Below, piece after piece: positions 1 to 64,000 of a stretch of DNA of 64,000 bases. The notes below the pieces were generated by a model. It was not told the origin of the DNA and ran no database searches. It was given only the letters and a program-made list of their open reading frames with translations. Source of the DNA: Nilaparvata lugens (Eukaryota; Arthropoda; Insecta; Hemiptera; Delphacidae); NCBI RefSeq assembly GCF_014356525.2, contig NC_052518.1, positions 101,366,767-101,430,766 of the forward strand, in the 5' to 3' direction. Both the position numbers and the translations under genes were made by a program. The first letter of the stretch is position 1, and each line of letters opens with the position of its first letter.

Positions 1-213
1 TGGTCAAGGGCATGAACGCCTGCCATTGGCCCAGCTAGACAGTCTCCTCCCACTTAACGGTGTCACAAAATGGCGGCTTAAGCAACAGACTCGCCATGAT
101 AGCAAAATTTACTTTCAGTACAAAATAAGATCCAAGAAAACAAGTTGAAGATAATAAAACAAATATGTGAATAGAAAAACTATTGACTAATGTATGCTTA
201 CAAATTTTATGAT

Positions 214-430
214 AAAACTAAATTCTTAGTGTTGTATTGGTTGAAATTCTTGACCAATAGCAGTACTCGCCTACTAGTATAAATTCTGCTGCTCTTGTAT
301 TTAGTTTTAATTTATTAGAGATTGAGAATGGTGTAACAACCGAAACTGGTCTTTCTAAAGTATCTGTGGGTTTTGTCAATTTCTTAGTATTTTTATTCAA
401 TATGAATAATTACCACAATATCAACTACAC
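214..430. repeat. Half copy of a foldback repeat
   Basis: The stretch carries the arm that is seen in full as a palindrome at 21651-21858 (shared core GGTGTAACAACCGAAAC, then CTTTCTAA and TGTCAATTTCTTAG). Only one arm is convincing here, so this is a truncated or decayed copy. A similar trailing sequence (ACTACC.CGATA.CACAAAAC) is seen near 19430. The 60-aa open frame across it is repeat sequence, not a gene. Confidence 0.6.
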
Positions 431-574
431 AAAAAGTGAATGTGAGAATAGTATCTTTTGCTGATGAAACAGCCATCATTTTTTCTCGTATGAGAGTTGG
501 ACCGATGTATTTAAGATTGCCAAGAATGAAATAATACTGTATAATCGAAAAATGGTTGGACTCAAATACCCTTT

Positions 575-1022
575 TGGTATCAGCTATCCTCTATAGAAGG
601 GCAGTGGCAAGGCAGAGAATCGGCAATGCTGCTCCTAAACCTTTTCCTACTGTCATAATAACGTGGACCTCACTATAGTAAGTACAGTGAGGATCACGTT
701 ATATTAGCAGTGGAGAAAAACGTTGCCGAACCTCTGTCTTGTCAATGCCTTCTATAAACGGTAGCAGATACAGGTTTATTGATGTAATATTAACTGTTCA
801 TTCTCGTTGAAAATAATCGATTATATTTTATCAAGCAATAATTAATAGTTTTTTAATAATTTTATAATGAATTTAGATTATTTATTAATTCTACATTGTT
901 AAAAGACGATCTGTGAGCAAAGCGAGAAAGAGATAGTGCTATCTGCTTTGTTGAATGAAAGACAAGGATTGCAATACCATCGCTAATCAAACACTGTCAT
1001 TATAACGTGGACCTCATTATAG
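575..1022. repeat. Two abutting MITE copies (GTGAGGTCCACG family)
   Basis: The first piece (about 575-681) is a 3' part ending in AACGTGGACCTCACTATA. The second (684-1022) starts AGTGAGGATCACGTTATA and ends CGTGGACCTCATTATAG, giving near-perfect inverted termini. This family recurs throughout the window (25385, 37201, 51800, 53999 and others), with TA at the ends as expected for TA-duplicating MITEs. Internal landmarks such as TATAGAAGGCAGTGGCAAGG and GACAAGGATAGCAACACC recur in every copy. Confidence 0.75.
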
Positions 1023-1230
1023 TATTTTATGAGAGAAGATGGCATAAGAAGAAATCTCATTGTATCTCCTTTATCTTCATCTCCTTCTCTTCCTCTACTT
1101 TTTCTGTCATCTTCTGCCTTATACATAATAATTATTGAATTATTATTTTAGTTCATATTATGTAAATTCATCTAATACTCTTCTGTATTGTATATATTGT
1201 AATCCACAAAAATGATGTAATCAATCAAGT

Positions 1231-1500
1231 CTTCTTCTTCTTCTTCTTCTTCTTCTTCTCCTCCTCCTTCTTCTTCTTCTTCTTCTTCTTCTTCTCTTCT
1301 TCTTCTTCTTCTTCTTCTTCATCTTCTTCTTCTTCTTCTTCTTCTTCTTCTTCTTCTTCTTCTTCTTCTTCTTCTTCTTCTTCTTCTTCTTCTTCTTCTT
1401 CTTCTTCTTCTTCTTCTTCTTCTTTTTCTTCTTCTTCTCCTTCTGTCATCAGTATCCTACATCTTTTTTCTTCTTCTCCTTCCTCTTTGTTGTCTTCTTC
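1231..1500. repeat. (TTC)n microsatellite
   Basis: About 200 bases of nearly pure TTC/CTT repeat with a few interruptions, followed by a diverged pyrimidine tail. The acidic poly-Glu open frame on the opposite strand is an artefact of the repeat. Confidence 0.95.
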
Positions 1501-2529
1501 TCCTTCACAATCCTATTCTTGTTTTGATTGGACAAAAAATTCTCAATATCCGATAAAATGTTTGCAGAAATATCGATATAATATTGAAAACGATAAAATT
1601 ATCGATAATATCGGAACATTCCTAAACAGAGGGATGATCAATGAGTGATTTTGAATGAATATAGATATTCTCGTTTTTAAATAACTGATTAAATATCAAT
1701 ATTATCAAATATGAAAAAGATATTGATACTGTTCTATGTCTAGATCAGTGTAGGGATGTTAAGATATTATCGATATGTTTGATACATATCCCTGATATTA
1801 TATTGATGTTTCAGTTCAAATAATATCAGTGAAGGGCTGTAAATAAGACAAACACAGGTTCAAACACATGTTAAGATATTATCGATATGTTTGATAAATA
1901 TCTCTGATATTATATTGATATTTCAGTTCAAATAATATCAGTGAAGGGCTGTAAATAAGACAAACACAGGTTCAGAATCTGTGGAGCTCGCTGAAGAATC
2001 TTATTGTGAATGTAGATTATGAATGTGCTCTTTTGATACTTTGAAACACTCTTTATTAATGTGATCATGGAGTTGGAATATAATTTGAATCGATCAATCA
2101 TATTCGAGAATAAGCAAATGTTTTAAGCGAAGCCCAAATGAATCAACTATACACTAAAGACAACAGAAGTTACACGTAACCCCAAGGGATATTTCACTCA
2201 CTTCTGACCGGATTAAAGCTTTTAAATCACGTGTGCAGGAAGTTGATAAATTAGTTGGAGAATACAAAAAATTCCAGATCCAAAAATTCACTGTAGTCAA
2301 GGTAACAACATAAATCCAGATCTACAAGTTTACTGCAGCCAAGATAACACATAAGATATTTATGATGGTTTGGGATTACGCGTAGCCCCTGTTATCTTTC
2401 ACAAAGTAGGAGAAAATTCTTCCGCATTCATCCTCTTCTCTGTGTATCTTTCTAGCTTTCTAGGTTAAGCAAATTCTTTTAATACCACCTTTTTTTAATA
2501 ATTAAATGAAGCAATATCTGAACACTAAC
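1501..2529. repeat. Downstream dpr intron with a 112-bp tandem duplication
   Basis: No gene is visible. At 1758-1981 a unit starting GTTAAGATATTATCGATA and ending in ACAAACACAGGTTCA is present twice with a period of about 112 bp and few differences. The rest is unremarkable AT-rich DNA, expected to be intron downstream (minus strand) of the dpr exon at 2530-2740. Confidence 0.6.
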
Positions 2530-2740
2530 CGACAACATTGAGCTTGAATCCTTGAGATATCTTAGGCTCGGTTGACACTTGACACTCATAAGTGCCCGAG
2601 TCCCTCAGTTGAGTGGAGCTGATCTTAAGTGTCCACTCTTCGGACCCCTCGGAGTGAAGCGATTGAAATCTCGCGTCATTTGTGTAGGTCAGAACTCCAA
2701 CTGTCAAGATATGGAGGTCGCGCTTCCTTATCCATGAGAC
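2530..2740 (-). CDS. dpr: dpr-like gene, exon encoding second half of first Ig domain (partial)
   Basis: This exon encodes the C-terminal half of a V-type immunoglobulin domain of the Dpr family, cell-surface proteins that bind DIP partners and specify neuronal connections. Visible marks are the tryptophan after the splice (VSWIRKRDLHILTVG), the WTLKIS strand, the DSGTYECQVS motif with the second Ig cysteine, and a closing LNVVG. The acceptor is ...TTTCAG|GTCTCATGG at 2741-2742 and the donor is G|GTTAGT at 2524-2529, giving 211 nt and leaving one base of the next codon. The phase fits the exon at 12349-12512, whose last codon is complete. The second Ig domain and membrane anchor must lie left of the window. 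The symbol is a family name; I cannot say which dpr paralogue this is. Confidence 0.9.
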
Positions 2741-2840
2741 CTGAAACCATAGATAGAAAAATAGGTAGACATTTTATTCATTTAACACAGCATAAAAAGT
2801 GACAGAATATCAGTAGATTGAAAATATTGAAAATTGGAAT

Positions 2841-3330
2841 AGAATAGAATAGAAAAAACGTTTATTGAATAAATAAGCTACCTTAAGCGAACCTCAAAGA
2901 GGCTGCTTGACAAGGTACTATTATAAACAAAACATGTAAATTCAAATATAAATATACATATATCAGTGAACTTTATTTTTACTTAACAGTTAAATTCACT
3001 TATCAGTTTATTACACTGTCAAATTTACTTACAGAATTTACTTAACAGTTAAAATTATCATGATATTAATTAATTAATTGTTGGCTCAACTCTCAAAAAT
3101 CTAAAGAGTGTTGTAGTATAAAGACAACCTGAACTTACATACAAAAAATAGAACAGAATGAATTACAACAATAAAATACATTAATAATGAGTTACATCTA
3201 AAGTGTAATTATTCAACCAAATCTTTAAATTTCTTTTCAACAGGCGCATTATTAACAAACTCAGCACAATTATCGGGTAAATCATTGAAAGTATCATAAG
3301 GAAAATATCATAAGGATTATACTGGACCAA
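2841..3330 (-). mobile_element. LINE 3' end (truncated)
   Basis: The left end is a (AATAG)n tract, typical of a retrotransposon 3' tail read on the minus strand. It is followed by AACGTTTATTGAATAA and AT-rich untranslated-like sequence. No coding part is left. Confidence 0.5.
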
Positions 3331-3434
3331 CACTAGCTACACACACATCGATTTTTGTTTGTACGATTTTTTGCCGTTCTTATAAATTATATTATCAGAT
3401 TGAACAGATGATGTTTGTCAAGTTCTGTTTAATC

Positions 3435-3580
3435 TGCTAGAATCTATAAGACTAGCTTCACACACATTTGGTTTCATTCAGTTCGGTTCGTTGCCGAAAA
3501 CGAATGAGACTTTCATACTTATCAGGTTTTAATTTGTACGGTTCCAATTAGGTATTTTCTTCTCAAACACAGCTGTGTTT
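3435..3580. repeat. GTTCGGTTCG repeat fragment
   Basis: The segment contains CTAGCTTCACACACATTTGG and CGTTGCCGAAAACGAATGA. The same words recur at 5690-5850 and 6575-6625 (GCCGAAAACGAA, TGTGTGAAAGTAGCC), partly inverted. This suggests one dispersed element broken by later insertions. Confidence 0.45.
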
Positions 3581-3623
3581 GGATTTTCACAACTCATGCT
3601 GGTATTCAAATATAACAGCTGGT

Positions 3624-3765
3624 ATAGAAAGAAAAATAAAAATCTTAGTACCTTTTTTGAAATATTTAATCACAACATGTTTCGGACATTGATGCCATTT
3701 TGTCCGAAACATGTTGTGATTAAATATTTCGAAAAGGGTACTACGATTTTTCTTTTTCTTTCTAT
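3624..3765. repeat. Palindromic foldback, ~60-bp arms
   Basis: ATAGAAAGAAAAATAAAAAT at the left pairs with ATTTTTCTTTTTCTTTCTAT at the right. The inner arms (GAAATATTTAATCACAACAT and its complement, then GTTTCGGACA / TGTCCGAAAC) are nearly perfect around a loop of about 13 nt. No coding capacity. It is a small foldback transposon. Confidence 0.85.
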
Positions 3766-3933
3766 TTCTATAAAATTAGCCCTATACAGAAAAGAGATAA
3801 ATAACAGCTGGTGTTTAAATAGTAAGATGTGATTTATTGAACAACAAAATTTTCAAGTTAATTAAAAATTGTGAATTATTTGAATAGTATATTTTCAATT
3901 ATGTTAATTTTGGACGTTCAGAGTGATTTTTTA

Positions 3934-5070
3934 CTTTCCTTGCCCTACTACCATAGGTAAGGAAAGTATTGCTTTCCAAAAAAAATTAAGGTACCCCAAT
4001 TTCAAGTTTTCTATACGTTTCAAGGTCCCCTGAGTCCAAAAACATGATTTTTGGGTGTTGGTCTGTGTGTGTGTGTGTGTGTGTGTATGTGTGTATGTGT
4101 GTATGTGTGTATGTCTGTGAACACGATAACTCCATTCCTAATTAACCGATTGACTTGAAATTTTAAACTTAAGGTCCTTATACAATGAGGACCCGACAAT
4201 AAGAAATTCAATTCAAGATGGCGGAAAAAATGGCGGATGATTACTAAAAAACCATGTTTTTCACGATTTTCTCAAAAACGGCTCTAACGATTTTCTTTAA
4301 ATTTATACCATAGATAGCTATTTATAAGCCCTATCAACTGACATGAGTCTCATTTCTGGGAAAATTGCAGGAGCTGCGTAATATTCTCGAGAAAAATGGC
4401 GGATAATTACTAAAAAACCATGTTTTTCACGGTTTTCTCGAAAACGGCTCTAACGATTTTCTTCAAATTTATACCATAGATAGCTATTGAATGCCCTATC
4501 AACTGACATGAGTCTCATTTCTGGGAAAATTGCAGGAGCTCCGTAATATTCTTGAGAAAAATGGCGGATAATTACTAAAAAACCATGTTTTTCACGGTTT
4601 TCTCGAAAACGGCTTTAACGATTTCCTTCAAATTTATACCCTAGATAGCTATTTATAAGCCCTATCAACTGACATGAGTCTCATTTCTTAGAAAATTGCA
4701 GGTGCTCCGTAATATTCCTGAGAAGAATGGATTTTGTTAAATTTCTATCACGATTTTCTCAAAAATGACCGATTTTTTTCAATTTCATACCCTGTATAGT
4801 TATATACAGGTAGGTAGGTAGAGCAGTTTATTCAAAAGAACACACATGTCGATATTTTATTTTTAAAACAGCTGTTTTGACAACTTTTAAAAAATCCTCA
4901 AATTTCATAATTCAAACAAAGGAAAATGTACTCTGAACACAATCACAGTATAATCGTAGTTTTAATTATTCAGCCGCCAATCGGCATAATGTTATTCCCT
5001 AAATTATCCTCGTTAATGAGGCTTATAGATCAATGGGCAAGGAAAGTTGTGTGAGTGTACCACACCAGAT
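3934..5070 (+). mobile_element. Non-autonomous TE with ~178-bp internal tandem repeats, copy 1
   Basis: The element begins near CTTTCCTTGCCCTACTACCA and ends AGTTGTGTGAGTGTACCACA. A (GT)n tract (4063-4115) is followed by about three tandem monomers of ~178 bp carrying CATGTTTTTCACGGTTTTCT and ATGAGTCTCATTTCTGGG. Related copies lie at 38913-40187 (inverted) and 55150-56129. I found no coding sequence. Confidence 0.75.
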
Positions 5071-5079
5071 TTTTTTTTA

Positions 5080-6900
5080 TTGAAAATGTGTTTCTTGTTT
5101 TGACACATGGTATATAACCTTCATCTCTTCTCTCCATTTATGACCAATCAATCAATCAAATTTCATTTATTGAAGTATGTTGCATATAAAAGACAAGCTT
5201 CACAGAAAATACAAAACACAGAAAATACAATAGTGCAAGGAGGAGACGTCAAAGAAAAAACACTGCTTTTAGGAGCACCCCCTGGAAGAAATCGATTAAT
5301 TTCAGTTGATTTAAAGGAAATTTTTATTTTGTAATAATTCTATGACATGTTATTTTCTTCCCTCAAGACATCCACACATTCATCCACTGTGTATGGCGGT
5401 CTTTTTAACAGAACTTATCCAGAAGTTTTACAGAACTTATTTACTATGAAATCATGTAATATTCGTGGAAAAAAATCTCCCTGAGTTTTAATTTATCTTC
5501 ATCTTTTTTTAGCAAACTATTCATTGAGAAAAAAAATGTTCCAGTGAACTAACAGAAATGAAATGACCATATGATTTTGACATGGAGGATTTTGAAACAG
5601 ATAATCACGATATCAGATTAAAATAAAAACAAAAATGGGAAGCGTTTGTGAAAGACTTTGTTTTTTTCCTGTTTCCCTAGCAACGAATTCGAATATGATA
5701 AAACCTATTCGTGTCGAGGGGGCGTTCGGTGCTATGCGGTTGCTATTCGGAACCGAATCACCGTTTCACACTTATCGGAATTCGCCGAAAACGAACCGAA
5801 AGCTAACCGAACCGAATGTGTGTGAAAGTAGCCCTTCGCTAGAAACGAATTTGAACCTGATAGAATTTATTAGTGTCAAGTGGGCGTTCGGTTCTATGCG
5901 GTTTCGGTACCGAATTCAAACCGAATTACCATTTCACACTTCAATTCAATTCAAAATTCTTTATTCTTTAAAATGCACTATACAATAAAATTAATAGTAT
6001 TATAATTACTAGAATACCCCTACAAGTCTATACGTCTGTGTGTAGGGGTGAGTTCCAGGTTACCTACTGGTTCTAGATCTATTGCGTTTTATCAATTTAT
6101 GGCCTGAATGATTTTCTAGTACAGATATAACTACATTTCACCAACTTGATAGCTGCATAATAATAACATATCGTAATACCAAAACATATGGTACTGTAAA
6201 TTATAGTTTTAAATCCATAACAAAGATAAGAGTAAAAGATCAATGAAAAAAGTAAATTTGAATGAAATAAAAGTAATAATATCAAACAAAACATACTGAA
6301 GATTTCTTAGCAACAACATGTTAATAATACTTCTAAATCTTAAAAAAAATTAAAAAAGAAAATGAGGAAAGAAAAATAAAGAAATTGAAGATTTATTATG
6401 TAGGAGCAGTGATCGGCGGATCCTCAAATGATATCAGTACAATAGTGCCGATTTATTACATAAGAAGGAGAAGTATTAAGATTCTCACTGATAGAGTCAA
6501 TAAATAGAAGAATTCCGGGAAATAAACAAATTAACTCAGTGCAAGTATACTGACCGAAGCAGACTTTCTGTCATTATTGGAATTAGCCGAAAACGAAACG
6601 AACCGAATGAGTGTGAAAATAGCCTAAGGACCGCAAAATATCCTACAAGTAAAAATCGATGTGTTGTGTAACTGGATTAAGATGTAGAGTGTCCCTTTAG
6701 AAACGTCCTTCAAAACGTTGAAACCATCCCAGACATTTATTATGCCATATGAATTTATGGGCAAAAAGGTCCATAATAATTATTACGGGTTGTCAAGGGT
6801 AATAAACTCTGTAAGCTGCGGTACTCTCGTGAAAGTAGAGTCGTTAACTTCCATGCCTGAGAAAGCCCATTACATTTTTACACACTGGAGTGAGGTCCAC
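5080..6900. other. Intronic tract with LINE 3' scraps and GTTCGG repeats
   Basis: The tract holds a (CAAT)n-tailed LINE 3' scrap at 5146-5330, the GTTCGG-type repeat at 5690-5850, and a second LINE 3' scrap from about 5940 (TTCAATTCAATTCAAAATTC, then ...CACTATACAATAAAATTA). No frame in it resembles a protein I know. The short open frames are incidental. Confidence 0.5.
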
Positions 6901-7000
6901 TTTATAATGGCAGCATTTGATTAACACTGGTGTTGCTATCCTTGTCTATCATTCAACAAAGCAGATGGCGGTATCCTTTTCTATCTCCGCAACATTGCCA
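6885..7000. repeat. MITE end fragment (GTGAGGTCCACG family)
   Basis: GTGAGGTCCACTTTATAATG followed by GTGTTGCTATCCTTGTCTAT matches one end of the common MITE. The other end is not present nearby. Confidence 0.65.
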
Positions 7001-7019
7001 CAAGTTATAGTTTTAAATA

Positions 7020-7527
7020 CAAGTTTTCAATTACTCATGTTCTCATTTCACAATTTCGTTCAGTTCCAGTTTGTCGAAATTCCAAATCGTCAACTTTTCA
7101 AATCGCCAAGCTTCCTATTCGTCGTTTTCTCAGTTTGTCAAAATTCCAACTCGTCAACTTTTCAAATCATCAAGTTTCCTATTCGTTGTTTTTTCAGTTT
7201 GTCAAAATTTCAATCCGTCAAGTTTCAGTTCAAGTATTTCTATAAGTTAATTTTTCAATTTGTCAAGTTTCCAATTCCTGGACATAGTTCATTAAGTTCC
7301 AATGGTCAAGTTCTAAATTGTCAAGTTTTGACTTACTTTTTCTAATATACTTCGGCGTTCAATCCATCACGTCTAAGGGTTCAAGAAATGAGTTTTCTAT
7401 ACCTCATGTTCTCAGTTCGTCGAGTATTCAATCCATGAAGTTTCCAATTCAACCAGTTGTTAGTTCGTTCAAGTTCCAATTTCAGTGAAGCTTCTCAGAT
7501 AGTCAGGTTTCCAATTCATCAAGTTTC
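7020..7527. repeat. Diverged flank of the minisatellite
   Basis: Degenerate versions of the 32-bp unit (CGTCAAGTTTCC, CAGTTTGTCAAAATTCC) at irregular spacing lead into the homogeneous array. They look like the older, unhomogenised edge of it. Confidence 0.6.
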
Positions 7528-9024
7528 CAAATTGTCCAGTGTTCAGTTTGTCAAGTTTCCAATCTGTCCAGTGTTCAGTTCGTCAAGTTTCCAAACAGTC
7601 CGGTGTTCAGTTCGTCAAGTTTCCAATCTGTCCAGTGTTCAGTTTGTAATGTTTCCAATCTGTCCAGTGTTCAGTTCGTCAAGTTTCCAATCTGTCCAGT
7701 GTTCAGTTTGTCAAGTTTCCAATCTGTCCAGTGTTCAGATTGTCAAGTTTCCAATCTGTCAAGTGTCCAGTTCGTCAAGTTTCCAATCTGTCCAGTGTTC
7801 AGTTCGTCAAGTTTCCAATCTGTCCAGTGTTCAGTTCGTCAAGTTTCCAATCTGCCCAGTGTTCAGTTCGTCATGTTTCCAATCTGTCCAGTGTTCAGTT
7901 CGTCAAGTTTTCAATCTGTCCAGAGTTCAGTTCGTCAAGTTTCCAATCTGTCCAGTGTTCAGTTCGTCAAGTTTCCAATCTGTCCAGTGTTCAGTTCGTC
8001 AAGTTTCCAAACTGTCCAGTGTTCAGTTCGTCATGTTTCCAATCTGTCCAGTGTTCAGCTCATCAAGTTTCCAATCGGTCGTGTGTTCAGTTCGTCAAGT
8101 TTCCAATCTGTCCAGTGTTCAGCTCATCAAGTTTCCAATCTGTCCAGTGTTCAGTTCGTCAAGTTTCCAATCTGTCCAGTGTTCAGTTCGTCAAGTTTCC
8201 AATCTGTCCAGGTTCAGTTCGTCAAGTTTCCAATCTGTCCAGTGTTCAGTTCGTCAAGTTTCCAATCTGTCCAGTGTTCAGTTCGTCAAGTTTCCAATCT
8301 GTCCAGTGTTCAGTTCGTCAAGTTTCCAATCTGTCCAGTGTTCAGTTCGTCAAGTTTCCAATCTGTCCAGTGTTCAGCTCATCAAGTTTCCAATCTGTCC
8401 AGTGTTCAGTTCGTCAAGTTTCCAATCTGTCCAGTGTTCAGTTCGTCAAGTTTCCAATCTGTCCAGTGTTCAGTTCGTCAAGTTTCCAATCTGTCCAGTG
8501 TTCAGATCGTCAGTTTCCAATCTGTCCAGGTTCAGTTCGTCAAGTTTCCAATCTGTCCAGTGTTCAGTTCGTCAAGTTTCCAATCTGTCCAGTGTTCAGT
8601 TCGTCAAGTTTCCAATCTGTCCAGTGTTCAGTTCGTCAAGTTTCCAATCTGTCCAGTGTTCAGTTCGTCAAGTTTCCAATCTGTCCAGTGTTCAGCTCAT
8701 CAAGTTTCCAATCTGTCCAGTGTTCAGTTCGTCAAGTTTCCAATCTGTCCAGTGTTCAGTTCGTCAAGTTTCCAATCTGTCCAGTGTTCAGTTCGTCAAG
8801 TTTCCAATCTGTCCAGTGTTCAGATCGTCAAGTTTCCAATCTGTCCAGTGTTCAGTTCGTCAAGTTTCCAATCTGTCCAGTGTTCAGTTCGACAAGTTTC
8901 CAATCTGTCCAGTGTTCAGTTCGTCAAGTTTCCAATCTGTCCAGTGTTCAGTTCGTCAAGTTTCCAATCTGTCCAGTGTTCAGTTCGTCAAGTTTCCAAT
9001 CTGTCCAGTGTTCAGTTTGTCTTG
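7528..9024 (+). repeat. 32-bp minisatellite array, ~46 units
   Basis: The unit (TTCAGTTCGTCAAGTTTCC followed by AATCTGTCCAGTG) repeats with very high identity. Two units are shortened (around 8210 and 8510), which shifts the phase. Because 32 is not a multiple of 3 and the unit lacks stop codons in all three forward frames, three long overlapping open frames of 430-526 codons arise. They are artefacts: low-complexity, identical in all frames, and placed in an intron antisense to the host gene. Confidence 0.95.
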
Positions 9025-9059
9025 TTTGAAGTTTTGAAGTGTTAAGTTTCAAGTTTCAA

Positions 9060-9650
9060 GTTTGTAAAATTTTAATTACTTTTTTAATGTGCTTAAATAA
9101 TTAATAATTCTAGTAATGCTGGTTCAAGAAATGAAATTTCAATACCTCATGTTTTCAGTTCACCAAGTGCTCAATCTATGAAGTTTCCAATTCATCCAGT
9201 TGGTAGTACATCAAGTTCTAAACTGTCATGTTTTAAGTCTGTCAAGTTTTGAATTACTATGCTAATATGCTTAAATAAATAACAATTCTAGTAATGCGGG
9301 TTCAAGAAATGAGTTTTCTATACATCCTGTTTTCAGTTCGTCGAGTGTTCAATCCATGAAGTTTCCAATTCAACCAGTTGTTGGTTCGTCAAGTTCTAAA
9401 CTGTCATGTTTTAAGTCTGTCAAGTTTTGATTTAATATTTTAATATGCTTAAATAATTTATAATTCTAGTAATGGTTCAAGGGATGAGTTTTAAACACCT
9501 CATGTTTTCAGTTTGTCAAGTGTTCAATCCATGAAGTTTCCAATTCAACCAGTTGTTATAGTTTGTCAAGCTCTTAACTGTCATGTTTTGAATTACATTT
9601 TCAATACCTGAATGATTAATAATTCTAGTAATGGTTCAAGAGATGAGTTT
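9060..9650 (+). repeat. ~185-bp higher-order repeats, left block
   Basis: About three copies of a unit marked by TAATAATTCTAGTAATG, CCTCATGTTTTCAGTT, CAATCCATGAAGTTTCC and AAGTCTGTCAAGTTTTGA. Parts of the unit resemble the 32-bp repeat, so the minisatellite may have grown out of one of these monomers. Confidence 0.75.
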
Positions 9651-10640
9651 CAATGGTCGATGTCAAACGAGGCAAACAACAGAAGAGACCTGCGACAGTT
9701 GAGACCAGCGACGGTAGAGACCGGCGACATTCGAGGCCAGCGACGGTAGTAAACTCCTGAAAAAGTGGCCTCAAATGTCCCCTGCGTTAGGCGACAGTTG
9801 AGGCCACTCTAATTTTTGTACAGCCCCGACAGTCGAGACCTGCGACGGCAGAGGACTCCTGAAAAAGAGGACTCCTCCAATTGAGTTTCGTCAACAAAGG
9901 TGGTCAAGTCATATACATTCCAGTACTTGGATGATGGCCCCTAAACATATTTTTAAGTAATGGGAATCCATTACTACTGCATTATGCCTCCTTCATTGAC
10001 AAATATAAATATTTATCTATCTTCTATCCATCTATAAGACGAGATGGTGTCTGTCTTTCTGTCTGTTTGTATGTGAGCTCATCACGCTTGAAATACTTGA
10101 CTGATTAAGCTGTAATTCTTCACAAAGATGATCGCTCTGAAAATCCGTCAAGGATAAGCACTATCTACCTTCAAAGTTCATATGCTTTTTTTATGAAGGA
10201 AGTTTCCATTATTTAGTTTTCAACAAATCAGAAGTTATAATCATTATAAAATGTATTTTGTCTGGAATCGCAGCAGGATGTGTCCTCAACTGTCGCCTGC
10301 TGCAAGCGAGTCTCTAATTTTTGTACAGGCCCGACAGTCGAGACCAGCGACATTCGAGGCCAGCGACGGTAGAGGACTCCTGGAAAAGATGCCTCAAATG
10401 TCGCCTGCGTTAGGCGACAGTTGAGGTCACTCTAATTTTTGTACAGCCCTGACAGTCGAGACCTACGACGGGAGAGGACTCCTGAAAAAGTGGCCTCAAA
10501 TGTCGCCTGCGTTAGGCGACAGTTGAGGTCACTCTAATTTTCGTACACTCCCGACAGTCGAGGCCTACGACCGTAGAGGACTGTAAAACAGTCCTCTACG
10601 GTCGTAGGCCTCGAATTTCGTCGGTCTCGACTGTCGCGCC
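9650..10640. repeat. Insertion of GCGACAGTTGAGG repeat family with a long hairpin
   Basis: The words GCGACAGTTGAGGCCAC, GACAGTCGAGACC and AGAGGACTCCTGAAAAAG recur in both orientations, interrupting the ~185-bp repeat series. The middle (about 10015-10260) holds an unrelated scrap beginning TCTATCCATCTATAAGACG that resembles a Helitron-type 5' end. A perfect 26-bp hairpin lies at 10559-10613. Confidence 0.6.
10559..10613. repeat. Perfect 26-bp inverted repeat, 3-nt loop
   Basis: CGAGGCCTACGACCGTAGAG... at 10559-10584 is the exact reverse complement of 10588-10613, separated by AAA. It is unusually GC-rich for this window and would form a very stable stem. Confidence 0.95.
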
Positions 10641-11300
10641 CCCAGTTTCAACACCTCATGTTCACAGTTCGTCGAGTGTTCAATCAATGAAGATCCCAAT
10701 TCAACCAGTTGTTAGTCCATCAAGTTCTAAACTGTAATGTTTTAAGTCTGTCAAGTTTTGAATTACTATTTTAATATGCTTAAATAATTAATAATTCTAG
10801 TAATGGTTCAAGAGATGAGTTTTCAATACCTCATGTTTACAGTTCGTTAAGTGTTCAATCCATGAAATTTCCAATTCATCCAGTTGTTAGTCCATCAAGT
10901 TCTAAACTGTAATGTTTTAAGTCTGTCAAGTTTTGAATTACTATTTTAATATGCTTGAATAATTAATAATTCTAGTAATGCTGGTTCAAGAAATGAGTTT
11001 TCAATACATCCTGTTTTCAGTTTGTCAAGTGTTCAATCCATGAAGTTTCCAACTAAACCAGTTGTTAGTTCGTCAAGTTATAAACTGTCATGTTTTGAAT
11101 TACATTTTCAATACCCAAATAATAAATTATTCTAGTAATAGTTTAAAATTAAATTTCAATACCTCATGTTTTCAGTTCGTCAAGTTTTCAATTCTTTAAG
11201 TTTCCAATTCGTCAAGTTTTCAGTTTGTTCAGGTCTAAATTGTCAAGCTTCAAGTTTGTCAATATTTTTATTACATTTTTAGTACTGTAATAGCTAATAC
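10640..11300 (+). repeat. ~185-bp higher-order repeats, right block
   Basis: This continues the series at 9060-9650, with the same landmarks (AATAATTCTAGTAATG, CAATCCATGAA, TGTCAAGTTTTGAATTAC), in about three increasingly diverged copies. Confidence 0.75.
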
Positions 11301-11332
11301 TTTTAGTAATACTAGCAATTAATACTTTTGAG

Positions 11333-11690
11333 GCCGGTTTCCGAGCTCGGGATTTAGCTAAGTTCTAGACTTTGAACAGCTGGAGTCAGAAAATTGGCTA
11401 TCCGAAATTGGCTCTAGTCGCAGTTTTTATGATAATCTTTATTTTCTCATTTCTCTAATTGGGAATGTTTTTTCTTGGCGAGATGAAACATTCCTAAATA
11501 ATTAAAAATAGCTGAAACTCTACACTATTTTCTCTTCATTTTATTTCAGTGTTCAATTTTCTAGTTTCTTGAAATTTAATCAACACGTAGACTACGACTA
11601 TGCCCTGTTTGGAGAGCCAATTTTCTGACTCCATCTGTTAAAAGTCTAGAACTTAGGCAAATACCGAGCTCGGAAACCTGCCCTTAAAAA
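11333..11690. mobile_element. TIR element (GGTTTCCGAGCTCGG)
   Basis: The left end GGTTTCCGAGCTCGGGATTT...AAGTTCTAGACTTTGAACAG pairs with the right end CTGTTAAAAGTCTAGAACTT...ACCGAGCTCGGAAACC; the arms are about 65-70 bp. There is no open frame. It looks like a small non-autonomous DNA transposon. Confidence 0.8.
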
Positions 11691-11692
11691 TA

Positions 11693-12337
11693 TTTTCCTA
11701 CAGTTACCTTGAAAAGTGACCATTCCTGCACTGATTACAGAACGCAAAGAATCACTTTTCCGCTTATTACTTTGCGTATTATCTTGCAGCCATCCCAGTC
11801 AGCTTTTGACATTGTTGGCGTGTATTTTGAATGCAAATTTTTTCTATCTATTTTTTTTCTGATTTTCAAATAAATAAAAATGAGAACTCATTAAATGATA
11901 CATTTTGAATATTATCAATTATTCATTATTTCAAATAATATTTTTTTCATTCATAAATTGATTGGTTGAAAAATTATTTAGAAATCAAGACTCACTCAAA
12001 ATTATTCAAATTTTCAAATAAATCGGATTAATTTAATTTTTAATTTGAATAAATTATTGATTATTAGTTTTCAAGTTTAAAATTAATTAAAGTTGTTATT
12101 AACAACAAAATTATACAGACAAACATTTGATGGATTTCAGCCATCATTTTACCCCTATTCAACCACTTCTCATATTCCATGGTAACTGTAGGAGAAATTT
12201 AATGTATAATACGTGCGCAAAGTTCCTCTGCTGCACTCAAGAAACCATTCCGACCTCGCCTATGGCTCGTGCGTAAACGTTTCTTTCGGTGCAGCAAACT
12301 GTCACTTTGCACACTAGTTGCACAGATAACTATTTTC
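11693..12337. mobile_element. CCTACAGTTACC repeat element next to dpr splice donor
   Basis: The same sequence family fills much of the duplicated unit at 28973-30045 and 31106-32162 (landmarks GCAAAGAATCACTTTTCCG, GCTGCACTCAAGAAACCATT, TTTGCGCACTAGTTGCAC). Here its right edge lies only about 11 nt inside the intron from the GTAAGT donor of the dpr exon at 12349-12512. Confidence 0.7.
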
Positions 12338-12348
12338 ATTGAACTTAC

Positions 12349-12512
12349 AGCTCTATCAGCAAGATTCCTAACACGACATGGCAGTTGGGCAGTTTGTCCT
12401 ATAGTGGTTGTAATCTCTCTATGAGTCGAGTTGTCAAAATATGGCTGATGATTGTAATGTGCCCCTTCCAAGTATTCTCCAATTCCTCCCTCAATCGTGC
12501 TCATTTCTGTCA
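12349..12512 (-). CDS. dpr: dpr-like gene, exon encoding start of first Ig domain (partial)
   Basis: This exon encodes the N-terminal half of the first Ig domain of the same Dpr-like protein as 2530-2740. The visible part reads from an acidic, Gly-rich lead through PYFDNSTHREITTTIGQTAQ to LPCRVRNLADRA, with the first Ig cysteine in LPC. The acceptor is TTTTCAG|TG at 12513-12514 and the donor GCT|GTAAGT at 12343-12348. The 164 nt open with two bases of a split codon (phase 1) and close on a complete codon, matching the next exon at 2740. The preceding exon must end with one base of that codon, a condition met by the proposed microexon at 19625-19681. The open frame running past the donor into the adjacent transposon is not coding. 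Confidence 0.9.
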
Positions 12513-12878
12513 CTGAAAATAAACAAATGAGAAAAACGTTTATATTTCATTTTTTTATTGAGTAGAGCAAACAAATACAATATTACTGGACAGTATGATA
12601 GAGAGAATATAGCATAAATAAATAAATAAATTTTTATTGTCATTAAGCAACATTGGCAATAGACAAAGTCAAAACTATACTAACATTATGCAAGTCAGAA
12701 GGTTATAAGTTAATGTAATTGAAAGTATAGACGATATACATATATAAACACATAAACATAACTACATCTGAAGTAAGCCCAGAAAAATTCAAATATTCAT
12801 CACTATACAAACAACAGTACAAACAAGGCCCTGTCGAATTGTTAAAACAAGAAAGAAAAGCTTTAAGCAATCAAGGAA

Positions 12879-15736
12879 TCAAACATCAATAATCATATCG
12901 GAATCCAAGAACTCTTGTATAGAATAAATTGGTGTTTTCACTAACCAGTTGAAAAGTTTCATTTTAAATCTATCTGTAGACTCATTTATTAAGATTAGAG
13001 GTAACTTATTGTACAGTTTCAGACCAATAATATTGTAGCTATTCATTGACTTTGAAAGCCTTTGGAATGGTATATTCAGTCTATTCTTATTTCTTGTTGC
13101 ATAAGAATGTATGTTATGTCTTGGAATTTTCTCTACCTTTGTTTTTACATGTATTAGAGCAGTGTATATATATATATAAAGATTTATGATTGTCAAGATT
13201 CTCAACTTAATAAACAAAGGTCTACAATGCTCAGTACTATTACGCGCATCTGCTAATATCCTGATGGCTTTTTTTCTGAAGTAAAAGTACACTGCTAACA
13301 TGGCTACAATTACCCCAAAACAACACGCCATATAGAAGAATACTTTGAAAAAATGCAAAATAGGCTGACCGTACATAGCTATCAGGTACATAATTTTTTA
13401 ATTGCTTCAACAAATAGATAACCCTAGACAATTTACTATTTACATACTCAATATGTGGCTTCCATATTAATTTTTCGTCAATATATATACCTAGAAACTT
13501 GACATTATTTACACTATTATCTGTTGGAATCTCTCTTAAGCTAAAAATCATTTGTTGAGTCTTATTATTATTCAATAGGAAACCATTTGCCCTGAACCAT
13601 ATGCTTGCTTGGTTTAAAGTATGTTCCATCGTAAAAGCAAGTTTTTGAAAATCTGAGTCTGAATTGAAAAAAGTGGTATCATCTGCGTAAAGCATTGACT
13701 GAGATGTCATTGATAATGGAAGATCATTTATCATCAGGGTGAACAGTACAGGTCCAAGGATAGAGCCCTGAGGAACACCAAACTTGATCATTTTTACCTT
13801 AGATTTAGTATGACCTACATAGACTATTTGCTTACGGTCAAATAAGTATGACCCAATTAACATGAGGCTTACACTGTTCATACCGTAGAGACCAAGTTCA
13901 TTCAGCAGGATTGTGTGGTCGACACAATCGAATGCCTTGCTGAGGTCACAAAAGGTAGCCTGAGCAAATTGACCTGTTTCAAAAGCATCCAACACTTTTT
14001 TAATCAGAGCATCTATTGCAGATGCGGTAGATCTACCTTTTATAAAACCAAACTGAGCTTCACTTAAAATGTGCTGTTCACTTAGGTAATTTGAGATCTG
14101 GATTTTTATTACTGACTCAAAGATCTTTGAAAATATAGGAACTAATGATATGGGGCGAAAACTAGATGAACAATCTTTTGGTCCCTTTTTATAAACTGGT
14201 ACTACTTTTGGTCCCTTTTTATAAACTGGTACTACTTTTGATAATTTGAGTATAGAAGGAAACACTCCTTCCGTTATACAACTATTAATGCAGTAAGTTA
14301 GAGGTTCAACAATGCAGTCTATGACCTTTTTAATTATATTGCTGGATAAATTGTAAATGTCTACACTGTCAGATGACTTAAAGCTATTAACTATATCTAA
14401 TATAATGTTAGGAGTTACTTCAGAAAAACCGAAGGCTCCTTGCTGTAGTGCAACTTTCAATAAGTTGGGCAGCAGTAGTGATTGGCTAAACAATTTTATC
14501 ATGCACTTCTTCAACTGATTTTACAAAGAATTCATTGAAAGCATCTGGAGGAATACCCATACCAACATTTCGACTCTCTTTTTTAACTTGATTGATCATT
14601 TCCCAGGCTGATTTACATCTATTACTGGAGAGCTCAATCTGAGTTGAGTTGTACTGTTTCTTGGCTGTATTTATAGCATTCTTATACTCAGTCCTAGCAT
14701 TACAATACGCTAATCTAGATAAGTTTGTCTTGTCTCTTATAATATATAAGTGATGATACAATAACAATTTGTTTCTCATTTCTAACAACTGAGGTGTATA
14801 CCAGGTGGAAGGTTTCTTCTTCACTTTGGCTTCAGGAGAGTTAGTTGTGACTCTAACAATTTTCTGTGGTATGCACAAATCAAAATAATACAAAAATATT
14901 TCCATGAAACGGTTAAAAATAGCTTCACCACCCACTTGGTTAGATAATTTGGCTACCCAATCTATATTTTGATAGTGCAGATCTAAAATTTTGCATCTTC
15001 CCAACAGTTACAGGTCTAGTAGAAACCATCTTTGTCTTGACACCGCCATCCCCTTGGGCCAAATTCAATAGGCTCAGAAAAACACAATCATGGTCAGAAA
15101 AATGGAATGCTTTTACATCTGTGTAGATATATTGTGTCTCTATGTTGGTAAATATATTGTCAAGGCAAGCAGATCCCCTAGTGGGCCTTAAATTTGTGCA
15201 ATAAAAGTTGAACTGCCTTAATAGATTTTTCAACTCATGAACTGTTGCCTTATCTTGTAGTACATTAAACTCAGCACTAAGGTCACCTCCCAGTACAATA
15301 CGATAATTTTTCCACCTGGGTCTACTGAACAAATGTAAAACCTCATCAAGACCCTGTAAGAAAAGAGCAGGGTTTCCTGAGGGCGATCTATACAGAGAAA
15401 CTACAATAAGCTTAAGTTTATAATAGCTATGCCTGTTACTTCAAAGTTCGTTTTACTGTTGAGACAATCCAAATCTAATTTAATACTTTCTTTTGCAAGC
15501 TCAGGTCTGACATAAATAGATACTCCCCCATGTATGAATTGTTTTCTACAATAACTATTGACTAAAACATAATCATCTAGTTTATGATAAATTATATCTT
15601 CTTCCTTGCACCAATGCTCACTCAGACAAAGAGTGTGACAATTGTTTTTATTCCCAAATCCATTCAAAACTACATGTTTATTGTTTATACCTTGAACATT
15701 TAGATATCCTACATTAAATTCTGAGGTGATAGACAT
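12879..15736 (-). pseudogene. LINE ORF2: endonuclease-reverse transcriptase, frameshifted
   Basis: The N-terminal part (15401-15736) starts the exonuclease-endonuclease-phosphatase fold (VGYLNVQGINNK, CLSEHW, GGVSIYVR). After a frameshift near 15405 the YRSPSG, GGDLSAEFN and SDHD endonuclease motifs follow (to about 14940). A linker frame covers 14486-15004. The reverse transcriptase (13240-14514) shows FRPISLVPIFSKIFE, SKAFDCVDHTILL, GVPQGSILGP and the catalytic YADD. The thumb and C-terminal part (12879-13391) is again in another frame. At least four frameshifts break it. A 30-bp in-frame tandem duplication before FRPIS doubles the residues KVVPVYKKGP. Confidence 0.9.
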
Positions 15737-15915
15737 TTCAATAGGCTTACGTAAGTTAATTGTCCTGGGATTAATACAGCTATTACTAGTGGGCCGAGTT
15801 ATTTTAGTTTGATTACCTACGGTCTCATTTAAAGATTGTGCATTACAATTAGTAACAAAAGTTTCATTTTTCTTACAACTAGGTGAACTACTCGTAATAG
15901 CAATAGATGAACAAT

Positions 15916-17700
15916 CTATACATCTAAAAAATAATTGTTGTCATTTCCCTTTTGACCTAATGTAATAGTGTTTTTGGTTGACTCTAAAGTGGCATTGATT
16001 CGAGTTACAGTATTCAGTATCATGTCAACAATATGTTTTTTACCAATTCTGTTAAGATGAAGACCATGAGACGTGTGGAATCTTGCTCCCAGTGAACTTA
16101 AATCCATAAAAACAACGTTTGAGAAGCGTTTGCTTATGTTTTTCAACTGTTCATTGGTTTTACGTACTTCCACATTTACACATGACCACTGGGGTAGATC
16201 ATAACGGTGTGGTACGGAGAACACTAAAACGTTAGTATGTCGCAATTCCAAAAGTCTCTTTTTGAACGATCTAATGAAATTATTTAATTCATTTGATGCT
16301 ACGTCATTAGTTCCAGCAATAAGAACCACTAGATCTTTCTCACACATATCAGAACACATACTATAGCACTCCTCCGTCACTGCATCAAACTTGGCACCCG
16401 GCTTCATCATATTTAGAAAGTCATGATCACTCTCTGAAGAGACACCCTTGGCAGCCTGTCTTCCCTGACTGTCCGAAAAACACCTAATCTTCACTCGCTG
16501 TTTCGTGTTATTACTGTCAGTCTTATTCTTTTTATGTATGTCTCGTGAGTCATTATTATTTGATTGTAAGTCCTTTCCTTGCACCAGTTGTGTATTATTA
16601 CTTTTTTAATTCGCCCACTGGAGTCGGTCCTCACTTCGTCGCTGCGTCAAAACATCACATGATGGCGAATTCACTAGCACCTCGTATTTATTCTTCCATC
16701 GGTTGACTTCATCTCTGGACATTTCTATTTCACTCCGTAAGACACGGTTGTCAACCTCCAAGGTTTCCACAGTCCTTCTTCTCCCTCTTCCTCTTCTTCC
16801 CTGAATGGTCCCCTCCATGGCATCCACCAACAAGCATTGCCGTCTCATCCAATGTCCCAGCCATCTCCTCTTTCTTCCCTTTATCACATCCAGCAGACTC
16901 CTTCTTTCCCCAACCCTCCTCAACACCTCCTCGTTTGTAACTTTATCCCTCCAACTGATCCCTCCATCCTTCTCCATATCCACATTTCTAATGCTTCAAG
17001 CCTCCTCTTATTCTCCTTTCTCAGCGTCCAAGTTTCTGCACCATACAGTGCCACACTCCAAACATAGCACTTTATTAGCCTTTTCCTTAGTGTCTTGTCC
17101 AGTTGGCTACAAAGAATTCTCTTTTTCTTATTGAATGCTGTTTTTGCCATAGCAATTCTTTCCTCAGTAACGGCCATAGATTTAAGTTGATCTTTGATAG
17201 CCAGATGTTCGTTCTTGAAATTTAGCGCCATTGAACTGGACTCAGCTTTTTGAGATTTCACTTGATTCTCGAGTTTTTCAATTTGCATCTTCAATTCTTG
17301 TGAGAAGGCATTTAAATCATCTCGTTGCTGAAGAAGCTCGACTGTACGCATACTATCTGGAGAATCAGTTGAGACAGTCCTTGTGGTCGGCGTATTTACA
17401 CCCATATCACAAGTCATAGGTGATGAAAGTGAACTTCTGTTATTTCTAGGTGTTTTTGGAGATTTTGAAATAAATTCTGAAGCTAATTCACTCTTTGAAT
17501 TGTCACTTGCAGGATCCAAATCTGGAGCCGGATGATTGTGCTGTCCGATTGTATCTAATACTTTATTTATGCCCGAATTTGTCTTCAAATTTACCGGACA
17601 GCCAATGCTCAGACATCTCCACGAGATTCTACCATCAACCATAATGCGATCTCTTTTGAAATAAAATCCATCAACCTCAATAGCAACATTCCCTCGCTGT
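15916..17700 (-). pseudogene. LINE ORF1: FLYWCH finger, coiled coil, SGNH esterase
   Basis: From the 5' side, a FLYWCH-type zinc finger is visible: VDGFYFKRDR just upstream of 17642, then WRCLSIGC and the closing HNHP. A Ser/Thr-rich linker and a coiled coil (ELLQQRDDLNAF... to about 17171) follow, then an inserted LINE fragment (16775-17171), then the rest of the coiled coil (EIEMSRDEVNRWKNKY). After one in-frame stop at 16606-16608 the same frame continues into a 222-codon SGNH/GDSL domain with SDSQGR (catalytic Ser block), AGTNDV (Asn block) and HGLHLNRIG (His block). The esterase domain is known from ORF1 of CR1-like LINEs. The FLYWCH finger probably contributes nucleic-acid binding (inference). 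Confidence 0.8.
16775..17171 (-). mobile_element. RTE-type LINE fragment nested in ORF1
   Basis: It encodes the C-terminal part of an RTE-like reverse transcriptase (KKKRILCSQLDKTLRKRLIK, SVALYGAETWTLRK, NEEVLRRVGERRSLLDVIK, RWLGHWMRR), with one frameshift near 16960. Both edges lie inside the coiled-coil coding region of the host LINE, and coiled-coil sequence resumes on the far side. The boundaries are estimates from where the protein changes character. Confidence 0.8.
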
Positions 17701-18440
17701 AAATTTTCTTATTAAAGGAGTCATAATTAAAGCTCAGTTCAAAACAGTTCGAGCTCAGTTCAGCGCGGCGTCACTCAGTTCAAGGAATATAAAGATGAAG
17801 TCAGTTTTCACTGGGAATTAGAGATTCATAAGGGAAAAGGATAAGGAAGCGTCTTGAGGGCAATCAAAACAAAAGCGGAGATGGAAGCCCCTGAGTCAGG
17901 ATATGATTGTGCGAATATAGGTAATAGAATAAAGTCTTCTTGATTTAAACTACGCGCTTTTGAAGTACTATGGCTACGAGTAAACAGACAACAAGTTGAA
18001 CAGCTGTGAAGCGCTATTGACAGATAGTGATAACACTTTCTCTCTCTTACCGTTATCAGATAATCGACGTCACAATTCAATAGGCCTACTGGCTCTAGCA
18101 GACGACAGATAGATTCAGTACGGTAGTTGTTTATTGTTATTAGCAATCGCAGGCAAAATCCGGCAGTCAGAAATGGCCGAAAATCTGTCAAGACCGTGTA
18201 AAAAGTTCGTAAGCTTCACTTGAATATCAGTATCTATACTTACAGTTAACCTCACGTGGATATTATCAGCAGGTACACCAAAACTTTATAATTCACATAG
18301 AACCAACCAGTTACTAATTCTTTAACTTCTACCACTTATAAATTCATGAAAATACGGAGTAACAAATTTGAGCAATAACAACGTAGCCCACTGCTACCAA
18401 CCTCATAGCATGATAGCATGGTATAGGTCGTTTATGTTCC
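17643..18440. other. LINE 5' flank and unassigned DNA
   Basis: 17643-17760 probably belongs to the LINE 5' region (CAGTTCGAGCTCAGTTCAG). I see nothing recognisable in 17761-18440. The 121-codon minus-strand frame here has no features I recognise. Confidence 0.4.
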
Positions 18441-19262
18441 ATTTTTTTGAAGTTGGAATACTAGAATATTAGAAAAAGGAAGAAATAAAGAAGAATACTG
18501 GGAAAGGGAGAAACAAGAAGAATAAAGGAAGAACCAAAAAAAGAAGGTTACTAGAGAAAGAAAGGGGGAAGAATACTTGATAAAGGAAGAAGAGAAAGAG
18601 GCAGAAGAATACTAGATTAGATTAGATTTCTTTTTTTATGTATGTAATAATATTTACTGGCTTATACACTAATTTACATTAAATGACGATAATGCTAGTT
18701 ATTCAACGAATTTCACAAAGTATAAATAATTAATCAATGAGAATAAAAGATTGGATGCAATAAGAATAATGATAATATAATAATGTGATGTAACTTCATA
18801 AATCGGCGGTGTTTCAACAAATAATTGTCGATTCTTTTAGAAGGATATAACATATCCTTCCCATCAACACACGACCGGGGATCGTGGTGTGTAGGAGAGA
18901 AACCTTTCTCTCTCTAGTATTAAAGAAGAGAGAAAGGGAGAAGAATACACGAACAAAGAAGATAGAGAAAAAGAAGTATACTGAAGAATGAAAGAAGAAG
19001 AGAAAGGAGACTACATGAGAAATTAAGAAGAGTTAAAGAAAGAAAGGAGAAATGGAGAATGAAGGATAATGGAGAAAGGAAGAAGAAAACTAGAGGAAGA
19101 ATGAAGAGATTGAGAGAGCAGAATAATGGAGAAAGGAAGAAGAAAACTAGAAAACGAAAGAAGAGATAGAGAATGGACAATAATTGAGAGATAAAGAAGA
19201 AAACTAGAAAAAGGAAGATGATATAGAGGAAGAAGAATACTGAAGAAACAAAGTAGAATACT
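18440..19262. repeat. Purine-rich GAAGAA tracts flanking a LINE 3' end
   Basis: Irregular minisatellite-like repeats of AGAAGAATACTAGA / GGAAGAAGAGAAAGA type occupy 18475-18612 and 18917-19260. Between them (18617-18910) lies a LINE 3' end on the minus strand with the words GGCTTATACACTAA and AGGATATAACATATCCTTCC. These also occur, on either strand, in the 3' regions near 23270-23520 and 35340-35600. The long hydrophobic minus-strand frame is a by-product of the purine tract. Confidence 0.65.
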
Positions 19263-19274
19263 TCATTTTTCAAA

Positions 19275-19390
19275 TGCTATTCAAGTTTTAATCGTGAACA
19301 ATTTTACAAGAACCAATCAGAGAAACCTTTTTTCGAAGAAATCTTATTTGATTGGTTCTCGTGAAATTAATAACGATTAATATTTAACCG
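19275..19390. repeat. Short inverted-repeat element
   Basis: AATCGTGAACAATTTTAC AAGAACCAATCA at the left is mirrored by TGATTGGTTCTCGTG...AACGATT at the right, around a loop containing TTTTTTCGAAGAAATC. It is a small MITE-like foldback. Confidence 0.65.
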
Positions 19391-19624
19391 GCATTTGTGC
19401 AAACGGGCCCTAGTTCTTGCATTCATTATGGATAACTACCACGATACACAAAACTACTCAGAAAGTGAATATTACAGAGATCGCCTAATATCCTCCTTCT
19501 ACATCACTTCTATTGGTGACTGATCTTGTATAAATTAATGAATGAATGAATATATAAAAGAGTAAATAGATAATTCATGAATGAATAAATATATAAATGA
19601 GTAAATAGATGATAATTGTATTAC

Positions 19625-19681
19625 CTTGGATATCAGAGTGCATATCCAGATGCTGATGGAGATTTAAGTCGATTGTATCCA
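19625..19681 (-). CDS. Candidate 57-nt dpr microexon
   Basis: Read on the minus strand, a pyrimidine-rich tract (CTTTTTTCTTTGTTTG) and TATAG acceptor precede 57 nt that are open in only one frame (ending ...LDMHSDIQ). They are followed by a CAAG|GTAAT donor. The segment begins with two bases of a split codon and ends with one base (G). The next known dpr exon begins with TG, so the junction codon becomes GTG and the frame runs on into the first Ig exon. This phase match on both sides plus good splice sites is why I call it. No repeat family covers it. It could still be chance; transcript data would settle it. Confidence 0.5.
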
Positions 19682-20199
19682 CTATAGACATGAAATCAAA
19701 CAAAGAAAAAAGATTAATATCTAATCATTTAGTATTAATAATGACTGATTAATATCAAATAAGCCATGATGAATAGGGTAAGCTACACTAATGAATTCAT
19801 TAAGAAATTCACATACTATACTCTGTACAAAATTACTTTTGACTTGGGATGGACATGCGCAGCAGAGAAGGAATAGAGCGGTAGGGTTACAACGGCAGTG
19901 CTGTTTCCGTTCTGAACCGGCCAGTGTTCTCTAATTCTAGTGAGTATTCAAGCGCTTATGTTGAACTTACGAAGTTTCCTCTCTGCATGCACTGACTCGA
20001 CTGATTCTAATCGACAAATTGGCAACTGCGCATCCACCTATCATTATTTCTAACGATGTAGAAATAATTTTTTTAACAAAATATACATCTCAATCATGGA
20101 AATTTATTATTTCATAATTGAAGATAATTTTTTGACGAATAATATAGAATTGAATATCTGAACAAAAATGAAAAGTTGATAATATGACATCAGATTAAC

Positions 20200-20315
20200 C
20201 GGTATCAGCTATCCTATAGAGAAGGCAGTAGCAGGGCACAGAATCGCCAACGCTGTTTTCCTATATTTCTCCACTATCATTAGAATGTTGACCTTACTAC
20301 AGTTCAGTCACTATT
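20200..20315. repeat. MITE fragment (GTGAGGTCCACG family)
   Basis: GGTATCAGCTATCCTATAGA, GGCAGTAGCAGGGCACAGAA and the decayed end TTAGAATGTTGACCTTACTA match the right part of the common MITE. Confidence 0.6.
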
Positions 20316-20319
20316 AAAC

Positions 20320-21640
20320 ATTGGTGCATGCAATTTATATTGTAGTTCTGATTTTTTAATATATTATTTGGGTACATAAGAGAAGTCCAGAACCAATTTC
20401 TTCATGCAGAATTTTCTTGTGCTAGATAGGCCCAAAAACCTCGTATTTTCGGCCCATTTTCCAGTTTTCAGCTATTTCTGCCAAATCTCGTAATCGGACA
20501 GAAAAATTTGCTTACACCTTTTTTTTTGAATTATAAAATTCTGAATAAAATGAGATCATTCGGAACTCTCTATCTCCAATAAGTACTGAGTTATGATTTT
20601 TCAAAAATGAATGAAATTTGAAGAGAAAATAAATTCTCATGAATTTTAGTTTTTGATCAACAATATCTTCCGATTGTCACCATTTAGATGTATAATTCAA
20701 AACCCTCTGGGCGTATTTTTGTGTTCTACAATCTGAGATCAGGTAGAACGCTGTATCTCATATAGATTTCCAGGTACACCTGACAACAATGCTCCTTGTA
20801 TTGTGAAAAACACCTAATTTTCAGCTTCAACCATCATCACCATCTATATTGTCCTCACAGTGATATTTTGCACAATGATAAGTTCATTAGATTATGTTCT
20901 ATGAGAATCACACGTTAGATGCACTTCATTCCAGTATTTCTTAGTGGAGAGGCGCGCTTAAGGACACCGCAAGGATCAAAATTTCAAGCACTTATAACTT
21001 TTGACACAATGCTCAGATTTCATCGTACTACACTTCATTCTTCTCGGCTCGTCAAGGTGGTCCAAAATCATGCATCATAAGTCAAATTCGGTCGAAAAAA
21101 GGAAATTTATTGTTGAGTGTAGTTAAGCCCATATTCCAATACACAAAAAATGGCCAATTTCTATATTCAAAGCTATGTATCACGGTAACTCCTTATTATA
21201 AAAATCATTACTTGATCACTACAATATAAATTGCAAGCACACCCCCTTTTTTATGTCTATATTTCTAAATTCAAAATTAATTGTTTCAAGTGTTTGGTGA
21301 GAAAATTAGACAAAATATTATAAAGTAGAGAAAACACAACCTATTTTCTGGACTATTCTAATGAATCGAAATTTGGGAGAGGAACAGTTTTGGGCTGTGC
21401 CTGTTCATCCTCCCCAGATTATTTTACAAAGTAATTTTGTATGATTGAGTCAATAAAATAATAATAATATATTGACTGGACTAATATTGTTTTGAATATA
21501 ATAATCATATAAAATTGACAAATCGTGTGGTTACTATGAAGAAACTAATGAACTACCAAATATTTTACAGTATTTCCTAAGCTCATTATGGAGTCAAGAG
21601 AAAATACAATTTTTTGTGTAGTTGAGAAGTTGATATTGTT
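20320..21640. other. Unassigned repeat-like DNA with a LINE 3' tail
   Basis: I see no gene. The stretch 21374-21480 (GGGAGAGGAACAGTTTTGGG, CCTGTTCATCCTCCCC, ending in AATAAAATAATAATA) resembles the LINE 3' end at 38420-38520 (GGGACAGTTTTGGGC). The remainder may be an old transposon but shows no clear ends. Confidence 0.4.
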
Positions 21641-21650
21641 GTAATTATTC

Positions 21651-21858
21651 ATATTGAATGAAAAAGACTAAGAAATTGTCAAAAAACCACAGATTTATTG
21701 ATACTTAGAAAGACCGGTTTCGGTTATTACACCATTGTCAATCTCTGATGAACCAGAGTTTATCATTGACATAACTGGTGTAATAACCGAAACCGGTCTT
21801 TCTAATTATCAATAAATCTGTGGTTTTTTGACAATTTCTTAGTCTTTTTCATTCAATA
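21651..21858. repeat. Foldback element, ~90-bp arms
   Basis: TTGAATGAAAAAGACTAAGA...CCGGTTTCGGTTATTACACC is mirrored by GGTGTAATAACCGAAACCGG...CTTAGTCTTTTTCATTCAA, with a short centre around ATCTCTGATGAACCAGAG. The palindrome is nearly complete and non-coding. Half copies are seen at 214-430. Confidence 0.9.
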
Positions 21859-21949
21859 AGAAAATACAATATTTTCTCGACGAATAAAATATATTAGAGA
21901 TAGAGTTGAGAATTATTAACTAAAATCAGCAATCAAATTACATCAGATA

Positions 21950-22070
21950 ATATGCTGGAATAACTTGAATATCAACTATCTACTATAGAAGGCGGTGGTA
22001 ACAGAGAATCGGCAACTCTGTAGTCCTTTAATTTCCACTGACTTGATAACGTGGATCTCACTATACCTAT
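21950..22070. repeat. MITE right-end fragment
   Basis: ATCAACTATCTACTATAGAA, GGCGGTGGTAACAGAGAATC and ACGTGGATCTCACTATA match the common MITE. The left end is missing. Confidence 0.6.
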
Positions 22071-22294
22071 ATTCATCAGAATTTTCACGTTTTACATTTC
22101 GATCTCTGTTTGTTCCAATGAAACCTTAATTGAATTGAACCGCTGCCCTAAAACTGATTAAAAAGTTCATTTCTGTTCGCGTTGTCGAATTCCCTATCTA
22201 CTCTCTTTCATGCACTAACTCTCTATCTCTCTCATTACTCTCTCTATCACTCACTCTCTCTCTGTCTCTATCATACTGTAGCTCAGTTAAAAAT

Positions 22295-23526
22295 TTAGGC
22301 ATCAATATGAATAATACTCTTGACTGGTCAGAACAAGTGAACAAAACTTGTAAAAAGTTATTCTCAGCCATGCATGCATTAAAGAAAATGCACGATATTC
22401 TCCCTAGAAACATTAAATTATTATTGGTTCAATCTCTCATCTTCCCACATTTAATGTATTGTAATTCTGTTCTTAACGATATGCGAGTCACTCTGAATGA
22501 TAAACTACAGCGGTGCCAAAATTATTGTCTACGTTTCGTCTACTCTCTCCAACGCCATGATCATATCACCCCAGCCCACATTGCTAGTTCAACATTAAAG
22601 CTTCCTGATCAAAGGCTTTTTCGAATAGTCAAGCTTGTTAGAGATATCTTGAAATACGGTAATCCGAACTATTTTAAAGATGATTTCAAATTTGTCTCTG
22701 AAGGTAGGAAGATAGATGCTTCACATACTAGAACCGGAGAAAGTACTTTAAGGATACCCAATCATCGAACTACTATTTTCACAAAATCCTTCTTAGTTAG
22801 TGCCTGTCGTGCATGGAATGCACTTCCTGTTTCTATCAGGTCCATAAAGAGCCGAACGAGCTTCATCCTGACTTTAAAAAACATCTTTTGGAAAAAATGA
22901 CTGAAACTGTCTGGCCCTAGAACGATCACATGACAACCATCCCCCACCCATCCCACAAATAAAAACCTTTAAACCTGTTATAGAATGAATTGTATATATA
23001 TTATATAAACTCATGTTATTTTAATTATCCACTGCTACTGCTGTATATTACTTAAAGTTGATTACCCTGATCTACTTTCAGTCTACTTCATTTTATTAAT
23101 CAATAATTTTATCTTATCTACCTATATAATTATTTTACTCTATCAATTTTCTGTTTTTTTCTCTTAAATATTTATATTATTTAAAACTTTTACAATATTT
23201 CCATTGATAAATAAATCCTTAGTTCAATTAATTAAATTAACTTTTAGGTAGAGAGTTAGTGGGGAGGATATTTTTAATATTCTTTCCGAAGAATGGACAT
23301 TGATATGTCCAAAGCTCCGCCAATTTATGTAGATGCATAACAATATAATATCTATAGTTATTATATTACAAATTACTTTTTCATATCATATACAGTTCAA
23401 TAATTATTTTCTCAGTCTATATTATGTAAATTCATCTATAATTTTGCTGTATTGTAAGCTATTGTATATAAGTGTATAAGCCAGTATATTGTAATCTACA
23501 TAAATAAAGTACTCAATCAATCAATC
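22295..23526 (+). mobile_element. 5'-truncated LINE with intact 3' end
   Basis: The end of a reverse transcriptase frame (22307-22900) is followed by about 600 bp of 3' UTR and a short (ATCA)n-like tail, AAAGTACTCAATCAATCAA, at 23500-23525. The same 3' UTR occurs in inverted orientation at 35305-36050, showing it is one LINE family. Confidence 0.8.
22307..22900 (+). pseudogene. LINE reverse transcriptase C-terminal fragment
   Basis: This 197-codon frame lacks the catalytic RT motifs and starts in the thumb/connection region. It has LDWSEQVNKTCKKLF, the conserved LIFPHLMYCNSVLND block, QNYCLRFVY and the C-terminal ACRAWNALPVSIR region, all typical of Jockey/CR1-like LINE proteins. It is a 5' truncation product and not functional alone. 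Confidence 0.85.
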
Positions 23527-23598
23527 ATTAATCTCATCCTCTCTGTATCACTCTCTTTCTCTCTCTCGGTCGTGTGTTAATGGGAAGGATATTATATA

Positions 23599-23840
23599 CT
23601 AGCAGATAACCCGTGCTCCGAAAGGGTCTATTTCAAATCTTGACAAAATGAAAACTTGACCGAGTGGAATGTTGAAGAGTTTAAAGTGGGCATAGAACCA
23701 TCCTCGGTTATTTAATAATCTATATGCAAAGTTTCAAGTTAATTTCAGTCTAGTAGTTTAGACGTGATGATGCGTCAAACATAATTCTCCTATCCCATAC
23801 ATGTATAAGCCAGTTCTTTTCTCTATTATAGTATAGATAA
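23599..23840 (-). mobile_element. Helitron-like element
   Basis: On the minus strand the element ends CGGAGCACGGGTTATCTGCTAG, preceded by a short GC hairpin. On that strand it starts near TCTATACTATAATAGAGAAA. Internal words GACGTGATGATGCGTC and TATAGATTATTAAATAACCG are shared with 27571-28718 and 52430-53324. A TC...CTAG structure without TIRs or target duplication is typical of Helitrons. No Rep/helicase is encoded. Confidence 0.6.
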
Positions 23841-23984
23841 AATTCTTCAACTTGTACTAACATAATAAAGTGACAGAACTCAAATATTGTTCAGCTTCCT
23901 CAACTTAATGTCAACCTAACAAAATTGGACTGGTTATCAATTTAGTTACCAATTGAAGAGGTGGATTCCAAAAGGTCATAATTC

Positions 23985-24590
23985 AAAATAGTATATTTCG
24001 CACCTAGAGCAGAAAATGAGATTTTTCCAGCTCGAAATCGGTTTTCAAGTCCGAGGCCGTAGGCCGAGGACTAGAAAAGATTGAGAGCTGGAAAAACATT
24101 TTTGCCCGTGGTGCGAACGATATTTTTCGCCACACTACAGGTATTGCTGACAAAATAAATAAAGAATAGAAAATAAAGAATACTCGTTATCGTACCTATC
24201 TCTTGATTTTAGTGTTAGAAGATTTGCAGTCAGGATTTCAGATTCTTTTAAAATTTCACTTGGAATACCACAGTCATCTTCAAGCATTTTTGAAAATTCG
24301 GAATGCACTAATCAACAATAAAATAATTGAATAAAACTGGTTGCGAAGCGAATTAGAAAAACTGGAACTGAAATCATGGCGACTGAAATGCTGATGATGA
24401 AAGTGGACACTCGCCCGATCTAGCGGATGACTCATTAACTACTTCCATGAGCGGCTGGAAAGAGACAACTTTCTGGGCTAGACCGAAAAGAAACCCTTTT
24501 CTGACGTCGTCTGCAAACAAGGTCTTTCAGATCTACGTAGGGACTGGAAAACAGCTGCTTTCTGTGCAGTGTGGCGAAAAAGTGAATTTC
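23985..24590. repeat. Unassigned element with GC-rich inverted motif
   Basis: The left edge is TATTTCGCACCTAGAGCAG and the right edge CAGTGTGGCGAAAAAGTG, weakly inverted. Inside is a short palindrome, CCGAGGCCGTAGGCCGAGGA. A comparable arrangement (CCCGAGGCGAAGCCGAGGG) is at 27890-27915. No gene is visible. Confidence 0.4.
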
Positions 24591-24599
24591 TCAGGAACT

Positions 24600-25380
24600 A
24601 ATTTTTTCTATTTATGATAATATAATTGAATGCTACTTTGGAATAAAATCAGTCATGTAATTTGCAGTTTCAAATCCTTCTTTCAAGACAATTAAGAGTG
24701 AGATTCAAACACAAAATAATTTTTTTAAGGTGTTAATTAATATTTGGTTATTTTCCAAAACGACTTCAAGTCAGTGACTTAAGCATTTCTGGAAAATTCA
24801 TATGGGAGACAGCTTCAAACTATTATTATTTATAAGAGTATTGATAGTCAGAGCTTGTCTTTAAGATGCCAACAAAGGTTTTAATAACTATCTAAGTACA
24901 TGACGAAATATTAATTCTTATTTATAAAAATTAATCACATTCTTCTTCATTTCACTGACACTATTCACTATCAAAGTCAATCAGTCAGCATAACCTCGAA
25001 ATCACAGCAAATAGGTGCTGACTGCTGGAAGTCGCGCATACGCAAAACGCTTGACAGCTGACCTAAGCCTGTTTGGAAAAGAACAGGGCGTGACTAAAGC
25101 ACTTTTGGAAAAAAATACTCATTTGTAATGTGAATAATATACTTGACTGTTATGGCATGAATTGTTTCCCTATGTTAGAAATGATGCTCTAGGATCAGAT
25201 TCAACTAAAATGTGAAACAAAGGACTTAAGCCCTTTTGGATTCCACCTCTTCAATTCTAACCATTTTGTTTCGAAGAGGTATTCTCTCTAGATTATAGTT
25301 CTATATTAACTATGGTTTGAAATGAACAAACAAGGATGATACAAAGATAATACGAGGATGATACAAGGATCATACACAAG
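24600..25380. other. No recognisable feature
   Basis: AT-rich single-copy-looking DNA with no long open frames and no repeats that I could match within the window. Confidence 0.4.
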
Positions 25381-25384
25381 GACA

Positions 25385-25760
25385 TAGTGAGGTCCACGTT
25401 ATAATGGCAGTGTTTGAATAGCAGTGGTATTGCTATCTTTGTCTATCATTCAACAAAGCGGATAGCGCTATCTCTTTCTCGCTTTGCTCTGTTTCCAGAT
25501 CATCCTTCAACAATGTAAAATGAATAATTAATTAACAAAATATTTCATCTTAGTTATGAAAACTCATTATGAAATTATAGGAAATATAAATTCTTGCTTG
25601 ATAAAATATGATTGATTATTTTAAACGAGAATGAACAGTTTCTATTTCATCAATAAACCTGTATCAGCTACCGTCTATAGAAGGCATTGACAGGACAGAG
25701 GATCGGCAACGTTGTTCTGCTATCTTTCTACACTGCCATTATAACGTGGACCTCACTATA
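25385..25760. mobile_element. Complete MITE (GTGAGGTCCACG family)
   Basis: Starts TAGTGAGGTCCACGTTATAA and ends TATAACGTGGACCTCACTATA-like, giving inverted ends of about 28 bp with TA at the termini. The 376-bp element has no coding capacity. It is the clearest intact member. Confidence 0.85.
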
Positions 25761-26140
25761 GCAACACCAGTGTTAATCGAATACTGCCATTATAACGTGA
25801 ACCTCACTATAGATAGATAATACGAGGATGATAATATTATATTATAAAGCTATTACGAGGATGATACAAAGATGATAGACAAAGATAGCAACACCAGTGT
25901 TAATCGAATACTGCCATTATAACGTGAACCTCACTATAGATAGATAATACGAGGATGATAATATTATATTATAAAGCTATTACGAGGATGATACAAAGAT
26001 GATAGACAAAGATAGCAACACCAGTGTTAATCGAATACTGCCATTATAACGTGGACCTCACTCACTATAGATAGATGATACAAGGATGATACAAAGATGA
26101 TACGAGGATGATACAAGGTTGATACAAAGATGATACGAGG
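25761..26140 (+). repeat. 127-bp tandem repeat derived from a MITE end
   Basis: GCAACACCAGTGTTAATCGA recurs at 25761, 25888 and 26015 (period 127). Each unit contains the MITE right terminus and GAGGATGATACAAAGATGAT. A shorter GATGATAC(A/G)AGGAT array follows to about 26185. The expansion clearly grew out of the MITE at 25385-25760. Confidence 0.85.
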
Positions 26141-26454
26141 ATGATACAAAGATGATACGAGGATGATACAAGGATGATAGACAAGGATAGCAACAACAAT
26201 GTTGATCGAATACTTCTTCCATTATTAAGTGTACCTCACTAAACATCCCTCTTCAATCAGTATACGTATACTTTTTGAAGGGATCTATTCAGATGAATCC
26301 ATCTCTAATTAATCAGTGAAAGCGTTTCATTAGTCAACATAATTAGTTGATCAAGCTCCAATTACATGCATCGATACATTTGGTTATTTCAAATTGATTA
26401 ACTAAAATTGATTAGAATGAGTCATGCATCAACAAGCAACGTTATATGAGAGCG

Positions 26455-26472
26455 TATATATATATATATATA
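26455..26472. repeat. (TA)n microsatellite
   Basis: A pure TA tract of about 18 bp. 26240-26560 otherwise shows nothing recognisable. Confidence 0.8.
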
Positions 26473-26570
26473 TTTCATAGTCCACATATGTGCTGATATT
26501 TAATTAGCATAACCACACATTTTATCACTCAATACTTCAAGTTATATACAGTGACTAATATACTGTAGTA

Positions 26571-27556
26571 CAGTGGTCGCCAAACAGTCGATCGCGAGCT
26601 ACCGGTAGCTCGTGGGGTAGTTTTTGGTAGCTCCCAGAAATGCTTGGGTTGTCAACCATGCATTGAGAAACATGGCTACAAAATTTTTCATTTCTCACAG
26701 ATATAACTGAGAAGTTGAATGATTTAAATTTGCAGCTTCAAGGAAAAGATAAGGACATCGGTGGAATGATTTGAACTGTAAAATCGTTTTCCAAGGAGCT
26801 TGAGATGTGGGAAAAGAATGTCGTTCAGTTTGAATATAAACACTTTTCCAGTCTGAAGAAAATTAATGAGGAGAAAAGTCCTTCACGGCACCTCAGCAAT
26901 AACCAAGAATACGTTACAATTCAGACTTGAAACAACAGTTTGATCAACGATTTCAAGATTTTAAAAGCATATCGAATATTGTACAATTCGTCAACTCTCC
27001 ATTTGTAGAGATCGATGCAGAAGATTTTGCAGCTTGTGTTGTAAAAATTTTGATGGAGATCAGGCTTCAGTTGAAATGGAATTTTCGGATTTTTAAAATT
27101 AAATGATCTTATCTCTCAGATCACTTTCTACAACTGGAAATATTTGGCCTCAAGTCCCCAAAGAAAAATATTATTCAAGTTGAATTGAAGTTGAAAGCTA
27201 TGCTCAGCTCTACCTACTTGTGTGAATCATCTCTTTCAAGTATGAAATTCATAAAAAATCGATAGAGGACATATATTACATTTTTTGGACAACTGCATCA
27301 GAATGGCGGGTACAACGTACACTCCAAACATCAAGAAAATACTTGATCACCAAAAAGAGTTCCACTGCTCTCATTGAAATGTACATTTCAACAGTTGTTA
27401 TACTTTTTGCTATGAGATAAGTAGATTTCAACACTAGGAATGTATCTTTTAGAGCCAATAAAAGATACTTTCTTCAGTCTAATATTCGTTGGTAGCTCAC
27501 TAGGAGATTTATAAATGCTATTCTAGCTCACAGGCTCATAAGTTTGGCGACCACTG
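26571..27556 (+). mobile_element. hAT transposon relic with exact 8-bp TSD
   Basis: Ends CAGTGGTCGCCAAAC and GTTTGGCGACCACTG form 15-bp inverted repeats. CTGTAGTA is present directly outside both (26563-26570 and 27557-27564), the 8-bp duplication expected for hAT elements. At 986 bp it is too short for a complete transposase. Confidence 0.93.
26675..27340 (+). pseudogene. hAT transposase C-terminal remnant
   Basis: Plus-strand translation gives ITEKLNDLNLQLQGKDKDI, then a stop, KSFSKELEMWEKNV and, further on, LSSTYLCESSLSSMKFIKN, matching the C-terminal region (including the dimerisation segment) of hAT transposases of the ZBED/GTF2IRD2-like group. Stops and frameshifts break it, and the BED finger and most of the catalytic core are missing. 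Confidence 0.8.
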
Positions 27557-27570
27557 CTGTAGTATATAAA

Positions 27571-28718
27571 TCTATCTATCTATAATAAAAATAGAGGAAT
27601 GAATATTGGCGTATACACGTACGGGATAGGAAATTCACGAATGACGCATCATCACGTCTCAACTACTCAACTGATTGACTTGAAATTTTACATATAGATT
27701 CATAATTCATCGAGGTTAGTTATAGGCCAATTTCAAATTCTTCGAGATTTCATTACGTCAAGTTTTCAAATCGTCATGCTCCCAGTTTGTTAAACTTTGC
27801 TTGAGAGTGTTCGTAGGAAAATAGGATTAATAGTTATTTGTATATCTAGAGTGAAAAGTACGACTTTTTCTCCCTGTGGGAAAAAGTTTGAAGCCCGAGG
27901 CGAAGCCGAGGGCAGCAATTTTCCTGAGGGAGAAAAATTATTTTTCGCTCGTGATGTACACAACATTTTTCCTCCACCTACATTTTTATAAAAACTGCTA
28001 ATAAAATAATTTTTAAAAACGTATGTCACCAAACAATGTGTTACAACATAATCTAAAAAGTAAACAGAAACAGCTGGCTTGTAATCACAGTTCTCCGACA
28101 GCACTATCTGTCGGCTAAAGTTGTAACAACAATGACAGCCACAACTACAGCTATGATGAAGTTCCCGTTTCAAATTTGATTAGTTAATAAGTAATATTCG
28201 TTGGCTGGTATTTTGAATAACATGGATTAAAATATAAAAAAATATAAATTTTTTCTATTATAGTGATATCAAGTTTGTAATAATAATTTCAGCATACAAA
28301 CATAAATTTGATATATCGATCAAATGTCTGGTTGTGGTATTGAATTCAGTTGACTCAATGACAGACACCTCTATTATGCTTTTTCATCTGAGCTTAGACC
28401 TTCTAGCCTATTACAATGTAAGTTTCAAAATAGAGATGCTCCCCATGTTATTTAAATGGAGTCACTTTTACTCCCTAGGGAGTTTTTCTGTTTTTTAGTA
28501 CCGAGAGCGAAAAAGTGACACTTTAGTATCATGTTTCAGGGAGTAAAGTAAGTACTTTTGACAGTAGGTGGAGGAAAATTAAATTTTGTATATAGATTCT
28601 TTATTCACCGAGGATGGTTATAGGTCTATTTTGAATTCAGTATATGGATTTCATTAGATCAAGTTCTCAGATTTTCAAGTTTTTTATTAGCTCTCGCGGA
28701 GCACGGGTTACCTGCTAG
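27571..28718 (+). mobile_element. Helitron-like element with internal insertion
   Basis: Begins TCTATCTATCTATAATAA and ends CTCGCGGAGCACGGGTTACC TGCTAG. The usual short body (GACGCATCATCACGTCTC, CATCGAGGTTAGTTATAGG) is split: an unrelated segment of about 760 bp (roughly 27800-28565; GTGGGAAAAAGTTTGAAG, CCCTAGGGAGTTTTTCTG) lies between the first part and the repeated CACCGAGGATGGTTATAGG part. It may be two Helitron copies joined. Confidence 0.55.
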
Positions 28719-28972
28719 TCTACAATGGTTTGTAAATGCATATGGAATTGACAATTTATATTACAATTCATAGTATTTATAGTGAGGTGCACGCCATAAT
28801 GGCAGTATTTGGTTACCGTTGATGCAGCTATCATTCCAAAAACTAGATTGTGCAATCCTTTACCACCTCCACAACATTGCCAGATCGTTTTCCAAAAACT
28901 TGGGATTATAGGTAATCAACAAAATATCCGATCTCAATTACGAAAATTCATTAATTGATCATTGAAAATATT

Positions 28973-30045
28973 TTTTCCTACAGATACCCTGAAAAGTGAC
29001 CATTTGTGCACTGATTGCAGGCTGCAAAGAATCACTTTTCCGCACTAGTGCGCAAAGTGATTCTTTGCATACTCCAGATTTGCAGCATGACAACGCAAAA
29101 TAGTTAGTAGGTTATATGGAGCACCAGTGCAGCAAAATCAAAATGAAGTTGGTAACAGTGACTGCTGTGGCTGCTATAGTGAGCAGAGGTGCAACCAAGC
29201 ACAACGCGCTAATTATTAGTATTAGATATTATAACCAAGGACAACGACAGCACAGTGCCACCACAGCACACACCACACAGCTGCCCCCCGCCATTCAAAC
29301 ACTACTACATTATTCAGGCAATTTTACCCATAATTACCCACTTTTCATATTCAATGGTAGCTGTAGGAAAAATTTAATGTGAAATACGTGCACAAAGTTC
29401 GTTTGCTGCACTCAAGAAACCATTCCACCCTCGCCTACGGCTCGGGCGTAAACGTTTCTTTCGATGCAGCAAACTGTCACTTTGCGCACTAGTTGCACAA
29501 ATAACTATTTCCTACAGTTACCTTGAAAAGTGGCCATTGCTGCACTGATTACAGAACGCAAAGAATCACTTTTCCGCTCGGGAAAATTTTTTCTGCACTC
29601 CAGATTTGCAACATGGCAACGCAAAATACTTAGTAGGTTATATGGAGCAACAGTGCAGGAAAATCAAAATGAAGTTGGTAACAGTGACTGGGCTGCTATA
29701 GTAAGCAGAGGTGCAACGAAGCACAACGAGCACCTTATTAAGTAGATATTATAACCAAGGACAACATTTTTATTCAATTTGACAATAAATTAAGGTTTTT
29801 ATCAATAAAAAAATTACACAGAAATACATTTCATGCATTTCAGGCAATTTTACCCATAATTACCCACTTTTCATATTCAATGGTAACTGTAGGAAAAACT
29901 TAATGTGAAAATACGTGCGCAAAGTTCCTCTGCTGCACTCAAGAAACCATTCCGCCCTTGCCTACGGCTCGGGCGTAAACGTTTCTTTCGGTGCAGCAAA
30001 CTGTCACTTTGCGCACTAGTTGCACAAATAACTATTTTCTTGATG
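28973..30045. repeat. Two tandem CCTACAG repeat elements inside copy A
   Basis: The first (28973-29511) and second (29512-30045) share TGCACTGATT, AAAGAATCACTTTTCCG, GCAGAGGTGCAAC and the closing CACTAGTTGCACAAATAAC. They lie inside a MITE (starts 28777, ends 30209), so the order of events was MITE, then this element, then the segmental duplication. Confidence 0.7.
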
Positions 30046-30613
30046 ATAACATATAATTGGTTATTTACACAAGAATGAACAGTTGATATCACATCAGATG
30101 AATCGGAATCAGCTATTATCTATAGAAGGCAGTGGCAAGGCAGAGAGTCGGTCTCGCTGTTCTCCTATCCTCCTCCACTGTCATTACAACGTGGGCTTCT
30201 CCACTATAGATGATAGATACATTGGGAAATAATACAAAGAAGGCGAAGAAGAAGAAAAAAAGTATTCACGCTAATATCACTCTATATTACAGAATTTGCA
30301 TCACTTAAAATAATTATTATCACATGAGAAGGCAATAATAGACAAAAGTGAAAGTATTAGTTACATATTGGAAAACCTGTGATTAGAAATTGGATTATTA
30401 CTATATCGCAATCTAAATCGTGAACTGTCGATTATTTGGAATATTTCTGGAGGAATGGTGACACATTATGCGTCGACCAATCAGAATCGAGAATGGGCGT
30501 GTCCATGTACTACCTCGTTCTCGCTTGTGATTGGTCAAATCTGTTTGACACAGTGGTCGGTAGGTGGCAGCACTCACAAGGACGAATAACACAAAACAAG
30601 AGAGACCTTCGAC

Positions 30614-30694
30614 GAAAAAAGAAGAAGAAGAAGAAGAGAAAAAGAAGAAAGAATAAGAAGAAGAAGAAGAAGAGAAGAAGAAGAAGAAGAAGAA
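30614..30694 (+). repeat. (GAA)n tract at duplication joint
   Basis: An interrupted GAA/AAGAAG run lying exactly between copy A and copy B. The Arg/Lys-rich open frame across it is an artefact. Confidence 0.9.
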
Positions 30695-32775
30695 GTGGAG
30701 GAAAATTAAATTTTGTATATAGATTCTTTATTCACCGAGGATGGTTATAGGTCTATTTTGAATTCAGTATATGGATTTCATTAGATCAAGTTCTCAGATT
30801 TTCAAGTTTTTTATTAGCTCTCGCGGAGCACGGGTTACCTGCTAGTCTACAATGGTTTGTAAATGCATATGGAATTGACAATTTATATTACAATTCATAG
30901 TATTTATAGTGAGGTGCACGCCATAATGGCAGTATTTGGTTACCGTTGATGCAGCTATCATTCCAAAAACTAGATTGTGCAATCCTTTACCACCTCCACA
31001 ACATTGCCAGATCGTTTTCCAAAAACTTGGGATTATAGGTAATCAACAAAATATCCGATCTCAATTACGAAAATTCATTAATTGATCATTGAAAAATATT
31101 TTTTCCTACAGATACCCTGAAAAGTGACCATTTGTGCACTGATTGCAGGCTGCAAAGAATCACTTTTCCGCACTAGTGCGCAAAGTGATTCTTTGCATAC
31201 TCCAGATTTGCAGCATGACAACGCAAAATAGTTAGTAGGTTATATGGAGCACCAGTGCAGCAAAATCAAAATGAAGTTGGTAACAGTGACTGCTGTGGCT
31301 GCTATAGTGAGCAGAGGTGCAACCAAGCACAACGCGCTAATTATTAGTATTAATATTATAACCAAGGACAACGACAGCACAGTGCCACCACAGCACACAC
31401 CACACAGCTGCCCCCCGCCATTCAAACACTACTACATTATTCAGGCAATTTTACCCATATTACCCACTTTTCATATTCAATGGTAGCTGTAGGAAAAATT
31501 TAATGTGAAATACGTGCACAAAGTTCGTTTGCTGCACTCAAGAAACCATTCCACCCTCGCCTACGGCTCGGGCGTAAACGTTTCTTTCGATGCAGCAAAC
31601 TGTCACTTTGCGCACTAGTTGCACAAATAACTATTTCCTACAGTTACCTTGAAAAGTGGCCATTGCTGCACTGATTACAGAACGCAAAGAATCACTTTTC
31701 CGCTCGGGAAAATTTTTTCTGCACTCCAGATTTGCAACATGGCAACGCAAAATACTTAGTAGGTTATATGGAGCAACAGTGCAGGAAAATCAAAATGAAG
31801 TTGGTAACAGTGACTGGGCTGCTATAGTAAGCAGAGGTGCAACGAAGCACAACGAGCACCTTATTAAGTAGATATTATAACCAAGGACAACATTTTTATT
31901 CAATTTGACAATAAATTAAGGTTTTTATCAATAAAAAAATTACACAGAAATACATTTCATGCATTTCAGGCAATTTTACCCATAATTACCCACTTTTCAT
32001 ATTCAATGGTAACTGTAGGAAAAACTTAATGTGAAATACGTGCGCAAAGTTCCTCTGCTGCACTCAAGAAACCATTCCGCCCTTGCCTACGGCTCGGCGT
32101 AAACGTTTCTTTCGGTGCAGCAAACTGTCACTTTGCGCACTAGTTGCACAAATAACTATTTTCTTGATGATAACATATAATTGGTTATTTACACAAGAAT
32201 GAACAGTTGATATCACATCAGATGAATCGGAATCAGCTATTATCTATAGAAGGCAGTGGCAAGGCAGAGAGTCGGTCTCGCTGTTCTCCTATCCTCCTCC
32301 ACTGTCATTACAACGTGGGCTTCTCCACTATAGATGATAGATACATTGGGAAATAATACAAAGAAGGCGAAGAAGAAGAAAAAAGTATTCACGCTAATAT
32401 CACTCTATATTACAGAATTTGCATCACTTAAAATAATTATTATCACATGAGAAGGCAATAATAGACAAAAGTGAAAGTATTAGTTACATATTGGAAAACC
32501 TGTGATTAGAAATTGGATTATTACTATATCGCAATCTAAATCGTGAACTGTCGATTATTTGGAATATTTCTGGAGGAATGGTGACACATTATGCGTCGAC
32601 CAATCAGAATCGAGAATGGGCGTGTCCATGTACTACCTCGTTCTCGCTTGTGATTGGTCAAATCTGTTTGACACAGTGGTCGGTAGGTGGCAGCACTCAC
32701 AAGGACGAATAACACAAAACAAGAGAGACCTTCGACGAAAAAGAAGAAGAAGAAGAAGAGAAAAAGAAGAAAGAA

Positions 32776-32806
<31 letters not shown>

Positions 32807-32850
32807 AAGAAGAAGAAGAAGAAGAAGGAGAGGAAGAAGAAGAACAAGAA
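30695..32850. repeat. Segmental duplication, copy B
   Basis: Repeats 28568-30694 with the same element order (Helitron end at 30845, MITE start at 30905, tandem CCTACAG elements at 31106-32162, MITE end near 32335) and then runs into a longer GAA tract (32738-32850). Confidence 0.92.
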
Positions 32851-33630
32851 CAAGAATGAACAGAAAAACTTTGAGAATCAACAGACAAGTTTCGGTCCGC
32901 TGCTTCTCCAAATGAAGTTTGTGCAATGTCAGAAGAAGAAGACGAAGAAAAAGACAGGAGAAGAAGAAGGTGGAGAGGAGAAGAAGAAGAAAAGAAGAAG
33001 AAGAAAAAGTATTCACGCTAATATCACTCTATATTACAGAATTTGCATCACTTAAAATAATTATTATCACATGAGAAGGCAATAATAGACAAAAGTGAAA
33101 GTATTAGTTACATATTGGAAAACCTGTGATTAGAAATTGGATTATTACTATATCGCAATCTAAATCGTGAACTGTCGATTATTTGGAATATTTCTGGAGG
33201 AATGGTGACACATTATGCGTCGACCAATCAGAATCGAGAATGGGCGTGTCCATGTACTACCTCGTTCTCGCTTGTGATTGGTCAAATCTGTTTGACACAG
33301 TGGTCGGTAGGTGGCAGCACTCACAAGGACGAATAACACAAAACAAGAGAGACCCTTGACGAAAAAGAAGAAGAAGAAGAAGAAGATGAAGAAGAAGAAG
33401 AAGAAGAAGAAGAAGAAAGAAGAAGAAGAAGAAGAAAGAAGAAGAAGAAGGAAGAAGAAGAACAAGAACAAGAATGAACAGAAAAACTTTGAGAATCAAC
33501 AGACAAGTTTCGGTCCGCTGCTTCTCCAAATGAAGTTTGTGCAATGTCAGAAGAAGAAGACGAAGAAAAAGACAGGAGAAGAAGAAGGTGGAGAGGAGAA
33601 GAAGAAGAAAAGAAGAAGAAGAAAAAGCCG
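32384..33630. repeat. ~624-bp tandem duplication nested at end of copy B
   Basis: GTATTCACGCTAATATCAC starts at about 32384 and again at 33008. Both units run through CGTCGACCAATCAGAATCG, a GAA tract and ACAGAAAAACTTTGAGAATC to GAAAAAG. The first part of the unit also occurs at 30260, so the segment is present three times. GAA tracts lie at the joints. Confidence 0.88.
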
Positions 33631-33729
33631 ATGAAAAATCTCTTGTGTTTTCTATAAATGCACACGCATCCTGATATAAGTTCAGATCTTATATTTTGTG
33701 GGGGAATTTATGTTGGGGGAGATTGCTGA

Positions 33730-33965
33730 GAAGGAGGAAAACATAAAACATGAAGAGGGAGAGAGTGTGTGTGTGTGTGAGAGATAGTGAGAGAAGAGAG
33801 AGAGTGAGTGTGAGGGAGAGAACGTGAGAGAGTGAGTGGAAGAAAAACTAAGATATGAGGAGAGTGAGTGAGAGAGGGTGAGAGGGTGAGAGAGCGAGGG
33901 AGAGTGAGTGAGAGAGTGTGAGGGAAAGAACATGAGAGAGTGAGTGTAAGAAAAACGAAGATATG
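33730..33965 (+). repeat. GAGAGTGAGTG purine-rich repeat
   Basis: Irregular GAGAGAGTGAGTG array containing two copies of AAGAAAAACTAAGATATGAGG-like sequence about 117 bp apart. Non-coding. Confidence 0.8.
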
Positions 33966-34261
33966 AGGAAGAGCTGTAATATTGCTCCAGTTTTGGAGAT
34001 TTATTTCCGCGTGCAAGCAAAGTCTAATCCGGTATGTGTACAGTGGCATTTTATTCCGTGAAAGATCTTATGGAATATGACATATTGGCAGTTGAAGTTT
34101 CCACGTAGCTCTGCCCATTTTCACAACTCTTTCTAATGATATTTTCAAGCTCATGCAAGTTCACCATGATAACTCATTTTTTCAAAATAAAATGCATAGT
34201 GGCGTCTTGATGCTGTGGAAGGGGTGAATCGACCCAATGACCTTCTTCTCAGGTCACGACA

Positions 34262-34480
34262 GTACAGTGAGGTCCACGTTATAATGGCAGTATTCGATTG
34301 ACATTGGTGTAGATATCCTTGTCTATCATTCAACAAAGCAGATACCGCTATCTTAATTCAGCTCCGCAACGTTGCCACATCGTTCATTAACAAATTAGGA
34401 ATATAATAAATAATTTGCAAAATATTCAATCTTGATTATGAAAATTATATATATGCATATGCATTCATAGGCCAAAGTTA
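34262..34480. repeat. MITE left part
   Basis: ACAGTGAGGTCCACGTTATA followed by TATCCTTGTCTATCATTCAA and CGCAACGTTGCCACATCG. The right terminus is missing. Confidence 0.65.
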
Positions 34481-34540
34481 GAAAAAACATAATTTTCACT
34501 TAATATGTTAAATACTAATAGAATCTAGTAAGTTCTGGAG

Positions 34541-34879
34541 CTACTGGCATGCCACTTTTCCAGCAGCATGAACTTGTGTCAGCCCTCCATGAGAGGAGTG
34601 TTGTGGACACTCACATATTAGGTGGTTCATTGATTGAATTTGTCCACATTGGCACAGAGGATCAGAGGTGTATCCCCATGCTGTCATCAGCTTAGCACAC
34701 CTTCCCACCTGCGTTCTGAACCGGTTAAGGCCACACCACTCTCTACGTCTCAGCTGGGTGCCAGGGACAATGTCATTGGGGTCATCCACAAGGCCTTTGT
34801 TCCTGACCTCTCCCTGCAACCATCTCAGTCTCCATAGCTCCCTCGCACTTCTTATTTCCTCCTGATCGTCAAGTCTCAA
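34541..34879 (-). pseudogene. LINE reverse transcriptase C-terminal fragment
   Basis: The frame shows ARELWRLRWLQGEV, REWCGLNRFRTQVGRCAKLM and the metal-binding-like CQCGQ...MNHLICECP tail known from Jockey/I-like LINE ORF2 proteins. About 112 codons of the extreme C-terminus remain; no other part of the element is recognisable. Confidence 0.8.
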
Positions 34880-34889
34880 GTATCTTCTT

Positions 34890-35300
34890 GACTCGAGCGA
34901 AAAAAAAATTAATTTGAACCATTATACAGATTGAGTTTGTTGTTCAAAAAAATTGTCTCACTCCTTCATTTTTTTTTTAGAAAATTACAGAATGAACTAG
35001 ACTCCATTATAAAAATTATCATAATATCTTCTTAATCATGGTGTTTTATCACTCCATATTTTATTCATTTTTATAAAAAAAGGAAATCATGCAACCGAAT
35101 GCTGCACAATTCAAATCAACCGCCGATTTAATCAAGCCTAGAAGTATCTAATTGAAAATGCAGGCGAGCGAAGCAAGCCTGCTGGTCTTATTTCTTGATA
35201 ATTTAGCAGGAGGTCTAGGAATAAGGCGAATAGGGATGAATGATTGTTATACAGCAGATGGTTATCGAAAAGCATAATATACCGTTATCTCTTCGACAGA
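34890..35300. other. No recognisable feature
   Basis: AT-rich DNA without open frames or matches to other repeats in the window, apart from a short GCGAGCGAAGCAAGCCTGC palindrome-like word near 35165. Confidence 0.4.
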
Positions 35301-35301
35301 G

Positions 35302-35853
35302 AGAGGGATTGATTGATTGATTGATTGAGTACTTTATTTATGTAGATTACAATATATACTGGCTTATAAACTTATATACAATAGCTTACAATACAGCAAA
35401 ATTATAGATGAATTTACATAATATAGACTAAATATAGACTAAGAAAATAATTATTGAACTGTATATGATATGAAAAAGCAATTTGTAATATAATAACTAT
35501 AGATAATAATCATATTGTTATGCATCTACATAAATTGGTGGAGCTTTGGACATATCAATGTCTATTCTTCGGAAAGAATATTAAAAATATCCTCCCCACT
35601 AACTCTCTACCAAAACGTTAATTTAATTAATTAAACTAAGGATTTATTTATTAATGGAAATTTTGTGAGAGTTTTAATTAATATAAATATTTAAGAGAAA
35701 AAAAAACAGAAAATTGATAGAGTAAATATTATATAGGTAGATAAGATCAAATTATTGATTAATAAAATGAAGTAGGCTGAAAGTAGATCAGGGTAATCAA
35801 CTTTCAGTAATATACAGCAGTATGCAGTGGTTAATTAAAAAAAAACATGAGTT

Positions 35854-35912
<59 letters not shown>

Positions 35913-36070
35913 TCATTCTAAAACAGTTTTAAAGGTTTGTATTTGTTTGATGGGTGGGGGATGGTTGTCATATGATCGTTCTAGGGCCGGACAGTTTCAG
36001 TCATTTGTTCCAAAAGATGTTTTTTTAAAGTCAGGATAAAGCTCGCTTTAAAAAAACATCTTTTGAAACA
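35302..36070 (-). mobile_element. LINE 3' end, same family as 22295-23526
   Basis: Starts with a (GATT)n tail (35306-35328) and TGAGTACTTTATTTATGTAG. It carries the same 3' UTR words as 23270-23520 in reverse complement (GGAAAGAATATTAAAAATAT, CTAACTCTCTACC), then GGGATGGTTGTCATATGATC matching 22920-22945. A (TA)n tract at about 35850-35908 interrupts it. Confidence 0.8.
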
Positions 36071-36495
36071 AAGGGAGTATGAGCAATAAATAATGGGACT
36101 GGCAGTGATGACGTCACTACGTGAACAGTGTACTTATGTAAGGGAGCCATGTATCACTCCTATTTGAGCGCTGGGCGCAAGTTGGGTATGTCCTCTTCTG
36201 TAGCATCATGTCCAAAAGCAGAAATTCTTCTCTCTTCTTTCACACCCATCGTCCAAGCTTCACGTCCAAAGACTGCAATGCTCCTACATACATTTTGAGA
36301 TACGTTTTCTCACCTCTAGACTCAATGCTCATGCATCTTGGTAGAATATAGGCCTAATATACAATATCATTATATATTATACTGTCACTGGATTTCCATC
36401 AATTCTAGTAGTTAATTGCAGTGAGCCTATTAAATGGATGTGAGCGTGATGCTACTGTGGTGCATGTGAATGTAATATCAATTTCCATTCACTCT
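36070..36495. other. No recognisable feature
   Basis: No open frame or repeat seen in this stretch. Confidence 0.35.
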
Positions 36496-36629
36496 TATAC
36501 CGGGTGACAGAATAACGGGAACTTTTAAAAACGCCGTAAAACATTAGTGGGAAGGGTGAAAATGATTTTATTTAAACTAATGTAAAGTTCAAGACTTGCC
36601 ATTTGAGAATTTACTACTAATAACATCCA

Positions 36630-36715
36630 TCACTCCGTGGTTAAGTGGTAGAGTGGACATTATTGTCCAAACTTCGCCACGTCAACATAAATAGAAAAGT
36701 CATTCTATTCTATTC
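36630..36715 (+). repeat. SINE-like scrap with tRNA box A
   Basis: CGTGGTTAAGTGGTAGAGTG resembles the 5' part of a tRNA including box A. It is followed by a short body and a (TATTC)n tail. No box B could be identified, so this is at most a SINE relic. Confidence 0.4.
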
Positions 36716-36734
36716 TTTTTGACAATTACTTCTT

Positions 36735-37030
36735 CAAGATGACTTCCTCTTGCACGGTTTACACTCTTGAAATCTGTGTTGAGATTCCTGAACAATTGGT
36801 GCAACATTTCAGCTGGGATATTGTTGATTTCATTTTGAATTGTCTGTTATGATTCAACCACAGTTATTGGTCAAGTTGTGAAAACGTTTGATTTGAGATA
36901 TCTCCACAAACAGAAAATCGCAGGTGGACAGATCATGGGACCAGGAAACGCAGATGTTGCAGCGATCAATGAGGAATCGTCAACACAGATTTGAATAGTG
37001 TATTTGTGCAGGAGGAAGCCATCTTAAAGT
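36735..37030 (-). pseudogene. Tc1/mariner-type transposase C-terminal remnant
   Basis: Minus-strand translation contains SPDL, CDFFLWRYLKSNVF, a stop, and AEMLHQLFRNLN...RARGSHLEEVIVKK, matching the end of DDE transposases of the IS630-Tc1-mariner superfamily (the DxxLWxxLK region follows the last catalytic residue). An in-frame stop and missing N-terminus make it non-functional. Confidence 0.65.
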
Positions 37031-37200
37031 AGTAATTGTCAAAAAGTGATGGATGTTATTAATAATTCTCAAATGGCAAGTCTTGAACTTTACATTAGTT
37101 TCAATAAAATCATTTTTGCCCTTCCCACTAATGTTTTATGGCGTTTTTAAATGTTCCCGTTATTCTGTGTTACCCTGTATTATAATCAGCATTATGTTCA

Positions 37201-37671
37201 TATAGTGAGGTCCACGTTATAATAAAAATGGATAAAGACTGGGGAAACAGCGTTGCCTATTCTCTGCCTTGCCACTGCCTTCTATAGATGATAGCTAATA
37301 CCGATATATCTGATGTGATATCATCTGTTCATTTTTGTTTGAAACAATCTATTTTATTTTATTTGCCAAGAAAATATATTTTACAATAACTGATTAATGA
37401 ATAATGAATTTTCAGAGATGAGATTAAATATTTTGCTAATAGATCTTATTTCTACATAGTTGAAAAATGTTGAAAAATAGTTGAAAAATGAGTTTCCAGA
37501 GATGAGATTAAATATTTTGCTAATAGATCTTATTTGTACATAGTTGAAAAACGAACGGGAAACGTTGTGGAGATGGAAATGGATAGCGCTATCTGCTTTG
37601 TCGAATGATAGACAAGGATAGCAACACAAATGGTAATTGAATACTGCCATTATAACGTGGACCTGGCTATA
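37201..37671. mobile_element. Complete MITE with internal ~60-bp duplication
   Basis: Starts TATAGTGAGGTCCACGTTAT and ends TTATAACGTGGACCTGGCTAT. Inside, GAGATGAGATTAAATATTTT is present twice (about 37415 and 37500), a local tandem duplication. Confidence 0.85.
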
Positions 37672-37960
37672 GAATCAGAATCTAAACAGTCAGCCCATTT
37701 TCATTTCAGTATCTGGCATCCAAATTGAAACGGATGTGATCACAGTCCTGCTGCGAACATTTCCAGAGGGAGAGAGAGAGAGAGTGAGAGTGAAGAAGAC
37801 AGGAAGTGAGTGAGAGAGAGAAAGAAAGAGATAGATAGAGAGAAATTGGAATTGGTCATTTTGGGTCAGTTGGGGTTTTATTAATTGGGACTGTTTGTTC
37901 AAGCAGCTAGGGGTTGAGTTGCATTCAGAAACAGAAATAGTCTGGAATCCACCCCAACCC
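37672..37960. repeat. Spacer with (GA)n tract
   Basis: A GAGAGA/AGTGAG tract (37770-37845) in otherwise unremarkable DNA. Confidence 0.6.
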
Positions 37961-37964
37961 CTAT

Positions 37965-38608
37965 TGTGAGGTCCACGTTATAATGGCAGTGCGGAAAGAT
38001 AACAGAACAGCGTTGATGATTCTCTGCCTTGTTGATGATTGATTCACTGTCTTCTATAGAAGATAGCTTATTACGGATGTATCTGATGTGAGATTAACTG
38101 TTTTTTCTTGTATTTAATTAATTATATTTTATTCGTCAAGTAAATATATTTTCCAGGGATGAATTAATATATTTTCATAATATAGCTGTAGTTTTCTGTA
38201 AAAGTATGAAGTTTTTAGTTCAAAAATTTCTAGTTTCATTCAAAAATTAGACTTTTTCAATAATTAATAAGTTACTGTTCTAGATTTTTTGATTTTGGAC
38301 TCTAATAGTACCTATTTCATTCAAAATCTACTTGTTTATCTGAGTATTGAAGAGCGTAAATTGTATTTTGAAAAGTGAAAGTGACATAACCAACATTTTG
38401 ATTTGGACAGTATAGTATAATATTGGAAATGGGACAGTTTTGGGCATGAGCCTGTTGTGCCTTTCCTCAAGTTAAGTACTTGTATACAATGTGATAAATA
38501 AATGAATAATTGAGGTAGAATATTTTTTTTAATTAATTATTTTTCTACATTGTTGAAAACCGATGTGGGAATATTGTGGATAGGGATAGCGCTATGTTTG
38601 GCGAAGAT
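37965..38608. repeat. Left half of a MITE split by the Polinton-like element
   Basis: TTGTGAGGTCCACGTTATAA opens the MITE and its body runs to GGGATAGCGCTATGTTTGGC GAAGAT, where the virus-like element begins. A LINE 3' scrap (38380-38520, GGGACAGTTTTGGGC) lies inside. The missing right half of the MITE resumes at 48330. Confidence 0.75.
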
Positions 38609-38904
38609 AGTGTAAACGGAGGGGGTGTTTCTACTCTTCTATAATATTTGCTGAAATTATACTACTAAACTTCTGTTTGAATCCTTGATTGGTTGGGAGC
38701 TTACAGTTGATTATCATCATTATTTAGCACAGATTATCATCATTATTTAGCACAGATTGTCATCATTATTTAGCACAGATTATCATCATTATTTAGCACA
38801 GATTATCATCATTATTTAATTGTCACCTATTCTAGCAACTAGCAACTACGAGCCAGGAAATTCAATGAAAAATACTTTCAAAATTCAACCTCAAGTTTAT
38901 TGAA
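38609..38904 (+). repeat. Left terminal inverted repeat
   Basis: Matches the reverse complement of 48117-48329 over GGAGGGGGTGTTTCT, TATAATATTTGCT, TGATTGGTTGGGAGCTT, TACGAGCCAGGAA and ATTCAACCTCA. Compared with the right copy it lacks about 20 bp just after AGTGT and has gained a 23-bp tandem array (38709-38818). Confidence 0.85.
38709..38818 (+). repeat. 23-bp tandem repeat, ~4.8 units, inside left TIR
   Basis: GATTATCATCATTATTTAGC plus ACA, nearly identical units with one G variant. Absent from the right TIR, so it arose after insertion or was present in only one end. Confidence 0.9.
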
Positions 38905-38912
38905 TAAAAAAT

Positions 38913-40069
38913 CTAGTGTGGTACACTCACACAGCTTTCCTTGCCCATGGAACTGTATGCCTCATTCTTAAACGAGAATAATTTAGGGGAATAACATAAC
39001 GACGATTGGCGGCAACATATTTGAAACTACGATCAGACTAGTGTTTATGGGTATATATACTTGTTTTCAGAGTACTTTTTCCTTTGTGTGAATTGTGAAA
39101 TTCGGTGATTTTTTCAAAAGTCGTCAAAACTGCTGTTCTACAGATGAAATATCACGACTATGTGTTCTTTTTATAAACTGCTCTACCTACCTACTTCATG
39201 CACGAGAAGAAGTTCACTAAGTCCATTTCTCAAGGATGGGGTGGACCCCATTGGTTTCCCAGGAAAAGACTCATGCCAGTTGATAGAGCTGATAAATAAC
39301 TATACAGGGTATGAATTTTAAATAAATCGGTCAAATCATTTTTGAGAAAATCGTGTTTTTTTTAGTAATTATCTGCCATTTTTCTCAAGAATATTACGGA
39401 GCTCCTGCAATTTTCCCAGAAATGAGACTCAAGTCAGTTGATAGGGCTTATGAATAGCTATCCATGGTATAAATTCGAAGAAAATCGTTAGAGCCGTTTT
39501 CGAGAAAACCGTGAAAAACATGGTTTTTTAGTCATTATCCGCCATTTTTCTCAAGAATATTACGGAGCTCCTGCGATTTTCCCAGAAATGAGTTCAAGTC
39601 AGCTGATAGGGCTCATAAATAGCTATCCATGGTATAAATTTGAAGAGAATCGTTAAAGCCGTTTTCGAAAAAACCGTGAAAAACATGGTTTTTCAGTCAT
39701 TATCCGCCATTTTTCTCAAGAATATTAGGGAACTCTTAAAATTTTCCCAGAAATGAGACTCATGTCAGTTGATAGGGCTTATAAATAGCTATTCATGGTA
39801 TAAATTTGAAGGAAATCGTTAGAGCCATTTTCGAGAAAAACGTGAAAAACATGGTTTTTTAGTAATTATCCGCCATCTTGAATTGAATTTCTTATTGTCG
39901 GATCCTCATGGTATAAGGACCTTAAGTTTAAAATTTCAAGTCAATCGGTCAATTAGGAATGGAGTTATCGTGTTCACAGACATACACACATACACGCGCA
40001 CACACACACACACACAACACACACACACACACACACACACACACCACACACACACACACACACACACCA

Positions 40070-40163
<94 letters not shown>

Positions 40164-40187
40164 ACACACCACACACACACACACACC
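38913..40187 (-). mobile_element. TE with ~178-bp internal repeats, copy 2 (inverted, cut by gap)
   Basis: Reverse orientation relative to 3934-5070: begins CTAGTGTGGTACACTCACAC, passes through about three ~178-bp monomers (39330-39890), and ends in a (CA)n tract (39983-40187) that runs into the assembly gap, so the outer end is hidden. It is inserted next to the left TIR of the virus-like element. Confidence 0.8.
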
Positions 40188-40287
40188 NNNNNNNNNNNNN
40201 NNNNNNNNNNNNNNNNNNNNNNNNNNNNNNNNNNNNNNNNNNNNNNNNNNNNNNNNNNNNNNNNNNNNNNNNNNNNNNNNNNNNNNN
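40188..40287. other. Assembly gap (100 N)
   Basis: Exactly 100 N, a conventional size for an unknown gap, placed after a long (CA)n tract. Anything could be missing here, including genes of the virus-like element. Confidence 0.98.
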
Positions 40288-40600
40288 TTAGATATTGTTA
40301 AAAGTATTCAATCATACATAAATATTATTTGAAGTGCTTGGAATGTAAAGGAAATTACGAACTGAATTGATGCTGAGGAAATATTATTTGAACTGCTTAG
40401 ATATTGTTAAAAGTATTCAATCATACATAAATATTATTTAAAGTGCTTGGAATGTAAAGGAATTACGAACTGAATTGATGCTAAGGAATATTATTTGAAC
40501 TGCTTAGATATGTTAAAAGTATTCAATCATGCAACAATGATATTTCAATAACTGATATTACTCACTTTATGCAGAGAATTCGATGATAATCTGATGTAGA
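40288..40600 (+). repeat. ~108-bp tandem repeats, 2.3 copies
   Basis: TTAGATATTGTTAAAAGTAT starts at 40288, 40397 and (as TTAGATATGTTAAAAG) 40504. Units also share TGAAGTGCTTGGAATGTAAA. The first copy may start inside the gap. Confidence 0.88.
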
Positions 40601-40648
40601 GATCTGAAACAAATAAGACACTAATCAAATATTTTTCAACAGAAACGT

Positions 40649-41002
40649 ATGCTGGAACAGGAGGACTCCTCCCTCGTCCCTCTGATAAAGGAGGGAGAAA
40701 TGGGCTTTGTTGATTTGATCAACAAACCTGTGAGCAAGCCGTGGGTCCCATTGAGAGAATTGGAGGAGGACCATCCCTACCGAATCGTCAGTGTGAGGGA
40801 ACATACCAATCAGCACGGACGCAGGATAATATTGAAAATCATCAATGCAGGAAGCAAATGTGAGGTATATCTGCCTCAAAGATTTGCTTCCTGCATTGAT
40901 GCAGCGAAAATTCGCGATTTTAATCTTACTTGTAAAAATTATGTTTTGGTAGTTACGCATAAGTGTCCAAATTGGACAGATATAAAAATTGTTAAAGCAT
41001 AA
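40649..41002 (+). CDS. Small protein, possible OB-fold ssDNA-binding
   Basis: An intact 117-codon frame. Its centre has the pattern PLRELEEDHPYRIVSV...GRRIIL...CEVYLPQRFASCID, which resembles small OB-like proteins I associate with Polinton-like elements in arthropod genomes. A role in ssDNA binding during replication is inference. It is the first gene after the gap, with a possible poly(A) signal AATAAA at 41077. Oddly, its second half is covered by two large DNA palindromes (40840-40901 and 40952-41044), one crossing the stop codon, so residues around IINAGSK and the C-terminus may be secondary additions. The antisense frame is also open because of these palindromes. Confidence 0.6.
   Translation: MLEQEDSSLVPLIKEGEMGFVDLINKPVSKPWVPLRELEEDHPYRIVSVREHTNQHGRRIILKIINAGSKCEVYLPQRFASCIDAAKIRDFNLTCKNYVLVVTHKCPNWTDIKIVKA
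40840..40901. repeat. Perfect 20-bp inverted repeat within the OB-like frame
   Basis: CATCAATGCAGGAAGCAAAT at 40840-40859 is the exact reverse complement of 40882-40901, with a 22-nt loop. It is inside the coding frame. Confidence 0.95.
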
Positions 41003-41044
41003 CAATTTTTATATCTGTATACAATTTGGACACTTGTGTGTAAC
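40952..41044. repeat. ~42-bp-arm palindrome over the stop codon
   Basis: GTTACGCATAAGTGTCCAAA...ATAAAAATTGTT is mirrored by AACAATTTTTAT...CACTTGTGTGTAAC around the 7-nt loop AAAGCAT. The TAA stop of the 117-aa frame lies at the loop edge. Confidence 0.9.
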
Positions 41045-41582
41045 AAATTGTATATATGTATGTATGCGAGTAGTGTAATAAAATAAGTGTACATTTGATA
41101 AAAAATTGTTTTCAATTCTTACCTGTTGTTGTTGTTGTTGTTGACGATCTTGATAAGTTTGTAATGAATATCACACAGAAGAAATGGTTCAGCTGCTCTG
41201 TTGTGAATGATAATTTAAATAAGGTGGACAGGTCTTTTATAGTTTGTTGTGAGCATGCTCAGTAGAGTTAGCGCTAGAGGCAGACAGCTGTGCAGGCAAG
41301 CGCTGCCAGCTTCTCGCGCCCCTCCTTCTTGTGCTCCCACAGATGTGGGTGGCCCGTCATCATTTCTTCCCTTTTCAAATCACATTCACCTTTTCAGATT
41401 TGAAATAATATTCTTATCATTCAAGCAATGTATCACTTCAATCTGAGAGTATAGCATTAGATGTAGAAATATGAATTCACTTCCAACTCATTGGTTGAAC
41501 ATTAAACCAAATCAAGTTGATGTATTGATTAATTAATTAACCTCAGTTAATGTTCAACCATTGAGTTGAAAGGTAATGAAAA
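41045..41582. promoter_or_regulatory. Intergenic region with candidate promoter
   Basis: TTTATAG (41237-41243) precedes TCAGTA (41259-41264), an insect-type initiator at plausible spacing. A (GTT)n tract lies at 41125-41145. A 51-bp direct repeat partner (41433-41483) and a 22-bp inverted repeat (41484-41505 with 41547-41568) sit just before the PLA2-like frame. Roles are inference. Confidence 0.4.
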
Positions 41583-41940
41583 ATGGTATGTAGGAGAAAA
41601 AAGCAGAGTTTGAGAAAAAAGCAGAGTTCGAGGAAACGGGGTAAAGGAATCTTGAGTTCAGCGGCGAGAGTTTTTAAAGGTTTGGCAGGTAATGTAACAT
41701 CAACTATTCTAAATAAGGTAATTGATAACCTTGGAGAAGAATATCATATTCCCGGATACGAGTGGTGTGGCCCGGGCACCAAGGTTAATGAAAGGTTAAG
41801 AGAGGTGATCAAGGCATAAATTCGTTAGATAAGCTTGCAAGGCCCACGATATAGCCTATACTCAAAATAGTGATAATAAAACTCGAGCGGTAGCTGACAG
41901 GGCTCTAGCGAACGCTGCATGGGACATTTTCAAAAATCCT
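41583..41940 (+). pseudogene. Parvovirus-type phospholipase A2-like domain, frameshifted
   Basis: A basic N-terminus (MVCRRKKQSLRKK) leads to an open frame that stops at 41820. It contains the calcium-loop-type GPG motif preceded by PGYEW. The catalytic His-Asp pair (at 41845-41850) and the following helix lie in a different frame, and the end of the domain is in the frame of the ORF at 41919. I place single-base shifts near 41799, 41842 and 41930-41945. In parvovirus VP1 and in some Polinton/adintovirus-like elements such a domain helps virions leave endosomes. As it stands it cannot be made as one protein from this DNA without frameshifting or editing. Confidence 0.75.
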
Positions 41941-42680
41941 CAAACCCTCTTGCCGAGAAAGCACTTAGCTATCTTGTTACAAACGTTATGAAAGCTAAAG
42001 CGGCATTTGGTGGGACTTTGAGAAAGAAGAAGAAGAAGAAGGGGGAGAGGAGAAGTTATAGTAACGATATTAGACGCAAAGCTATAGCTCAGTTGAAAAA
42101 GCATATTGCAGGAAAAGGATATTTTTTGAAGCCTTTTCCTAAAAGTGGTGGTAGACTTCTAGCCCCACCCCCGCCAGCATCATATGGAGTGAGTTTATTC
42201 CCCCAAGTTAAGAAACGTAGAACAACAGCGAAGAAGAGTAGGAAGAAGAAGAAGAAACTTATTATACGTGCAAACGTAAATACTATGAAGATTGAAATTC
42301 ATTCTGATAAAGCCATTGATTTAACACGTTCTGATTCGATTGCTAAGATACTTGGTTTTGATAATGTTGTTTTGCAGCCAAATAAATGGCATTATTCCAA
42401 ACATTTGGTTAACATAACAAGCGTTGACAGTATTCTTGTTGAGTGTAATTTAGCTTGCGGCAGTTATTCTGAGGGAAAACAAAATCATATAATCTACGAA
42501 TTTTTACCAAAGGTTCCTAGCGGTTATTTAATAAACGAAGTACCATCACCGATTATTTATGTACCTTTGAATACGCATCGAATTCAAACTATTAATGTAA
42601 AGGTAACGGACCAGAACGGATCGTTTATTGATTTCCGCGGAGATACAATTACAATTAGGTTGCACATACGCGAAAAGTAA
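41919..42680 (+). CDS. PLA2 tail, basic linker and penton-like minor capsid domain
   Basis: A 253-codon frame; the ATG at 41919 may not be the original start, because the first ~30 residues are the C-terminal helix of the PLA2-like domain (EKALSYLVTNVMKAK). Next come basic clusters (residues ~36-45 and ~107-120), a GKGYFLKPF segment and a proline run (LLAPPPPASYG). From about residue 125 a beta-rich domain follows (SIAKILGF, IIYEFLPKVPSGY, PIIYVPLNT, ITIRLHI), resembling the penton-like/minor capsid protein of Polinton-like elements. Minor capsid proteins occupy vertices in double-jelly-roll virions. Its stop overlaps the next start (TAATG). Confidence 0.65.
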   Translation: MGHFQKSSNPLAEKALSYLVTNVMKAKAAFGGTLRKKKKKKGERRSYSNDIRRKAIAQLKKHIAGKGYFLKPFPKSGGRLLAPPPPASYGVSLFPQVKKRRTTAKKSRKKKKKLIIRANVNTMKIEIHSDKAIDLTRSDSIAKILGFDNVVLQPNKWHYSKHLVNITSVDSILVECNLACGSYSEGKQNHIIYEFLPKVPSGYLINEVPSPIIYVPLNTHRIQTINVKVTDQNGSFIDFRGDTITIRLHIREK

Positions 42681-42862
42681 TGGGTTATCTTATTTTCAAC
42701 CCACGTTCGAATAAGAACAATCAAGTCATTAGAGAAAGGAACGCGATAGCGACAACACCTAAAAACAAACGTGCTTTGTCGGCTAAAAGCGCGAGAATAT
42801 TAGAAAAGTTGGGTTTTATAGTCGATTGGCGACATGTTAGGCGGGGGAGCGGCGGCAATTAG
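42680..42862 (+). CDS. 60-aa protein of unknown function
   Basis: The start overlaps the upstream stop (TAATG) and the end overlaps the capsid start by 29 bp, a layout expected of a real viral gene and not of a chance frame. It is basic (NPRSNKNNQ, RHVRRGSGGN) with a short helix-like KSARILEKLGF. No known domain recognised. Confidence 0.5.
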   Translation: MGYLIFNPRSNKNNQVIRERNAIATTPKNKRALSAKSARILEKLGFIVDWRHVRRGSGGN

Positions 42863-44075
42863 TGAAATACTGGATGTGGAGACAGACCTTCAGTTTTATA
42901 ATGATATTACTAAATTCCAATTTCACACTCATACAGTTTATTCGGGACAGGAAATAAAAAACTCTGACGAGGCACGTATTGGCATAAATTCTTTAGATGT
43001 CTATTCTTTACCTTGTAAATCATTCATATTGATTGAGGGAACAGTTAACTGTACAAAACCGGGAAAAGACCCAGCCGATACACCAGTTGCAGCAGGCTAT
43101 AAATTAAGCAGTAACGTAATCGGTAACCTTTTTGACGAAATACGATATGAATTAGCAGGTCAGCAAATTTCTAAATCAAGATTGATTGGATTAACATCCA
43201 CAATTAAAGCTATATTGGTGAAAAATACTCTCGATAAAAACACATATCACTTGGCTGGTTTTGACAGAGCAGGATATGAGCTAGCAGATAATACATTCAC
43301 TTTCTGTGTTCCGCTGAAATTAATCCTCCCGTTTTTTGAAGATTTTCAAAGAATAATTTTAAATTTGAAACAGGAACTCGTCTTATTGAGGTCACCGACA
43401 GATCTAAATTGTGTTGAGTCTCAAAGCGGAACAAACGTTAGTGTGAAAATTACAAAACTGCAATGGCGCATGCCCTACATAACTTTAGAAGATCATGTAA
43501 GACTGAAATTTTTGAGACTGCTCGATGCTGACACTCCACTGAAATTAGGTTTCCGCCATTGGGAAATTTGTGAATTACCAAATTTGCAAAATTCACTTAA
43601 CCATTCTTGGGCGGTTCGTACCACATCGAGTTTTGATAGTCCAAAATATGTTATAATTGCATTTCAAACTGATCGTAAGAATAAAATAAATAAATCAATA
43701 TCTAATTTCGATAGCTGCGGTATTTACAATGTTAAAGTATATTTGAACAGTGAGTATTATCCATATGAAAATCTGCTAGGTAAGAAGGAGGTTTTATACC
43801 GCATGTTCTTGGATTTCGCACCCTCGTATTATAATCATTCAATCAATAGTGAACTCGGAACAGAAATCGATTTTAAAACATTTTGTGATTCAACACCACT
43901 GATTGTTGTAGATTGTTCACACCAACCAAGTCATTTGAAATCATCGACAGATGTTCGTATTGAAATGGAATTTAAAAGTGCAGTACCTGCAAATACTTCC
44001 GCTTATTGCGTTTTAATTAGCGATCGTGTGATGGAATATACACCTCTCACGAGTATGGTGAAAGAAGTTCAGTAA
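42834..44075 (+). CDS. Double-jelly-roll major capsid-like protein
   Basis: A complete 413-codon frame without stops. It resembles the double-jelly-roll (DJR) capsid-like family that is widespread in hemipteran genomes and related to Polinton/adintovirus major capsid proteins. Recognisable blocks are ILIEGTV (~residue 65), NLFDEIRYELAGQQI (~97-111), FTFCVPLKLILPFFEDF (~155-171), ITKLQWRMPYITL (~207-219), SWAVRTTSSF and YVIIAFQTDRKN (~258-282), NVKVYLNSEYYPYENL (~299-314) and the closing SDRVMEYTPL. Length fits the family. The Gly-rich start MLGGGAA was chosen as the first ATG of the frame. Such proteins form trimeric capsomers of icosahedral virions. That this frame is intact while the PLA2-like domain is not suggests recent insertion or retained function. 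Confidence 0.85.
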   Translation: MLGGGAAAISEILDVETDLQFYNDITKFQFHTHTVYSGQEIKNSDEARIGINSLDVYSLPCKSFILIEGTVNCTKPGKDPADTPVAAGYKLSSNVIGNLFDEIRYELAGQQISKSRLIGLTSTIKAILVKNTLDKNTYHLAGFDRAGYELADNTFTFCVPLKLILPFFEDFQRIILNLKQELVLLRSPTDLNCVESQSGTNVSVKITKLQWRMPYITLEDHVRLKFLRLLDADTPLKLGFRHWEICELPNLQNSLNHSWAVRTTSSFDSPKYVIIAFQTDRKNKINKSISNFDSCGIYNVKVYLNSEYYPYENLLGKKEVLYRMFLDFAPSYYNHSINSELGTEIDFKTFCDSTPLIVVDCSHQPSHLKSSTDVRIEMEFKSAVPANTSAYCVLISDRVMEYTPLTSMVKEVQ

Positions 44076-44099
44076 TTTGTTGATAGAGTGCATCACTGC

Positions 44100-44165
44100 A
44101 GGTTATATAAGGTGTGTACTGCAACAAATGTAAGCCATTATCAGTTTCACCTTTGAACAGTCAAC
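44100..44165 (+). promoter_or_regulatory. TATA box and initiator before the 300-aa gene
   Basis: TATATAA at 44104-44110 and TCAGTT at 44141-44146 lie upstream of the ATG at 44166. The spacing is slightly longer than the insect optimum. This suggests the downstream gene has its own RNA polymerase II promoter. Confidence 0.5.
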
Positions 44166-45068
44166 ATGTCCTATTCTTTGTGTTCTGATATTTTGGATAA
44201 GCCGCAAACTCGCTCTATTGGTATTCAGTGCGATCTTGATAGTTTCTATTATGAAGCAAGCTGCAGTACGCCGAAGCCGCTGGAGGTGGAGGAGGAGGAG
44301 GGGAGAGACGCAGGATTACCGAAGCCGCTGCAGGTGGGGGAAGACAAAGGAGGATTTGAGGAACCCCCCGCCGCGCTCGCCGCCCCCGCCGCCGCCGCTG
44401 AGGGGAGAGACAAAGCCTACGAAGAGAAAGAAGGTCAAGCGACTGCTAAAATTGCTACAGTTGATCTTCACTGGTTTAAACAAGATTGTAATCAAATTAT
44501 TGTGAAAGAACTTGCCATAATTGATCAGTTTAATAATTATATTGTGTTCCATTTCAAATCGCCATTTGCAAAGTCAGAATTGAGTGCAAAATTGTATAAC
44601 GATGCAACATGGTTAGAACGTCACTATCATAAAATAAAATGGGAAGATGGAGATTTAGAATACAATGAGTCATTAATTCGTGATTACCTTGCAGCTTATG
44701 AGAAAATTTTCACAAAAGGAACTGAGAAAGCAAAGTTTTTAAGAAGATTGCATAGCAACGTACAATGCATACCAGAGGATTTTCCAAAACCTGATTTCAG
44801 CTTTTTCACTAGTTCATGGTGTTATGCTGCATGCAACATTCATAAAAATAATCCACATTCTCGGTGTGCCTTATTCTCCGCCCAGCATTATAATTCTTTG
44901 TTGTTTAAAAATATGTATCAAACAAATAATTTCTTGTGCGAAAACAATCGAATGCAAAGTATGAAAATGGCTCCGATGTACACAATTCACAGAAAAGAAA
45001 CTTTGCTCGTTATGGATTCTTCTACAACGGAAAGGATCTACAGTGTGTTTATTGCCAGCATGCATTGA
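44166..45068 (+). CDS. Nuclease-like protein of unknown function, 3' end frameshifted
   Basis: A 300-codon frame. Residues ~40-90 are an acidic and Ala/Pro-rich low-complexity region. Residues ~95-230 form a compact domain (IIVKELAIIDQFNNYIVFHF, WLERHYHKIKWEDGD, FTKGTEKAKFLRRLH) resembling an uncharacterised family common in insect virus-like elements, possibly an RNase H-fold exonuclease relative (inference; I cannot point to a complete catalytic set). A Cys/His-containing segment follows (CYAACNIH...CALF). The last ~30 residues (after MYTIHRKE) look out of frame: the adjacent frame continues with a BIR-like motif (44936-45157). Confidence 0.6.
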   Translation: MSYSLCSDILDKPQTRSIGIQCDLDSFYYEASCSTPKPLEVEEEEGRDAGLPKPLQVGEDKGGFEEPPAALAAPAAAAEGRDKAYEEKEGQATAKIATVDLHWFKQDCNQIIVKELAIIDQFNNYIVFHFKSPFAKSELSAKLYNDATWLERHYHKIKWEDGDLEYNESLIRDYLAAYEKIFTKGTEKAKFLRRLHSNVQCIPEDFPKPDFSFFTSSWCYAACNIHKNNPHSRCALFSAQHYNSLLFKNMYQTNNFLCENNRMQSMKMAPMYTIHRKETLLVMDSSTTERIYSVFIASMH

Positions 45069-45157
45069 GACTGCATAAAGCGCGTACATGTTGTCTATCG
45101 TCAATTGATGAAGAAAGACCGCTTAATTACTCTATAATAGTTCCTGCCTACACCTAG
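44936..45157 (+). pseudogene. BIR-like zinc motif in the shifted frame
   Basis: From about 44990 this frame reads NFARYGFFYNG, then CVYC, then histidines and cysteines (HKARTCC). The aromatic GFFY.G..D.V.C..C signature is that of baculovirus-IAP-repeat (BIR) domains, which bind caspases or their regulators. The upstream part of a BIR (NNRMQSMKMAP) is in the frame of 44166-45068, so a frameshift near 44985-44995 splits it. The C-terminal half is shorter than a standard BIR (the C-to-H spacing is reduced), so folding is doubtful. Confidence 0.45.
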
Positions 45158-45179
45158 TTTTCTTCATTCGTTCAACATC

Positions 45180-45455
45180 ATGGATCCGAGAAAGTGGTTG
45201 GCTCCTGACAACGAATTGGAAGTGAGGTTAAAAAACTGTATTGATTGGTACGATGAGTGTGAAAGTGCAATTAGGAAATCAACTCCTGAAAATTATAGTT
45301 TGGCGAAGCAATTGAAAGACATTTTTCTAAGCACGGTGAATTTAAATGATATAAGAGACTATCTATGTTATTATCGTCCTCATAATTTATGTATAGATAA
45401 GCTAATTAGAATTGAAGATGAAGTTATGTGTTGTTGTAGTGAAATGTGTAAATAA
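45180..45455 (+). CDS. 91-aa hypothetical protein
   Basis: Begins MDPRKWLAPDNELEVR and is predicted mostly helical, with a cysteine cluster at the end (EVMCCCSEMCK). The stop overlaps a canonical AATAAA (45451-45456), suggesting compact viral-style 3' ends. I recognise no domain. Confidence 0.5.
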   Translation: MDPRKWLAPDNELEVRLKNCIDWYDECESAIRKSTPENYSLAKQLKDIFLSTVNLNDIRDYLCYYRPHNLCIDKLIRIEDEVMCCCSEMCK

Positions 45456-45522
45456 ACGTTTTCTGCCTTCAAACGATTTTTCATTCCGATATCCCATTCA
45501 CGTTTTTTAGTTTAGTTGCTGC

Positions 45523-45660
45523 TTAGAGCTAGAGCAGACACCACGTGTGTGGTAATCTTTAGTGCGCGTGTGCCTATAACACGTGCATCTCATTAATTTA
45601 GAGCTAGAGCAGACAGCACGTGTGGGGTAATCTTTAGTGCACGTGCATATCATCAATTTA
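45523..45660. promoter_or_regulatory. Duplicated ~70-bp block with four CACGTG E-boxes
   Basis: TTAGAGCTAGAGCAGACA starts two imperfect copies (45523-45597 and 45598-45660). Each has two CACGTG palindromes, four in about 130 bp, directly upstream of the 104-aa frame. CACGTG is the core site of bHLH factors. Whether any binds here is inference. Confidence 0.5.
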
Positions 45661-45703
45661 GAATTCTTTCCCCCTCATTCGACTCGCATCAAACATCTGC
45701 AAG

Positions 45704-46018
45704 ATGCAGTGTTATGGTTTTTCAAAATTCAAAAAATTATCTCGTCTCTTGATGTCAATTTCATTTAATGAATTTGATTCAATTGCGAAGAATATTAAAT
45801 TTTCAACAGGATGTCAAGATGTTGATTTACCGTTAACAAAAACAGAAAATGTACACTTTTCGATTCTATCTGAGATTTTCGAACTGCTCAATATTCTAGA
45901 CAGCGGTCATCTACATTATGATTGTACAAATGATTCGCCATTATCTGTTGTTAAAAATTCCGATGAACTTTGGAAATGCTTGTACGATATTGCAGATAAA
46001 AAATGTAAAAGAACGTAG
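45704..46018 (+). CDS. 104-aa hypothetical, possibly death-effector-like
   Basis: A helical protein: FKKLSRLLMSISFNEFDSIA at the start and ILSEIFELLNILDSGHL in the middle give a helix pattern reminiscent of death effector domains (LL..IS..EF... and ..IFELL...). That is a weak resemblance by eye. If right, together with the BIR-like motif upstream it would form an anti-apoptotic accessory module. Otherwise unknown. Confidence 0.4.
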   Translation: MQCYGFSKFKKLSRLLMSISFNEFDSIAKNIKFSTGCQDVDLPLTKTENVHFSILSEIFELLNILDSGHLHYDCTNDSPLSVVKNSDELWKCLYDIADKKCKRT

Positions 46019-46880
46019 AGATTTATAGCATTAGATGAGAGAGAATTTCTCAATTCAATTAGATATAGAGAGAGTCATTGACCTCACTTTAATATGGATT
46101 CACTTTAATCTGTCACCAAGGGAATTTTTCCCTCTCATCTATACTGGGAGAGAATTTCTCAATTGATTCTTATCTCCTTTCGGAAAGGGTGGAGGAAAGA
46201 GATGACATGAGTAAAAGAAGGAGATCTCTATCTCTATCATAGTAGAGCGAAATGGATTCACTTCAATTTGTCACCAAAGGAATTTTTCCCTCTCAAGAGA
46301 TTTTTTCCCCCACATCTTTAGAATTCACCTCAATCTGTCACCATAGCATCAGATGTAGAAATATGAATTCACTTCAATTTGACAGTAGACAGAGAGGGAA
46401 TTTTTCCTCCTAAAAGGGAAATTTTTTTTCCCTCACCTGGAGAGAGAGAGAGATATCTCCCTCTCTCTCTCTATCCCCCTCACCTCCACTGGACAGGGGG
46501 AAGGGGAAATCTATTTTTAGAAAGAGAGAGAAAGATATATCTCCCTCTCACTCTCTCCCCCTCACCTCCACTGGACAGGGGGAAGGGGATTTAGAAAGAG
46601 AGAGAAAGATATATCTCCCTCTCACTCACTCCCCCTCACCTCCACTGGACAGGGGGAAGGGGAAATCTATTTTTAGAACACCCCCCGCCCTACGGGCGGG
46701 GGAAGGGGAGGAGGGATGGACGAGGGGGGAGAGGGGGGAGGGGGATCTCGAGCAAAAAAGTGGCTTCAATATCCCAAATATACTCTACTCACGCAATTAA
46801 TCTCCCAATTCTACTTCAACTAATTTCATCGGTTTCTTCTTCAAACTAGATCAAAATTAATGATAATATAACGAGAACTT
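46019..46880. repeat. Low-complexity and tandem repeat block
   Basis: The motif GGAATTTTTCCCTCTC with ATTCACTTCAATTTGTCACC recurs at 46080-46380. It is followed by about three copies of a ~75-100-bp unit (TCCCCCTCACCTCCACTGGA, CAGGGGGAAGGGGA, GAGAGAAAGATATATCTCCC) at 46440-46676 and a GC hairpin CCCCGCCCTACGGGCGGGG near 46682-46700. The 71-codon frame within it is repeat-derived. Confidence 0.8.
46325..46375 (+). repeat. 51-bp direct repeat partner of 41433-41483
   Basis: AGATGTAGAAATATGAATTC plus ACTTC and the preceding CACCTCAATCTG...TAGCATC match 41433-41483 with few differences. The two copies bracket the capsid cassette. A partial third copy (TAGCATTAGATG) is at 46025. Confidence 0.75.
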
Positions 46881-47735
46881 GACAATTTGTCCCTCTGAAT
46901 GGAAAACAGATCCATTCAGAGGACCGAAGCTCGCACACCGTTACATGTTTTCCCGGTTACGTCTCAATTCGAACTGCGGCCTATTCACTGAAAATTATTC
47001 CCCCTCCACGAGCGTTGAGCATAATTTCCAGTGGAAAAGCCAAAGCTGCAAAAAGGTCAATGGTCGCACAATTCCCAAATACAGTAACTTTTTCGGCAAG
47101 AAATTAAAACTGCATTTGAAAAATGCACGAAAATTGCTTTAATTTCGACAACTAAGCAACAAGTTAGCAAATTCAAACAGGACAGAGTCAATTCTCACAA
47201 TAAAAACACAGGGTTCAACATACAGTAAAAATCAAAGTTCATACAGTTCAAAAACCTGAAAAATAATGTAAGATACACAAGAACAACTACAATAATCTGT
47301 AATAGTGTTAATATTGAGTGGGTATTATTGTAAATTGTTTTTTTTGTGCGTCTTATTTTCCAGGTTTTTGAACTGGAATGAACTTTGATTCGTACTTTCA
47401 GATTTTAGTGTGAGAATATTTGACCATGTTTATTGAATGTGCTAGCTTGTTGCCTAGTTGTCGAAGTTCAAGCAATTTTCGTGAATTTTTCAAATACAGT
47501 TTCAATCTCATGTCGAAGAAGCCACTATATTTGGAAATTGTACGAGCATTGACCTTTTTGCAGCTTTGGCTTTTCCACTGGAAGTTATGCTCAACGCTCG
47601 TGGTGGGGAATAATTTTCAGTGAATAGGCCGCAGTTCGAATTGAGACGTAACCGGGAAAACATGTAACGGTGTGCGTGCCTCGGTCCTCTGAATGGGTCT
47701 GTTGCCCATCAAGAGGGACAAATTGAAAAGTTTTC
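46880..47735. mobile_element. Long foldback element, ~400-bp arms
   Basis: GACAATTTGTCCCTCTGAAT...CCGGTTACGTCTCAATTCGA...GAAAAGCCAAAGCTGCAAAA on the left is mirrored on the right by TTTTTGCAGCTTTGGCTTTT...TCGAATTGAGACGTAACCGG...GAGGGACAAATTG. Homology continues to near the centre (CAGGTTTTTGAACTG / CAGTTCAAAAACCTG). It is inserted within the virus-like element and carries no gene. Confidence 0.88.
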
Positions 47736-48116
47736 CATTATCAGTACTTTTGTTGTAGTTTGTATAGTAATCTAAAATTGATAGAATCAGTAGATGTAAA
47801 TTTAAGAGGTTAATTGTGTGCGTGAATTTAAGTTGAGTGTAGTGAGTTTCATTAGGTCTGAGTTTATTGAGTTTTGGATTAAGCGTTCTCAAAAGTAAAA
47901 TTTGAAATTGTTGAAATGGTGAGTGCCAAACTGTTGTTTTTATTTAGCTCGAAATTTAGTACATAGAATGACCGAGGCCCGAATTTAGTTGCAGCAAGTT
48001 AGCAGGTTCCCAAAATGTATAGATTGAAATTGAATATACCTTCTTTTTCTATAAATCAGTTACTGAGTAACTCAGTTTTAAAATTTGACACGATTTCTAT
48101 TGATTCTTTGATGAGT
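47736..48116. other. Right interior of the virus-like element, no gene seen
   Basis: No open frame with protein character. Old coding sequence cannot be excluded. Confidence 0.4.
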
Positions 48117-48329
48117 TCAATAAACCTGAGGTTGAATTTTAAAAGTATTTTTCATTGAAGTTCCTGGCTCGTAGTGCATTTGGATGAACGAATTCACTAA
48201 AAGCTCCCAACCAATCAAAAATTCAAATACCGGTAGATGATGTGATAGCAGTAGACTTTAGCAAATATTATATAAGAGAAGAAACACCCCCCTCCGTTCA
48301 CAAATCAATATCCCACTAAATTTCACACT
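48117..48329 (-). repeat. Right terminal inverted repeat
   Basis: Reverse complement of the left TIR (see 38609-38904). It keeps about 20 bp (TTTAGTGGGATATTGATTTG) next to the tip that the left copy has lost. Confidence 0.85.
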
Positions 48330-48400
48330 ATTACAATTGACAAAAGGATAGCAACACCAATGTTGATCAAATACTGTCATATAACTTGGACCTCACTACA
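48330..48400. repeat. Right half of the MITE split by the virus-like element
   Basis: GACAAAAGGATAGCAACACC AATGTTGATC and ATAACTTGGACCTCACTACA are the normal right part of the common MITE. Its left part ends at 38608. Confidence 0.8.
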
Positions 48401-48764
48401 TAAACGTTTGTCGTATCAATTCTTTATTGCTTTCGCACTAAAATGCAAACATGAAAGTCATGAGGTCTTTGCGAAAGGTCGTTATTGTTCTGAATTTGAA
48501 TCCGAATTCCGGTTAACTGAAGCTGATAACTGTCGACTACTGTCTATTATTAGTGTTTTGTTGGGGTGAGAGTGTAAGAACAGCACAATATGAGAGACTA
48601 CCAGCGTCACATAGCTTCACTAAAAACAACTAATATGACTATCGACTTGAGTTAACAGTGATATTTGCAATATAAATGCCCTATTTCATATCTTCATATC
48701 CCATCATTTCCCTATGAACACAGATCCACCATAGGAGTCCCGAAATTGATAGAGATGCAACTAA

Positions 48765-49300
48765 TCCCATTATAAAGTTTGATGGTTTATGTACGTGTCT
48801 CAATTACAAATGAGCACACGTTCTCAGAAGTGAGAACGCCCTTTCCTATCTATTACAACACCCGTATTGTATCGATAGCATCGATGTTCGAATATCGATG
48901 TCCGAGGATCGATGTCCTAATATCGATGTCTTATTATCGATAATTGATGCATATTATGAAGTTTGATGATTTATGTATGCGTCTGAATTCCAAATCAGTG
49001 AGAAAATTCTCTCAAGTGTCCTTTGGTATCTATTACAACACTCGTATCGTATCTATAGTATTGATGTTCGAATATCGATGTCCGAGGATCGATGTCCTAA
49101 TATCGATGTTTTATTATCGATAATTGATGCATAATTATGAAGTTCGATGGTTTATTTACGTGACCCAATCAAGTCAGCACACGTTCTCACAAATGTCCTT
49201 TCTTATCTATTACAACACTCTAATCGTATAAATAGTATTGATGCTCGAATATCGATGTCCGAGGATCGGTGTCCTAATATCGATGTCTCATTATGAAACA
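48765..49300 (+). repeat. ~180-bp tandem repeats rich in ATCGAT, 3 copies
   Basis: TCCGAGGATCGATGTCC occurs at 48901 and 49081, and as TCCGAGGATCGGTGTCC at 49258. Each unit holds several ATCGAT words and ATTATCGATAATTGATGC (the last copy is partly lost). TATCGATA-like words resemble the DRE site of insects. Confidence 0.88.
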
Positions 49301-50343
49301 ATTAGTAGATTGAATTGAAAGTAGAATCTAGTGACTAACAACTAGTCATGTGTTTCAGCTATACAAATAACTAGTAGTTCTGTAAACAGTGGACCTCGCG
49401 CAGTTAAAAACTACAGCCTCCATCAGAGTGAATTATGTCCTGTCCTGACGTGTCGGCGAGATATCGGTGTGTAAACAACTAATGGCTGTTTCAAATGTTG
49501 TATCGCCGATAATTGTTATCATTTGAATGCTAATAATTTGTTGTAAACAACTATTCTACTACAGTATCATCAAAAGCTTACCGAGTTGAAAGCAGAGAAA
49601 AGTCGGGAGAAAATACTATGCTACTTCAAGTTATCAATTGTATGCCTCACTGCATGCAATTAATAGTCCACACAACAGCTGTTTTTTCATTAAGTTACAT
49701 TGAGATATTGAATTGCATGCATCATTGTATGCAATTTATAATCCACTCGACAGCTGATTTATGATGAATAATTCTTTAGTCTGATTTTTACTGTAATATT
49801 GGTGTAAGAAGGAGGCTCCTTATCCCTTTTATATTATCCTTGAAATGCAAAATTTCATAAAAACCTTGTATCTACGTCGACGCGCAATTTGAAAAGGAAC
49901 ATACCTGTCAAATTTCATAGAAATCTATCACCGTGTTTCGCCGTAAATGCGCAACATATAAATACTTAAACATTTAAACATAAAGAGAAATGCTAAAACC
50001 GTCGAGTTAAATCTTAGACCTCACTTTGCTCGGTCAAATATATACAGCTGACTAGAATCCAACCATTTTCTTGAAAATCACTTAGAACTAGCAATGGCTA
50101 GGTTTTATTCAATAGACCTGATACATCTTCATAGAAACCTCATTTATGACAATATAATACGTCATATTATTGTGATACAAAGTCTACGTAAGATGAAAGC
50201 CAAATTGAATAGCATTTATAATGTGAATTATTACAGTTGTTAATACTATCAATCTCTGCATATAACTATAAAACTAAATCAATCTATTCATATTTTCAAC
50301 ATAGGCCTACCTTTCATTCAAGAAATTCGATATCCCGGGATAT
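49301..50343. other. Unassigned DNA with a dispersed-repeat segment
   Basis: 49840-50040 (CGTCGACGCGCAATTTGAAA, CACCGTGTTTCGCCGTAAAT, AACCGTCGAGTTAAATCTTA) has the look of a dispersed insect repeat. The rest, including the paired GCATGCAATTTAT / TCACTGCATGCAATTAAT words at 49620-49760, shows no gene. Confidence 0.4.
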
Positions 50344-51186
50344 CTGATCATCATCATCATCATTATTGGCACTACAGCCCATGTAGAGCCTTCTTAGCCT
50401 TCACAACCACATCCTTCCATCCCTCCCCACATTCTGCTGTTCTTCTCCATCTTCTCACATCCAGTCTTCGCAAATCCTCTTCCACATCGTCAACCCACCG
50501 CTTTCTTGGTCGTCCTTGTAATCTTCTTCCTCCGAGTTTGCCTTCCAGCACCATCTTTGACACCCTCCCTTCCGGCATTCTGTGCACATGACCAGCCCAT
50601 CTCAGCCTCATACTTTTCACAACAGATAAAATACTCGTCTCCTCGAACAACTTTCCAGTTCCTCGTTTTTTCTTATCCTCCATATTTCATTTTCCTTGAT
50701 TGCTCCAAAAATTCTTCTTAAAATCCTTCTTTCCCATCGCTGAAGCAGACCTTCTTCTCTTGTAGTCAATGTCCAAGCTTCGGCTCCATATGTCACTATT
50801 GGTCTTAAAACTGTTGTGTAAATTTTTATTTTGCCTTTTTTTGACACATTCTTGGACTTCAGGATATTCTGCAGGGCGAAGTACACCCTATTTCTGGACA
50901 TTATCCTAGCATCCACTTCTTCTGCTACATTATTCTCTTCCGTTATTAGGGTGCCTAAATACTTGAATGATTTCACTTTCTCAAAGGTTCTACCTGATAA
51001 CTGTATCTGTGTTCCATCATTCACTGGCCTCCTGGACATAACCATCACTTTGGTTTTCTGCATATTTATTTCCAGGCCTACTTCTCTTGCCTCATATTCC
51101 AGCTTTTCATAGATCTCTGTCAGCTCCCTCCTGTTTCTTGCTAGTATGGTATCTGATAGAATAAACCCGAGAAATGAACGTCCCAT
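50344..51186 (-). mobile_element. 5'-truncated RTE-type LINE
   Basis: The 3' end on the minus strand is a (GAT)n tail (50348-50366), typical of RTE elements, directly after the reverse transcriptase frame without a long UTR. The upstream edge is truncated near 51180, within the RT catalytic region. Confidence 0.85.
50372..51186 (-). pseudogene. RTE-type reverse transcriptase C-terminal part, frameshifted
   Basis: The first frame (50617-51186) has SDTILARNRRELTEIYEKLE (just after the catalytic block, whose aspartates are lost at the truncation), LEINMQKTKVMVMSR, FKYLGTLI, VLRPIVTYGAEAWTLT and RWERRILRRIFG. After a frameshift near 50650 the second frame (50372-50683) continues with MRLRWAGHVHRMPEGR and QGRPRKRWVDDVEEDL. 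This order is characteristic of RTE-clade elements. Confidence 0.88.
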
Positions 51187-51595
51187 TTCAATCTATTCAA
51201 TCAATATCAATGATTTCCATGAAAATTATGAAATATTTTTCATTCATAGAGCGAATGTATCTTCTCATGATCCACCAATAGACTCTCATGATTGAGATGA
51301 AGTATTTTGCTAGTCCATTATTGTGGAAAATATTTTATTTATAAGCTATTATCCAGTGTGGTTCGAACTTCTAGTATGGTAAATACCGTAACACACATGG
51401 TTTTATTATCATGTGTTTAAAAATATTATACATTGAAATAACAAAATTGACTAAAATAGACAGTTCGTTTTTGGAACGAACTCAAATAAATAAGTTGTTT
51501 TGGGAAAGTTTAAGTAATTGTTAAGAAATAAACAGAAATTTATTGAAGTGTGATGGAAAATCTTATTCTAGGATAATAAGATTTCCTATATGATT
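51187..51595. other. No recognisable feature
   Basis: AT-rich DNA without features. Confidence 0.35.
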
Positions 51596-51720
51596 AACAA
51601 ACGATTCTGAAACAGTACGGAGATGGAAAAGGATAGCGCTATCTGCTTTGTAGAATGATAGACAAGGATAGCAACACCAATATTAATCAAGTGCTGCTAT
51701 TATAACGAGAATTACACTAT
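51596..51720. repeat. MITE right-end fragment
   Basis: GGATAGCGCTATCTGCTTTG, GACAAGGATAGCAACACCAA and TATAACGAGAATTACACTAT are the right part of the common MITE. Confidence 0.65.
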
Positions 51721-51799
51721 TGTTATGCAACTCTCCATTCACATAGATCAGTTCTGTCGATATCTGCCAGTTGACATTGTAATCCCAAAATCCCAGCTC

Positions 51800-52305
51800 T
51801 ATAGAGAGGTCCAAGTTACAATGGCAGTATTTGATCAACAGTGGTGTTGCTATCCTTGTCTACCATCCTACAAAGCATATAATACTATCCTTTTCTAGCT
51901 CCGTAACGTTGCTGAATAATTTTATTAACAATGTAGTAGTAATAAATTCATTCAACAAAATATTTTAATATGAAATTCATTATCTAATTCATAATCATAT
52001 TTTCTATGATTATCTTAACTTCATGATCAACAAACGATTCTGAAACAGTATGGAGATGGAAAAGGATCTGCTTTGTAGAATGATAGACAAGGATAGCAAT
52101 AGCAATATTAATCAAGTGCTGCCATCATTGAAAAATATATTTTCTTGACGACAAAACTAAAGTTCATTACTTTGGACAAGAATAAATATCACATCAGATA
52201 TGTTGGTATCAGTTATCCTCTATAGAAGGCAGTGGCAATGCAGAGGATCGACAACACTGTTCTCCTATCTTTCTCTACTGCCAATATAACGTGGACCTCA
52301 CTACA
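51800..52305. mobile_element. Complete MITE (GTGAGGTCCACG family)
   Basis: Starts TATAGAGAGGTCCAAGTTAC and ends AACGTGGACCTCACTACA, with all internal landmarks. About 505 bp, because it contains an internal repetition of the CTGCTTTGTAGAATGATAG segment. Confidence 0.8.
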
Positions 52306-52429
52306 GATCAGTGCTCTGTCATATCACCCAGCTGACATTCTAATCTCAAAATCCCGGCTTCAAACCCACAGTTCACACAATAGGTCATATATACGGTAAT
52401 CCTCCGTGATAGACATGTATGGCTACCTA

Positions 52430-53324
52430 TAATCTATGATATGATAAAGTAAAAGAATTATTGGCTTTTAGACGTACAAGATAGGAAATTTATGAATGAT
52501 GCATCATCACGTCTGATCAACTCAACTGATTAACTTGGAACTTTGCATAAAGATTCTTAAGGCTGTGCAAAGGCTAAAAATAAACTTTCTACTGCTGATA
52601 TTTTTCAAAGTTTTTCGATTTATATATCATCAAGCTATCAAAATGAAAAAGCTTTCTCAGGAAACATTTTTTTTTCCGATCATTACGTTTTGAGATATGA
52701 GCGCCTAAAGTTTAAATTTTTGGGACAGAATAATTCAACTCGGTAAGAGATAAATCCATGAGATTTAGAGGATAAATTATTCATGGTATTGTTGATTGAA
52801 TAAAATGAACATATTTTTAAAATATCAATTTTTGAGAAAGTTATTCGATTTATTGAAAATTACCAAAAATAACTCAACTAAAAGCTTTTTTGGTCATTTT
52901 TAGTAATTTGAATAACTTTCTCAAAAATCGATATTTTAAGAATATTTTCATTTTATTCAATCAACAATACCATGAAAAATTCATGAAGAATTCTTCTTCT
53001 GAATCTCATGGAATTATCTCTTAACGAATATGAAATGTTCTGTTCCAGACATTTAAATTTTAGGCGCTTATATCTCAAAAAGGTAACGATCAGAAAAAAA
53101 ATGTTTTCCTGAGAAAACTTTTTCATTTTGATAGATTGATGATATATAAATTGAACAACTTTGAAAACTATCACCAGTAGAAAGTTTATTTTTCGCCTAT
53201 GCACAGCCTTAATTTACCGGGGATAGTTATAATCTAATTTCAAATTCTTCAATATTTTAGTAGGTCATGTTTCAGTTTGTAAAGTTTATAATCAGCACCT
53301 CGCGGAGCACGGGCTACCTGCTAG
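52430..53324 (+). mobile_element. Helitron-like element split by a TTAA foldback
   Basis: The 5' part (GCATCATCACGTCTGATC, TTAACTTGGAACTTTGCATA) and the 3' part (GGGGATAGTTATAATC ... CTCGCGGAGCACGGGCTACC TGCTAG, ending at 53324) are the two halves of the same Helitron-like family as 23599-23840. The foldback at 52557-53212 sits between them. Confidence 0.65.
52557..53212. mobile_element. TTAA-flanked near-complete palindrome, copy 1
   Basis: Left TTAAGGCTGTGCAAAGGCTA and right TCGCCTATGCACAGCCTTAA are inverted, and almost the whole 656 bp folds back on itself (ATTTTTCAAAGTTTTTCGAT, TCATCAAGCTATCAAAATGA and partners). TTAA at both tips matches the target preference of piggyBac-type elements (inference). 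Confidence 0.88.
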
Positions 53325-53339
53325 TACTATACGTTATCA

Positions 53340-53998
53340 CAGCATTCAGACCACACAATAGACTTAGGTTGGCCGTCCATTAGAAATGTTTTCGTCCGAA
53401 CTAGCATCGGCCGAAAATCACCGAACGCGACCGAACGATCCCCCAACAAAGAAGGGAATAGATGCTCGTCCATTGCAACAGGTTCATACAGCCGTGCACG
53501 GCCGATCAAATTTTCGATCCAAATTGAATAGGATTTTCCGGCTCTATCTGGCCAAACTAACTAGTAGAGCTGAGACAACAAAGTGTTCCTAACCTAAAAT
53601 TGTTTCACAGTATTGTTTGTTTTTTGAAATTGTTGTGTTTTATAAAGTTGGAACTATGCGAGACAAAAGATATCATCGTCGTGATGTTCACAGGAATCTG
53701 TAGACAAAGATTACTGAACAAATAGGATCTGAAGGTAAGATTGTTGTAATGAATAACTAATTTAGTGGATATTTTGTTTATTCAATTTTCAAAATCTCAA
53801 TAATATAATCATTGTTTATGAAAAATTTTGGCTATGATAGTAGTTAATTCAATAATTGACAACCAGCCTACTACTGAACTAGACTGACGTAAACGGTTCC
53901 AATGGACGACCATATTCGGCCGAATTAACAGCCGGCAGATTCGTCCGATCCAACGGCCGAACGGATCAGTTGAATACGGTTCCAGTGGACGGTTACCC
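53340..53998. repeat. Weak TIR element (GGCCGTCCATTAGAA)
   Basis: TTGGCCGTCCATTAGAAATG near 53368 is loosely inverted in GGTTCCAGTGGACGGTTACC near 53975. CGGCCGAA/GACCGAACG words occur near both ends. The interior 53590-53860 has no recognised gene. Confidence 0.5.
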
Positions 53999-54219
53999 TA
54001 TAGTGAGGTCCACGTTATAATGACAGTATTTGTTAAACTTTGGAATTGCTATCCTTGTCTATATCATTCGACAAAGCCGGTGGTACTATCCTTTTCTAGG
54101 TCCACAACGATGCAAATTATGTTTTTGACAGTGTAGAAATATAATTAATTAATGAAGAGAATCGGCATCGCTATTCTCCTATCTTTATCCACTGTCATTA
54201 TAACGTGTACATCACTATA
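53999..54219. mobile_element. Short complete MITE
   Basis: TATAGTGAGGTCCACGTTAT to TATAACGTGTACATCACTATA-type end; about 221 bp, an internally shortened copy. Confidence 0.75.
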
Positions 54220-55040
54220 GTGAAACCAGGACTTCTTAAAACCTTTGCCTGTCTCTTCGAGAGGCAGGAGTATTGTTATCTTTGTACGTTTACTATATAA
54301 TCATATGATAATGGAAAGCTATATTGAAAACAGCTATAACTCCCTTGTTTTCGGGTATTTTTGGAAATGGGACTTAAGCTTTAAAGAATTTGGGGTCGCT
54401 GAATCCAAATCCGAATTCAGAAATCTTCTATCTGTATTTTTAAGAAAGTTAGACTTTGAGAAAAAGTGATGAGTCATACTTACGTCGGCGTAATTGTTAG
54501 ATCTGTCGGCTTATTTGTAAGATCCCCATGTGAAAGCACAGGAGAGCTGCGAAATATGAAATATGATCTTCCGTAATATGATCTTCAGGAGCTAGGATTC
54601 TGCCATGTGAAAGAGGCCTAAGGCTAGCCACTACCGGTAGAACATGAATGGCAAGCATGTATGATACACATGACGTCATCCATGGTTGTGCCATCACAGC
54701 GAAAAGCTTTGAACAACATTTTCTTGGGAATAGATTTCTGTTTCATCGATTTTTTGTTGTTCATTTTCTCACCACTACTTTATCTGAGGTTAAAATATTT
54801 TTCCATCATCACAATTTGTATTTTTCTAGTGGTTTATTTATTGTTTGTCTCATGTTAGAAGCCTCTAGCTGATGACATACATGCATTTTGAACATGTGTG
54901 TGCATGCCAAACATGCATGTACACACATGTTCATCATAAGTGGCCTGTGATAAGTGAGTCTAGGGCTTTTCACATCAATCTGTCTGCAAAGCTTGCATGA
55001 GGAGCATTTATGTTATTCATCAGGAATGCTGATATTTTAA
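54220..55040. other. No recognisable gene
   Basis: Open frames of up to 74 codons show no family features. The ACATGCATG/CATGTGTGTGCATG words at 54880-54935 form short palindromes. Confidence 0.35.
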
Positions 55041-55041
55041 A

Positions 55042-56306
55042 GTGAGGTCCACAATTTAATGAAGGTGGTGAAAGATAAGAGAACAGCATTGCCGATTCTA
55101 TGTCTTGCCACTGCCTTCTATAGGGGATAGCTATACCGGTATATCTGATGGCCTATTACCTATGATACCTAACATCATAGGTAAGGAAAGTATTGATTTC
55201 CAAAAAAATTTAAGGTACCCTAATTTCATGTTTTCTATACGTTTTATTACTTTCCTTGCCCTATTACCATAGGTAAGGAAAGTATTGCTTTCCAAAAAAA
55301 TTGATGGTACCCCAATTTCATGTTTTCTATACGTTTCAAGGTCCCCTGAGTCCAAAAACATGATTTTTGGGTGTTGGTCTGTGTGTGTGGGTGTGTGTGT
55401 CTGTGAACACGATAACTCCATTCCTAATCAACCGATTGACTTGAAATTTTAAACTTAAGGTTCTTATACCATGAGGATCCGACAATAAGAAATTCAATAA
55501 AATTCAATTCAAAATGGCGGATAATGGCTAAAACACCATGTTTTTCACGGTTTTCTCGAAAACGGCTCTAACGATTTTCTTCAAATTTATACTCTAGATA
55601 GCTATTTATAAGCCCTATCAACTGACATGAGTCTCATTTCTGGGGAAATTGCAGGAGCTCCGTAATATTCCTGAGAAGAATGAATTTTGTTAAATTTCTA
55701 TCACGATTTTCTCAAAAATGACTTGACCGATTTTTTTTCAAATTCATACCCTGTGTAGTAATATACCAGCTCTATTAACTGGCATGAGTCTTCTCCCTGG
55801 GAAACTAACAGGGGGTCCACACCATCCTTGAGAAATTTACTTTGTAACCTCCTTCTCGTGCGTGAGGTAGGTAGGTAGAGCAGTTTATTCAAAAGAACAC
55901 ATGTCGATATTTTATTTGTAGAACAGCTGTTTTGACAACTTTTAAAAAATCCTCAAATTTCATAATTCAAACAAAGGAAAATGTACTCTGAACACAATCA
56001 CAATAGTATAATCGTACTTTTAATTATTTAGCCGCCAATCGGCATAATGTTATTCCCTAAATTATCCTCGTTAATGAGCCTTTTAGATCAATGAGCAAAG
56101 AAAGTTGTGTGAGTGTACCACACCAGATTCTTCATAATTGAGATTGAATATTATTCTACAATTCTATTTCTATATTGTTGAAAAACGATCTGGTAACTTT
56201 GTAGATCCAGAGAAGGATAGCACTATCTGCTTTCTCGAATGATAGATAAGGATAGCAACAGAAATGTTAATCAACTACTGCCATTGTAACGTGGACCTCA
56301 CTATAT
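55042..56306. mobile_element. MITE interrupted by TE copy 3
   Basis: The MITE left part (AGTGAGGTCCACAATTTAAT to about 55149) resumes at about 56130 and ends GTAACGTGGACCTCACTATA at 56306. Between lies the third copy of the TE with ~178-bp repeats (55150-56129, plus orientation, ending GTGTGAGTGTACCACACCAG). Its first ~80 bp, containing AGGTAAGGAAAGTATTG, is duplicated. Confidence 0.8.
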
Positions 56307-56489
56307 AGGTTAAAAAGCACATTGGTATCCCAACAGCTCTAACCAGGATAAGATGCAATTTTCTTAGAGATTTTCTTCCCGCCCGGAAAACACGGAAAAT
56401 TCCGGAAATCGCGGGTCATTCATCATATGGGTCACGAAACTCCTTTCCCCTACATATAGGAGACTGTATTTTGAGATTTCACCTACTTT

Positions 56490-56710
56490 CTACCTTTTCT
56501 TCTTCTTCTTCTTCTTCTTCTTCTTCTTCTTCTTCTTCTTCTCAATCTTCTTCTTCCTCTTCTTCTTCTTTTTCTTCTTCTTCTTCTTCTTCTTCTTCTT
56601 TTCTTCTTCTTCTTCTTCTTCTTCTTCTTCTTCTTCTTCTTCTTCTTCTTCTTTCTTCTTCTTCTTCTTCTTCTTCTTCTTCTCCTTCACCATCTCCATC
56701 TCCATCTACT
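56490..56710. repeat. (TTC)n microsatellite
   Basis: About 190 bp of TTC/TCT repeat with CTCCATCTCCATC at the end. Poly-Ser/Leu/Lys/Glu open frames in several phases are artefacts. Confidence 0.95.
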
Positions 56711-57370
56711 ATCACTCCTGCTTGTTGGTTAATGTAAGTGTGAGAGATTTTTCTTCCTATACCATAATAAAAGTTGGGATTCTCCCAAAATATATTGAGT
56801 ATTACGTTACACGTATATATATCTATTACGATAAATAAATCACCGGCACAATAATATATAACATACTTTCCCGAAAATACATATATAACTTTCATCTATC
56901 GTTTGTGGGATTTAATCACAGCTAAGACTCGTTCCCACTCACATTATATATCATATACCATATTTCATTTGATTCTACTTACTAAAAAATATAACCCCTG
57001 GGTTGGAGAACTCGTTCAAGAACTCACTGTTGTATTGAGATCTTTAAAACCCGCAGATTTCAATCATAAAGAGTTGGTGAAGATTATAAAAACAGCTAAT
57101 AATCTTTCAGCTATAAATATTTCTCTAAATATAAAATCTCTCTATATAAATATCTCTCTAAATATAATACTTCTCTCTATATAAAATCCGCGAGCCAAAT
57201 CCGTAGGTGTGTAGGGCCCATAACAAGTATAATTAATTTTAACAGGAGGATCCTTCCTTTAATGGGATCTTTCTTAAAATGAGGAAATTACTCTGTCGCT
57301 TCAACATTTCTGTCCCTCATATGTATCCAAACTCATTTTTTAAAATGAGAAGGTGATCATGTAATACATG
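56711..57370. other. No recognised gene; local ATAAATATCTCTC repeat
   Basis: A 93-codon plus-strand frame (56903-57184) contains NPWVGELVQELTVVLRS but no known motif, and its C-terminus is made of a short repeat (CTAAATATAAAATCTCTCTA). I do not call it. Confidence 0.35.
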
Positions 57371-58240
57371 ATTTGAAATTGAAATTGAAATTTATTCACA
57401 GCACTGACATGTTATACAAATATTTTTACAATGCAATTGTTATAAAGAAACAGTATCATGATGGAAAAAAAGAAAAAGAACTTGAGTAGCTCAACAGCTG
57501 TGATTGAAGTTCCACACTATTGTACATAATAATATGAACGAGACAGTCACTTGATTTTGATAACTAAAAACAAGAAAGAATAAGTTTTTGTCAATTTCAC
57601 ACAAACAGAATTAGAGCAATAGTAAAAAAACAAAAAAAGAAATAATAATAAAACCTGACAAAACAAATAAAATATAATTTCCTAAAGTACCTAAACATCT
57701 ATACAGTAAATATATAACATAACAAAAAAGAATAAATAAATAAACCTCTGTTACCAGTCATATTTTTAACAATTGAGTCTAAAACCAGTCAAATTGAGCA
57801 TCAGTAAAGTGACAAATAAAGGGAAAAGTTGAATTTAGTACAAAGTTATTCAAAATACTACAAGGAAATACTCAAGGAAAAATAATATTAATTTAATAAA
57901 ACCGATTTACGCGGGAAAAAAATGAAGAAAGTCTAAGTAAAATCAGAAACAGTGAAAAGCGTCTTGAAAAGATGGGAAAAAAGAACAATGACAAATGTAT
58001 GATAGTCTAAAGAAAGGATTAGTTGGCCTCTAGAATATTTCCTCCTGAATGTCAATCCCAAATATCCACTCCTCAATTTCATTCCTGAGCTTTCTGCTAC
58101 CGCTCATATTTTCTATGAATTTAGTCGGGATTAAATTTATCAGCCTCTGAGAGACGTAAGAAAATTGTCTTTCTCATTGTATTTCGATAAAGAGTTCCAA
58201 GAGAAAATGAATGGTGAAAACCGCACAATTATCTCAACCC
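57371..58240 (-). mobile_element. LINE 3' part with (AATTTC)n tail
   Basis: Starts with GAAATTGAAATTGAAATTTA, a retrotransposon-like tail on the minus strand, followed by ~600 bp of UTR-like DNA. Around 58020-58200 there is a decayed coding stretch whose minus-strand translation looks like the end of a LINE RT (LGTLYRNTMRKTIFL, a weak match). Confidence 0.5.
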
Positions 58241-58660
58241 GTATCAGTTTGTTGATTTAGAAATTGTAGATAATTATGTTGTATCTAACCAGCTGAAAGC
58301 ATGTGTCAGCGCATGGATGTCTGCCTGTGTGATAGCTTTCAAATAGCCTCAGCTGATGTTATGAATGGAAAAACTGCTGTAATTGCATGCAATGAATTCT
58401 CATCTGAATAAATGATAAATCAAAACAATTTGTTTATGCACTTTCAATGTTATCTGTTATATCCTATAACAATTCAATATTTATATATCTACCATATCAC
58501 GTCGCTCCACTTTTTCTTTTTTTGTGCCCCTTTCCAGAACTGTGATTACACTATAATTCTTTGTGAGTCACTATAACTCTCCGGTCAACAGAATTCAAAG
58601 ACTTTTCAACTGTTTCTCTGGGCAACTGGACATCTTCTGGTTCTCTCGTGAAAAATTTTA
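58241..58660. other. No recognisable feature
   Basis: Nothing identified. Confidence 0.35.
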
Positions 58661-59062
58661 TAGAATATTAAACAGTCTATTGTGAGATGTCCTTGCTCGG
58701 TCATGTTGTCGATTATTTGTTTCTGTATATAGGTATGTATCTATTGCACTGTGTACTTCTTACTCATTTTGTTGCTTCATTGGCAGGTATCAGTCCTCTG
58801 ACATTCATTTGTTAGTTTTATTCATTCTTTGTAACATTTTTTATTTTAATTTGAGAATCTTTTCATTTCTATATCCAGTTTTATGATAATTTTCTTGTAT
58901 ACATATATTTTTTTCCTTCTCTTGTATTTCTATATATTTTTTCTTTTAACATTATTGGAATTGTAAGTTACATTGCTCATTGTTAATCTTGTATTGTTGT
59001 ATTTGTGAAGGAGACACATTAGGGGTAACCTGTTGTCTCCATAAATAAATAAATAAATAAAT
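58661..59062 (+). mobile_element. LINE 3' end with (AAAT)n tail
   Basis: GGAGACACATTAGGGGTAAC CTGTTGTCTCC followed by (ATAA)n at 59041-59062; a short hairpin (GGAGACA...TGTCTCC) precedes the tail. No coding part. Confidence 0.65.
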
Positions 59063-59432
59063 CCTGAAAAAGGGCGAAGGAGAGAGAGTCAATTTCGTTA
59101 TCCAACGAACCTGATCTGTGAATTTGAAATTTGAATTCAAAATTTGAAGCCGATTGATCACTTCTTTCTAAAGATATTGTAGAACATATAAACTGACGGA
59201 CAGACGTTGGCATTTAGTAAGTCAAAATTGTGAACTCGCTTACGCTCGTTAAATTATGTTCTTTTGGTGTTGCATTTCTAATTGGTGATAGAGGGTAGAA
59301 TTTTTGTGGTAAAGAAAGGAAAGAATAATGGAAATGAAAGAAATGGAGAACGTGATGAATAGAAGCATTAGGAGATGAACCAGAAAAATATCTGGGAAAA
59401 AGTGACTTGGAAAAAATATCGTAGATATTATA

Positions 59433-59630
59433 TTCACTTTTTGCTTTTAGAAAAACCGACTAGCAGTCAGATATTTTTACAATAAATGAATTAATCACTC
59501 ACTGGACAACGAGATCTTTCGGCAGTTCCGCCATCTTCTTGGTTGTCAAGATAGTAACTCATTAGATAGATTAATTCATTTATTGTAAAATATCTGACTG
59601 CTAGTCGTTTTTTCTAAAAGCAAAAAGTGA
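59433..59630. mobile_element. MITE with ~65-bp inverted repeats
   Basis: TCACTTTTTGCTTTTAGAAA...TCAGATATTTTTACAATAAA pairs with TTTATTGTAAAATATCTGA...TTTCTAAAAGCAAAAAGTGA. The centre holds CTGGACAACGAGATCTTTCG. 198 bp, non-coding. Confidence 0.9.
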
Positions 59631-59699
59631 TTTAATAATAAGCAGTTCGTGATGGAAAACAACATTGAAGAATATTATATTCGTTGCGACTACCCAGAG

Positions 59700-59787
59700 A
59701 TTAGATAAGATTAGATTAGAGTTTTTTATTCATGTATGTTACAATTTATACTAGCTTGTGGAGAGAGCGAGAAGGAGTGAGAAAGAG

Positions 59788-59831
<44 letters not shown>

Positions 59832-59850
59832 AAAGAAAGAGAGAGTGAGA
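59700..59850. repeat. LINE 3' scrap and (GT)n microsatellite
   Basis: GATTAGATTAGAGTTTTTTA and ATACTAGCTTGTGG resemble the 3' region at 18620-18670. The (GT)n run spans 59791-59828. Confidence 0.7.
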
Positions 59851-60520
59851 GAGGGGTGTGGGAGAGCTTTATGATGTATAAGTGATGCTCTTGAAAAAAG
59901 ATTACGAGAAATATGAGATGGATGCTACACCAGTAGCAATTTTCGGGAGTGGACAGTTTTATCGCTAATTGAAGCTAAAATTTTTCATGGCAGAGCATAA
60001 GATCTGCTGATTGCACCCATCTGGAATGATCTTTGCACTAATTACTTTTTAACGCATGTTTCGTTTTTGCCATGTCCAATCCCTTTTTCCAGCTTCTTTT
60101 GGTCCTTTTATCCAGTATCATTTCCATCTCTCACCAATAGTGAAGTCCACAGTATAATATAAGAACATACACCAATTCCGCCCGAGGTCAAATGTGAGTG
60201 ATGCATGGCTCCTATACACACGTACACTACGTACGTCGTGACGTCATCACTGCTTGTTACAATATTTGGCCCGCTCTCACTCTGTCGAAGTGAAAACGGT
60301 ATTTATATACTTTCAGGTATCATCTACTTTATAACCAACAACCCTTCCTAATCGATTCTAACAGAATTCGGATCAGAGTTCAGACATGTTCTTGGAGATT
60401 CATTGTTTAGAGAATCATTACACAGTTGATAATATGCGTCAGGCTCACTTCGCAGGCCTTATAAACATAGCTATCTATGGTGGAAAAGTTCCTGAATTTG
60501 AAATTCTATATCCCTCAGCC
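59851..60520. other. No recognised gene
   Basis: A GTGAAGTCCACAGTATAATA MITE end lies at 60141. The 62-codon frame at 60386 has no recognised features and runs into the next element. Confidence 0.35.
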
Positions 60521-60521
60521 T

Positions 60522-61401
60522 CAATGGGCCATATGAATAAAAATGAGCATTTGCTTATACTTCTAAAATATTGAGCATTTGCTTCATTTTCTATAAATAA
60601 ACGTGAGCAAAACCTTTTGCTGAAGCTCATTAAAAAAAATAGTTTGAGCATTTGCTCAAAAGTAAAAGCTTTTGCTCAAAATTGTATGAATAAACTAGTG
60701 CATTTGCTCAACTTTTGAAGCAAAAGCTTCAAAAAAGGTGAGTCTAGTCTAGAGCAGCTTATCACCTTTTGCTCATAGTAAAATGGTTCAACTGATTCGT
60801 ATGAGGAAGAGGAAACTAAACCAGATACGATCGCAACCAATAGTTGAGAAACTATAAAACTCTTTTTAGATTCAACCATGATATATATCACCATTATCCC
60901 TACAAAAGAATAAATACAAAAGATAGCTGTACCTGTTATAAAGATAGCCATCACAAAATAGGAAATAGGCACTTAAGAAGATGAGAGTGTAGACGATTAT
61001 AAGAAGGCTATTGATATTATAAGAATATGCTGAAGATTATTATAGAGATGACATTTTCTCACACTATTATTTCAAAATTCTAAACTCAACTAATCTAAAA
61101 TTCTATTCATAAATAGAAAACAGACCAGACGACGCAAACACAAGCGGTGCACCCTACTTGCATATTTAGCGCTTCCGTGAGCTCTAAAAACAAAGTAAGG
61201 CTACAAAAGCGAATCAGCTGATCAAAAATCTTGAAAATACGTGACCATTTGCTCCCAGAGTTCAGGAGCATAAGGTAAGAGTATAAGGTAAAGCTTATTC
61301 ATATAAAAATGAGCAAATACTTTTGTTTCTACCTTTTGCTCATGAGCAAAACCTTATGCTTTTGCTCATGAGCATTTGCTCTGGTTTTATTCATATGGGT
61401 C
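60522..61401. mobile_element. TIR element with GAGCAAAAGC repeats
   Basis: GGCCATATGAATAAAAATGA at the left and GGTTTTATTCATATGGGTCA at the right are inverted. Many copies of TGAGCAAAAGC / GAGCATTTGC occur near both ends. A minus-strand 98-codon frame (60676-60972) with hydrophobic segments (YFVMAIFITGTAIFCIYSFV) lies inside. It could be a captured membrane-protein fragment or chance. Confidence 0.6.
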
Positions 61402-61688
61402 ATTGTCTCTGTCATTAAAACATTTCAGAAATGAAAAGTCAAAACATTAGAATGAATGATTGAGACGAAGTGTTTGCTAGAGCCAATTAATTGATTTATT
61501 GATAATTCATTCAAGATGTATTTTAATGAGTGATCACAGCCTCATTGGTTCTACCCAATCTTTTATTATCCATTGGAATAGAATTATTTATTATTATTAT
61601 TTATTTATTTACAATGCAAATGACACTAATTTAATAACATTGAGAGATAAAATAATAAGGTAGTCCTTTTGCAAATTTTCTTCCAAAT
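61402..61688. other. No recognisable feature
   Basis: Nothing identified apart from a (TTATTA)n-like tract at 61590-61610. Confidence 0.35.
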
Positions 61689-61689
61689 T

Positions 61690-62368
61690 TATAGGTGACA
61701 ACTTAGACCAGTTATAGAATAAACACGCTGGGCTGGGAAGTCTAGCCTCTGAAGCCAACATCTACTGCCAAATCCACCCATCTTGACGTCACAACCGTGA
61801 CGTCACGCATCGTATGGAAAACTTTCAGATTGTGTCTAATTCAGATTCATGGTGTTTTTAGGCTATTTCTAGCTACGGGCAACAACGACATTGGTTAAGT
61901 TTTAATGTGTTATGTGATATCGGCTTCAAAGTTATAATGTGTTTTGAAAATAATAAGGTACGGTAGCCTACAAAACTAATTTATTGTCATGCTGCAATGA
62001 GTTCACTTACATCATAACCAAGGATAATATTACAGTTACAACTTACAATATTTATGTGTATAAAATTTCAACTTACGCATGTAAAGATATTCCACTTTTT
62101 TCCTAAAAATTTCAGTGCAATTATATGCTGCGCAGGAGATTACCATTTTCATAAATAATAATTACATGAATAAATAACAATCTGCTATGGAAAACAAGCT
62201 ATGTTTAACAACAATGTAAGTTAAACACCACAAAACACTTACACAACAAACTCAAAAAAGTTTTCTATAATTTCTATACAATGCGTGACGTCACTGTTGG
62301 CTTCATCGACTTTCAGTATGAATATAGAATGGGCCGTGTTTATTCTATAACTGGTCTAAGGGTGACAA
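61690..62368. mobile_element. TIR element (CTTAGACCAGTTATAG)
   Basis: GTGACAACTTAGACCAGTTA TAGAATAAACACG and CGTGTTTATTCTATAACTGG TCTAAGGGTGACA are inverted over about 35 bp. GTGACGTCAC palindromes flank the interior on both sides (61795 and 62285). About 680 bp, no gene. Confidence 0.8.
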
Positions 62369-62629
62369 AGTCCAAGAGAAGGTTAGAATTTCACGTGTAC
62401 AAATTATATGATAGAAATCTGTATTTCATTAACTGGGATAATATGTTGTCATAACACAGTAGTGTTTTGCCTAAAGCTTCCTTAGGATACCGGTCTGAAT
62501 TTGAATTTCGCATCTTCAGTCGGGGAACAAAATGTCGGCTGCTAGTGAGATCGATGACGTCACTAACGTTCACTTTGATACGTTTAATTATGTGAGTGGC
62601 CGTGCACAGTTGACCGCAGGGCGGAATCA

Positions 62630-62760
62630 GTAGATTTCCCGTTATAACGGCAGTGAAGAAAGATGGGGAACAGCGTTACCGATACTCTGCCTTGCCACTG
62701 CCTTCTCTAGAGGGTAGCTAATACCAGTATATCTCAGGTGTTATTCTGTTCATTCGTGTG
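62630..62760. repeat. MITE left-end fragment
   Basis: TTTCCCGTTATAACGGCAGT followed by CTGCCTTGCCACTGCCTTCT and TATCTCAGGTGTTATTCTGT matches one end of the common MITE in its second orientation. Confidence 0.55.
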
Positions 62761-62876
62761 AACAATGATCAATAATTGTATTTCATTCTCCAACAAGAAA
62801 TATTTTTCAATTATTAAATAATATTTTATCCGTCAAGAAAATTCTCCAATATATTTCTCAATATAAGCTGGGCACG

Positions 62877-63504
62877 TTAAGGCTGTGCAAAGGCTAAAAA
62901 TAAACTTTTTACTCGTGATATTTTTCAAAGTTTTTTGATTTCTATATCATCAAGCTATCAAAATGAAAAATTTTTTCAGGAAAACATTTTTTTTTTAGAT
63001 ATGAGCGCCTAAAGTTCAAATTTTCAGGACAGAACATTTCAAATTCGGTAAGAGATAAATCCATGAAATTTATAGGATAGATTTTTCATAGTATTGTTGA
63101 TCTAGTAAAACAAAAATTCTCTGAAGATATCAAGTTTTAAGATAGTTTATTCAATTTACTAAAAATAACCAAAAATAACTTTTAGTTGAATTATTTTTAA
63201 TATTTTTGGTAAATTGAATGACTTTTCCAAAAATTGATATTTCCAGAAAATTTTTGTTTTACTAGATCAACAATACCATGAAGAATCCATCCTCTACATC
63301 TCATGGATTTATATCGTTCCCAATTTGAAATGTTCTGTCCCAAAAATTCAAACTTCAGTCGCTCATATCTCAAAAAGTAATGATCGCAAAAGAATTTTTT
63401 CCTGAGAAAACTTTTCCATTTGATAGCTTGATGATATACAAATCGAAAAACTCAGGAAAAAATCACGAGTAGAAAGTTTATTTTTAGCCTTTGCACAGCC
63501 TTAA
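62877..63504. mobile_element. TTAA-flanked near-complete palindrome, copy 2
   Basis: Second copy of the element at 52557-53212: TTAAGGCTGTGCAAAGGCTA to TAGCCTTTGCACAGCCTTAA, 628 bp, with the same internal palindrome. Confidence 0.9.
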
Positions 63505-64000
63505 TTGTCGGTCCTGGTTGAAGTATGACACTCGTAAGACTCATTGACGGCTTGAATGATATATTCAGGCGAGGTGGAAATTCCGTCAGGGACTCCCCAC
63601 TAATAAAAGCCCCCCCACTAATATACGAATATCATTATTTTTATTAACAGGCGATTAGTCGCACTGACTTGCAGAACATAAGCGGTCGCGCATGAGCATT
63701 TTGCTCACACTCACCCTTATGGGTTGACTAGACTATAAACAGTTGGTTTTGACAATGCTCTTCCAATATTTATTAATTTCAAATCTTTCTCAACGTGTTT
63801 TATGTTATTATATACTATTTAATAGTATATAATAACATAATACATGGAGGAGATTCCAAAAATACATACTGCAAATTTATTGTTAAAATTATTATCCTTT
63901 TTATGGGATAAAATAATCTACTCATGAATGGAATGAATATACCTTCTTCATTTGACTCATTTTTCGACATTTAGATAGGATGAAAAGATAATGAAAGTTT
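63505..64000. other. Window end; short palindrome and a possible exon scrap
   Basis: 63801-63839 is a perfect 19-bp-arm palindrome (TATGTTATTATATACTATT and complement). The minus strand of 63506-63600 has a short open stretch discussed under findings. Otherwise nothing is recognised. Confidence 0.4.

Follow-up and report, generated by a model that had tools for sequence, protein, structure and literature searches.

A very probably damaged Maverick/Polinton copy beside an assembly gap in Nilaparvata lugens, and a hypervariable segment at the ends of its family

We have found that a capsid-bearing element of the planthopper Nilaparvata lugens, lying in a 64,000-nt stretch of DNA that was analysed as a whole (the window), is very probably a damaged, gap-interrupted copy of a Maverick/Polinton family. 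Judged by their AG...CT ends, 6-bp target duplications and gene set, the complete relatives of about 19 kb are predicted to be Maverick/Polinton elements. With the window element read as a broken copy beside a gap, the tempting lead of a capsid-only 'mini-Polinton' is removed, and a large, young Maverick family emerges within one genome.

The features of the window copy and its immediate surroundings are as follows, with positions counted in the window.
38609..38904, + strand: left arm of an outer inverted repeat, outside the element (repeat comparison)
40188..40287, no strand: assembly gap of 100 N, the site of the missing left half (read directly)
40288..40548, + strand: remnant of a tandem array of ~110-bp units that is longer in other copies (staggered BLAST matches, 20 copies)
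40649..41002, + strand: 117-aa ORF, the possible 'OB-fold' protein of the earlier note
41583..41819, + strand: N-terminal piece of a PLA2-type minor capsid protein, broken (PF08398, E 0.0088, below cut-off)
41919..42680, + strand: 253-aa fused ORF, in which the PLA2-type protein's basic tail is joined to C-terminal sequence of a penton-like protein
42680..42862, + strand: small ORF of 60 aa, overlapping the capsid start
42834..44075, + strand: double jelly-roll (DJR) major capsid protein, 413 aa, open (PF21738, E 3.1e-89)
44166..45068, + strand: 300-aa ORF, shorter than its 330-aa counterpart in L011, which has a weak BIR (IAP-type) match
45180..45455, + strand: 91-aa ORF, the same in relative L011 by eye
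45704..46018, + strand: 104-aa ORF, the same in L011 by eye
46440..46678, + strand: ~82-bp tandem repeats inside the right terminal inverted repeat, variable in copy number
46752..46789, + strand: right terminus, consisting of GCAAAAAAG, a 22-nt hypervariable segment (46761-46782) and CTCTACT
46790..46795, no strand: CACGCA, the expected 6-bp target duplication (inferred from the duplications in four other copies)
48116..48329, - strand: right arm of the outer inverted repeat, outside the element (repeat comparison)

The limits of 38609 and 48329 proposed in the earlier note were too wide. The right end of the element is base 46789, where the window copy and 14 of the 20 fetched copies finish at the same terminal motif with differing neighbours. 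Because the sequence past 46789 varies from copy to copy, the two inverted-repeat arms that reach 38609 and 48329, both of which lie outside, are ruled out as termini. The left flank of the gap is an unrelated dispersed repeat with (CA)n at its end; the dispersed repeat at 38903-40187 recurs within the window at 5078-4114 and 56135-55361. From the gap to the right end, the window copy spans 6.5 kb, and a left partner of CACGCA was not found for it.

The DJR capsid recognized from the sequence alone was confirmed by its profile match. At least 41 matches to this ORF at 98% identity or more were found in the genome, with 40 of 1280 candidates scored, so that second copies, whose absence the earlier note had considered, are plentiful. 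No internal stop was present in any of the 21 capsid ORFs examined, 20 of them from relatives drawn from the best-scoring matches, which favours open frames in the sample. Changes in the ORF were 18 silent and 7 replacement, or 0.11-0.13 of the neutral expectation, a pattern that points to purifying selection on the capsid gene between insertions.

Other genes of the window copy proved to be altered when compared with those of L011. The PLA2-like domain that had been noticed is present in part, at 41583-41819, and its L011 counterpart is an open 229-aa ORF (PF08398, E 8.5e-13). The 253-aa ORF, previously taken for a penton-like protein, is instead a fusion: the same region of L011 holds three separate ORFs of 229, 120 and 228 aa, which encode the PLA2-type protein, a protease and a penton-like protein respectively. 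The fusion point coincides with a deletion at 42246/42256, where ~650 bp are missing from the window, and it is through this deletion that the window copy has lost its protease. A 'nuclease-like' assignment for 44166-45068 was not upheld, the L011 form being the 330-aa protein whose BIR match (E 0.0019) falls under the cut-off. Profile and family searches with the 117-aa ORF gave no convincing match, and its single-sequence structure model had a mean pLDDT of 39.9. The reported absence of PolB, integrase, ATPase and protease holds for the window, in which a tblastn search with seven proteins taken from relatives (E 1e-3) detected none of these family genes.

The missing genes are found in the relatives. 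To the left of the tandem array, L030 carries a PolB-like protein of 1188 aa, an rve integrase (PF00665, E 4.1e-12) and an FtsK/A32-type packaging ATPase (PF04665, E 2.3e-10). All three are likewise present in L029 and L034, with the PolB match in more than one piece, so that the block occurs in three of the four copies followed leftwards; in the fourth (L031, L033) the PolB match was limited to 42 residues, and other repeats and an N run were present. Searches of Pfam (best E 0.065, unrelated), NCBIfam, PHROGs and PDB sequences returned no convincing match to the 1188-aa protein. Its ORF contains, in order, the motifs YADLE, DANSLY, KxxxNxxFGK and DTDS, which we take to be PolB exonuclease and polymerase motifs and from which the name PolB-like is drawn. 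An adenain-type protease was found in all 20 fetched relatives, in part in one and in two pieces in another; that of L011 scores 21.8 bits against a cut-off of 21.3 (PF00770, E 1.6e-4). The earlier suggestion that a large piece is missing, part of which the gap may hide, fits these findings, since relatives carry the PolB-like/integrase/ATPase block left of the array that adjoins the gap. Longer copies with a PolB-like gene and integrase at one place, which had been proposed as a check, were seen in L029, L030 and L034, with the ATPase alongside.

Left ends of the family read AGTAGAG and right ends CTCTACT. Genome-wide, 559 element ends were found, compared with 0 in the reversed control. At the two ends of L032/L019 the inverted repeats share 98.8% identity across 426 bp. 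Target duplications of 6 bp (ACTGAG, ATTAGC, TACTAT and CACTAT) flank four of the five copies in which both ends were read; no matching duplication was seen around L013, the remaining one, which contains an N gap. The family thus shows the integrase, A32-type ATPase, protease, DJR capsid, inverted terminal repeats and 6-bp duplication looked for in a Maverick/Polinton, and most of its listed end pairs reach the usual length of ~15-20 kb, which the window copy as assembled does not.

In outline, complete relatives consist of a leftward-transcribed block (PolB-like, integrase and ATPase) and a rightward-transcribed capsid block between long inverted terminal repeats. By analogy with the Maverick/Polinton family, they would replicate from their ends by protein priming, package their DNA by means of the ATPase, protease and capsid proteins, and insert through the retroviral-type integrase. 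The window copy is one whose protease was deleted, whose PLA2-type gene was broken and whose left half is missing at the gap beside the tandem array.

A rival reading is that the window element belongs to a distinct, capsid-only class of ~6.5-7.5 kb, which would depend on full elements for its replication and integration. We consider this very unlikely. Among the first 100 ends listed, 27 inward-facing pairs were found with a median spacing of 19.0 kb; 16 of these are 15-22 kb apart, which leaves a short class unsupported, 6 are longer, and 5, known from end positions alone, are shorter (<12.5 kb) and could speak for such a class. So could the 22-nt variant of the window, which stands at both ends of two inward-facing pairs on C13 (31529397-31535481 and 31579917-31586487, known from their ends alone); these are 6.1 and 6.6 kb apart, near the 6.5 kb seen here. 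However, the 41 best capsid matches listed include none on C13 around 31.5 Mb, so that a close capsid gene may be missing from the C13 short elements, a weak argument against the class. Capsid arms without a PolB block do exist, in L022/L023, but the three copies followed leftwards with success (L029, L030 and L034) are long, and both the protease lost from the window copy and the PLA2-type gene broken in it are present in relatives.

If the window copy is a broken long element, its left half was either lost in assembly or truly deleted from the chromosome. An assembly break is somewhat likelier, and true deletion is a serious possibility that falls a little short of even. The N gap lies exactly at the tandem array, and N runs interrupt six other fetched loci (L012, L013, L029, L031, L038 and L041), three of them near the array or left repeat (L012, L013 and L031), all of which argues for a failure of assembly. 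On the side of deletion are the other damage in the window copy (the ~650-bp deletion and the broken PLA2-type gene), the finding of no left end with the window's variant on C15 or an unplaced contig, and the genuine loss of the left block in L022/L023. There, two capsid arms stand head to head without N, and the ~1.6 kb between their arrays leaves no room for a PolB block in either. Some members of the family have thus truly lost the left block. Rearranged arms take other forms as well: the left block is reversed in L014 and L017, which share one junction, and in L018 at a different junction, the head-to-head junction of L022/L023 being a third kind. Two probes of 1.5 kb, used to distinguish inversion from a head-to-head dimer for the first two kinds, gave no match for L040 and the array plus 778 N for L041.

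Adintoviruses are proposed animal-tropic MELD viruses with capsid, adenain-like protease, PolB and integrase genes, a set of the same general kind as that found here. Unlike adintoviruses, this family had no free-virus relative confirmed in viral_contigs, where single-sequence PolB-like and capsid queries reach close relatives only. As in animal Maverick/Polinton elements described in PMC8097293, there are two gene blocks on opposite strands, 6-bp target duplications, and PolB-like, ATPase, integrase, protease and major and minor capsid genes. The vertebrate set in that paper ranges from 12.7 to 24.6 kb with inverted repeats of 46-1447 bp, and the size and repeats of our family fall within these ranges; AGTAGA...TCTACT also resembles the reported end motifs (AGT)2//(ACT)2 and (AG)3//(CT)3 (PMC8097293). 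The integrase here lies beside PolB and the ATPase, whereas that of the vertebrate elements is in the capsid block, and the two blocks diverge, an orientation given for the cane toad only within the vertebrate set (PMC8097293). The PLA2-type and BIR-type genes and the 22-nt hypervariable segment inside the end motif also set the family apart from the vertebrate elements (PMC8097293).

The 22-nt segment within the inverted repeat is constant in length, with a diversity of 0.47 per site, compared with 0.030 (pi) in the adjoining repeat and 0.005 in the capsid gene. Within a copy the two ends carry the identical or almost identical segment, different copies carry different ones, and we found no published description of such a segment in the literature searched. 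Positions 1 nt apart show an association of 0.63, which drops to 0.33 at 6 nt and nears the shuffled level (0.25) by 9-10 nt; the segment looks as if built of short blocks. Distance between 22-mers is not tied to capsid distance (r 0.10, 15 copies, 286 of 2000 permutations as high), and certain 22-mers recur in independent insertions (L026/L044/L060, L027/L049 and L023/L051).

Tentatively, we propose that the family renews a 22-nt code: blocks of a few nucleotides would be exchanged or re-made in the first ~30 bases, the two ends would be equalised, and each insertion would freeze one variant. As to how this might come about, short-tract block exchange among co-replicating genomes at the protein-primed start, with ends equalised via the inverted repeats, is one doubtful candidate. 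The agreement of the two ends of a copy, the decay of association by 9-10 nt and the independence from capsid distance are all consistent with it. However, no donor blocks were found within one full copy, and protein priming is assumed here by analogy. Of the 25 distinct 22-mers, 24 had a longest shared word with that copy of 9-11 nt, and the remaining one had a word of 7 nt, which matches the letter-shuffled level (mean 9.4), and donor blocks inside the element were rejected. Long-standing alleles, which selection keeps diverse (a host factor reading the ends could be the agent) and ordinary recombination shuffles, would explain the recurrence of 22-mers in independent insertions; we hold this to be rather unlikely too, as ordinary recombination is not expected to separate positions only a few nt from each other and yet leave the neighbouring repeat almost uniform.

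If the proposed renewal is true, it would be an undescribed way to diversify the ends of a protein-primed element. The hundreds of ends form a natural data set, since every insert is a record of the two ends of a single replicated genome, and they bear on how such linear genomes copy, equalise and change their ends.

A hairpin was rejected as the cause of the end variation. When four of the ends were folded as DNA, the z values were -0.55, -0.31, 1.24 and -2.61, and folding is inconsistent across ends because only that of the window folds better than its shuffles.

In the proposed renewal, the end motif and the inner GCAAAAAAG box would stay about two helical turns apart, a fixed spacing, and what lies between them would be free to diversify.

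At least 41 matches to the capsid ORF at ≥98% identity are present in the genome containing the window (1.085 Gb; window on contig C15), a floor given that 40 of 1280 candidates were scored; at 93.24 Mb on contig C3, two of these matches are adjacent to each other. Twenty of the other copies were fetched for comparison (loci carry L numbers), and all 20 share, in part or whole, the interval from 40288 to about 46790 of the window. Outward from about window 46746-46792 their right flanks could not be aligned to one another at the junction; the pairs L011/L024 and L013/L021 each have a common repeat further out, at unequal distances. The terminal motif is complete in the window and in 14 of the 20 copies. 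The earlier note had placed the element at 38609-48329, but its right end is at 46789 and the inverted repeats proposed at 38609 and 48329 lie outside it. Features of the window are as follows.

30000-33630: direct repeats at 2.1-kb and 0.6-kb spacing, GAA-rich in places, the copies identical over as many as 300 nt
38903-40187: dispersed repeat, with two more instances in the window
40188-40287: assembly gap (100 N), adjoining a ~110-bp tandem array on its right
41583-41819: weak PLA2-type piece (Pfam)
42834-44075: double jelly-roll capsid protein (Pfam, E 3e-89)
46761-46782: variable segment just inside the element tip (22-mer)
46789: last base of the element, followed by CACGCA
46873-47735: imperfect palindrome of ~860 bp (82% self-identity on reverse complementation), probably a foldback element distinct from the Maverick and lying beyond its end

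The Pfam match bears out the description of the element as capsid-bearing. Polymerase, integrase, ATPase and protease had been reported missing, and this is correct for the window copy as assembled, because none of seven proteins taken from relatives (the PolB-like protein, integrase, ATPase and protease, a BIR-type ORF and two more left-arm ORFs) had a match anywhere in the window at E 1e-3. The protease is nonetheless present in all 20 fetched copies (partial in L018, in two pieces in L022). An extra stretch of ~640-650 bp occurs at 42246/42256 in all 19 fetched copies spanning that point, L018 starting there and hence falling outside the 19. L011 has three separate ORFs here: a PLA2-type protein of 229 aa (PF08398, E 8.5e-13) that ends within the extra stretch, a protease of 120 aa (PF00770, E 1.6e-4) inside it, and a penton-like protein of 228 aa that begins in it. 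Since parts of these three genes are missing from the window, the 253-aa ORF previously read as penton-like is a deletion fusion.

The copies are young, and their capsid has been under selection between insertions. In the window and 20 relatives taken from the best-scoring matches, capsid diversity is 0.0052 per site, no ORF has an internal stop, and single changes number 18 silent and 7 replacement, or 0.11-0.13 of the neutral ratio. Such selection would fit a virus-like element that propagates through particle formation.

Of the four copies traced leftwards, three (L030, L029 and L034) are longer and have a PolB-like gene and an integrase in one place. Left of the array, the minus strand of L030 encodes a PolB-like protein of 1188 aa together with an rve integrase, an A32-type ATPase and two more ORFs; a BIR-type ORF (PF00653, E 2.4e-20) lies on the plus strand. 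This left block recurs in L029 and L034, with PolB matches split into several pieces; in the fourth copy (L031, L033) different repeats, a run of N and a PolB match of just 42 residues were seen. One copy, covered by L032, L030 and L019, measures about 19.6 kb from its AGTAGAG tip to its CTCTACT tip and is flanked left and right by ACTGAG. Five stretches were sought at left ends for flank comparison and the end was reached in three; matching flanks were found in three more copies (ATTAGC, TACTAT, CACTAT), and none in L013, which has an N gap. For Mavericks of vertebrates, PMC8097293 describes conserved end motifs of 6 bp, target duplications of 6 bp and sizes of 12.7-24.6 kb.

The earlier note weighed loss of a large piece against a distinct short class. 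Its finding is largely explained by a damaged, gap-cut copy of a Maverick/Polinton family, and a short class is unlikely. Six other loci (L012, L013, L029, L031, L038 and L041) contain N runs as well, which favors an assembly break in the window copy. A search with the window's 38-nt end, allowing up to one mismatch, gave seven hits, all exact: its own right end and six sites on contig C13 (31529397-31586487; 31.53-31.59 Mb). No left-end partner was found by this search on C15 or any unplaced contig. Two inward pairs among the C13 sites span 6.1 and 6.6 kb, and the sites may represent locally duplicated short relatives.

Genome-wide, the end pattern GGGGATYTCRAGCAAAAAAG-N(18-34)-TCTACT has 284 forward and 275 reverse matches, and the same pattern read backwards has 0. 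The first 100 ends listed include 27 inward-facing neighbors within 60 kb (median spacing 19.0 kb), with 16 pairs at 15-22 kb, five below 12.5 kb and six above 22 kb. The commonest form is therefore the full-length Maverick, and shorter family members exist besides it.

Rearranged forms were also observed. At L022 7000-9901 and L023 1-900, two capsid arms stand head to head, with a third type of junction; only about 1.6 kb without N separates the arrays, so the left block is absent there, in contrast to the three longer copies, and the structure looks like a snap-back dimer lacking the PolB block. In L014 (1-2250), L017 (1-2233) and L018 (1-3167), the left block is inverted and joined to the capsid block. 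The junction is identical in L014 and L017 and different in L018; as right flanks differ and the joins contain no N, this form seems to have spread.

The part of the finding that deserves a second look is the variable end segment, which is nearly constant in length, hypervariable, equal at the two ends of a copy and freely combined over short distances. The distance separating GCAAAAAAG from YTCTACK is 22 nt in 28 of 29 right ends and 21 nt in the other; among the first 100 genome ends listed, the match was 49 bases in 99 and 48 in one (list read by eye), under a pattern admitting 17 lengths. Diversity was calculated from 29 ends, obtained by trying 33 loci of 31 copies, the window among them; L009, L010, L015, L020, L022 and L025 had been left out beforehand for incomplete right ends, and a repeat attempt at one of two failed loci (L061) likewise had no complete right end. 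The 29 ends hold 25 distinct 22-mers, some recurrent in separate insertions. Diversity per site is 0.47 in the 22-mer, compared with 0.030 over 139 aligned columns of the repeat next to it and 0.0052 in the capsid gene (21 copies); copies differ on average at 10.4 of the 22 positions (range 0-19). The two ends of one copy differ at 0 positions in L013, L019/L032, L026/L037 and L027/L036 and at 2 of 22 in L024/L039; three more neighboring end pairs on contig C1 differ at 0, 0 and 3.

Positions are less associated the further apart they lie: Cramer's V is 0.63 at distance 1, 0.33 at 6 and 0.26 at 10 (shuffled, 0.25). All four combinations occur in 136 of 210 pairs of variable columns (27 ends). 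Across 15 copies, 22-mer distance was not tied to capsid distance (r 0.10; 286 of 2000 permutations at or above the observed value). By eye, the 22-mers resemble combinations of about four short blocks; no donor of these was found inside the element, and no consistent hairpin in the ends. Some right ends stop at block borders (L009, L010 and L015 after GGGGGAT, L020 after GCAAAAAAG), and the L010 copy is broken off on its left as well (L059), after GCAAAAA.

Replication would equalize the two ends, as would follow from one inverted repeat serving as template for the other, and novel combinations may arise near the start of synthesis. The detail we prefer, a tentative guess, is that short initiation products move between templates; selection on old alleles is an equally likely source of the variation. 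As 22 nt is about two DNA turns, the spacing suggests that tip and GCAAAAAAG box are read jointly by one protein complex, the intervening bases being unread. No report of hypervariable Polinton ends was found in titles and abstract openings, most subscription journals lying outside coverage. According to PMC8097293, information content in vertebrate Mavericks drops inward from the end motif, though less than outward; the supplementary figure S2 of that paper might hold the hypervariable pattern described here.

Just past the right end of the L012 copy, 8370-9830 holds a diverged relative, its proteins 73% and 66% identical to the 301-aa and 344-aa ORFs, which shows that there is a second, older family. 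By eye, a 128-aa ORF at L031 1668-2054 resembles the 117-aa ORF at window 40649-41002 and looks like another, diverged form of that gene.
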